Shown here piece after piece: positions 1 through 32,971 of a DNA stretch of 32,971 nucleotides. Under the pieces are notes generated by a model. That model was not told where the DNA came from. It saw only the letters and a program-made list of their open reading frames with translations, and did no database searches. The position numbers were made by a program, and so were the translations under genes. Every line of letters begins with the position of its first letter. The stretch's first letter is position 1. The DNA lies in IMG/VR virus record IMGVR_UViG_3300011116_000404, positions 1 to 32,971 of that record; one strand, written 5' to 3'. Origin of the DNA: a virus.

Positions 1-70
1 TCATGCACTCAGGCATTTGGTTGTTCCAGTTGCGCCCAAGTCGGGCCGGGTCATAGTCCATGCTGATCAT
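1..70 (-). CDS. 5' fragment of an unknown phage protein, cut by window edge
   Basis: Only the first 23 codons are present; the rest lies outside the window. The reading begins MISMDYDPARLGRNWNNQ and has an AAGGAG ribosome site eight bases before the ATG. The start overlaps the stop of the upstream gene (67-501) in an ATGA arrangement, so it continues the leftward operon. It shows that the operon extends beyond this window. No function can be assigned from 23 residues. Confidence 0.6.
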   Translation of the reverse strand, partial: MISMDYDPARLGRNWNNQMPECM

Positions 71-501
71 GTGTTCTTCTCCTTGAGTTTGGCTTCAATG
101 GCGCGAGCAAATGTGTTGGGGGACGATCCAGACTCAAATGTCTTTTTCCAAATGGCTTGAATCTCGTCATCACTCAACGGCTTGCGCTGTGGTGGGGCGG
201 TGTAGAGGGGCACCCACATAGGCTTTCCGTTCCATGTCAACGCTTTTAGCTCGTCGGTTAGCTGTTCTTTGAACTGTGTGCCGTGGCCGGTCTTGAGCAT
301 CCACCACACTGGCTCCGGCTCTAGCTGCTCCAGCGCAGTTCGCAGTGCAGGAACCAATTCCATTGCTTGCTTGATCTCTGGATTTTGATTGTGCGGAGCC
401 ATCAAGACCTCTGCTTTGTCTCTTGCACCGTACCACTTAATAATTTCTTCCAATGCCTCTAGCGCTTGCTTAAGCACTGCGCGGTCTACTGTGATGTTCA
501 T
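67..501 (-). CDS. Hypothetical early phage protein, 144 aa
   Basis: No catalytic motif is visible. The N-terminal half is predicted helical (residues 1-60, rich in Ala, Leu and Glu). The middle holds an aromatic stretch, WWMLKTGHGTQF followed by MWVPLYTAPPQR, and then PLSDDEIQAIWKK near the C-terminus; this style is familiar from accessory proteins of proteobacterial phages. The start is chosen because a GGGGAGAG ribosome site precedes it and because its ATG overlaps the upstream stop as ATGA. It is one of a run of small leftward genes that look translationally coupled. Function unknown. Confidence 0.75.
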   Translation of the reverse strand: MNITVDRAVLKQALEALEEIIKWYGARDKAEVLMAPHNQNPEIKQAMELVPALRTALEQLEPEPVWWMLKTGHGTQFKEQLTDELKALTWNGKPMWVPLYTAPPQRKPLSDDEIQAIWKKTFESGSSPNTFARAIEAKLKEKNT

Positions 502-740
502 TTCTCTCCCCTTGCTCTGATAGCTTCTGCAATGTCATCTGCCGCACGAGGCCCATCCCAAGATTGAATCTCACATATACGTGCACACGCCTCACGCTCG
601 GCCTTGACTGCCTTTGCAATCTTGGTCGCGATGTATTTTTCAACAGGAGCCGTGGCCTTGGCCCAGCTACCACCTCGACCAATAACATCCCATCCTTGGT
701 TGTAGATACCTTCAGCAATTTTGTTTTGTAACGTACTCAT
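498..740 (-). CDS. Small accessory phage protein with AEREACxxIC motif, 80 aa
   Basis: A small mostly helical protein. Its middle carries KAVKAEREACARICE and its end is DDIAEAIRARGEK. A similar AERExCxxxC segment and a similar RARG ending occur in the next gene upstream (737-1021), so the two may share a short domain. The ribosome site AAGGGGAC precedes the ATG, and both ends overlap neighbours by four bases (ATGA). The terminal codons of this gene supply the ribosome-binding site of the following gene. Function unknown; such proteins are common in siphovirus and podovirus accessory regions. Confidence 0.75.
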   Translation of the reverse strand: MSTLQNKIAEGIYNQGWDVIGRGGSWAKATAPVEKYIATKIAKAVKAEREACARICEIQSWDGPRAADDIAEAIRARGEK

Positions 741-1021
741 TCTTGTCCCCTTGCTCTGATATCGTCAACGCATTTGAGCGCATCTTCACAGGCTTTGTTC
801 AAAACTTTCCTCGCGCCCACATTCGGTATGCCGACGGTTTCAATAGCTGCGACAAGATTGCTCACAGCGCCGCATACTTTCTCGCACTTCTCACGCTCGG
901 CAGCGATGCAGTCAAAAACCAATGTGCGGAGCATTAACTGGCCGACACTATCGCCATCAAGGTCAAAATAATCCACAAGACCTTGTTCTTCTGCCATGCG
1001 GATGATGTCTTCGCGGTTCAT
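737..1021 (-). CDS. Small accessory phage protein, paralogue-like to neighbour, 94 aa
   Basis: The protein starts MNREDIIRMAEEQGL and carries AAEREKCEKVCG around residues 40-51, resembling the AEREACARIC block of the gene at 498-740. It ends DDIRARGQE, similar to the neighbour's RARGEK. The start has a GAGGCAGGA ribosome site and overlaps the stop of 1018-1230. The matching blocks suggest descent from a shared small domain or convergent pressure to encode a ribosome site at the gene end. No enzymatic motif is visible. Confidence 0.75.
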   Translation of the reverse strand: MNREDIIRMAEEQGLVDYFDLDGDSVGQLMLRTLVFDCIAAEREKCEKVCGAVSNLVAAIETVGIPNVGARKVLNKACEDALKCVDDIRARGQE

Positions 1022-1230
1022 TCCTGCCTCGCTTTCAACATTGCGTCTGCCATGTCATACGCATCTTTTGCAAATACAGACCACGGCCGCTTAAGCGCTG
1101 GATCGGACAACAGTCCTTGCATCGCCTTGGCAGCAAAGTAATCCCGCAGTGTCATGCCTTGATTGGGGTCACCCCAAGACTCCAAAGGTTTTGTTGTTGG
1201 AAACGCTGGCCCTCCTGTGTTGTCACTCAT
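1018..1230 (-). CDS. Conserved small phage protein (GMTLRDYFAAKAMQ type), 70 aa
   Basis: The central sequence GMTLRDYFAAKAMQGLLSD is a recognisable block of a widespread but uncharacterised family in phages and prophages of Proteobacteria. The N-terminus GGPAFPTT also fits that family. The length of 70 residues is usual for it. It lies between two small genes with four-base overlaps at both ends. The ribosome site is a GGGGAGAG stretch immediately upstream of the ATG. Role unknown; no membrane segment or cysteine pair is seen. Confidence 0.8.
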   Translation of the reverse strand: MSDNTGGPAFPTTKPLESWGDPNQGMTLRDYFAAKAMQGLLSDPALKRPWSVFAKDAYDMADAMLKARQE

Positions 1231-1469
1231 TTCTCTCCCCTCTCCCGCCTTGCTTGGTCAATCGCCTCGGCGATGCGTTCTTCCAGTGGGGCCATCTGCA
1301 CGGGCCTTCCACTCCATGTCTCCCACATCCCACGGCGACGGTCATCAATCGTCAGATCACCATTGGGACTGTCTTTGAGCAACTGACCCATCTCCGGGCA
1401 GCTTGCAGTGAACTTCTTCGGCTCCGGCCCATCAGGGCAGATTGTGAATGTGTACGGTAACTTAGCCAT
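1227..1469 (-). CDS. Hypothetical small phage protein, 80 aa
   Basis: The ATG giving MAKLPYTFTICPDG is preferred to longer frames because GGAGGGGG lies directly before it. The protein contains PEPKKFTASCPEMGQLL and TIDDRRRGMWETWSGRPV, and ends with IDQARRERGEK. The RGEK end again encodes the GAGAGAAATG start context of the gene that follows. It overlaps the upstream gene by eight bases. No domain is recognised, so function is unknown. Confidence 0.7.
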   Translation of the reverse strand: MAKLPYTFTICPDGPEPKKFTASCPEMGQLLKDSPNGDLTIDDRRRGMWETWSGRPVQMAPLEERIAEAIDQARRERGEK

Positions 1470-1674
1470 GAATCCCCCTCCAATAAAACGTAGCCATCTG
1501 ACTGATTGACGCGACTGTTTCTTCATCGGCTTCGGCAACGGAACTCCAGCCGCGCATCCACTGTTTGCCGTCCCACTTTGAAAAACGGATGAACCCGAAT
1601 GCGCGATGGCGTCTTTGATAAACGCCGGGACGAACAGGCTTCGTTGTTGCACCAAACCAAGGTGTGAGTTTCAT
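1462..1674 (-). CDS. Hypothetical phage protein with KPVRPGVYQRR motif, 70 aa
   Basis: Short, basic and aromatic-rich protein. TKPVRPGVYQRR near the N-terminus and WDGKQWMRGW in the centre are typical of a small uncharacterised phage family with several Trp residues. The start codon directly abuts AAGGAG, which is too close for a normal Shine-Dalgarno site, so initiation may rely on the upstream AAAGGC or on coupling with the gene ending at 1671. It overlaps both neighbours. No catalytic motif is visible. Confidence 0.65.
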   Translation of the reverse strand: MKLTPWFGATTKPVRPGVYQRRHRAFGFIRFSKWDGKQWMRGWSSVAEADEETVASISQMATFYWRGIHG

Positions 1675-2129
1675 CTCCTTTTGCCTTTCTTTGTTGGGCC
1701 TTTTGTTACCGACCAGTCAGTATCGTGATTACGATTCATGGTTTTTTGGTATATCAGGTTATTGCGTTTGTTATTGGTGCGGACTTGCATTCGCGCTTTT
1801 TTTAGCTCTACATCTTCGGGGGTCTGGGTTCTAAGCGTGTCATAGTTGCTTGTGGCAAGTTTGCGTAGCAGCTCAACGTCTTTTTCTGGCGGTTGATCCC
1901 AAAGTCTTTCACTGACCTTGGGTAAAAAACTCGCAACAAAAACACGTACCCTGATTGTCCAAGGTAGACCGTAATGGGGAATGCGCTTTAGTTTCGGCTC
2001 GCACTCAAAAAACTCTTTACCTGTGATGGCTTTGAACATGAGCGTGGCACCTGAAACTCGCCTGTCCATCCGCCACGCTTTGATAAGACAGGCATCCCAG
2101 TATTCTTGGGGGCTGCTCGGCAAGTTCAT
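1671..2129 (-). CDS. Hypothetical phage protein with basic tail, 152 aa
   Basis: The chosen start MNLPSSPQEYWDACLIKAWRM overlaps the upstream stop as ATGA and has a GGGTGATGAG context. The N-terminal third is aromatic and charged, the middle contains PHYGLPWTIRVRVFVASFLP, and the C-terminus (MNRNHDTDWSVTKGPTKKGKRR region) is strongly basic, which could allow nucleic-acid contact. I do not recognise a family. It sits between the membrane protein at 2126 and the small gene at 1462. Function unknown. Confidence 0.7.
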   Translation of the reverse strand: MNLPSSPQEYWDACLIKAWRMDRRVSGATLMFKAITGKEFFECEPKLKRIPHYGLPWTIRVRVFVASFLPKVSERLWDQPPEKDVELLRKLATSNYDTLRTQTPEDVELKKARMQVRTNNKRNNLIYQKTMNRNHDTDWSVTKGPTKKGKRR

Positions 2130-2338
2130 CTCATCACCCACCACAAAGCCAAGCAAAACAACGCCGTGATGTACAGGACAATCGCAGACGCAGCGGTTGC
2201 CCGCCGCCCCAGTCTCTCCTCCAGCAGCTTACGCTGCAAGGTCTCCATGTCTCGTGACATCTCGTACCTCCTTGGTGGCTCATAGCGTGAACCAATAAGC
2301 ACCTTGCCGGTGTTAAAGGGTAAGGGTCTGGTGCTCAT
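2126..2338 (-). CDS. Small phage membrane protein, 70 aa
   Basis: The N-terminal part reads TGKVLIGSRYEPPRRYEM, a block seen in many uncharacterised phage proteins, followed by a charged helical stretch (residues 28-46) and one hydrophobic segment of about 20 residues (AASAIVLYITALFCLALWWV, residues 49-68). It is therefore probably an inner-membrane protein with its N-terminus on one side and a very short tail. The start overlaps the stop of the HTH gene (ATGA). It could be a superinfection-exclusion, lysis-accessory or unknown protein; nothing in the sequence decides. Confidence 0.75.
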   Translation of the reverse strand: MSTRPLPFNTGKVLIGSRYEPPRRYEMSRDMETLQRKLLEERLGRRATAASAIVLYITALFCLALWWVMR

Positions 2339-2772
2339 ACCACCCCCGTGAACAGGACGCGCAGTCGTTGTTTAAATGACAGCTTGGGTTCTGGCCCAAC
2401 GTATTGGACTTTGACGTTTTGCAACTCAGGCTTCATGGGCGCAAAATTTTCAGCACGTTGGAGCCGCAAAAATTCATTTGCAGCTTCCAAGTCCTTTTGA
2501 TGTCTTTCCAACGCAGCCTTCTGCTTGAAGGGCTTCAGTTCTTGCTGCTTCTTGTCGTGATAGTTCTGGTTGTACACACACTGAACGTCGCAGCCAATCA
2601 TTGCAGCGATCTGACTGGCTTTGTACCCTTGCTCTCGCAGTATGCGGATGCGCGACGCCAGGGTGGGCGGCTTGGCCTTGCGCTTGGTCTTAGCCTTTGG
2701 CTTGGGGATTGCCTTGCCCAGTTTCGAGTTCAATGAGTTTGTCGATGTAGTGTCTTGCTTTGCGTAAGTCAT
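2335..2772 (-). CDS. Helix-turn-helix DNA-binding protein, 145 aa
   Basis: Residues 22-37 are highly basic (KPKAKTKRKAKPP), and residues 38-70 form a helix-turn-helix-like unit: LASRIRILREQGYKASQIA followed by AMIGCDVQCVYNQNY, the pattern of Hin/MerR-like recognition helices where an alternating helix asks for DNA. A charged, probably coiled segment follows (residues 72-105). It is a candidate regulator of phage or host promoters. The start is supported by a near-perfect AAAGGAGGAATAA ribosome site, although this lies inside the upstream DUF3310 gene, giving an 83-base overlap in another frame. Confidence 0.7.
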   Translation of the reverse strand: MTYAKQDTTSTNSLNSKLGKAIPKPKAKTKRKAKPPTLASRIRILREQGYKASQIAAMIGCDVQCVYNQNYHDKKQQELKPFKQKAALERHQKDLEAANEFLRLQRAENFAPMKPELQNVKVQYVGPEPKLSFKQRLRVLFTGVV

Positions 2773-2920
2773 TTATTCCTCCTTTGTGTTTCCAACGGCT
2801 CAGGTACTTGACGGCATTGCCATCGAAGTAACCCAGGCCCCAGTCGTGGATGACATCCCACGTTTCGTAGTTGAATTGCTTGTAGTGGGTTCCACCCACT
2901 TGCGTTTCGTTGGCTGACAA
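2690..2920 (-). CDS. DUF3310-family protein, 76 aa, TTG start
   Basis: The sequence VGGTHYKQFNYETWDVI, then GLGYFDGNAVKYLSRWKHKG and DLRKARHYIDKLIE, is the diagnostic core of DUF3310, a small phage family that includes proteins related to T7 gp1.7, a reported nucleotide kinase. Nearly the entire protein is this domain, which matches the family's usual length. No in-frame ATG exists before the domain; a TTG codon eight bases after GGAG fits as start. The gene overlaps the start of the HTH gene by 83 bases. A nucleotide-metabolism role is inferred from the family only. Confidence 0.85.
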   Translation of the reverse strand: MSANETQVGGTHYKQFNYETWDVIHDWGLGYFDGNAVKYLSRWKHKGGINDLRKARHYIDKLIELETGQGNPQAKG

Positions 2921-2987
2921 AATCGTTTCTCCAGTAAAAACGCCCTGCTGTTGCAGAGCGTGAAGAGTGATGCGACTACCTCCTTCT

Positions 2988-3239
2988 TTACTCAGTGCGC
3001 CAGACGCGGATGCCGTCAGACACGGTTGCAGTTTGGAACTTGGCTTCGTACTTCTCAAGGAAAGCCTTCTTGGCCACCATGAACTTCCTGCGCCAATTCT
3101 CGGTTTCTTTTTTATTGGTAGGGTCACACGCAATTAAGAAGGAGTCACCTACATCCATTTCAATCAACGGAAACGGTGTGGGTTTACGCCCCTTGCGGTT
3201 GACCACTGGCGGGATGCCAGACTCTACTACAAATGCCAT
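2988..3239 (-). CDS. Small conserved phage protein, 83 aa
   Basis: The protein starts MAFVVESGIPPVVNRKGRKP and contains FPLIEMDVGDSFLIACDPTN, a beta-rich block that recurs in small uncharacterised phage proteins. The C-terminal half is helical and basic (WRRKFMVAKKAFLEKYEAKF) and ends in a strand-like TVSDGIRVWRTE. The layout (basic loop, VGDSF strand, helix, strand) resembles small nucleic-acid-binding folds, but that is inference. An AGGAG site precedes the ATG. It is separated by four bases from the upstream gene. Confidence 0.8.
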   Translation of the reverse strand: MAFVVESGIPPVVNRKGRKPTPFPLIEMDVGDSFLIACDPTNKKETENWRRKFMVAKKAFLEKYEAKFQTATVSDGIRVWRTE

Positions 3240-3243
3240 GTAA

Positions 3244-3594
3244 CTACTCCTGTATTACGTTGGTGTCAAGACGCTTCAATATAGCACTTGCAGTAGCGCC
3301 AAGCAATTCCAACTTTTCTTCTAGGGTTTCTTTACCTGTCTCAAACCAGTAGGTACCTAGCATCTTAGTTCCTATACCAGGAATCTGTACGCCATAACCG
3401 GCTACATCCAAAATGTGCATGCCCTCTCGCATCCACTTGGGTAATTCAAATTTGGCGGATTTGAGTCTATGAATAGCTCTGGCTTTGTTACCTCCGTAAT
3501 AAGGTGGGTACACCGTAATCTCACACCACTGCCCCTCGGAGTCTTCATACAAAGCCACGCGGTAAGTCGTGTCTGGGTCGCGTTCACCAAGCAT
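3244..3594 (-). CDS. Hypothetical phage protein, 116 aa
   Basis: The start MLGERDPDTTYRVALYED is chosen because AAAGGAAC lies properly placed before it; longer frames would run into the hairpin region behind the VWA gene. The protein is beta-rich at first (CEITVYPPYYGG), has a central basic helix (ARAIHRLKSAKFELPKWM) and a C-terminal acidic helix (KETLEEKLELLG). No family is recognised. It lies just after the VWA gene, separated by a 44-base gap containing an inverted repeat and a dispersed 13-bp motif. Confidence 0.75.
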   Translation of the reverse strand: MLGERDPDTTYRVALYEDSEGQWCEITVYPPYYGGNKARAIHRLKSAKFELPKWMREGMHILDVAGYGVQIPGIGTKMLGTYWFETGKETLEEKLELLGATASAILKRLDTNVIQE

Positions 3595-3608
3595 ACTGTT
3601 CCTTTCTA

Positions 3609-3632
3609 GGGACCGGGTGTCAAAGAGACACC
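3609..3632 (-). repeat. Hairpin plus dispersed 13-bp motif behind the VWA gene
   Basis: Bases 3609-3621 read GGGACCGGGTGTC, the exact inverse complement of two copies in the control region (12121-12133 and 12305-12317). The last six bases pair with GACACC at 3627-3632 around a five-base loop. No U-tract follows on the minus strand, so it is not a normal intrinsic terminator. On the minus strand TTTGACACCC presents a TTGACA hexamer, but no convincing -10 element follows. Confidence 0.55.
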
Positions 3633-3638
3633 GAAAAA

Positions 3639-4916
3639 TTAAATGGGGACATAAAGAGTCTTGCCGCTCGGGGCTACGATACCCTTGGTGCTGACGCACC
3701 ACAACACAGGCGCAGACCATCCGTCGCCGCCCCAGTCATGCTCGACGTAACCATCCGTGAAGATGATGATGCAGTCAGGCTTGATGTCTCGGGAGTTCAT
3801 GTAGTCCAGCATCGAGCGCACGCGGGTGCCGCCGCCACCCTTGGGCTTGGTCACTTGAGTCAACTGCTCCACAGCATCGGCCTCATACGTCTCGTGTCCT
3901 GCAACTTGATAGTCCCAGTAAATCACATCGACGCACTCAGGTCGAACGGTATCGCACGCGCCCTTGATCTCAGACAACGCACGCTGAAGTTGTGTGTCGC
4001 CTATGCTGCCTGATGTATCGACGCCGATGGTGATGCGCTTGGCTGCCTCGGTGTAGCGGGATGGCATCTTGATACCCTTGCTCATCCAGCGCCTGGACAA
4101 CCTGCGCCACGTGGACAGATCGTTGCCTGATGCGTGTGTCTTCACGAAGTCTTGCAACACTTCTTGCCAATCAACGCTAACCTCCATCAGCGAATCGAGC
4201 ATGCGGTTGGCGCTGCCTGCAACCTTGCCAGCCATGATGGCACCCTGGCGAATCGCCGTGTCGATCTGGGCATGTAGCTGCTTGACCTCATCATCGCTCA
4301 TCTGTGCAGGGCCGCCACTCGTGTCGTGCTCGTCGAACTCCTGCGCTTGGCCACCTGATGCGCTACGAACGGGAGCACCGTTACCTTTGCCAGCACCGGG
4401 TTGACCGGGGCCGGGCTTGCCTTGTCCAGGCTGACCGTTGCCTGGGTTGGGCTTGTTGGCTGCACCTTGCTGCTTGAGCCTGCGATATACCTCGCCCGTA
4501 TCCATGCCATCGTACTGATGATCAAGCGCAGCATGGGGCCAGATCGTGATGAAGGCATCGCCACCCTGTACCAGCGTCTCATCGAGCAGGTTGTTGATGA
4601 TGATATCGGTGGCAGTGTTGGCGGTCTGGGCATCCTCGTCGAACAGATGCTTCCACATCGTCATATGCATGAACATCAGATGGAAGTACTCATGCAAGAT
4701 TACGAAGCGCAGCGTTGCATCGTCGATGCTGTCCACGAACGCACGGCCAAACATCACGTCACGCCCGTTGGTCGCAGCCGTAGGTATGTCAGACACCACA
4801 CGCCACTCACCGATCATGAGCACGCTGGCTACACCCAGGCAACGATCCTCCTGCATGATCTTGGTACGTTGGCGCAGGATGCGCTCTTCTGCTGTCATTG
4901 TGGTTGGTTGAAACAT
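3639..4916 (-). CDS. VWA-like protein with HExxH metallopeptidase domain (DUF2201 type), 425 aa
   Basis: Two domains are visible. Residues 1-130 hold a zinc-peptidase-like unit: FVILHEYFHLM gives HExxH at 75-79, and ANTATDIIINNLL (99-111) matches the conserved Asp/Asn helix of the DUF2201 N-terminal family. A Gly/Pro/Gln-rich linker spans about 150-205. Residues 295-425 form a von Willebrand A domain with an intact metal site: DTSGS at 300-304, GGGGT at 360-364 and FTDGY at 386-390. It directly follows a MoxR-type ATPase gene by seven bases, the usual partner of such VWA proteins. Likely a cytoplasmic ATPase-adaptor or protease complex; the phage role is unknown. A GAGG ribosome site precedes the ATG. 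Confidence 0.9.
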   Translation of the reverse strand: MFQPTTMTAEERILRQRTKIMQEDRCLGVASVLMIGEWRVVSDIPTAATNGRDVMFGRAFVDSIDDATLRFVILHEYFHLMFMHMTMWKHLFDEDAQTANTATDIIINNLLDETLVQGGDAFITIWPHAALDHQYDGMDTGEVYRRLKQQGAANKPNPGNGQPGQGKPGPGQPGAGKGNGAPVRSASGGQAQEFDEHDTSGGPAQMSDDEVKQLHAQIDTAIRQGAIMAGKVAGSANRMLDSLMEVSVDWQEVLQDFVKTHASGNDLSTWRRLSRRWMSKGIKMPSRYTEAAKRITIGVDTSGSIGDTQLQRALSEIKGACDTVRPECVDVIYWDYQVAGHETYEADAVEQLTQVTKPKGGGGTRVRSMLDYMNSRDIKPDCIIIFTDGYVEHDWGGDGWSAPVLWCVSTKGIVAPSGKTLYVPI

Positions 4917-4923
4917 ACTGGCC

Positions 4924-5994
4924 TCACTTCATGATCCAATGATTGGCGTTCACCCAATCGGTGAACTGTTTGATGCTGGCACACTTGGCTGCCTTGGCCG
5001 GAATCTTGAGCACGCCACGGGCGAAGATGCACTGCATCTCCTTGGGCAAACGCTCGATGTACTCCAGCACAGGGATGAGCGTCTCGGGTGTGACGCGGGT
5101 GATGGCACGATGCACCGTCATCATCATGGCTGCTGCGTTGTTCTTAGGCACAGGCGCAACGTCAGGTGCGTTGATGATCGTGTCCCAGGCAGGGAGCTTG
5201 TCAGCCAAGTCAACGAACGCCATCAGGTCAAGCGCGGCACGGGGTCCGATGTTGCCAGCAATCGCTGCCAGGGTCACTGCGTTATCGCCCACTGCACTGC
5301 GCCGATCCTCACGCAACTCAAGCGATGAGAGGAACAACGAGCGAGGAGTCACGAACGACTTGCGCTGCTCCTTGGGGTGGAATATCACCGGGTTGTCAGC
5401 CGGGTCCTCTACGTCCTCGAACGACTGGAACAGCGACGGGGTCTCGTTCGCCCACGCCAGCATCGCATGGTGTACGCCATGCTCCAGCGCCCACTCGATC
5501 CACTCGGTGTTGTTTGCGAAGCGCATCTTGAGGAACGACACACGGTTGCGTGCATGGGGTTGGAACAGATCGCCTACACCTTCAGCGCCCAGGTTGGTCG
5601 CACCCATGACGATGCTACCCTCAGGCAGGGGCTTCATACCTACACGATGCTCAAGCATGATGGGCAGCAGGGCGTTCTGCACAGGGCGTGGTGCCTTGCC
5701 GATCTCATCGAGCAGGATGAACATGGGCTTGCTGCCGTCACCCACGAACAACACGTTAGGCAGGAACCGTGTGACCATCTGCTCACGATCCGTGTCAGGA
5801 ACCTGAATGTCACCCACGTCAAGCTGCGTGCAGTCCACTGTAATGTAGTTGTACTTGTCACCCACCAGCGTGCGGACAACCTGCGGGATGCTGGACTTGC
5901 CTGAACCCATCGGCCCTTCAACGATGTAGGTCTTGTCCATGCCGTTGACAGAGATGAGCTTGGCGATCTGGTTGATTGATAGACGTAAGTCCAT
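4924..5994 (-). CDS. MoxR/CobS-type AAA+ ATPase, 356 aa
   Basis: An AAA+ ATPase of the MoxR class. Walker A is GPMGSGKSS at residues 27-35, Walker B is MFILLDEIGKAP at 91-102, sensor 1 is GATNL at 131-135, and HARNRV near 147-152 is a good arginine-finger candidate. MoxR ATPases work with VWA proteins to remodel or insert cofactors into target complexes; here the VWA partner is the very next gene. The upstream gene is DUF3150-like, a common third member. The start uses CAAGGAGAG, which is joined to a GTTTAACTGG palindrome at 6008-6023. Targets in the infected cell are unknown. Confidence 0.92.
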   Translation of the reverse strand: MDLRLSINQIAKLISVNGMDKTYIVEGPMGSGKSSIPQVVRTLVGDKYNYITVDCTQLDVGDIQVPDTDREQMVTRFLPNVLFVGDGSKPMFILLDEIGKAPRPVQNALLPIMLEHRVGMKPLPEGSIVMGATNLGAEGVGDLFQPHARNRVSFLKMRFANNTEWIEWALEHGVHHAMLAWANETPSLFQSFEDVEDPADNPVIFHPKEQRKSFVTPRSLFLSSLELREDRRSAVGDNAVTLAAIAGNIGPRAALDLMAFVDLADKLPAWDTIINAPDVAPVPKNNAAAMMMTVHRAITRVTPETLIPVLEYIERLPKEMQCIFARGVLKIPAKAAKCASIKQFTDWVNANHWIMK

Positions 5995-6007
5995 GGTATC
6001 TCTCCTT

Positions 6008-6023
6008 GTTTAACTGGTTAAAT
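6008..6023. promoter_or_regulatory. GTTTAAC palindrome fused to the ATPase gene's ribosome site
   Basis: GTTTAACTGGTTAAAT is a near-perfect 16-bp palindrome (arms TTTAAC/GTTAAA). On the minus strand it is immediately followed by the AAGGAGAG ribosome site of the MoxR gene. Near-identical elements occur at 7856 and 10166 in the same position relative to a start codon, and a perfect version lies at 12098. It may be an operator or an RNA hairpin element. Confidence 0.7.
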
Positions 6024-6982
6024 TACAGTGCGAACTTGTCGATGATGTTTTGCATCGCACTGCGGGTGGACTCTTGCAACGCTTTGCTTTCTTTCAGTGA
6101 ATCAATGTCGATGCGAGTGAGCGTGCGCTCCAGCATCTGTCGTGCCTCCTCTAGCTTGGGGTCGTTGGTGATATTGAGATCGCGCAGCAGGCCACACAAC
6201 TCAAGCCCCTGGTCCAGCATAGACTCGTGCAGCTTGGGACGGCGTGCCTTCTTGATGGTGACCTTGAGCACGTTGCCCTCGTCGTCTACCTCCTTGATCT
6301 CTTCGGTGGCATCGGGGTCATGCTTGAGCACGGCATCCATACGTTCACGCACCCACTCAACTTGCTGCTTCACGCGGTCCCACGTACTGGCCAAGGCAGC
6401 AGCCACACGCGCCTCGACGATACCCTCATGCCGGGTCTGCAATTCCTGCAACGCTTCGGTGGCAATGTCTAGACGGAAGTCGCCAGCCATGGGGATGGGC
6501 GAGACCACAAGGTTGAAGTAGAACTTGTCCTTGATCTGACTCTCGGGCGGGTACTCGCTGCGATCAAAGAATGCACCGTTCTCAAACGCTTGCTTGCTGA
6601 CCTCGGTGGTGTACACGTTGCAGAATATCTGCACCAGATCGTTGAAGCGTTTCTCATACTTGGCAGCGTCGGCCATGATCTCCATGTACGAAGAGGTTGT
6701 GATGATGCGCCCGCCGTTGTCATCCCATGGCAGCGTGACGTTGTTGTACCAGTGGCGCACCTCACCACGCAAAGACTTGATCGCCTCCAGTGCAGGTGAC
6801 TCACTGAACAGATGCTTGTGCACGGATGCAGCACGCTTGGAGCGTGCGCCCTTGGCAGCGCCAACCTCGGCCTCAGTCTTCTTGTCTTTCTTGCGTGCCT
6901 CCCACACGCCGATATTCAGGTAGCCCAGCATGGATGCTGATGCGATGGATGGAAGGTTCGCTATAGCTGCGTTCTTATTCAT
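6023..6982 (-). CDS. DUF3150-like phage protein, 319 aa
   Basis: The segment NNVTLPWDDNGGRIITTSSY (residues 80-99), then EYPPESQIKDKFYF (143-156) and SPIPMAGDFRLDI (161-173) follow the pattern of DUF3150 proteins, in which a TLPW-D-G-R motif precedes a PxxGDFR motif. The remainder is helical with long charged coiled-coil segments (180-235, 270-315). In phages and mobile elements this family is found beside MoxR-type ATPase and VWA genes, as here. The start MNKNAAIANL is favoured by an AAGGAGAG site. The assignment is from recalled motifs; a profile search would settle it. Biochemical function unknown. Confidence 0.7.
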   Translation of the reverse strand: MNKNAAIANLPSIASASMLGYLNIGVWEARKKDKKTEAEVGAAKGARSKRAASVHKHLFSESPALEAIKSLRGEVRHWYNNVTLPWDDNGGRIITTSSYMEIMADAAKYEKRFNDLVQIFCNVYTTEVSKQAFENGAFFDRSEYPPESQIKDKFYFNLVVSPIPMAGDFRLDIATEALQELQTRHEGIVEARVAAALASTWDRVKQQVEWVRERMDAVLKHDPDATEEIKEVDDEGNVLKVTIKKARRPKLHESMLDQGLELCGLLRDLNITNDPKLEEARQMLERTLTRIDIDSLKESKALQESTRSAMQNIIDKFAL

Positions 6983-6984
6983 GA

Positions 6985-7221
6985 TTACTCTCCTTGGAAT
7001 GTGATGAAGCAAACTTGGTTAACCCCGTAAGGGCGAAGCTCAATTATATCACTATTGTCTATGGTTATACAACGATGGCCTGACCATCCGATCTCACGCT
7101 TTACCCTACGCACAATGGAGTACGTAGACAGGCAATCAATCACGTCAATGACGTGTCGTTTAACCCACGAGTAATTGGCCTCGTGTCCGAACGTGTCAGT
7201 GACTTCGATGTTGACTTTCAT
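6985..7221 (-). CDS. Hypothetical small phage protein, 78 aa
   Basis: The start MKVNIEVTDTFGHEANYSWV is chosen because AAAGGAG lies eight bases upstream. The sequence is predicted alpha/beta: a strand, a helix at KRHVIDVIDCLSTYSIVRRV, and strands containing HRCITIDNSDIIEL and QVCFITFQ. No catalytic motif or family is recognised. It lies two bases upstream of the DUF3150-like gene, probably cotranscribed. AT content is a little higher than that of its neighbours. Confidence 0.7.
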   Translation of the reverse strand: MKVNIEVTDTFGHEANYSWVKRHVIDVIDCLSTYSIVRRVKREIGWSGHRCITIDNSDIIELRPYGVNQVCFITFQGE

Positions 7222-7232
7222 GTGTTCTCCTT

Positions 7233-7454
7233 TCAAGCCTGATACTTCAGCTTTGCATGGGCAGCGTCGTAAATCTCATCGACAAGTGATGAGCGTCCAC
7301 TGAACAGGAACTCTGCGTCGTACCCGTCGCAGGTTAGCCAAAGAAAGTTAATGTCAGCAGGATCGCCGGGATGCTCTGCCGTTGCAGGTGTACTGGGAAG
7401 GTAGGCGACCTCTGCCTTGAAGAGCAGACCCAGTGCGTTGAATGTGATCTTCAT
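7233..7454 (-). CDS. Hypothetical small phage protein, 73 aa
   Basis: The start MKITFNALGLLFKAEVAYLP is supported by AAGGAGGAAG six bases before the ATG and by overlap with the previous stop (ATGA). The protein looks beta-rich with INFLWLTCDGYDAEFLF at the centre and a helical C-terminus (LVDEIYDAAHAKLKYQA). No family known to me. One of four short consecutive genes between the peptidase and the ATPase module. Confidence 0.7.
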   Translation of the reverse strand: MKITFNALGLLFKAEVAYLPSTPATAEHPGDPADINFLWLTCDGYDAEFLFSGRSSLVDEIYDAAHAKLKYQA

Positions 7455-7669
7455 TTGCTTCCTCCTTCGCTCTGCTTTTTCTGCCACTCTTTGTAGTCCA
7501 TCGCTTGCTCGTACGCATCTTGAAAGTGGTCTTTGAACGCCTGCATGAGGATCGCTTTGTTGCTGCTATCTGCGATGTGCCACAGTTGGGCAAGCGTGCG
7601 GTTGAACGATCCGCCGCAGCGGTCGAAGTGTGCACAGGCGGTGTACATCATCTTTTCAGTTAACTTCAT
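7451..7669 (-). CDS. Hypothetical small phage protein, 72 aa
   Basis: Helical, charged protein starting MKLTEKMMYTACAHFDRCGG, with a second helix LAQLWHIADSSNKAILMQAF and an acidic-basic C-terminus (YKEWQKKQSEGG). Its start overlaps the stop of the 58-residue gene upstream as ATGA, and AAGGAGAAAG supplies the ribosome site. Two cysteines (12 and 18) could bind metal with His14, but this is speculation. Function unknown. Confidence 0.7.
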   Translation of the reverse strand: MKLTEKMMYTACAHFDRCGGSFNRTLAQLWHIADSSNKAILMQAFKDHFQDAYEQAMDYKEWQKKQSEGGSK

Positions 7670-7842
7670 TTGCTTTCTCCTTCATTGCGTTTCATCCAAT
7701 ACTCTCTTGCCCACATCGCCTGGAGCAGGGCAAGTCCGGCATAGTCCACAGTGATCAGGTTGTCACGTTGCGCCCTGTCCACTGCAAACTTGGTGCGCCG
7801 AGCCATGTACTCATGGAACGGCAGGTCAAACAACTCATTCAT
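7666..7842 (-). CDS. Unannotated 58-aa phage protein
   Basis: A short frame reading MNELFDLPFHEYMARRTKFA, then a segment VDRAQRDNLITVDYAGLALL, ending WMKRNEGESK. It is supported by CAAGGAGAAG before its ATG and by a four-base ATGA overlap with the gene at 7451-7669. Its ribosome site is joined to the GTTTAACTGG palindrome at 7856-7871, as for two other genes of this operon. It is helical and amphipathic; function unknown. Confidence 0.7.
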   Translation of the reverse strand: MNELFDLPFHEYMARRTKFAVDRAQRDNLITVDYAGLALLQAMWAREYWMKRNEGESK

Positions 7843-7855
7843 TTCGCTTCTCCTT

Positions 7856-7871
7856 GTTTAACTGGTTAAAC
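7856..7871. promoter_or_regulatory. GTTTAAC palindrome fused to a ribosome site (copy 2)
   Basis: GTTTAACTGGTTAAAC has seven-base inverted arms separated by TG. On the minus strand it lies directly between the stop of the zinc peptidase gene (7872) and the CAAGGAGAAG ribosome site of the 58-residue gene. Same placement as copies at 6008 and 10166. Confidence 0.72.
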
Positions 7872-8942
7872 TCAGTGCATCTGTGCTGTGTCGCACAGTT
7901 CATCAAGCAAATACAGGGCAGGTTCACCGCCCCATAGCTTGTCTTCTACATGCTCCAGCACCTCGTCGGTCAGGGCATGGCGGTTGATCATCTTCTTGGC
8001 AAACTCCACATCCTGTGGGTAGATGTGCTTGGCAAGCAAGCGCACCAGTGGACCCGTGGCTCCGCGCAGTGCGTCGTCCAGGGCATCGAGTAACTCATCC
8101 TCTAGTGTGTACTCACCTCGCTGGGTGGGGTGCCACTCACCCCATGCTTCATACGTACTCTCCTGCACCATGGGGTCACGCTCGGTGGGCAGCGCATCCC
8201 AGTCGATACGCACGGCAGCATCAGCCAGCCGCTCCAGGTACTGCACGTCAAGCGATTCGCCTGCACCATGCGCCCCAGCGTAGCCGACCGAGACGTTGGT
8301 GCACTCGGGGATGAAGTCAACGAACTCTGCGGTGTCAGTGTAAATACCAGTATCGTCAGGTGATAGCAGCAGGAAGTCAGGGTGTACATCATTGAGCGCA
8401 GTCGCAAGCGCAGCGGCGAACGTATCGGAGCAGCACCGACCCCAGCCTTGGTGCGTGATCACATCAGTCATACCCTTGCGATCGAACGCGATGGCACGAT
8501 CAAACTCCATGAGCATCTCATTGTCGTGGTCAGCGAGGTGCTTGGCACCGATGCCGCCGCACTCCTCACCCTGGGTGAAGATGTAGTAGCCCGGCACATC
8601 AGACCAGAGCATGTGAAACAGCAAGGCTACACCTGCGCCGTCATCTGCACCGAGGCACGAACCACCGGCTGCGCTCCACGTTTGTGCAGTCTTGGCCACA
8701 GGGTTGGCACCGTCTTGTCTGTGCACCGAGTCCAGGTGGGCGACGAACAGCGTGCGGTTGGTCTGGGCTTTGCGATTGTCGATGTGCAGGTTGTCCGCAC
8801 TGTCGAGGAAGATATAAGGTTGGCATCGCTCGGGCAAGTTGTCAGTCAGCCACATCATGAGTTCCCATACACCTGCGCCACCATGTGGGCGAGCCAGGGT
8901 CAATGCACGATCAAGTGCAGCGTAGAGTTTGGTTGTGTTCAT
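7872..8942 (-). CDS. M20/M28-like zinc metallopeptidase, 356 aa
   Basis: All ligands expected for the co-catalytic two-zinc aminopeptidase/carboxypeptidase fold (MH clan, families M20, M28 and M42) are visible: HLD at 69-71, GADDGAG with the bridging Asp at 100 or 101, GEECGG with Glu126-Glu127, AFDRKG with Asp154, and GAHGAGES with His225. The final 110 residues are an extra helical acidic region absent from minimal peptidases. It probably trims peptides in the host cytoplasm; no signal peptide is seen. A GGAGGAAGT ribosome site is encoded in the end of the upstream gene, whose stop it overlaps by four bases. Its phage role is unclear. Confidence 0.85.
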   Translation of the reverse strand: MNTTKLYAALDRALTLARPHGGAGVWELMMWLTDNLPERCQPYIFLDSADNLHIDNRKAQTNRTLFVAHLDSVHRQDGANPVAKTAQTWSAAGGSCLGADDGAGVALLFHMLWSDVPGYYIFTQGEECGGIGAKHLADHDNEMLMEFDRAIAFDRKGMTDVITHQGWGRCCSDTFAAALATALNDVHPDFLLLSPDDTGIYTDTAEFVDFIPECTNVSVGYAGAHGAGESLDVQYLERLADAAVRIDWDALPTERDPMVQESTYEAWGEWHPTQRGEYTLEDELLDALDDALRGATGPLVRLLAKHIYPQDVEFAKKMINRHALTDEVLEHVEDKLWGGEPALYLLDELCDTAQMH

Positions 8943-10153
8943 ACTTCCTCCGATTGTTCTTCCAGATATTCCTTGGCCGTATCACTGTCGGGGTGATAAG
9001 TCTGCCCATCGATCTCGACATACTCTTCATCGTTGCTGTACCAGTCACCTGAGTCAGCGCACTGCCATGCCTCGTCTTGGTGTTCGTAGTCACCATTGGC
9101 AAGCTCGACGATCTCGTTATCTTCCAGATAATCCAAGTCGTAGTACTCGTCCTGCGAGTCGATGTAAATCACTTCGCTTTCATGGGCGTAGTACCGACTA
9201 CCACGTCGACCGTATGCCATGCGGTAGTTGTTATCGCAGCATCTCTCGCAGACATGTCGATCCTCGCAGCGACCAACCCAGTACCCATCGCCCTCATCGA
9301 ACCGTTCTTCGCAGTCCTCACAGATCTCGCCTGCGTTGACCGTACCGTCGGTGTTCGTGCACTCATACTCACCGCCCGATGTGATGCGCAAGTACCGCTC
9401 ACCTGACTCATACCGTATGTCCACGCTCTGCACTGAGCCGTCAAGATACGGAGCGACGAACCCGTTACCATACCGAGGCTCGATGTAGTCCAGCGTGCAG
9501 TCTTCCCAATCATCGCGCTTCTCGTAACCCTGGTCCTTGAGCCACGCCTCCAGCGTCTCGTCGGTGTAGCTATACCCATCGCCCTTCTTGTACGAGCGAA
9601 CGAAGAACTTAGCCTCGCCGTCATCCATGCACAGGGCACGGCCTACTGTGTCGTCAGCATCCACACGCACCGCCATGTGCCAACCACGCGCCGGGTTGTA
9701 GACGTTGTACGGGTGCTCCTCGGGGTTGCGCCACTCCTTGGCCATGCACGAGCCTGGGCCACGCAGCAGGTGGAAAAGCATCTCAGCCATTGTGTGCACA
9801 AGTTTGCACGACTCAGGCGCAGCCAGGGCTACGAGGTCACGGATCTTATGGTCAGGCATGCCGGGAAAATGTCGCGTTAAGTACTTGCCCAGTGTGGTCA
9901 CGGTCTGCCGATCTGCCTCGCCCGAACGCTCGTCACGGGTATACGCTACCTTGGCACGAGCCCCATCGTCTGGGATGTGGGGATACTCAAGGGTCAACTG
10001 GTGCCAGTCAGCAGGTACATGACCTGCATCAAGTGCACGGATCACAAACGGATGCAGCTTGGCTTGGGCACGCTCTCGTGCATACCATGAACGGTATTTC
10101 GAGATGATAAAAGCCAGTTCAAAAACACGGTTCGTAGACTCTGCGGTATTCAT
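8939..10153 (-). CDS. Large cysteine-rich acidic phage protein, 404 aa
   Basis: The protein has a helical N-terminus (1-130), a middle part with GPGSCM and HPYNVYNPARGWHMAVR (132-163), and a zinc-ribbon or RING-like knot: Cys278-x2-Cys281, Cys296, Cys302-x2-Cys305 plus nearby His300. The last 90 residues are extremely acidic and tyrosine-rich, with repeated Asp/Glu/Tyr runs that could mimic DNA. The start has an AGGAGAG site joined to a GTTTAAC palindrome. It is the first large gene after the leader, so it is made early in quantity. Possible host-factor or DNA-mimic inhibitor; no assigned family. Confidence 0.75.
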   Translation of the reverse strand: MNTAESTNRVFELAFIISKYRSWYARERAQAKLHPFVIRALDAGHVPADWHQLTLEYPHIPDDGARAKVAYTRDERSGEADRQTVTTLGKYLTRHFPGMPDHKIRDLVALAAPESCKLVHTMAEMLFHLLRGPGSCMAKEWRNPEEHPYNVYNPARGWHMAVRVDADDTVGRALCMDDGEAKFFVRSYKKGDGYSYTDETLEAWLKDQGYEKRDDWEDCTLDYIEPRYGNGFVAPYLDGSVQSVDIRYESGERYLRITSGGEYECTNTDGTVNAGEICEDCEERFDEGDGYWVGRCEDRHVCERCCDNNYRMAYGRRGSRYYAHESEVIYIDSQDEYYDLDYLEDNEIVELANGDYEHQDEAWQCADSGDWYSNDEEYVEIDGQTYHPDSDTAKEYLEEQSEEV

Positions 10154-10165
10154 ATTAACTCTCCT

Positions 10166-10181
10166 GTTTAACTGGTTAAAT
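10166..10181. promoter_or_regulatory. GTTTAAC palindrome fused to a ribosome site (copy 3)
   Basis: GTTTAACTGGTTAAAT, read on the minus strand as ATTTAACCAGTTAAAC and continued by AGGAGAG, sits just before the 404-residue gene. Third copy of the same palindrome-plus-ribosome-site unit in this operon. Confidence 0.7.
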
Positions 10182-10201
10182 TAACTCTGCGGTTTTGGTC
10201 T

Positions 10202-10378
10202 TCATTCTTTCTCTCCGGTCATTTCATACAGTTCATTGAGCCGCCGATGCACTGACTCAAGCAAGGTTTGCACGTGGTTACGCTTGCTAAGACTGTCTAG
10301 GTTATTCAGTGCAAACTTCACGCGGTCACGCATACTGGCAAGCTCGATGTGCCATTGGTACTCTTGTCCTTCGTCCAT
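10202..10378 (-). CDS. Small helical phage protein, 58 aa, first gene of leftward operon
   Basis: The start MDEGQEYQWHIELASMRDRV is supported by AAGGAGAG eight bases before the ATG; an eight-codon longer frame would use GTG-like context inside the leader hairpins. The rest is helical (FALNNLDSLSKRNHVQTLLE and RRLNELYEMTGEKE) and probably coiled. It is the first coding sequence after the 400-base structured leader, so its translation may be affected by two alternative hairpins at 10404-10448. Function unknown. Confidence 0.7.
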   Translation of the reverse strand: MDEGQEYQWHIELASMRDRVKFALNNLDSLSKRNHVQTLLESVHRRLNELYEMTGEKE

Positions 10379-10724
10379 CTCATCTCTCCTTCGCAGCACC
10401 ATGCTGCCTTAAAGCACCAGCCTTAAGGCAGGGGACCGTATCCCCTGCGGTTTATGTGCCGACCGTTTCGCGGGAAGCTATTACTCACACTGTCAGATGT
10501 TCCGCCCCAACGGTGGCCCCGCCGTGACTGTCACATTCCACCCACCACAGGGACGACTTACGCAAGACACACAGGTCTGCTACGTTGAAGTGATAAGGCA
10601 GCCGAACGTCGTACCCAGGGATCACTCCCTGCGCTTGTGTACGCTTAGACGCACACCTAGTTCTGACAGCGTACTGAATAGCTACGCTATGGCAGCCGGG
10701 TGCTAACCGGCTGCGCTGATGATG

Positions 10725-10737
10725 AATTGTTAAAGAG
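10725..10737 (-). promoter_or_regulatory. boxA-like antitermination element
   Basis: The minus strand reads CTCTTTAACAATT, identical over 13 bases to the boxA region in Escherichia coli rRNA leaders (TGCTCTTTAACAATTTA). BoxA RNA binds NusB/S10. A perfect eight-pair hairpin begins ten bases downstream, mimicking the boxA-boxB order of lambda nut sites. Confidence 0.7.
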
Positions 10738-10744
10738 TGGTTGA

Positions 10745-10760
10745 GTTATCTGGAGATAAA
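10745..10760. promoter_or_regulatory. GTTATC palindrome, operator candidate (copy 1)
   Basis: GTTATCTGGAGATAAA is an imperfect 16-bp palindrome located about 25-40 bases after the predicted transcription start of the leftward promoter, a normal place for a repressor roadblock. Related copies lie at 12181-12196 and 13029-13044. Confidence 0.6.
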
Positions 10761-10792
10761 CCCCGTCGATAAATAAATCCCAACCAGACTCT

Positions 10793-10821
10793 ATTATGCC
10801 ATATAACGTAGGGTTTGTCAA
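10793..10821 (-). promoter_or_regulatory. Sigma70-type promoter for the leftward operon
   Basis: On the minus strand a perfect TTGACA (10816-10821) is separated by 17 bases from CATAAT (10793-10798), which matches TATAAT at five of six positions. Transcription should start near 10786 and run leftward through the boxA leader into the operon. The -35 hexamer overlaps the stop codon of the gene at 10818-11732. Confidence 0.8.
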
Positions 10822-11732
10822 CCCCCTAAAGCGTCATACCATTTCGTCTTATGCGTCGCATCCCATTCCTTCCAGCGTCTGCGCATGTCGTCAGTGTCCA
10901 TCGCGGCTTTGAGGCGTAGCCTGTCCCCGGTGCCCTCGATCATGCGCTGGGCCATACGTGACATGAGCAGCACGTTGCTCGGTGCGGCAGGTTTGTCCAC
11001 ATCTTTACGCCCCACACGCACCGACGCCAGCGCGTTCGGACTGTCGTAGTTCAGCGGTATCCCAAGCACCGGGCAGACGGTTGGCAGTTCGCCTCGCACG
11101 TACAGATCAGTGATCTTGAACGAACAGACCATGCGCTCGGGGTTGCTTCGGACGCGGTTACATGCACGCTTGACGGCAGCATACCTGGGGTCCATCCTGC
11201 GCAGCTTGGACGCGCTGTCTTGAGCAGCGGCTGCCTTCTTGGGCGGAGCGATCTTGATACCGGCTGCGCCGAGGGCTTTCTTGATGGTCATGGGTTTGGC
11301 ATCAAACTCCAGTGCGATGCGTGACAGGATGGCGGCCTGAGTCCAATCCTTCTTTTCCAACTCACCATAACGCGAGAGCATGGCGTCGGTGCGCATGTCG
11401 CGCCGAGCGGCGTCGTGGTGTTTGCCTGTCATTGCACGTGCAACGGCTATGCCCTGAATCATTAGACTGCATGATTGGGGCCACTCTAGGGGGATTTCGG
11501 ACTGATGGGCATCGGGCGGGACGTGCTGTGTCAGCAATAGGAAGTCTTTATACCAAGCCCATTTCGCCATGAATTTGCCTAGGAACATGACGTAGTCTTC
11601 GCTTCCACGCATTATCGGCAGGGGCAATCCATGAACGGCCTTTAGATTTAAGGAGTTGGAGCGAAATCTAGGACGCAAATTCTGATCAAGGTAAACCCTG
11701 AGTACAAGGTATTCGGGAGTGCAAAAATTCAT
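10818..11732 (-). CDS. HNH/endonuclease-VII-like or DNA-binding phage protein, 304 aa
   Basis: The C-terminal part has CPVLGIPLNYDSPN (about residues 219-232 from the ATG chosen) followed by a segment ending SNVLLMSRMAQRMIEG. This resembles small phage endonucleases in which a Cys-Pro-x-x-Gly-x-Pro-Leu loop precedes an Asn-Val-x-x-x-Ser helix; however the usual DR(I/V)D motif is replaced by VRVGRKDVD, so catalysis is doubtful. The middle (WTQAAILSRIALEFDAKPMT) looks like a helix-turn-helix. Starting at ATG 11732 is preferred over the upstream TTG at 11789; ribosome site weak (GAGAAC). Probably DNA-binding. Confidence 0.6.
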   Translation of the reverse strand: MNFCTPEYLVLRVYLDQNLRPRFRSNSLNLKAVHGLPLPIMRGSEDYVMFLGKFMAKWAWYKDFLLLTQHVPPDAHQSEIPLEWPQSCSLMIQGIAVARAMTGKHHDAARRDMRTDAMLSRYGELEKKDWTQAAILSRIALEFDAKPMTIKKALGAAGIKIAPPKKAAAAQDSASKLRRMDPRYAAVKRACNRVRSNPERMVCSFKITDLYVRGELPTVCPVLGIPLNYDSPNALASVRVGRKDVDKPAAPSNVLLMSRMAQRMIEGTGDRLRLKAAMDTDDMRRRWKEWDATHKTKWYDALGG

Positions 11733-12097
11733 ATTGTTCTCGCTGTTCTTAAAAGTTCCGGTGTTGGGAACGGAGAGGAGGGAAGGCAAGTGCTTGTGGG
11801 GGCACTTGATTATGGGGGGTGGGCGTGGAAGTTTTGCATTGTTCTGTTGTTTCGGAAATCAATAGGCGGCTGGAAGGGGGGTAGGGTCAAAACCCGGAAA
11901 ATTCTACTCCCGAAAAGAAAAAAGCGTACTAGGGTCAAACCCTACTTCTTCTCCTCATCCTCTTACTCATATATATAGAACTTGGAACAATTAAAGCACA
12001 CTGCTTTTTTCAAGCTGTGCATCAACAACTTAGCGCACTGCCTCCGTTCCAACTCGAAAGAACTGTTCGGAACATTCGGAACAACAACAAAAACACA

Positions 12098-12113
12098 GTT
12101 TAACGCGTTAAAC
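12098..12113. promoter_or_regulatory. Perfect GTTTAACGCGTTAAAC palindrome
   Basis: A perfect 16-bp palindrome sharing seven-base arms with the three elements fused to ribosome sites at 6008, 7856 and 10166, but here in the non-coding control region without a gene start beside it. This favours DNA-level recognition by a dimeric protein. Confidence 0.7.
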
Positions 12114-12120
12114 TCCCCCC

Positions 12121-12133
12121 GACACCCGGTCCC
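12121..12133. repeat. Dispersed 13-bp motif, copy A
   Basis: GACACCCGGTCCC, repeated exactly at 12305-12317 and inverted at 3609-3621. Located eight bases from the perfect GTTTAAC palindrome. Confidence 0.6.
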
Positions 12134-12180
12134 GCGCAGAATAATGCCCTGCGCTTATCCACGCACGCTATTGCGTGTCA

Positions 12181-12196
12181 GTTATCTGGAGATAAC
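12181..12196. promoter_or_regulatory. GTTATC palindrome, operator candidate (copy 2)
   Basis: GTTATCTGGAGATAAC has perfect seven-base arms around GG. It is the best copy of a three-member family (others at 10745 and 13029). Confidence 0.65.
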
Positions 12197-12242
12197 TCGG
12201 TCTGGCTCGCGTGGTGGCCTGCGCCGTCGCGCCCGCGTGCTG

Positions 12243-12301
12243 GCGTGCTAGCCTCGCGTGCTAGCCTCGCGTGCTAGCCTCGCGTGCTAGCCTCGCGTGC
12301 T
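12243..12301. repeat. Tandem array of a 13-bp unit
   Basis: Four exact head-to-tail copies of GCGTGCTAGCCTC (12243-12255, 12256-12268, 12269-12281, 12282-12294) plus seven bases of a fifth. Each unit contains the palindrome GCTAGC. Iterated units of this size next to operator palindromes fit an iteron-like protein-binding array or origin; polymerase slippage alone is also possible. Confidence 0.8.
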
Positions 12302-12304
12302 CTT

Positions 12305-12336
12305 GACACCCGGTCCCTGCCTCAAAAAGCAGGGAC
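12305..12336. repeat. Dispersed 13-bp motif copy B, overlapping a hairpin
   Basis: GACACCCGGTCCC (12305-12317) runs into an eight-pair hairpin, GTCCCTGC (12313-12320) with GCAGGGAC (12329-12336). It follows a TTGACA hexamer on the plus strand, without a clear -10 partner. Confidence 0.55.
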
Positions 12337-12337
12337 G

Positions 12338-12363
12338 AAAAAAAGCCCCGCCGAAGCGGGGCT
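12338..12363 (-). terminator. Intrinsic terminator with UUCG tetraloop
   Basis: On the minus strand AGCCCCGC, TTCG and GCGGGGCT form an eight-pair GC-rich stem followed by seven T residues. It lies 17 bases after the stop of the gene at 12381-12953, ending its transcript. Confidence 0.88.
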
Positions 12364-12380
12364 GGGTTAGGGTTGGAAGG

Positions 12381-12953
12381 TCAAGCCTTCACTGCATCGG
12401 GTCCGGGGGTTTGCGCTACCTTGATAGAGCGGAGAATCGCAAGCATGGCGGACAAGTGATCTTCCAATTCGGTGAATTGTGAACCCATGGGGACCCCGAG
12501 TTTGGTGCGAATCGCCATGATATTTTGCAGCGCTGCAATCGCCGTTTCCCTTGGGTTGACCTGCGCATCATTCGCAGCCGGTACGCTAGGTGTTGCGGTG
12601 GCCTTGTCGACACTCTCCGCCTTGCTCGGGCGGCCACCTTTCGCGCCTTGGGTTGGGACCGCAAGGTCCGACAACAATTCATTATTCAATGAACGATCAG
12701 AGTCTAAAATCGCTTGCAAAAACTTTGGGTCCGCCTTTGCAACCCTGCGAAGGTTCGATGGGAAGGCCCGAGGGATAACCTCGCCCGCCTCTTCGAATCC
12801 CCCACGGGCCGCCTCGATAACGTCTTCCACATGGGCTCCACCTTGCAAGGCGAGCATGGCGGCACGGGTTAGGCCCGTCCCTGCACTAGCGTACACTCTC
12901 GCGGCATCGACCACATTCGACAACAAAGAAACGATAACAGATTGTTTCGACAT
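12381..12953 (-). CDS. Unknown protein with AT-hook-like motif, single-gene transcript, 190 aa
   Basis: Start MSKQSVIVSLLSNVVDAARV is chosen for its GGAGAG site nine bases upstream; the longer frame would run through an operator-like palindrome. Residues 1-50 look helical, AFPSNLRRVAKADPKFLQAI follows, then a basic GAKGGRPSKAES patch near 110 resembling an AT-hook (GRP core) and a Pro/Ala linker. The C-terminal helix (NPRETAIAALQNIMAIRTKL) may oligomerise. It is read alone from the divergent control region and has its own terminator, as expected of a regulator, but function is not established. Confidence 0.7.
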   Translation of the reverse strand: MSKQSVIVSLLSNVVDAARVYASAGTGLTRAAMLALQGGAHVEDVIEAARGGFEEAGEVIPRAFPSNLRRVAKADPKFLQAILDSDRSLNNELLSDLAVPTQGAKGGRPSKAESVDKATATPSVPAANDAQVNPRETAIAALQNIMAIRTKLGVPMGSQFTELEDHLSAMLAILRSIKVAQTPGPDAVKA

Positions 12954-13028
12954 TTTAACTCTCCGGTTTTGATTGATGAAACGTAGGATCAAATGCCCTA
13001 CACTATTGGAATGATAGTGTTTGTTGTG

Positions 13029-13044
13029 TTTATCTCCGGATAAC
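13029..13044. promoter_or_regulatory. GTTATC palindrome, operator candidate (copy 3)
   Basis: TTTATCTCCGGATAAC on the plus strand (GTTATCCGGAGATAAA inverse) differs at one position from copy 1. It lies between the divergent gene starts, next to a G-rich structure candidate. Confidence 0.58.
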
Positions 13045-13065
13045 CCCACCCATCCCCCACCCCCC
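13044..13065 (-). other. G-quadruplex candidate
   Basis: The minus strand has four G-runs of six, five, three and four bases separated by loops of one, two and one base. This satisfies the canonical G-quadruplex pattern with very short loops. It directly abuts the operator-like palindrome at 13029-13044. Confidence 0.7.
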
Positions 13066-13270
13066 GGCTATGGTTCGGGACTCCGCCGCGCCGCTGTCGC
13101 TGTATTCCACTCCCCCAAGTACCAAAAACTTAGCGACGCTGCAAAAATAAAAGACATACCCCCCTACGCATTTTTACCCAAGCTAAATACCCCCAAATAT
13201 AGGAACACCCCCCGGGTAGGAGTCCCAGGTACTTGCACCCGCTTTTATTTTTGTATATGCTGCACACGCA

Positions 13271-13870
13271 ATGATTACCTGTCACGCAGAAGAATTCGTG
13301 CCAATCACCGTGGGGCTGCAAGAACCCTACGGAAATATCCGTGATAAAGCACGCGCAGCTTGCAATGCAGCCAAGCTTTTGCAAGACGAAGGCTATGAGG
13401 GTGAAGATGCCAGCTCAAAGGACTTTGAGTTCAGCCTAAAAACGCTTGTCACTGACATGGCAGCAGGTAAGGAAGTCGCTGCTGCGCGGATTGATCCCCT
13501 GATTCAGACCCCTTCAGGTGCAATCGAGGTCAATGCGGTGCTCACTGCGTTCGATATGGCTGTGGTACAAGATGCCAAGCGCATCAGAAACTACGTCACG
13601 AACAAGCTGATCCTGGAATCAGAGAACATGGATGCGCGAATTCGCATCAAAGCCCTGGAAATGTTGGGCAAAATCAGCGATGTGGGCCTGTTTAGCGAGC
13701 GCACGGAAGTCACCATCAATAATCGATCCACGTTGGAGCTTGAAAACACACTCAAAGACAAGCTGCGTCGCTTGATGGGCACGGATACTGCCGAGGATGT
13801 ACAAATTAACCCCATGCCCGTGGTCGATCCGGTCAAAATTGATGTGGATAACGCTCTAGGCGACCTGTGA
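13271..13870 (+). CDS. Terminase small subunit, 199 aa
   Basis: First gene of the late module. Its position directly before the large terminase gene, helical composition and C-terminal segment RIKALEMLGKISDVGLFSER followed by TVEINNRST-like and DKLRRLM sequence (as read: TVTINNRS order may vary by residue) match small terminase proteins of freshwater and marine short-tailed phages. It should form a ring that recognises the packaging site and regulates the ATPase. The stop overlaps the GTG start of the large subunit. No clear ribosome site precedes the ATG, so initiation may be weak or the transcript may begin close by. Confidence 0.75.
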   Translation: MITCHAEEFVPITVGLQEPYGNIRDKARAACNAAKLLQDEGYEGEDASSKDFEFSLKTLVTDMAAGKEVAAARIDPLIQTPSGAIEVNAVLTAFDMAVVQDAKRIRNYVTNKLILESENMDARIRIKALEMLGKISDVGLFSERTEVTINNRSTLELENTLKDKLRRLMGTDTAEDVQINPMPVVDPVKIDVDNALGDL

Positions 13871-15414
13871 TAGACGCCCTTGGTCTAAATACCCTGACTG
13901 CGCATGAGCTAAAACTCCTGCACGACAACATTTCGTCGTTTTCACCTGAAGAACAGGTGCAGATTCTGGCGATTTCAGAAGAATTGGAGCGCAGAGCACA
14001 GTCAAAACGCTGCCAAAACGACCTGATTGAGTTCTGCAAACACATCGACCCCACGTATATTGTTGCAGCGCACCACAGAAGGCTGGCAGAACTGCTGGTT
14101 GAGATTGCTTACGGCAACAAAGACCGTATTGCGGTGTCCGTACCCCCTCGGCATGGCAAATCTCACCTCGTTTCGACACTATTTCCAGCGTGGTTTCTAG
14201 GTAAATTCCCTGATAAAAAGGTGCTGATGGTGTCAAACACCACAGATTTGGCGGTTGATTTTGGGCGCAAAGTGCGTAACATCATCGCTGACTCCAAGTA
14301 CCAATCCATCTTTCCGGGGGTGTCCCTTGCAGCAGACTCCAAAAGCGCCGGACGTTGGTCTACTAATCGTGGTGGTGAGTACTTTGCCACTGGCGTTGGT
14401 TCTGCTTTGGCGGGTCGCGGTGCTGATCTGTTGCTGATTGACGACCCCCATGATGAGCAGGATCTGCTCGCAGGGAACTTCGATGCACTGGAGAAAGCCT
14501 ACCAGTGGTTCATGTTTGGAGCACGAACCCGTCTGATGTCTCAAGGCCGTGTGGCGGTGGTGCACACCCGCTGGCATCAGGATGACTTGATCGGCCACTT
14601 GGTCAGGGACGCTGCTAACAACCCCAAGGCTGACCAGTACGAAGTCTTTGAGTTTCCGGCCATATTGGAAACCGCCACTGGACAAAAAGCTCTATGGCCC
14701 GAGAAGTTTGATCTGGATGCGCTGGAGCGTACCAAGGCGTCAATGCCGTCATTCCAGTGGAACGCGCAGTACATGCAGTCCCCCACCTCGGAAGAAGCTG
14801 CAATCATCAAGCGCGAATGGTGGGTGCCCTGGACGTCAGAGGATGCCCCGTCGTGCGAGTACGTGATCATGACGCTGGATGCGGCAGCGGAGAAACATAA
14901 CCGGGCGGACTACACGGCGCTGACGACGTGGGGGGTGTTTGTCGATGACAACCTCACTGGGGGTGCGTCCCACCTCATACTGCTCAACGCGATCAACGTG
15001 CGGGTGGAGTTTCCTGAGCTAAAAGAGCTGGCGTTCAGGGAATGGAAAGATTGGGAACCGGACTCGTTCATTGTGGAAAAGAAATCCGCCGGGACGCAGT
15101 TGTACCAAGAACTCAGGCGTATTGGGATACCAGTTCAAGAATTCACTCCCCACAGAGGCACAGGCGATAAAGTTGCCCGTTTGAACGCTGTGGCCGATAT
15201 ACTGCGCAGTGGGATGGTCTGGTATCCACAAGGGCGTAGATGGGCTGAGGAACTTATCGAACAGTGCGTGGCGTTTCCATACGGGTCAAATGATGACTTG
15301 GTTGACTGCACATCCATGGCACTGACACGGTTTAGACAGGGTGGGTTCATCAGCTTGCCAAGTGACTACCGGGACCGCGATTATTTTGCGCACCGTAGGG
15401 TGGCGTACTACTGA
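13867..15414 (+). CDS. Terminase large subunit, 515 aa, GTG start
   Basis: The DNA-packaging motor ATPase and nuclease. Walker A is PPRHGKS near residues 93-99 and Walker B is LLLIDDPHDE at 188-197, followed by the coupling region VAVVHTRW. The nuclease half begins with MTLDAAAEKHNRADYTALTT near 336 and has further acidic residues in FIVEKKSAG and NDDLVDC, as expected for the RNase H-like fold. GTG overlaps the small-subunit stop (GTGA), indicating coupling. Length is usual for the family. It acts at the portal vertex during head filling. Confidence 0.97.
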   Translation: MIDALGLNTLTAHELKLLHDNISSFSPEEQVQILAISEELERRAQSKRCQNDLIEFCKHIDPTYIVAAHHRRLAELLVEIAYGNKDRIAVSVPPRHGKSHLVSTLFPAWFLGKFPDKKVLMVSNTTDLAVDFGRKVRNIIADSKYQSIFPGVSLAADSKSAGRWSTNRGGEYFATGVGSALAGRGADLLLIDDPHDEQDLLAGNFDALEKAYQWFMFGARTRLMSQGRVAVVHTRWHQDDLIGHLVRDAANNPKADQYEVFEFPAILETATGQKALWPEKFDLDALERTKASMPSFQWNAQYMQSPTSEEAAIIKREWWVPWTSEDAPSCEYVIMTLDAAAEKHNRADYTALTTWGVFVDDNLTGGASHLILLNAINVRVEFPELKELAFREWKDWEPDSFIVEKKSAGTQLYQELRRIGIPVQEFTPHRGTGDKVARLNAVADILRSGMVWYPQGRRWAEELIEQCVAFPYGSNDDLVDCTSMALTRFRQGGFISLPSDYRDRDYFAHRRVAYY

Positions 15415-15422
15415 GGATAACC

Positions 15423-17861
15423 ATGGCAACAAACATTGACCGCGCTCTGACGCCATTCAATCCCGAAGATATGGGTGAAGAACCCGCGTTGGAAATTGAG
15501 ATTGAAGACCCTGAATCAGTCACCATCGGCATCGATGGACTTGAGATTCAGCTTGGGGCTGAGGAAACTCCAGAAGGTGAGTTTGATGCCAACCTCGTTG
15601 ATGAGATTGACTCAGGTGCATTGGCTACCTTGGCCAGTGAATTGGTCTCAGACTACGACAATGACCTCAGCAGCCGCAAAGATTGGGAAGAGACCTATGC
15701 CAAGGGTTTGAAACTGCTGGGTCTGAAGTACGAAGAGCGCACCGAGCCGTGGTCGGGAGCTTGCGGGGTGTTCTCTCCCATCTTGACGGAAGCTGTTGTT
15801 CGGTTTCAGTCTGAGGCCATCACTGAGCTGTTCCCCGCTTCAGGTCCGGTAAAAACCCAAATCATCGGCAAGCAGACCCGTGAGAAGGAAGAAGCCGCCG
15901 AGCGTGTCCAGGATGATATGAACTACCAGTTGACTGATGTCATGGTGGAGTATCGGCCTGAGCATGAAAAGATGTTGTGGAACCTGCCGATCTCAGGCAG
16001 TGCGTTCAAGAAGGTCTACTACGACCCGAGCTTGCAGCGGCAAGTCTCTATGTTTGTTCCGGCAGAAGACATCGTCCTGCCGTATGGGGTCTCAGAGATA
16101 TTTTCTGCACCGCGCATCACCCACCGGATGCGTAAGTCCAAAAACGACATCACGAAACTCCAGGTTGCTGGGTTTTATGCAGATGTTGAATTGGGCGAGC
16201 CGTCAAAAAATATCGATGAGATTCAGAAAAAGAAGGACGAAGAAACTGGGTTCTCAGCTTCGTATGATGACCGGTTCCTCCTGCTAGAGGTCCATGTTGA
16301 GCTCAACCTTGAAGGGTTTGAGGACAAAGATAAGCACGGTGAACCTACTGGCATTGCGCTGCCGTATGTCGTTACGATCATCAAAGATACGCAGCAGATT
16401 CTCTCAATCCGCCGTAATTGGTACGAAGATGACGTTACCAAGCATAAGCGTCAGCACTTTGTCCATTACCAGTACATCCCTGGGTTCGGTAGTTATGGCT
16501 TTGGTTTGATCCACCTGATTGGTGGTGCTGCCAAGAGCGCCACATCCCTGACCCGTCAGTTGGTTGATTCGGGTACGCTGAGTAACTTGCCCGGTGGCTT
16601 GAAGGCTCGGGGACTGCGTATAAAGGGTGACGATACACCGATCGCTCCTGGGGAATTCCGTGATGTAGATGTTCCGTCTGGCACTGTGCGTGACAACATC
16701 ATGCCGTTGCCCTACAAGGAGCCAAGCCAGACGCTGCTTGCGTTGCTCAATCAGATCGTTGAAGAAGCACGGCGGTTTGCTGCCACTGCGGATATGCAGA
16801 TCAGCGACATGAGCGCACAAGCTCCGGTGGGTACGACGCTGGCTATTCTTGAGCGTCAGTTGAAAGTGATGTCGGCGGTTCAGGCCCGCATGCACTACAG
16901 CATGAAGCAAGAGCTTCAGTTGTTGGCGGCGATCATCCGTGATTACACGGACGACAGCTATTCGTATGAGCCTGATGGGGAAGAAGGCGCTCGCGCCAAG
17001 CGCAGTGACTACGACACGACGGAGATTATTCCTGTCAGTGATCCCAACGCAGCCACGATGAGTCAGCGTGTGGTGCAGTATCAAGCTGCGCTGCAACTTG
17101 CCCAGATGGCTCCGCAGATTTACAACCTGCCCCAGCTTCACAGGCAGATGTTGGACATCCTTGGGATCAAGAACGCCGACAAGATCGTTGAGTTGCCAGA
17201 AGACAAGAAGCCGCAAGATCCCGTGTCCGAGAACATGGATGTGCTGCGTGGCAAACCAATTAAAGCGTTTGCGTATCAGGACCACGAAGCTCATATGGCT
17301 ACGCACCAGTCGTTTATGCAGGACCCAAAGATTGCTGCTGCGATTGGACAGAACCCTGCTGCACAACAGATGATGTCTGCGTTGATGGCGCATATCGCTG
17401 AACATGCGGCGTTTGCGTATCGTGCACAAATTGAGATGGCGCTGGGTGTACCGTTGCCTGCACTTGATGCGGATGATGAAGCACCTGTCAGCATGCAGGA
17501 CGAGAAGAATCTTGCCCCGCTAATTGCCGCCGCTGCGCAGCGCACGATGGTCCAGAACCAAGCAATGGCTGCGCAGATGCAGGCGCAACAGCAGATGCAG
17601 AATCCTGAGCTTCAAATGGCGCAGGCTGAACTGCAAATTAAGCAGGCGGAAACACAGCGTAAAGCCCAGAAAGATAGCGTGGATGCACAGATTGCTGCCC
17701 AGCGTCTTCAACTGGAGGGCCAGCGTATTGCGGTGGATGCGCAAAAGACCATGGCTAAAGCCAACATGGATAAGCAAGCCAAGGATGCTGACCGCGCCGC
17801 AAACGCGCAGCTTGAATTGATCAAACACATGAGTCGCAACTCTCAACCTAAGGTTAGATGA
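15423..17861 (+). CDS. Portal protein, P22-like, 812 aa
   Basis: Large portal protein located immediately after the terminase. Motifs include EPWSGACGVFSPILTEAVVR near 110-130, FQSEAITELFPASGPVKT, and GYGLIHLIGGAAKSAT-like sequence in the stem region, patterns typical of long P22-like portals. Residues from about 700 onward are a Gln/Ala/Lys-rich coiled coil (MAAQMQAQQQMQNPELQMAQ and following), corresponding to the barrel that extends into the capsid in P22. A GAGG site precedes the ATG. It forms the twelve-subunit DNA gate and binds neck proteins encoded further right. Confidence 0.93.
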   Translation: MATNIDRALTPFNPEDMGEEPALEIEIEDPESVTIGIDGLEIQLGAEETPEGEFDANLVDEIDSGALATLASELVSDYDNDLSSRKDWEETYAKGLKLLGLKYEERTEPWSGACGVFSPILTEAVVRFQSEAITELFPASGPVKTQIIGKQTREKEEAAERVQDDMNYQLTDVMVEYRPEHEKMLWNLPISGSAFKKVYYDPSLQRQVSMFVPAEDIVLPYGVSEIFSAPRITHRMRKSKNDITKLQVAGFYADVELGEPSKNIDEIQKKKDEETGFSASYDDRFLLLEVHVELNLEGFEDKDKHGEPTGIALPYVVTIIKDTQQILSIRRNWYEDDVTKHKRQHFVHYQYIPGFGSYGFGLIHLIGGAAKSATSLTRQLVDSGTLSNLPGGLKARGLRIKGDDTPIAPGEFRDVDVPSGTVRDNIMPLPYKEPSQTLLALLNQIVEEARRFAATADMQISDMSAQAPVGTTLAILERQLKVMSAVQARMHYSMKQELQLLAAIIRDYTDDSYSYEPDGEEGARAKRSDYDTTEIIPVSDPNAATMSQRVVQYQAALQLAQMAPQIYNLPQLHRQMLDILGIKNADKIVELPEDKKPQDPVSENMDVLRGKPIKAFAYQDHEAHMATHQSFMQDPKIAAAIGQNPAAQQMMSALMAHIAEHAAFAYRAQIEMALGVPLPALDADDEAPVSMQDEKNLAPLIAAAAQRTMVQNQAMAAQMQAQQQMQNPELQMAQAELQIKQAETQRKAQKDSVDAQIAAQRLQLEGQRIAVDAQKTMAKANMDKQAKDADRAANAQLELIKHMSRNSQPKVR

Positions 17862-18061
17862 TGGAAGACATTGCTTCACTCAGGATTCTTCGCGCAAAAA
17901 TTAGAGAACGTATGAACGATACCGCTGATGCCCTTGCGGGTGGCAGCGCCAAGGATTTCGGTGACTACCGGAATCTCTGCGGGGTTATTCACGGGTTGGC
18001 CCTTGCAGAGCGTGACTTACTAGACCTGCAAAACTCTATGGAGCAAGCTGAAGATGAGTGA
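17858..18061 (+). CDS. Small conserved virion-region protein, 67 aa
   Basis: A helical protein beginning MMEDIASLRILRAKIRERMN, with DFGDYRNLCGVIHGLALAER, and an acidic end. It overlaps the portal stop by four bases and the co-chaperonin start by eight. Similar short helical proteins often follow the portal in related phages; the role is unknown, possibly a head-assembly factor. The second ATG (17861) is an equally good start since AAGG lies in range of both. Confidence 0.72.
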   Translation: MMEDIASLRILRAKIRERMNDTADALAGGSAKDFGDYRNLCGVIHGLALAERDLLDLQNSMEQAEDE

Positions 18062-18458
18062 AATACTCCTTTCAACCGGTGAGGAAGCAATTCCCACTGT
18101 ACTTCCGGAAACGGCTGAGGAAAAAGCAAAGCAGCTTCCGATGCCTTCAACCTATCACCTCCTATGTGTATTACCGGAGATTGATGACAAATACGACAGC
18201 GGGCTGGTTAAATCCGGCCAGACCATGCACTTTGAAGAAGTGATGTCGCCTGTTTTGTTTGTGGTTGCCATGGGGCCTGACTGCTACAAAGACCCACTGC
18301 GTTTCCCAAGCGGCCCGTCTTGTAAGACGGGGGACTTTATTTTGGTTCGTCCAAATACCGGGACTCGGGTCAGGATTCACGGACGTGAATTCCGAATCAT
18401 CAACGACGACAGCGTAGAGGCAGTTGTTGAAGATCCACGTGGTATCAGCCGCATATAA
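18054..18458 (+). CDS. GroES-like co-chaperonin, 134 aa
   Basis: Residues 33-127 follow the Cpn10 pattern: YHLLCVLPEI (first strand), a loop DKYDSGLVKSGQTMHFEE at 45-62 equivalent to the mobile loop that binds GroEL, VLFVVAMGPDCY (the VVAVGxG strand), TGDFILVRPNTGTRVRIHG (the KVGDxVLF..GTEVKVDG block) and REFRIINDDSVEAVV (the EYLIVRESDILAVV block). Length exceeds host GroES through an N-terminal acidic extension. Its place between portal and scaffold suggests it helps host GroEL fold the capsid protein, as T4 gp31 does. Confidence 0.85.
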   Translation: MSEILLSTGEEAIPTVLPETAEEKAKQLPMPSTYHLLCVLPEIDDKYDSGLVKSGQTMHFEEVMSPVLFVVAMGPDCYKDPLRFPSGPSCKTGDFILVRPNTGTRVRIHGREFRIINDDSVEAVVEDPRGISRI

Positions 18459-18469
18459 GGAGCGCATCC

Positions 18470-19444
18470 ATGGCAGAGATGGAAAAAACAGAATTTGAGT
18501 TTCCTGATGAGAAGCAACAAGAGGCTCCTGCAACACCAGAAGTAGAAGCTAAGGGTAAACCCGAAGAAGCAGATATTGAGATCGTTGATGACACTCCCGA
18601 AGAAGACCGTGGGCGTAAACCACTTGCTAAAGAAGTGGTGGATCCAACGGATGATGAGCTTCAGGATTACAGCGAAAAGGTTAAATCCCGTATCAAAGAA
18701 CTGACGCATGCTCGTCATGACGAGCGCCGCGCTAAAGAAGCTCTTTTACGGGAGAAAGAGGAAACCATTCGATTAGCTCAGAATGTTCTTGAGGAAAATA
18801 AAAAACTCAAAGAACGGCTGTCGAAGGGGGAAAGTACCTTTGTGTCTCAGGCACAACGGTTGGCTGAAGTTGAGGTTGAAAAGGCTAAAGCAGCGCTTAA
18901 AGCAGCACATGAAGCTGGTGATACTGAAGCGTTTGTGGAGGCCCAGGCGGCTTTGAATAAGGCCGTTTACGTGCAGGAGCGCGTAAAAGCAATTAAACCG
19001 ACCCCCTTGCAAAAGGAAACTGAGTCTGATAATGTCCAGACTCAACAGGCCCAGCAACCGCCAGTTCCGCAAGTTGACCAAAAAGCACTTGCTTGGAGGG
19101 AACGGAATTCGTGGTTTGGGGATGACGATGAAATGACAAGTTTCGCGCTCGGCCTGCACAATAAACTTGTCAAAGCTGGTTACGATACGAAGTCGCAGGA
19201 ATACTACGATGCCATCGATAATCGGATGAAACAGGTCTTCCCCGACCACTTCAAACCCGTCGAGAAATCTGACGAGCCTCCAGCAAAAAAACCCGCTACG
19301 GTTGTAGCGCCATCAAATCGATCTACGTCGGCCACAAAAATTAGGCTAACGCAATCGCAAGTAAACATCGCAAAACGGCTTGGTGTTCCTCTGGAACTCT
19401 ATGCTAAAAAAGTTGCGGAACAAATGAGGGATCAAAATGGCTGA
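18470..19444 (+). CDS. Scaffolding (capsid assembly) protein, 324 aa
   Basis: A highly charged, low-complexity protein: acidic N-terminus (EFEFPDEKQQEAPATPEVEA region), a long coiled coil at roughly residues 75-170 (KSRIKELTHARHDERRAKEA and following) and a Pro/Gln linker, with a basic C-terminal helix (NIAKRLGVPLELYAKKVAEQ) suited to bind the capsid protein. The composition and position just before head genes fit a scaffold that guides procapsid assembly and is then released. No enzymatic motif is seen. An AAGGAG site precedes the ATG. Confidence 0.83.
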   Translation: MAEMEKTEFEFPDEKQQEAPATPEVEAKGKPEEADIEIVDDTPEEDRGRKPLAKEVVDPTDDELQDYSEKVKSRIKELTHARHDERRAKEALLREKEETIRLAQNVLEENKKLKERLSKGESTFVSQAQRLAEVEVEKAKAALKAAHEAGDTEAFVEAQAALNKAVYVQERVKAIKPTPLQKETESDNVQTQQAQQPPVPQVDQKALAWRERNSWFGDDDEMTSFALGLHNKLVKAGYDTKSQEYYDAIDNRMKQVFPDHFKPVEKSDEPPAKKPATVVAPSNRSTSATKIRLTQSQVNIAKRLGVPLELYAKKVAEQMRDQNG

Positions 19445-19895
19445 ACGTATTTCCCGCGAAATGGATTCACGGATCAAGATGGAGCGACCAAAACAATGGA
19501 TGCCCCCTGAGACGCTGCCTTCTCCTAACCCGGAGCCAGGGTATGCGTTTCGTTGGATTCGTGTCAGCACGCTTGGGACTGATGATCCCAGCAATGTCTC
19601 CTCAAAACTCCGCGAAGGCTGGGAGCCTGTAAAAGCTTCTGAACACCCGGAGATCCAATTGATGGGCAGTGGTTCCAAGAACCGTTTCCCAGACAGCATT
19701 GAGATCGGAGGTCTTCTGCTTTGCAAAACACCAAAGGAGTTTGCCGAACAGCGCGACGCCTACTACCAAAAACAGGCAGATGGGCAGATGCAATCGGTAG
19801 ACAACACTTTCATGCGCGACAACGATCCTCGGATGCCTCTGTTTAAAGAGCGTCGCTCAGAGGTTTCGTTTGGTCGCGGTACACCTCAATCATAG
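19437..19895 (+). CDS. Conserved head-region protein, 152 aa
   Basis: The start overlaps the scaffold end by eight bases. The block GYAFRWIRVSTLGTDDPSNV followed by KLREGWEPVKASEHPE is a recognisable segment of an uncharacterised protein that sits between scaffold and capsid genes in many environmental phages. The C-terminal RMPLFKERRSEVSFGRG is basic. Predicted mixed alpha/beta. It may be a head-completion or decoration factor, but nothing in the sequence proves this. Confidence 0.75.
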   Translation: MAERISREMDSRIKMERPKQWMPPETLPSPNPEPGYAFRWIRVSTLGTDDPSNVSSKLREGWEPVKASEHPEIQLMGSGSKNRFPDSIEIGGLLLCKTPKEFAEQRDAYYQKQADGQMQSVDNTFMRDNDPRMPLFKERRSEVSFGRGTPQS

Positions 19896-19904
19896 GAGTC
19901 TTAA

Positions 19905-20735
19905 ATGGCTTACCCGACTGTTTCTGGGCCTTACGGCCTAAAGCCGGTCAATCTGATCGGCGGGCAGGTCTTTGCGGGTTCTACCCGTAGCTTGCCCATC
20001 ATGTACGGCTACAGCACGAACATCTTCTACGGAGATTTCGTTAAGCTGAACCGTGGTTTCGTTGAGCGTCAAACTGTGACGACCGCTGGCGGTGCCGCCG
20101 GTATGGTTGGCATTTTCTTGGGCTGCTCGTTCACCAACCCCACGACCAAGCAGAAGCAATTCAGCCAATACTGGCCCGCCAGTACGGCTGCTGGCGATGC
20201 CGTGGCTATCGTTTGTGACGATCCTGATACTGTCTTCCAGGCAGCTATCGTGACGGCCAACGGTGGCACGACCATCGGCTCGGCTGCTATGGCTCTGGTC
20301 GGTCAGAACCTACAAGGCTCTGATCTGGCTGGCAACACCAACACCGGTGACTCGTACAACGGTCTGTTGGTTCCTGCCGCTACCACCAGCAGCGCTTATG
20401 TTGCTCGCGTGGTTGGCTTGGTGCCTGACACCGCCGCCTCTCTGGGAACGGCCACGTTCACCAGCATTGCAACTGCTACCGTCACCTGCTCGGCTTTGCC
20501 TTATGCACTGCCCGTGGGTACTGACGTTGGCTCGTTGAGCACTGCTGGCGTGTTCATCCCCAGCGGGTCGTATGTGGCTACTGCCGCTGCGGCTGGCGAC
20601 ACGTCCGTTGTTCTGAATGCTGCCCCCTCGGCTGCATTTGGTTCTAGCGCAACCCTGGTGTTCACTCAGTATCCTGAAGTTCTGGTTAAGCTGAACTTCG
20701 GCATCCATGAGTACTACACCGCCACCGCCGTTTAA
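19905..20735 (+). CDS. Head decoration-type structural protein, 276 aa
   Basis: The N-terminus PYGLKPVNLIGGQVFAGSTR followed by NIFYGDFVKL is characteristic of a small virion protein commonly encoded just before the capsid gene. The rest is rich in Gly, Ala, Thr and Val, with alternating strand-like segments (TATFTSIATATVTCSALPYA), consistent with a beta-rich decoration or stabilising protein on the capsid surface. AGGAG precedes the ATG. Codon use becomes C-ending and highly adapted from here through the capsid gene, typical of abundant virion proteins. Confidence 0.78.
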   Translation: MAYPTVSGPYGLKPVNLIGGQVFAGSTRSLPIMYGYSTNIFYGDFVKLNRGFVERQTVTTAGGAAGMVGIFLGCSFTNPTTKQKQFSQYWPASTAAGDAVAIVCDDPDTVFQAAIVTANGGTTIGSAAMALVGQNLQGSDLAGNTNTGDSYNGLLVPAATTSSAYVARVVGLVPDTAASLGTATFTSIATATVTCSALPYALPVGTDVGSLSTAGVFIPSGSYVATAAAAGDTSVVLNAAPSAAFGSSATLVFTQYPEVLVKLNFGIHEYYTATAV

Positions 20736-20748
20736 GGAGTGATCTGAA

Positions 20749-21660
20749 ATGGCTATTTCACGTGCCCAACTACTCAAGGAACTCCTGCCCGGCCTGAATG
20801 CGCTGTTCGGTATGGAGTACGCTCGCTACGGCGAAGAGCACAAAGAGATCTACGAAACTGAGACCTCTGAGCGCTCGTTTGAAGAGGAAACCAAGCTGTC
20901 TGGATTCTCCGCCGCTCCGGTGAAGAACGAAGGCACTGCCATTCGTTACGACAATGCGCAGGAAGCTTGGACGGCTCGCTACAACCACGAGACCATCGCT
21001 ATGGGCTTCTCCATCACCGAAGAGGCGATGGAAGATAACCTGTACGACAGCCTGTCTTCACGCTACACGAAGTCTTTGGCTCGCGCCATGGCTTACACGA
21101 AGCAAGTGAAGGCTGCTGCGGTTCTGAACAACGGTTTCTCCAGCGCTGTGACCTACGGCGACGGTGTGAGCCTGTTCTCTACCCAGCACCCGCTGGTCTC
21201 TGGTGGCTACAACAGCAACCGTCCCTCCACTGGCGCTGACCTGAACGAGACTTCCCTGGAAGCCGCCGTTATTCAGATCGCTGGTTGGACGGATGAGCGT
21301 GGTCTGTTGATCGCTGCGAAGCCCAAGAAGCTGATCGTTCCGCCGAACCTGATGTTCGTTGCTACCCGTCTGTTGGAAACCAGCCTGCGTGTTGGCACCA
21401 CCGACAACGATATCAACGCGCTGAAGAACAACGGTTCGATCCCTGAAGGCTACACCGTGAACCACTTCTTGACCGACACCAATGCGTGGTTCCTGACCAC
21501 GGACGTGCCCAACGGTCTGAAGCACTTCGTGCGTGTGCCTCTGGCTACGTCAATGGATGCCGACTTTGACACCGGAAACAATCGTTTCAAGGCCCGTGAG
21601 CGTTACAGCTTCGGCGTGTCAGATCCTCTGGGCATCTTCGGATCGCCTGGATCGGCCTGA
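20749..21660 (+). CDS. Major capsid protein, 303 aa
   Basis: Position after scaffold and decoration genes, optimal AAGGAG ribosome site, strong codon adaptation and a following strong terminator all point to the main head protein. The sequence GFSITEEAMEDNLYDSLSSR, YTKSLARAMAYTKQVKAAAV and FSTQHPLVSGGYNSN, then SYGVSDPLGIFGSPGSA-like end, matches HK97-fold capsid proteins related to the Mu gpT group. The N-terminal arm is charged (EEHKEIYETETSERSFEEET). No separate protease gene is present in the window. Confidence 0.92.
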   Translation: MAISRAQLLKELLPGLNALFGMEYARYGEEHKEIYETETSERSFEEETKLSGFSAAPVKNEGTAIRYDNAQEAWTARYNHETIAMGFSITEEAMEDNLYDSLSSRYTKSLARAMAYTKQVKAAAVLNNGFSSAVTYGDGVSLFSTQHPLVSGGYNSNRPSTGADLNETSLEAAVIQIAGWTDERGLLIAAKPKKLIVPPNLMFVATRLLETSLRVGTTDNDINALKNNGSIPEGYTVNHFLTDTNAWFLTTDVPNGLKHFVRVPLATSMDADFDTGNNRFKARERYSFGVSDPLGIFGSPGSA

Positions 21661-21679
21661 TCAAGGGGAAACCCTTCCC

Positions 21680-21710
21680 AAGGGGGCCTTGTGCCCCCTT
21701 TTTCTTTTTG
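21680..21710 (+). terminator. Strong intrinsic terminator after the capsid gene
   Basis: AAGGGGGC (21680-21687) pairs with GCCCCCTT (21693-21700) around CTTGT, then a T-rich run to 21710. It should reduce or stop transcription after the capsid gene so that head proteins are made in excess. Confidence 0.9.
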
Positions 21711-21932
21711 TTACATTGTGTTTTCCAACACGCATGGACACCGAGGCAAATTCAGTGCGAACGTCAGCGCATCTGATGAAGCTATAACCTGACGGATCAG
21801 TGTCCAGCCGTGTTGGTGCCTCTGGAGAGTGTGTGCCGACCGTTGGCCCGCAAGCGCGGTGAGCAGTGGAACTTCATGCTGAATAAGGATGCAATAGCCC
21901 TGGGTTGCGCCAGGGGCCAACAATTATTTTGA
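21711..21932 (+). other. Terminator-flanked island, RNA gene or pseudogene candidate
   Basis: About 220 bases between two strong terminators. A 50-codon open frame without a start (from 21786 to 21927, including VPLESVCRPLARKRGEQWNF and MLNKDAIALGCARGQQLF) and an opposite-strand frame are present, neither with a ribosome site. A CCCTGG/CCAGGG hairpin lies at 21898-21915. A 13-base string TGTGCCGACCGTT (21832-21844) also occurs in the leftward leader at 10455-10467. It may be a small RNA, a decayed gene or an insertion remnant. Confidence 0.45.
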
Positions 21933-21960
21933 AAGGGGCCTTGCGCCCCTTTTTCTTTTG
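21933..21960 (+). terminator. Second intrinsic terminator
   Basis: AAGGGGC (21933-21939) pairs with GCCCCTT (21945-21951) around CTTGC, followed by TTTTCTTTT. Together with the terminator at 21680 it encloses a 220-base island. Confidence 0.85.
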
Positions 21961-21969
21961 GGATATAAA
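21941..21969 (+). promoter_or_regulatory. Possible promoter overlapping the second terminator
   Basis: TTGCGC (21941-21946) and TATAAA (21964-21969) are separated by 17 bases. The -10 is good, the -35 matches only at TTG. If active it would restart transcription for the downstream virion genes after the terminators. Confidence 0.35.
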
Positions 21970-22056
21970 GCTGCAAGTCCAAGATGTTTTCACAGCTTAC
22001 TGACCGGCTTGGCGGACTTCCCTCAAAGACAGTAAGCGCAGTATGAGGATATTCCC
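21968..22056 (+). promoter_or_regulatory. Switch-like 5' leader of the virion gene at 22057
   Basis: Three perfect complementary pairs interlock: AAGCTG (21968) with CAGCTT (21993), AAGTCC (21975) with GGACTT (22014), and GCTTACTG (21995-22002) with CAGTAAGC (22030-22037). The first and third share bases 21995-21998 and exclude each other; the first two could form a pseudoknot. The following GAGGATATTCCC holds the ribosome site. Confidence 0.4.
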
Positions 22057-22539
22057 ATGGGATTCGCAACTCACCTTGGCCCGTGGCTGTTGGGCACCGT
22101 CAAGAACACGACTGGTACGACCGCAGGCACGATTCAGAATCTGGGCGCAACTGTTGTCTCTCAGACCAAGACGGCCACCAAAGCTGAAACTTCCGCCACG
22201 ACGCTCGCAGTTTTGCCTGCTGGTGCTTGCATTACCTCGGTTGTGTTGGTGATTGATGGTGCTGTGTTTAACGGCACGTCTCCCACGCTGACCATCAAGA
22301 ATGGTTCTACGACCATTGGCACGATTACCCCCACCTCTGGTACGGGTGGTTCTTATTCGATGGCTTTCTCCACCACGGCTGCTAATGCTGCTTTGGCAAC
22401 GAACGTCGGCTCTACCGATGCAATCATCACCTACACCGTGAGCGGCACTTCGGTGACGACTGGCTCTGGCACGTTGGTGATTTCTTACATCGTTCGCGGC
22501 TCTGACGGCGCGATGTATCCGACCGCTTCACAGCAATAA
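22057..22539 (+). CDS. Beta-rich virion protein, 160 aa
   Basis: A Thr/Ser/Gly/Ala-rich protein beginning MGFATHLGPWLLGTVKNTTG. Alternating strand patterns such as ACITSVVLVIDGAVFNGTSP and SGTLVISYIVRGSDG suggest an immunoglobulin-like or jelly-roll fold, common in capsid decoration, head fibre or tail proteins. GAGG lies eight bases before the ATG. It follows a terminator and a structured leader, so its level may be set separately from the capsid protein. Exact location in the particle unknown. Confidence 0.72.
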   Translation: MGFATHLGPWLLGTVKNTTGTTAGTIQNLGATVVSQTKTATKAETSATTLAVLPAGACITSVVLVIDGAVFNGTSPTLTIKNGSTTIGTITPTSGTGGSYSMAFSTTAANAALATNVGSTDAIITYTVSGTSVTTGSGTLVISYIVRGSDGAMYPTASQQ

Positions 22540-22552
22540 CTAGGGGCGCATC

Positions 22553-22837
22553 ATGGCGATGCAAACTGATGTCAAGGCGGGGTACGTATCGTCCTCCGCT
22601 ACGGTGTTTAGTGGCCGTACTCGCTTTAAGGGTTTGGTTGTTACGCCGGGATCGTTGGCTGGTACTGCGGTAGTTCGTGACGGTGGTGCAAGCGGAACGG
22701 TGTTGTTCTCAACAGCTACGTTGCAAAATGGCACCCCGTTTAACGTCATCGTCCCTGGCGAAGGCGTGTTGTGCGCTACCGATCTGTATGTGGCAGTAAC
22801 AGGCACCGGCACCACCGCTACGGTGTTCTATGGCTAA
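22553..22837 (+). CDS. Small beta-rich virion protein, 94 aa
   Basis: Starts MAMQTDVKAGYVSSSATVFS and continues with RFKGLVVTPGSLAGTAVVRD, FNVIVPGEGVLCATDLYVAV and a final strand TATVFYG. The regular alternation of hydrophobic and polar residues implies a compact beta sandwich. Similar small proteins are found near capsid and tail genes of podoviruses and are probably structural. Start supported by AGGGGCG; the stop overlaps the DUF6321-like gene by eight bases. Confidence 0.72.
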   Translation: MAMQTDVKAGYVSSSATVFSGRTRFKGLVVTPGSLAGTAVVRDGGASGTVLFSTATLQNGTPFNVIVPGEGVLCATDLYVAVTGTGTTATVFYG

Positions 22838-23093
22838 GTCACCAGCATGGCAGCGCAAGGAAGGCAAAGCGGAGAGTGGCGGACTGAACGCCAAAGGCCG
22901 CGCCTCCTACAATCGCGCCAATCCTGGGAAACCGGGGTTGAAGCCACCTGCCCCGCATCCAAAGACGGAGAAGGACGCAAAGAGGCGCAAGTCATTTTGC
23001 GCCCGATCCGCAGGACAAGCGAAGATGTTTCCGGAAGCGGCGAAAGACCCAAACAGTCGGCTTAGAAAGGCGCGAAAAGCATGGAATTGCTAG
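22830..23093 (+). CDS. DUF6321-like basic virion protein, 87 aa
   Basis: MAKSPAWQRKEGKAESGGLN, then AKGRASYNRANPGKPGLKPP and the end SFCARSAGQAKMF with DPNSRLRKARKAWNC match the conserved ends of the DUF6321 family, small Lys/Arg-rich proteins that recur in virion modules of environmental phages. It is extremely basic and could contact packaged DNA. Its last codons overlap the start of the HNH endonuclease. The family name comes from memory of the motif and should be checked with a profile search. Confidence 0.75.
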   Translation: MAKSPAWQRKEGKAESGGLNAKGRASYNRANPGKPGLKPPAPHPKTEKDAKRRKSFCARSAGQAKMFPEAAKDPNSRLRKARKAWNC

Positions 23094-23593
23094 TTGAGCG
23101 TTGGGCACCAATTTTTGGGTACGAGGGTCGTTATGAAGTTAGCGATCATGGTCGTATACGCTCGTTGGCTAGATTCCGTCGCGGCAAAGCAGGCGCGCTT
23201 GTTCCTGTTCCTGGAAAGATAATGGCGCTTTGTCAAAAAGTACGAAACAACAATGGCAGGACACTGCCTTATATGGAGATTAAACTTCGCGATGGCTCTC
23301 CAAGGCATGTTCATTGCAAATCTTTTTTAGTGCACAGACTTGTTGCTCAAGCTTTTGTTGGTGAATTGTTTGATGGTTGCCATGTAGATCATATTGATGG
23401 GGATCATGCTCACAATCATTGGAGCAATCTTAGGATTCTTACGGCGCAACAACATGCGTTGCTTCATCCTTGTTTTAAAAATAAAGAGGCTAAAGAAAAG
23501 TTTCAAAATGCGGCTCAGGCAAAAATAAAGGCCATGCGAGATGCTGGTGAAATTGTTGGCCGATTTAGAGTTAAAGCAGAAAAAGTGTGCTGA
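23081..23593 (+). CDS. HNH homing endonuclease with NUMOD4 domain, 170 aa
   Basis: Residues 8-28 (WAPIFGYEGRYEVSDHGRIR) form a NUMOD4 DNA-binding module. The HNH nuclease motif follows: VHRLVAQAF at 84-92, HVDHIDGDHAHNHWSNLRIL at 101-120. All catalytic-type residues are present (His, Asp-His, Asn-His). Codon use is AT-richer than that of the flanking virion genes, signalling recent transfer. It stands free between a basic virion gene and a membrane gene, overlapping the former by 13 bases, so it is a typical selfish mobile nuclease. Confidence 0.93.
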   Translation: MELLVERWAPIFGYEGRYEVSDHGRIRSLARFRRGKAGALVPVPGKIMALCQKVRNNNGRTLPYMEIKLRDGSPRHVHCKSFLVHRLVAQAFVGELFDGCHVDHIDGDHAHNHWSNLRILTAQQHALLHPCFKNKEAKEKFQNAAQAKIKAMRDAGEIVGRFRVKAEKVC

Positions 23594-23594
23594 T

Positions 23595-23843
23595 ATGGAA
23601 GTGCTGATATGGAACGCCCTTCTTTCGTTTGCCTCAGCCCTGATTGTGTTCTGGGTCAAGCAGACGTCGGAAGAACAGAAGCGCATTCAGATTTTGCTGA
23701 ACCGCACGCGGGAAGAAATTGCCAAAGAATATGTCACCAAGGCAGATGTTCACACGGATATAAACCGTGTGCTGGATCGCTTGGACAGGCTTGAGGCAAA
23801 GCTTGACTCGTTTATGAAGGAGCAGCGCAGTGCCCTCGGTTAG
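23595..23843 (+). CDS. Small membrane plus coiled-coil protein, 82 aa
   Basis: The ATG at 23595 directly follows the HNH stop. Residues 5-22 (IWNALLSFASALIVFWV) form one membrane helix, and residues 23-80 (EEQKRIQILLNRTREEIAKE, then DINRVLDRLDRLEAKLDSFM) a coiled coil. This resembles small phage proteins annotated as holin-like or tail accessory; no lysozyme or spanin gene lies beside it here. Its 3' end contains the AAGGAG site of the next gene and overlaps it by 14 bases. Function uncertain. Confidence 0.7.
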   Translation: MEVLIWNALLSFASALIVFWVKQTSEEQKRIQILLNRTREEIAKEYVTKADVHTDINRVLDRLDRLEAKLDSFMKEQRSALG

Positions 23844-24261
23844 CAAGAAGCAACACAATCTGATGGCCGCAGTGGCGCATAACCCTGCGTTTGCCAAGAA
23901 GGTTGGTATTCCCCAGTCCGTGGGTAAAGAGTTTTCTCAGGCCGACAAAGGCCGTAAATTTGCAGGAGGCGGTATGGCAAAGAAACTTTTTGGCGGCAAG
24001 GAAACTTACGCTGAAGAACTGAAGGAAGCCAAGGCAATTAAGTCTGGCAAGATTTCCCCCCAACAGTACGCTCGTGGCGAGCAGAAAGAAGAGGCTGGTA
24101 TGAAGATGAAGAAAATGGCTGGCGGTGGTATGGCTGCTTCCAAAATGGGTGCTGTAAAAACGGCTGCTCCGAGCCGTGACGGTATTGCCTCCAAGGGTAA
24201 GACCAAGGGCACCATCGTCAAAATGGCCAAAGGCGGCAAGGCTTACGGCGGGAAGTGCTGA
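23830..24261 (+). CDS. Basic glycine/lysine-rich virion protein, 143 aa, GTG start
   Basis: GTG at 23830 follows AAGGAG at good distance. The N-terminus PSVSKKQHNLMAAVAHNPAF with KKVGIPQSVGKEFSQADKGR is a well-known conserved block of small phage virion proteins. The C-terminal half has many Lys, Gly and Met runs (MKKMAGGGMAAS) and the motif RDGIASKGKTKGTIVK, repeated almost exactly in the next gene. Likely an internal or head-tail DNA-associated protein; charge suggests DNA condensation. Confidence 0.78.
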   Translation: MPSVSKKQHNLMAAVAHNPAFAKKVGIPQSVGKEFSQADKGRKFAGGGMAKKLFGGKETYAEELKEAKAIKSGKISPQQYARGEQKEEAGMKMKKMAGGGMAASKMGAVKTAAPSRDGIASKGKTKGTIVKMAKGGKAYGGKC

Positions 24262-24262
24262 A

Positions 24263-24823
24263 ATGAAGCGCCGTAAATTCGCCGATGGCGGTGAAACTGA
24301 ACTTGAAGAAGGTTCAGGTGGTTATGGCGAAGTGCCGGACATGAAAGCTGAGGAGCCCGAAAAGCCCAAGACTTTCAAAGAAGCTTTTGCCGAAGCTCGC
24401 GCCGCAGGGGATAAGACGTTCATGTGGAACGGTAAGAAGTACACCACCGAGATGGCGGGTTCTAGGTCTTCTGCACCTGTTCCTGGGCGTCCCCGTGGTG
24501 AATCTATGCCTGTGTCTGTTACGCGTCAGATGGCTGACCGTGCAGCGGCTGAAACCGCAAGTGCTCGCGCTTCCTCTGGGGCTCGCGCAGCCAAAGCTCG
24601 TGAAGCTGCATCGGAGCTAGCCCGTGAAGTTCGTGGCCGTGCCATGGAACCTAAAGCCAAACGGTTGAGCATGTCTGGGGTGAATCCAAATACAATGCTT
24701 CCGTACGCTAAAGGTGGTTCCGTTGGTTCTGCGTCTAAACGCGCAGACGGCATTGCTTCTCGTGGCAAGACCCGTGGAACCATCGTCATGTGCGGTGGTG
24801 GAATGGCCAGAGGCAAGAAATGA
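24263..24823 (+). CDS. Basic virion protein sharing C-terminal motif, 186 aa
   Basis: Start MKRRKFADGGETELEEGSGG. Residues 33-62 contain KTFKEAFAEARAAGDKTFMW and NGKKYTTEMA, a module seen in diverse phage structural proteins. A long Ala/Arg helix follows (AETASARASSGARAAKAREA). The C-terminus ends RADGIASRGKTRGTIVMCGG, nearly identical in form to the end of the preceding protein. It overlaps the next start by four bases (ATGA). Likely an internal virion component. Confidence 0.75.
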   Translation: MKRRKFADGGETELEEGSGGYGEVPDMKAEEPEKPKTFKEAFAEARAAGDKTFMWNGKKYTTEMAGSRSSAPVPGRPRGESMPVSVTRQMADRAAAETASARASSGARAAKAREAASELAREVRGRAMEPKAKRLSMSGVNPNTMLPYAKGGSVGSASKRADGIASRGKTRGTIVMCGGGMARGKK

Positions 24824-25107
24824 TGTCCTCTCGCGGGATGGGCGCAATCAACCCATCAAAGATGCCTGGGCCGAAGCGCAAAGCGCGTCGGGACAACACT
24901 GACTTCACGCAATACGCTGAAGGTGGTGAGGTTAAGTCCAAGGTCAACGAATCCGGAAACTACACCAAGCCTGGGATGCGTAAATCATTGTTTAACAAAA
25001 TCAAGTCATCTGCCACGCAAGGTACTGCGGCAGGTCAATGGAGCGCCCGTAAGGCACAGCTTCTGGCCAAACAGTACAAATCAAAAGGCGGCGGGTATCG
25101 TGACTAA
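24820..25107 (+). CDS. Small basic conserved phage protein, 95 aa
   Basis: ATG overlaps the previous stop. The sequence GEVKSKVNESGNYTKPGMRK followed by SLFNKIKSS and GQWSARKAQLLAKQYKSKGG is a conserved small-phage-protein block, of the kind sometimes labelled DUF5872-like. The N-terminus is Arg/Lys-rich. Its 3' end overlaps the GTG start of the next gene by eight bases. Probably a virion or DNA-associated protein; function unknown. Confidence 0.75.
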   Translation: MMSSRGMGAINPSKMPGPKRKARRDNTDFTQYAEGGEVKSKVNESGNYTKPGMRKSLFNKIKSSATQGTAAGQWSARKAQLLAKQYKSKGGGYRD

Positions 25108-25336
25108 AACCCCGCAGCAGTCCCTGAAGGATTGGACAGCACAGAAATGGAGAACCAAAAGTGGTAAACCGTCTTCTAAAACTGGCGAGCGATATCTTCC
25201 AGAGGCTGCTATCAAGGCTCTCAGCCCTGCTGAGTACGCTGCGACTACTCGTGCAAAGCGTGCTGGGAAAGCCAAAGGCAAGCAGTTTGTAAGTCAACCC
25301 AAAGGCATTGCCGCAAAGACCGCGAGGTACAGATAA
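25100..25336 (+). CDS. Small basic conserved phage protein, 78 aa, GTG start
   Basis: Starts at GTG with AAGGCGG upstream: TKTPQQSLKDWTAQKWRTKS, then TGERYLPEAAIKALSPAEYA and TTRAKRAGKAKGKQF. This block is strongly conserved in phages as a small protein or as part of DUF5872-containing proteins. Net charge is high and positive. It overlaps both neighbours. It continues the run of short Lys-rich virion-region proteins. Confidence 0.77.
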   Translation: MTKTPQQSLKDWTAQKWRTKSGKPSSKTGERYLPEAAIKALSPAEYAATTRAKRAGKAKGKQFVSQPKGIAAKTARYR

Positions 25337-25512
25337 TGGCTGAGAAGTGGATTCAGAAGGCAATTTCCAAGCCAAATTCTTTGCGCAAGTCTCTGGGCGT
25401 CAAAGAAGGACAGAACATTCCTGCTGGCAAGCTGGCTAAAGCAGCTAAAGCTCCGGGCAAGATGGGCCAACGCGCTCGTTTGGCTCAGACCCTCAAGGGA
25501 CTGAAGAAGTAA
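25336..25512 (+). CDS. Unannotated 58-aa basic phage protein
   Basis: Reads MAEKWIQKAISKPNSLRKSL, with GVKEGQNIPAGKLAKAAKAP and a C-terminus RARLAQTLKGLKK. The pattern KWIQKAI-KP-SLR-LGVK-G-IP-KL-A is a known small phage family of unknown role. Its ATG uses the last base of the previous stop (TAATG). All or most residues are helical and basic. It is shorter than 60 residues and easily missed by annotation. Confidence 0.75.
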   Translation: MAEKWIQKAISKPNSLRKSLGVKEGQNIPAGKLAKAAKAPGKMGQRARLAQTLKGLKK

Positions 25513-25515
25513 ATC

Positions 25516-26211
25516 ATGGCCCTCTCAGGAACAACGGATTTCAATCTTGACCTCTCCGAATATATCGAAGAGGCTTTCGAGCGATGCGGAGCCGAGCTTC
25601 GTAGTGGATATGATTTTAGGACTGCACGACGCAGCCTTAATCTCCTGTTCACTGATTGGGCTAATCGTGGTATCAACATGTGGACTATTGAGCAAGGGGT
25701 TCAGACTCTTACTCAAGGCACCGCCACCTACACGTTACCTGCTGACACTGTTGATCTTATTGAGCATGTGATCCGTACTGGAGCCGGGAATGCGTCAACG
25801 CAAGCCGACTTGCAAATTACACGTATCAGTGTTTCTACCTATTCTTCCATTCCCAACAAGTTGCAGCAGGCCCGCCCAATTCAGGTGTGGATCAACCGCC
25901 AGCAAGCAGCCCCTGAGTTCACGGTCTGGCCTGTTCCTGATGGCTCACAGACGTACCAATTTGTCTATTGGCGCTTGCGGAGAATTGACGATGCGGGCAA
26001 CGGTGTTAACACACAGGACGTTCCGTTCCGCTTTATCAACGCGCTTGTCGCAGGATTGGCCTATTACTTGTCGCTGAAGATCCCTGGAGCCATGGATCGT
26101 ATGCAGGTTCTCAAGGCTCAATATGACGAAGCCTGGGACTTAGCCTCCACGGAAGACCGGGAGAAAGCCGCAGTTCGGTTTGTGCCACGACAGTATTTTA
26201 TCGGGGGCTAA
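25516..26211 (+). CDS. Head-tail adaptor / DNA-stabilisation protein (P22 gp4-like), 231 aa
   Basis: The N-terminal helix-rich segment RTARRSLNLLFTDWANRGIN followed by MWTIEQGVQTLTQGTATYTL is typical of P22 gp4-type tail accessory factors that close the portal after packaging. The middle contains an Ig-like strand region (IQVWINRQQAAPEFTVWPVP) and the C-terminus a helix (LVAGLAYYLSLKIPGAMDRM). Position among neck genes agrees. It would bind the portal's lower ring. Assignment rests on motif pattern and order. Confidence 0.75.
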   Translation: MALSGTTDFNLDLSEYIEEAFERCGAELRSGYDFRTARRSLNLLFTDWANRGINMWTIEQGVQTLTQGTATYTLPADTVDLIEHVIRTGAGNASTQADLQITRISVSTYSSIPNKLQQARPIQVWINRQQAAPEFTVWPVPDGSQTYQFVYWRLRRIDDAGNGVNTQDVPFRFINALVAGLAYYLSLKIPGAMDRMQVLKAQYDEAWDLASTEDREKAAVRFVPRQYFIGG

Positions 26212-26643
26212 ATGAGCAACCGGTTTGCCAATGGTTATAAGGCGTTTGGCTTTTGCGATTTCTGCGGGTTTCGCTATGACCTGAAGAATCTCAAGAAGCT
26301 GATCATCAAGACCAAGCAGGTTCAATATAAGGTCTGCCCGTCTTGTTGGACTCCCGATCATCCGCAGTTGCAGCTTGGCATGTATCCTGTGGAAGACCCG
26401 CAGGCCATCCGTGATCCGCGTCCAGACACAAACACTTGGTATGCGTCAGGAACTTCAGGTTTGCAGACCTCCCCGACCACGGGCACAGGTATTGACCAAG
26501 AAGGATATCCGGGCGAGGGCATGTTGGTCATTCAATGGAATTGGAATCCTGTGGGTGGGCCAAGAGCAAATGACGATGGTTTAACGCCAAACTACTTGGC
26601 TTCAGCCAGTGAAGTTGGTACAGTGACAATATCTGTGACGTAG
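26212..26643 (+). CDS. Zinc-ribbon virion-region protein, 143 aa
   Basis: CDFCG at residues 15-19 and CPSCW at 42-46 form a four-cysteine zinc ribbon enclosed by basic residues (KNLKKLIIKTKQVQYK). The rest is Pro/Gly/Trp-rich with DPQAIRDPRPDTNTWY, and strand-like MLVIQWNWNP. The start immediately follows the adaptor stop (TAAATG). Such zinc-ribbon proteins occur near neck genes in freshwater phages; it may be a structural connector or a DNA-end-binding protein. Function unknown. Confidence 0.72.
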   Translation: MSNRFANGYKAFGFCDFCGFRYDLKNLKKLIIKTKQVQYKVCPSCWTPDHPQLQLGMYPVEDPQAIRDPRPDTNTWYASGTSGLQTSPTTGTGIDQEGYPGEGMLVIQWNWNPVGGPRANDDGLTPNYLASASEVGTVTISVT

Positions 26644-26651
26644 GAGTCAAA

Positions 26652-26822
26652 ATGGACAAAAAGCAGGTAAAACAAATCGCTGACGTTGAGGCCAAGAAGG
26701 CTGTCAAAGGTCACGAGAGCCGTATGCACGCTAAGGGCATGAAGAAGGGTGGGCCGACCACCGATGACCGTATGCGCTTGGGTCGTAATCTGTCTCGCGC
26801 AGCCAACCAAAAGACGGGGTGA
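26652..26822 (+). CDS. Unannotated 56-aa basic protein
   Basis: Starts MDKKQVKQIADVEAKKAVKG, then HESRMHAKGMKKGG and a C-terminus GRNLSRAANQKTG. AGGAG sits seven bases upstream of the ATG. The KVxAIA-x-EVKxHExRMH pattern is a conserved small phage family. It is highly basic and probably folds as a short helix. Too short to appear in many annotations; it is one of the small cationic proteins of this module. Confidence 0.72.
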   Translation: MDKKQVKQIADVEAKKAVKGHESRMHAKGMKKGGPTTDDRMRLGRNLSRAANQKTG

Positions 26823-26825
26823 ACC

Positions 26826-27089
26826 ATGGCATTCAGCAAAAAAGTTATGGGTAAAGAAGTTGGCGAGGCCAAGGTCTACGCTCCTCCTCACACCATGGAT
26901 GGCAAAGAAGGTGTTGATCTGAGGAACGCTGGCTATGAAGGCGGCAACCGCCTGAAGGCTGATGACTTGGCAGTCAGTGTTGATGCTGTGCGCAGCAAGC
27001 CTTATCCTGAGCCGAAGACCTCGGGCATCAAGATGCGTGGGGCTGGCGCTGCCACTAAGGGCTTTATGTGCCGGGGGCCGATGGCGTAA
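26826..27089 (+). CDS. Small conserved virion-region protein, 87 aa
   Basis: The sequence opens MAFSKKVMGKEVGEAKVYAP and ends TSGIKMRGAGAATKGFMCRG followed by PMA. This C-terminal block is a distinctive motif repeated in short proteins of SAR11-type and cyanobacterial podoviruses, where such proteins are often next to neck genes. No helix or membrane segment dominates. Four bases separate it from the 56-residue gene. Function unknown; the conserved Gly/Met/Arg end may bind nucleic acid or virion proteins. Confidence 0.75.
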   Translation: MAFSKKVMGKEVGEAKVYAPPHTMDGKEGVDLRNAGYEGGNRLKADDLAVSVDAVRSKPYPEPKTSGIKMRGAGAATKGFMCRGPMA

Positions 27090-27099
27090 AAAGAAAGGC

Positions 27100-27122
27100 A
27101 AAGTGTTTAAAAGATACACTTT
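27100..27122 (+). promoter_or_regulatory. Stem-loop before the ATC-start gene
   Basis: AAAGTGT (27100-27106) pairs with ACACTTT (27116-27122) around a nine-base loop, four bases before the AAGGG ribosome site of the downstream adaptor gene. It may help expose or control that site. Confidence 0.5.
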
Positions 27123-27138
27123 GGTAAGGGTGATTTAA

Positions 27139-27804
27139 ATCGACTACGCCTCACTTGTTGCCAACATCCAGAATTATTGCGAAAACAGCTTTGATTACGC
27201 TAGTGACCCATCGGTCATTAACACGTTCATAAAGCAAGCAGAAGTTCGGATCTACAACACGATCCAGTTTCCTTCGTTACGTAAAAACGTGACGGGGGTG
27301 ACTTCGGGCGGCAACAAGTATTTGGCGTGTCCCACCGACTTCCTTGCGGTGTATTCAATGGCAGTGGTAAATCCCACAACCAGCGAATATGAGTACCTGC
27401 TCAACAAGGATGTCAACTTTATTCGTCAGGCATATCCTGTTCCTACGTCCACGGGCATTCCAAAGTACTACGCTTTGTTTGGCCCGACTACCGGGTTGCC
27501 TCAAGAGTTGACGTTTATCCTTGGCCCAACACCGACGGCCTCGTACACGGTAGAACTGCATTATTTCTTCCTACCGGAATCAATCGTTACGGCCAATACG
27601 ACGTGGCTTGGCGATAATTACGACCCGGTTTTACTTTACGGGTCAATGGTAGAGGCGATTACGTATATGAAGGGCGAGCAGGATCTTGTTGCGCTGTACA
27701 ATCAAAAATATACTGAAGCCTTGGCTATGGCTAAACGCCTTGGGGACGGCCTTGAGCGAGGCGATGCGTACCGCAATGGGCAATACAGGCAGGCCGTGAC
27801 ATGA
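27139..27804 (+). CDS. Neck/tail adaptor-type protein, 221 aa, apparent ATC start
   Basis: Conserved coding sequence begins at IDYASLVANIQNYCENSFDY, continuing FIKQAEVRIYNTIQFPSLRK and KYYALFGPTTGLPQELTFIL, a family of phage head-tail connector proteins. The in-frame TAA directly before ATC leaves no ATG, GTG or TTG before the conserved part; AAGGG is eight bases before the ATC. The first ordinary start (GTG at 27289) would remove 50 conserved residues. Either initiation uses ATC, as rare non-AUG starts do, or a stop/substitution or assembly error lies here. Confidence 0.75.
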   Translation: MDYASLVANIQNYCENSFDYASDPSVINTFIKQAEVRIYNTIQFPSLRKNVTGVTSGGNKYLACPTDFLAVYSMAVVNPTTSEYEYLLNKDVNFIRQAYPVPTSTGIPKYYALFGPTTGLPQELTFILGPTPTASYTVELHYFFLPESIVTANTTWLGDNYDPVLLYGSMVEAITYMKGEQDLVALYNQKYTEALAMAKRLGDGLERGDAYRNGQYRQAVT

Positions 27805-28232
27805 TCATCCAAAGCCTGACCAACTCGTTTAAATCACAGATCCTGCAAGCTGTCCAAGATCTTTCCACGGACACGCTGAAGATTGCGCTTTACACGGGGG
27901 ACGCCACGCTTGGGCCTACGACGACTGTTTACACCACGAGTGGTGAAGTAACGGGCACTGGGTACACGGCAGGCGGAAAGACATTGACCGGCACGACGAT
28001 CAGCACGGGCACTGAAACGCAGTACAACCCGGCAGTTGTGTACGTCAACTTCAACGATGTGGTTTGGAATCCTGCTGCGTTTACAGCTCGGGGTGCTTTG
28101 ATTTACAACGCCAGCAAGGGAAACAAATCCATTGCTGTTTTGGACTTTGGGTCTGATAAGACCTGTACTTTGACATTTACCATCACCATGCCAGCCAACA
28201 CGTCCACGGCGGCGTTGCTGCGTTTCAACTGA
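27801..28232 (+). CDS. Conserved small virion protein, 143 aa
   Basis: ATG overlaps the previous stop (ATGA). The sequence DLSTDTLKIALYTGDATLGP, then EVTGTGYTAGGKTLTGTTIS and FNDVVWNPAAFTARGALIYN, matches an uncharacterised phage family of beta-sandwich virion proteins. The gene order near neck and fibre genes favours a tail or head-fibre component. Composition is Thr/Gly-rich and without cysteine clusters. Confidence 0.8.
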   Translation: MIIQSLTNSFKSQILQAVQDLSTDTLKIALYTGDATLGPTTTVYTTSGEVTGTGYTAGGKTLTGTTISTGTETQYNPAVVYVNFNDVVWNPAAFTARGALIYNASKGNKSIAVLDFGSDKTCTLTFTITMPANTSTAALLRFN

Positions 28233-28243
28233 GGAACATCGCC

Positions 28244-28822
28244 ATGATGAACGAACAATCCAAAGCTGTTGACACCGTTGGTGCAACCATCACTCGCACG
28301 GTTGGTGCAGGGGACAACGCTGGTGCTGCCGGTGTTTATCACATTGAGTGCATCGGCCCGGACGGAAAAGTTAAGTGGACGGCTGAGTGCCCCAATCTGG
28401 TGGTCAATCAGGGTCTGCAAGACATGAACGCCAAGTACTTTACGGGCACGACCTATTCAGCGACTTGGTACATTGGCCTGTATGGCTCTGCGTCTACCAA
28501 CAACCCAGTGGCGGGCGACACGGCTGCATCGCACAGCTTCACGGAAGTCACGCCTTACAGCAACGCTACGCGTCCTGCTTGTACGTTTGGCACGCCCACA
28601 ACGGCCAATCCGTCTGTGGCCACGAATAGCGCTTCGCCTGCTTCGTACACGATCAATGCAACGTCCACAGTTGGCGGTGCTTTCTTGATCAGCAATTCCA
28701 CCAAGGGTGGCTCAACGGGCGTGTTGTTCTCGGCCTCTGACTTTACCTCCCCTGGGGATCGGTCTGTAGCGTCGGGTGACACATTGTTAGTCACGTACTC
28801 TTTCTCGTTGACCGCAACCTGA
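28244..28822 (+). CDS. Conserved beta-rich tail-region protein, 192 aa
   Basis: Starts MMNEQSKAVDTVGATITRTV. The block AGVYHIECIGPDGKVKWTAE followed by CPNLVVNQGLQDMNAKYFTG is recognised from structural proteins of many environmental phages, usually just before fibre genes. The C-terminal half is a Thr/Ser-rich strand region that ends DTLLVTYSFSLTAT. A GAGGAAC site precedes the ATG. It is probably part of the tail or neck appendage. Precise location unknown. Confidence 0.8.
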   Translation: MMNEQSKAVDTVGATITRTVGAGDNAGAAGVYHIECIGPDGKVKWTAECPNLVVNQGLQDMNAKYFTGTTYSATWYIGLYGSASTNNPVAGDTAASHSFTEVTPYSNATRPACTFGTPTTANPSVATNSASPASYTINATSTVGGAFLISNSTKGGSTGVLFSASDFTSPGDRSVASGDTLLVTYSFSLTAT

Positions 28823-28833
28823 TAAGGACAAAC

Positions 28834-29010
28834 ATGGCTGCGTTTAAAAAAGGCGAAGTCGTCAGAATCAAAGGTGTCGTTCCCGAAGGCCCGGTGCAGT
28901 CTTTCCGCATGGATGAAGACGGCGAAGTCTGGTGCTTGGTGGAGTGGACTGATTTTGACGGCAATGTCCAGCAACGCTGGTTTAAGCAAGACGATCTGGT
29001 CGGTGCTTAA
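28834..29010 (+). CDS. Unannotated 58-aa SH3-like protein (YodC/DUF2158-like)
   Basis: Reads MAAFKKGEVVRIKGVVPEGP, then VQSFRMDEDGEVWCLVEWTD and WFKQDDLVGA. The pattern KxGDxVRLKSGGPxM...VxCxWF...FxxxxL is that of small DUF2158/YodC-type proteins with an SH3-like fold. An AAGGAC site precedes the ATG; its stop abuts the fibre gene ATG (TAAATG). In phages such small proteins lie near tail genes; a role in fibre assembly would be an inference. Confidence 0.72.
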   Translation: MAAFKKGEVVRIKGVVPEGPVQSFRMDEDGEVWCLVEWTDFDGNVQQRWFKQDDLVGA

Positions 29011-30105
29011 ATGGCCGAGGGCGGCTGGGGTTCCGGCACCTGGGGAGAAGCTGGCTGGGGGATGTCTGTCTATTACCCGGCAGTCGCGGAGACTGCTTCG
29101 GGCGTGGACACGGTTTCCTCTGCTGAGACGTTTGTCTCTTCAGTCGCTGAGACTGCCTCTGGTGTTGACTCTGTCGCTTCTGCGGTTACGTTTGTCTCGT
29201 CTGTATCGGAAAGCGCGTCAGGCGTTGACTCCGTATCTTCTGCGCAGACGTTCGCGTGTAGCGCTTCGGAGACCGCATCTGGATTGGACGCTGTTTCGGC
29301 TGCACAGACATTTGCGTGCGCCATCTCTGAAACTGGGTCAGGTGTTGATGAAGTCAGCGCCATTCAAGTATTTACATCATCGGTCTCTGAGGCCGCATCT
29401 GCGCTTGATACCGAAACCGCAGCAGACAATACGTTTAACGCATCTGTAGCGGAGACCGCCAGCGGGGTGGATTCCATCAGCGCAGCACAAGTGTTTGAAA
29501 CAGCAGTCAATGAGACTGCTTCAGGAATTGATTCAATCTCCGCCGCTCAGACGTTTGCTTGTGCTGTAAGCGAATCTGGTTCTGGAATTGATGATGTCAG
29601 TGCCACGCAGACGTTTGCCGCGTCTGTGTCCGAAGTGGCCAGTGGGATTGATGTAAACGACTCTAGCTTCGTGTTCTTTGGGGCTGTGCTGGAGAATGCT
29701 TCGGCGTTGGATTCAGTCACCCCGGCGATCAATATGTCGGCTTCCGTTGCGGAGACAGCATCTGGGGTTGATTCAATTGCAGCCAAGCAGACATTTAGCT
29801 GCGCGGTAACGGAGACAGGATCGGCGTCTGACGCAGTTTCTGCGGCACAGACATTTATTGCACAGGTATTGGAAACCGCTGCGGCGGCAGATCAGTTTGT
29901 AGCGCGGTTCCTTTGGGAACCAATTGATGACAGCCAGACCGCAAACTGGCAAAATATAGACGACACGCAAAGCGCTGGATGGGCTAATATAGATGACACG
30001 CAGACTCCGGGCTGGACAGCGGTGACAAACACCCAAACTCCCGGATGGACTGAGGTCAATGATGCCCAAACCCCAGGCTGGCAAGTTATTGAGGAATTCA
30101 CATGA
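29011..30105 (+). CDS. Repeat-rich fibre-like protein, 364 aa
   Basis: The N-terminus is Gly/Trp-rich (GGWGSGTWGEAGWG, residues 4-17). From residue 25 to about 305 the sequence is fourteen tandem copies of a 20-residue unit with consensus V-x-E-T/S-A-S-G-V/I-D-x-V/I-S-A-x-Q-T-F-x-x-x. Then five 11-residue units of the D-x-Q-T-x-G-W type end the protein. Serine, alanine and threonine dominate. Such repeats build rigid, possibly triple-stranded beta fibres. Start is TAAATG after the SH3-like gene; the stop overlaps the tail fibre start (ATGA). Probably a receptor-binding or appendage shaft. Confidence 0.8.
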   Translation: MAEGGWGSGTWGEAGWGMSVYYPAVAETASGVDTVSSAETFVSSVAETASGVDSVASAVTFVSSVSESASGVDSVSSAQTFACSASETASGLDAVSAAQTFACAISETGSGVDEVSAIQVFTSSVSEAASALDTETAADNTFNASVAETASGVDSISAAQVFETAVNETASGIDSISAAQTFACAVSESGSGIDDVSATQTFAASVSEVASGIDVNDSSFVFFGAVLENASALDSVTPAINMSASVAETASGVDSIAAKQTFSCAVTETGSASDAVSAAQTFIAQVLETAAAADQFVARFLWEPIDDSQTANWQNIDDTQSAGWANIDDTQTPGWTAVTNTQTPGWTEVNDAQTPGWQVIEEFT

Positions 30106-32971
30106 CCACCGCATACACCTCGCTTCTTGGTTTGGCTCTCCCGGTGACGGGCGAGTTGCAGGGTACTTGGGGCGATACCGTAAACAACTACATCACGTCT
30201 TATCTGGACGCTGCGGTTGCCGGTACTCAAACGCTCAGTACTGACGCAGATGTCACGCTGACCAAGACGACCAACGCATCGCTGAGTTCCACGTCCTCGC
30301 AGTATTCTATTTTGCTGTTTTCTGGGGCGCGTACTGCCCAGCGCACGGTCACGGTGCCTGCTGCGTCAAAGATTTACACGGTCATCAACAAGACCACGGG
30401 AGGCTATGCGGTCAAGGTGGTAGCTGCTGGCCCGACGACCGGTATCACGATTGCCAACGGCGAATCGGCAGTTATTGCGTGGAACGGCTCTGACTTCATC
30501 AAGATCAGCAATACGGCTGGTGCGGGGGTGTTTTCTTCCATCACTAACACCGGCCTGACCTCTGGTCGCGTGGTTTACAGCACCACGGGTGGGCTGGAGA
30601 CTGATTCAGCTAACCTGACGTTTGATGGCACATCTTTAACTCTTGGTGGTAATCCTACGCTTTCAGCGGGCACCGCTAACGGAGTTCTCTATCTCAACGG
30701 CAGCAAGGTTGCGACGAGTGGGAGTGCGCTGACGTTTGATGGAAGTTCGTTGCAAGCCAGCGGAAATATGGGCTTTGGTGGAAATGCTTTTGCACCTAAT
30801 GGAGGCGGCCTTTTCTTTAATGGCTACAACGCTTATGGGTCTGGCATCTTCAGCGATGCAACTGGAACCCAGATTAAATTCCAAGCGTCTACTGCCGAAC
30901 AAATGCGCCTCACCAGCACCGGGCTGGGGATTGGGACGAGTTCGCCTGCGGCAAAACTTGAGGCGTCTTCGACATCTGCGGGCGCAACTGTGGAATTGCT
31001 GAGGTTGAGTAACCCCGGCGCAGGCGCAAACACACAAGCGCAGATCAAGTTTTTTACCACTTCGACAAACTACGGGACGATTTCAGGTGGTTACGGTGCG
31101 TCTGCGCCGCAGATGACTTTTGATTTGCCGAATGCCACCCCCGGCAATTATGTGTGGCAAATCACATCGTCAGAACAAATGCGCCTCGACTCCTCCGGCA
31201 ACCTCGGGATTGGGACGAGTTCGCCTGCGTATAAGTTGGATGTTGTAGGTGAAGTTCGGGCAAACAATCTATTTCGTACAACTGATGGCACAAACATTGG
31301 TTTGTTTGGGTCGAGTGTTTTTGCGAGTGGAGTAGTTGGGATTGGGTCGTCCAACAGTGTTCCGCTTGTGTTTGGCACGAACGCTACCGAGCGTATGCGC
31401 CTCGACTCCTCCGGCAACCTCGGCCTAGGGGTGACGCCGAGTGCTTGGAGTGCAGGTAAAGCATTTGAAATGTCGGCGGTTGGAAATGGTGTTTGGTGTT
31501 CACCAGACACTTATCTCATAAGAAACTGCTATTACAACGGCGGATGGAAGTATGCTTCTACTGCTGCTGCGGCCAACTATTACATTGACTCAACTGGTCA
31601 ACATATTTGGTCAAGAGCAGCCTCCGGCACAGCAGGAAACGCTATTACCTTCACGCAGGCGATGACCTTATTTGCGTCTGGTGGTCTATCGCTTGGTAAT
31701 ACTTCTGATCCCGGTGCAGGAAATGTCAACGTCAGCGGAAACATCAGCCTTGTCACCAACGGCACATCGTTCCAATGGACAAACAGCGGAAACAATGTAG
31801 CCATCAATGGGGCGTCTGGTGTTCTTGCGTTCTACACAGGAACTTCTGCATATAACGAACGCGCCCGTATAGACAGCAGCGGCAACCTCGGCCTAGGGGT
31901 GACGCCGAGTGCTTGGAGTGGCTTTAGAGCTTTACAAGTTGGTGGCGCGACTTCTATTTGGTCAACAACATCTGGTGGTGGCTCTAGCTTCTACTCAAAC
32001 AACGTCTACTACGACGGAACAAATCGCAAGCGTATTAACGCAGGTTACGCGGCAGAGTACATTCAAGATTCAACCAGCGGTGGGCATATCTGGTACACGG
32101 CAGGAACTTCTACCGCAGGCTCCACCATCTCCTTCACGCAGGCCCTAACATTAGATGGCTCCGGCAACCTCGGGATTGGGACGAGTAATCCTGTATCACA
32201 ACTCCAGCTCGGTGGTGGCCTATCAGGCAGCAACGCAACTTATGTTGGACGGTTGCAACTAAATGAAAATCCCGGAAGTTTGCAAGCGACTGGGGGTTTG
32301 GAATTTAAGACGTCCGCGTTTGGTTCGGGATATGGGTGGAAGATTTCATCCATAGATTCCAGCGGAGTGCAGTTAGTGTTTGGCACGCGCCAGAATTCTG
32401 CTAGTTGGACGGAGACGATGCGCCTCGACTCCTCCGGCAACCTCGGCCTCGGGGTGACGCCGAGTGCGTGGGGGCGTGGTAAAGCGTTTGAGCAAGGCTC
32501 TATTGGGAGTGCAATTTGGGCTGATACTGGATCAAACGACATCCATGACTTTTTGACAAATGCGTACCTTGCTACGTCTGACCTTAGTTCTGGATGGCGC
32601 TATGCGTATAACGGATACGCAGTTCGTTACGAACAAATTTCCGGGCAGCACTGTTTCTTCACCGCTCCCTCCGGCACAGCAGGAAACGCTATCTCCTTCA
32701 CACAGGCGATGACGCTGACGGCGGCGGGGAAACTTGGTATTGGAAACACGAACCCCGGAGAAGTGTTAGATGTCACCGGCAATATCACTTTAGGGTCAGG
32801 AACTTCTGGCTCAATCACGATCAATGGAGCAGGAGGAACTGGTGCCTGTACTCTTAACATTCTAGGAGGAGGCTCCGGCAATCCATCTTGGGATATTGGC
32901 ACCTATTCTTCACCTAGTGCGTTTACTTTTGGTTACACCACTGGAGGCACTCGCACCGAACGCGCCCGTAT
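30102..32971 (+). CDS. Long modular tail fibre protein, 5' part, at least 956 aa
   Basis: An open frame from ATG 30102 to the window end without a stop. The N-terminus TAYTSLLGLALPVTGELQGT resembles fibre heads that attach to the tail. Then follow repeated modules with the pattern MRLDSSGNLGIGTSSPAYKL-x-V and variants NLGLGVTPSAWS, seen near 30908, 31179, 31395, 31880, 32160 and 32418, typical of phage fibres whose C-terminus often carries an S74-type chaperone. Nearly identical DNA in repeats favours recombination-driven exchange. The C-terminus is outside the window, so a peptidase domain is not seen. Confidence 0.9.
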   Translation, partial: MTTAYTSLLGLALPVTGELQGTWGDTVNNYITSYLDAAVAGTQTLSTDADVTLTKTTNASLSSTSSQYSILLFSGARTAQRTVTVPAASKIYTVINKTTGGYAVKVVAAGPTTGITIANGESAVIAWNGSDFIKISNTAGAGVFSSITNTGLTSGRVVYSTTGGLETDSANLTFDGTSLTLGGNPTLSAGTANGVLYLNGSKVATSGSALTFDGSSLQASGNMGFGGNAFAPNGGGLFFNGYNAYGSGIFSDATGTQIKFQASTAEQMRLTSTGLGIGTSSPAAKLEASSTSAGATVELLRLSNPGAGANTQAQIKFFTTSTNYGTISGGYGASAPQMTFDLPNATPGNYVWQITSSEQMRLDSSGNLGIGTSSPAYKLDVVGEVRANNLFRTTDGTNIGLFGSSVFASGVVGIGSSNSVPLVFGTNATERMRLDSSGNLGLGVTPSAWSAGKAFEMSAVGNGVWCSPDTYLIRNCYYNGGWKYASTAAAANYYIDSTGQHIWSRAASGTAGNAITFTQAMTLFASGGLSLGNTSDPGAGNVNVSGNISLVTNGTSFQWTNSGNNVAINGASGVLAFYTGTSAYNERARIDSSGNLGLGVTPSAWSGFRALQVGGATSIWSTTSGGGSSFYSNNVYYDGTNRKRINAGYAAEYIQDSTSGGHIWYTAGTSTAGSTISFTQALTLDGSGNLGIGTSNPVSQLQLGGGLSGSNATYVGRLQLNENPGSLQATGGLEFKTSAFGSGYGWKISSIDSSGVQLVFGTRQNSASWTETMRLDSSGNLGLGVTPSAWGRGKAFEQGSIGSAIWADTGSNDIHDFLTNAYLATSDLSSGWRYAYNGYAVRYEQISGQHCFFTAPSGTAGNAISFTQAMTLTAAGKLGIGNTNPGEVLDVTGNITLGSGTSGSITINGAGGTGACTLNILGGGSGNPSWDIGTYSSPSAFTFGYTTGGTRTERAR

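Follow-up and report, generated by a model that had tools for sequence, protein, structure and literature searches.

Three adjacent genes on the minus strand of the window, the whole stretch of viral DNA that was analysed (32,971 nucleotides), encode a metallopeptidase-VWA protein, a MoxR-type AAA+ ATPase and a DUF3150-like protein, and their constant linkage across phages and conjugative plasmids is established by sequence comparison. The three products would form a complex, probably a proteolytic one, belonging to the early/replication programme of mobile elements; in particular, we lean slightly towards a reading in which they act together as a single machine that remodels proteins at the expense of ATP and that works for the early/replication phase of the phage and not for the assembly of its particle. 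The distribution of the genes shifts the job expected of such proteins from particle building, as previously proposed, to early genome work, and DUF3150 is named here as the third component of the ATPase/VWA pair.

Organization of the locus

The initial annotation had described an intact module of three adjacent genes with ATPase, MIDAS and HExxH sites all present; its coordinates and strand were correct, and every one of these sites was recovered.

3639..4916, minus strand: metallopeptidase-VWA protein, 425 aa (Pfam, PHROG, AlphaFold model, residue conservation)
4924..5994, minus strand: MoxR-type AAA+ ATPase, 356 aa (Pfam AAA_5, PHROG 1297, PDB profile matches)
6023..6982, minus strand: DUF3150-like protein, 319 aa (Pfam DUF3150 near cut-off, family matches, hhalign)
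13867..15414, plus strand: terminase large subunit (PHROG 38, 4.8e-104)

The intergenic gaps within the trio are 7 nt (VWA/ATPase) and 28 nt (ATPase/DUF3150-like), and clear ribosome-binding sites are found at the starts of the DUF3150-like gene (CAAGGAGAGTAATCATG) and of the ATPase gene (CAAGGAGAGATACCATG). All three genes are intact and each is under strong purifying selection, the dN/dS values against a sister contig, obtained from dN and dS, being 0.014 for the VWA gene, 0.042 for the ATPase gene and 0.011 for the DUF3150 gene. The terminase large subunit is encoded on the other strand and marks a separate packaging/virion block. No promoter excess was found in positions 1-14000, and no RNA families or tRNA were found.

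The three proteins

The metallopeptidase-VWA protein matches Pfam DUF2201_N (6e-23; 82.2 bits, cut-off 23.2) and DUF2201 (1e-13; 52 bits, cut-off 26.4), as well as PHROG 1314 (6e-81). Its N-terminal zincin-like domain contains HExxHxxxxH at residues 75-84 (H75, E76, H79, H84), together with the conserved D104/N108, and its C-terminal domain contains a complete MIDAS (D300, S302, S304, T364, D388); both sites are intact and both are conserved. The linker, at about residues 151-200, has low confidence in the AlphaFold model (pLDDT 82 for the protein) and includes a phage-specific D195-x-H197. Fold searches with this model gave matches that cover the VWA domain only, to the MIDAS of Midasin and to NorD. 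Since HExxH arises in 1.3% of shuffled copies of the protein, the motif by itself is weak evidence; its conservation across relatives is strong evidence. Indeed, HExxH is kept in 60/60 VWA proteins reached through DUF3150 alone, a conservation that the initial annotation had proposed to verify, and the MIDAS residues D, S, S and D are kept in 99/99 aligned relatives, with T364 replaced by S in 5 of them. In copies from Paraburkholderia plasmids HExxH, D104 and N108 are lost together, while the MIDAS is kept. The protein is a probable metal-dependent protease.

PHROG 1314 and many RefSeq homologues of gp25 bear the name HNH endonuclease; no Pfam HNH match was obtained at E<=0.1, and the name is unfit for a protein composed of a metallopeptidase and a VWA domain.

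The ATPase matches Pfam AAA_5 over the cut-off (5.8e-5) and PHROG 1297 (2e-45). Walker A (G27..G32-K33) is present in 57/57 relatives and the Walker B pattern (D96-E97) in 56/57; N134, R151 and R218 are also conserved. In profile searches of the PDB it matched the AAA domains of Midasin (6e-25) and NorQ (6.6e-5).

Among the family assignments, those to DUF2201_N, DUF2201 and AAA_5 are thus above the cut-off, while the third protein scores 24.3 bits against Pfam DUF3150 (PF11348), 0.6 under the curated cut-off of 24.9, and is therefore named DUF3150-like. The relationship is supported by its family, as 33 of the 44 members in the alignment hit PF11348 with E<=0.01, and by the profile-profile comparison (hhalign) with the DUF3150 proteins of two plasmids, pCAR1 and R478 (probability 95.3%, E 2.3e-8). 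The Pfam model gave no match in two Burkholderia genomes that carry the gene; it is therefore too restrictive for the present branch, and failures to match it were disregarded. Collection scans were seeded with pairs of nearer relatives, the deep alignments being too divergent as seeds. The structural model (pLDDT 88) has two long helices, 96-138 and 175-220; it found no PDB match with Foldseek at E<=0.001, phage DUF3150 proteins in BFVD and, with VIA-align, generic helical bundles as best matches (Z 9.3 or lower). Sequence matches to apolipoproteins were read as amphipathic-helix noise.

Distribution in viruses and plasmids

The search for DUF3150 yielded 327 viral relatives. The complete trio is present in 64 of the 77 distinct viral loci examined, co-directional in all 64, and the remaining 13 are apparently cut by contig ends; at one locus (L100) a cut VWA gene lies on the strand opposite to DUF3150. 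PolA (52/52 loci), an Hjc-like nuclease (49/49) and an Exo5-like nuclease (25/25) share the strand of the trio and TerL is on the opposite one (19/19), in agreement with the early operon assumed in the initial annotation; the operon is non-structural, of the early/replication type.

The recurrence of the trio in related phages, to which the initial annotation had tied its interpretation, was observed in part: the trio recurs in DUF3150-encoding viral contigs wherever the flank suffices, but it was not found in the searched parts of DSL-LC04, 023Pt_psg01 and HTVC027P. These are virion relatives with a different replication block: their TerL shares 55-56% identity with its counterpart in a trio phage, their PolA just ~22-24%. 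Distances of the trio proteins correlate with those of PolA (0.79-0.92) and also with those of TerL (0.68-0.77; 16 loci), so that within this clade trio and virion genes cannot be cleanly told apart; a mirror-tree test of the trio set it apart from neither. In the regions examined of the N4-like phage Presley and of phage G, DUF3150 was not detected beside the ATPase/VWA pair, indicating that it is not obligatory in every pair.

DUF3150, ATPase and VWA genes are also found in plasmids of Burkholderiales, in pCAR1 and in R478. In the last two, which are MOBH plasmids, the three genes run in one direction as in the window, the DUF3150 proteins are homologous and the VWA proteins have HExxH N-terminal and MIDAS C-terminal; unlike the window's protein, however, these are longer (604-668 aa) and have diverged so far that profile comparison links the two types just weakly, around HExxH (E 0.0054, probability 6.7%). 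MobH, RecT and SSB genes lie near the pCAR1 trio, and one plasmid homologue is annotated as NorD.

Relation to known systems

The initial annotation had considered the phage function of the trio as not described. This does not apply to the ATPase/peptidase-VWA pair, which is known as gp24/gp25 in N4 (PMC2784036, PMC6992544), as a MoxR-vWA chaperone pair that includes a fused metallopeptidase in jumbo phages, where a role in virion assembly is proposed (PMC7824862), and as MoxR and VWA parts in pCAR1, with conservation in Rts1, SXT and R391 (PMC2642839). It does apply to DUF3150, for which no description as a component of the pair was found in the literature; likewise, no functional test of N4 gp24/gp25 was found there, including the main texts of phage functional-genomics papers.

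As in N4 and its Schitoviridae homologues (PMC2784036, PMC6992544), the window's ATPase and VWA proteins are encoded close together in a non-structural region. The N4-type pair also lies near the DNA polymerase, with exonuclease V close by in Presley; the homologous proteins are just 24-29% identical to those of the window and, unlike in the window, DUF3150 was not detected in the Presley region. The group 2.2 jumbo-phage pair is likewise built of two proteins, with the peptidase domain placed N-terminally of VWA; DUF3150 goes without mention in the passage on that pair (PMC7824862). In MoxR-vWA ternary conflict systems the third component is VMAP, iSTAND, FtsH or a beta-propeller (PMC7159879); here a search with Pfam models points to DUF3150 in that place. 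Among solved structures, the closest in sequence or fold are NorQ-NorD (cryo-EM, PMC13036017) and Midasin, in which an AAA+ ATPase is likewise found with a MIDAS/VWA domain. Their targets are cellular, namely NO reductase and the pre-60S ribosome. To our knowledge, neither has an HExxH peptidase domain or a DUF3150 partner.

Proposed function

The recurrence of the trio in phage replication blocks and in conjugative plasmids argues for work on the incoming genome and not for particle building. By analogy with NorQ-NorD and Midasin, the ATPase would form a ring on which the VWA domain docks, with the MIDAS metal gripping its target or a partner protein, while the energy of ATP hydrolysis would serve to pull either the target or the linker; the HExxH domain, carried by its flexible linker, might then clip the pulled protein, and the largely helical DUF3150 could be an adaptor or scaffold. 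The target may be a protein met during replication or recombination of the incoming genome, for instance a DNA-bound protein or a host factor, as suggested by the gene company: DNA polymerase A and the Hjc-like and Exo5-like nucleases in phages, MobH, RecT and SSB in pCAR1. Proteolysis is probably a separable activity, since one plasmid clade has lost the whole HExxH site and kept the MIDAS and the trio.

The initial annotation had instead suggested a protease for host takeover or anti-defence, which would recognise a host or defence protein, unfold it and cut it. Remodelling and proteolysis are consistent with the present data; host takeover and anti-defence appear unlikely. The early-type operon and the conserved HExxH would fit this role, as would the occurrence of the trio in both phages and conjugative plasmids, which all face host defences. 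However, no trio protein matched PADLOC models at E<=0.1, a result that weighs little on counter-defence because PADLOC lists defence genes; moreover, the trio behaves as a fixed element of the replication block, as its correlation with PolA indicates, and not a patchy, fast-changing accessory, and HExxH is lost in some plasmid copies.

Even less probable is a virion-assembly chaperone that also processes structural proteins by proteolysis, as proposed for the jumbo-phage pair in PMC7824862, where a MoxR-VWA system required for tail assembly in an archaeal virus is also cited. The present distribution speaks against that role, given the opposite strand of the terminase and the virion relatives in whose searched parts the trio was not found. 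The trio is moreover present in conjugative plasmids, which make no virion. A chaperone that, like NorQ-NorD or CobS-CobT, inserts a metal or cofactor into a metalloenzyme of the phage or the host, with HExxH holding metal and cutting no peptide, would agree with the resemblance to NorQ and NorD in sequence and fold and with the NorD name of the plasmid homologue, but no metalloenzyme was seen among the constant neighbours, which comprise DNA polymerase and nucleases, and this reading is very improbable.

With regard to the remodelling machine of the early programme, a more general and rather doubtful extension is that phages and conjugative plasmids share a three-part AAA+ machine, made of a MoxR ring, an HExxH-VWA subunit and a DUF3150 adaptor, which would be dedicated to stripping or cutting proteins bound to DNA as it enters or replicates, and would give mobile elements their own equivalent, in kind, of the cellular clearing of protein obstacles from DNA. 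Many phage contigs and broad families of conjugative plasmids retain the trio, whose core is a probable protease; if its target were a DNA-bound protein, this would represent a new general step in the establishment of mobile elements.

Two further features were noted in the same region.

6001..6022, minus strand: 22-nt ATPase-gene leader, in which the ribosome-binding site comes after the palindrome TTTAAC-NN-GTTAAA
7872..8942, minus strand: M28/M20-type peptidase-like gene (Pfam Peptidase_M28 1.9e-4, just over cut-off; PHROG 4191 7.7e-66)

The leader has an identical copy at 7849-7870. The peptidase-like gene lies in the minus-strand block of the trio and is regarded as a neighbour.

Organization of the trio in the window

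The window, a viral record, comprises 32,971 bases. The three adjacent genes that the initial annotation placed at 3639-6982 were all borne out by their ORF positions, minus-strand orientation and Pfam matches:

6982-6023, minus strand, DUF3150-like protein, 319 aa (Pfam DUF3150, 24.3 bits, missing the curated cut-off by 0.6)
5994-4924, minus strand, AAA+ ATPase, 356 aa (Pfam AAA_5, 5.8e-5)
4916-3639, minus strand, HExxH and VWA protein, 425 aa (Pfam DUF2201_N, 6e-23; DUF2201, 1e-13)

Transcription proceeds from the DUF3150-like gene to the ATPase and then the VWA gene, with spacers of 28 and 7 nt; the plus strand carries the terminase, portal and head genes, which begin at 13.9 kb. PHROG 1314 and many RefSeq entries name the 3639-4916 protein or its phage homologs "HNH endonuclease"; Pfam searches of the window protein found no HNH domain, just the metallopeptidase and VWA domains, and the label is probably a propagated misannotation.

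Linkage of the three genes in viruses

Scanning viral contigs with the DUF3150 pair alignment returned 327 relatives, 80 of which were kept. All three genes are present in 64 of 77 distinct viral loci, on one strand in each and with a median span of 3.6 kb; in the remaining 13 the contig ends near the expected position of the missing gene. One exception in orientation is locus L100, where the VWA gene is cut and lies on the opposite strand. Gene order varies (ATPase-VWA-DUF3150, n=44; DUF3150-ATPase-VWA, as in the window, n=12; ATPase-DUF3150-VWA, n=8), and the linkage has therefore been kept through rearrangement.

In sequence searches DUF3150 is seldom found in isolated phages. Three equally long cyanophage records (MinM2, Pag-Yong1 and Pra-JY27) have it, and the trio was read in MinM2; Tunturi_3 has a DUF3150 gene, and neither a VWA gene nor a matching ATPase was found in the 12.6 kb examined. 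The VWA protein is matched by 560 phage records, including N4-like phages, and the ATPase-VWA pair without detectable DUF3150 is widespread in phages. Published accounts give the N4 pair, gp24/gp25, as an ATPase and a vWFA or metallopeptidase protein with no known function (PMC2784036, PMC6992544). A full-text literature search for DUF3150 together with phage retrieved nothing; what is new here is the three-part module with DUF3150, the conservation of its HExxH and its placing among the replication/early genes of mobile elements.

Two protein families adjoin the trio, one of about 296 aa (L043:8846-9736) in 28 viral loci and one of about 312 aa (L087:4269-5207) in 33. Neither has a Pfam or PHROG match; they are possible further components.

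Conservation of the predicted sites

HExxH arises by chance in about 1.3% of shuffled copies of the window VWA protein, so that the motif by itself is weak evidence; what tests it is its conservation. The VWA proteins counted were taken from loci found through DUF3150 and not through VWA, to keep the count unbiased. HExxHxxxxH and MIDAS are kept in 60/60 distinct full-length VWA proteins of these loci, and Walker A in 57/57 ATPases. Across 72 viral VWA proteins H75, E76, H79, H84, D104 and N108 are invariant or nearly so, with identities to the window protein of 22-42% in a diverse sample; the L007 protein has one additional residue within the motif. The sister contig L002 is 97% identical in DNA around the trio, and comparison with it gave dN/dS values of 0.014 (VWA), 0.042 (ATPase) and 0.011 (DUF3150).

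In four Paraburkholderia plasmid-type VWA copies (L013:20896-22191, L125:8899-10239, L126:6452-7792, L127:8899-10209) HExxH has become LKxxQ and D104 and N108 are changed too, with MIDAS kept. This joint loss suggests that D104 belongs to the same site as HExxH, and shows that the module is able to persist without that site.

Plasmid versions of the trio

DUF3150 homologs occur in about 40 plasmid records. In the two Burkholderiales plasmids examined the trio has a PRTRC cassette on one side and, directly beside it on the other, type IV secretion genes; its distance from the cassette (ParB, ThiF-type and associated proteins; noted at L012:2969-8849 and L013:3178-9085) is 5-10 kb. Simplicispira has the trio genes with others interspersed. 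On pCAR1 (IncP-7) and R478 (IncHI2) the order is ATPase-DUF3150-VWA, all in one direction. There the VWA proteins linked to DUF3150 and the MoxR-type ATPase are annotated as NorD or VWA protein (L145:20527-22341 and L146:43769-45775), and they carry a C-terminal MIDAS as well as an N-terminal HExxH (HECSH at 57 and HEAGH at 70); no mention of these features was found in the accessible literature. The pCAR1 MoxR and VWA genes were noted in 2009, in a gene group conserved in R478, Rts1, SXT and R391 (PMC2642839).

Profile comparison of the window group with pCAR1/R478 gave a firm link for DUF3150 (95.3%, E 2.3e-8); for VWA the link is weak (E 0.0054, probability 6.7%), but the alignment falls exactly on HExxH.

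Structural models and proposed mechanism

In sequence, the solved structure closest to the ATPase profile is Midasin (6e-25), and NorQ matches at 6.6e-5; by fold, the first Foldseek match of the VWA domain is the Midasin MIDAS domain (3.9e-5), with NorD at 1e-3. In the VWA protein model the HExxH domain precedes a low-confidence linker (residues 151-200, block pLDDT 46-65), whose D195-x-H197, conserved in phage copies and absent from Burkholderiales ones, is a candidate element for regulation or metal binding. Two long helices are seen in the DUF3150 model, which has high confidence (pLDDT 88); structure searches found no clear solved relative. From the Midasin, NorQ and NorD resemblances, the parts of the window protein and the DUF3150 model, we infer that the ATPase would form a ring, that the VWA-peptidase would dock on it and that the DUF3150 protein would be a helical adaptor.

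Most likely, at somewhat better than even chances, the trio forms an ATP-driven complex for early genome work that remodels proteins and is probably proteolytic. The initial annotation had suggested proteolysis or remodelling for host takeover or anti-defence; the first part is retained, and the second is rather unlikely. Conflict systems include MoxR-VWA pairs with a third component (PMC7159879), but the third components named for them are other than DUF3150.

Replication or virion programme

One study of group 2.2 jumbo phages describes a MoxR/metallopeptidase-vWA pair and proposes that it serves virion assembly and processing (PMC7824862). In the trio loci, PolA (52 loci), an Hjc-like nuclease (49) and an Exo5-like nuclease (25) are in all cases on the strand of the trio, and terminase is on the opposite strand in every one of 19 loci. 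The trio was not found in DSL-LC04 (complete), 023Pt_psg01 (from 3.7 kb onwards) or HTVC027P (first 50 of 57.6 kb), which compared with a trio phage are 55-56% identical in TerL and only about 22-24% in PolA, nor in the complete CRP-902 (TerL 34% identical). Conjugative plasmids, in turn, make no particles. Because of these three facts (neighbour strands, virion relatives lacking the trio, plasmids), which point away from the virion programme, a function in virion assembly is improbable. Within the trio clade, trio protein distances correlate with those of PolA (0.79-0.92) and of TerL (0.68-0.77), and since they track both, the distance test leaves the two blocks unseparated.

Midasin and NorQ/NorD have parts equivalent to those of the window protein, which adds an HExxH domain in front of its linker. 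Metal insertion is a poor candidate for the function of the trio.

Other elements of the window

The perfect palindrome TTTAAC-NN-GTTAAA occurs in four copies (6009-6022, 7857-7870, 10167-10180, 12099-12112) against 0.02 expected, and in three copies in L002. Three of the window copies precede start codons by 13-14 nt (ATPase, 7842 gene and 10153 gene), beside the ribosome-binding site, and the palindrome resembles a regulon's operator or leader element. The acidic 404-aa protein at 8939-10153, for which no Pfam match was found, contains several Cys-x2-Cys pairs; the palindrome leads its gene as it does the ATPase gene. Within the structural block, 29011-30105 encodes a protein built from SETASGVDSVSAAQTFA-type repeats and, after these, short GW-containing repeats, and 23081-23593 a likely HNH endonuclease (PHROG 1492, 5.9e-27), possibly a homing endonuclease.
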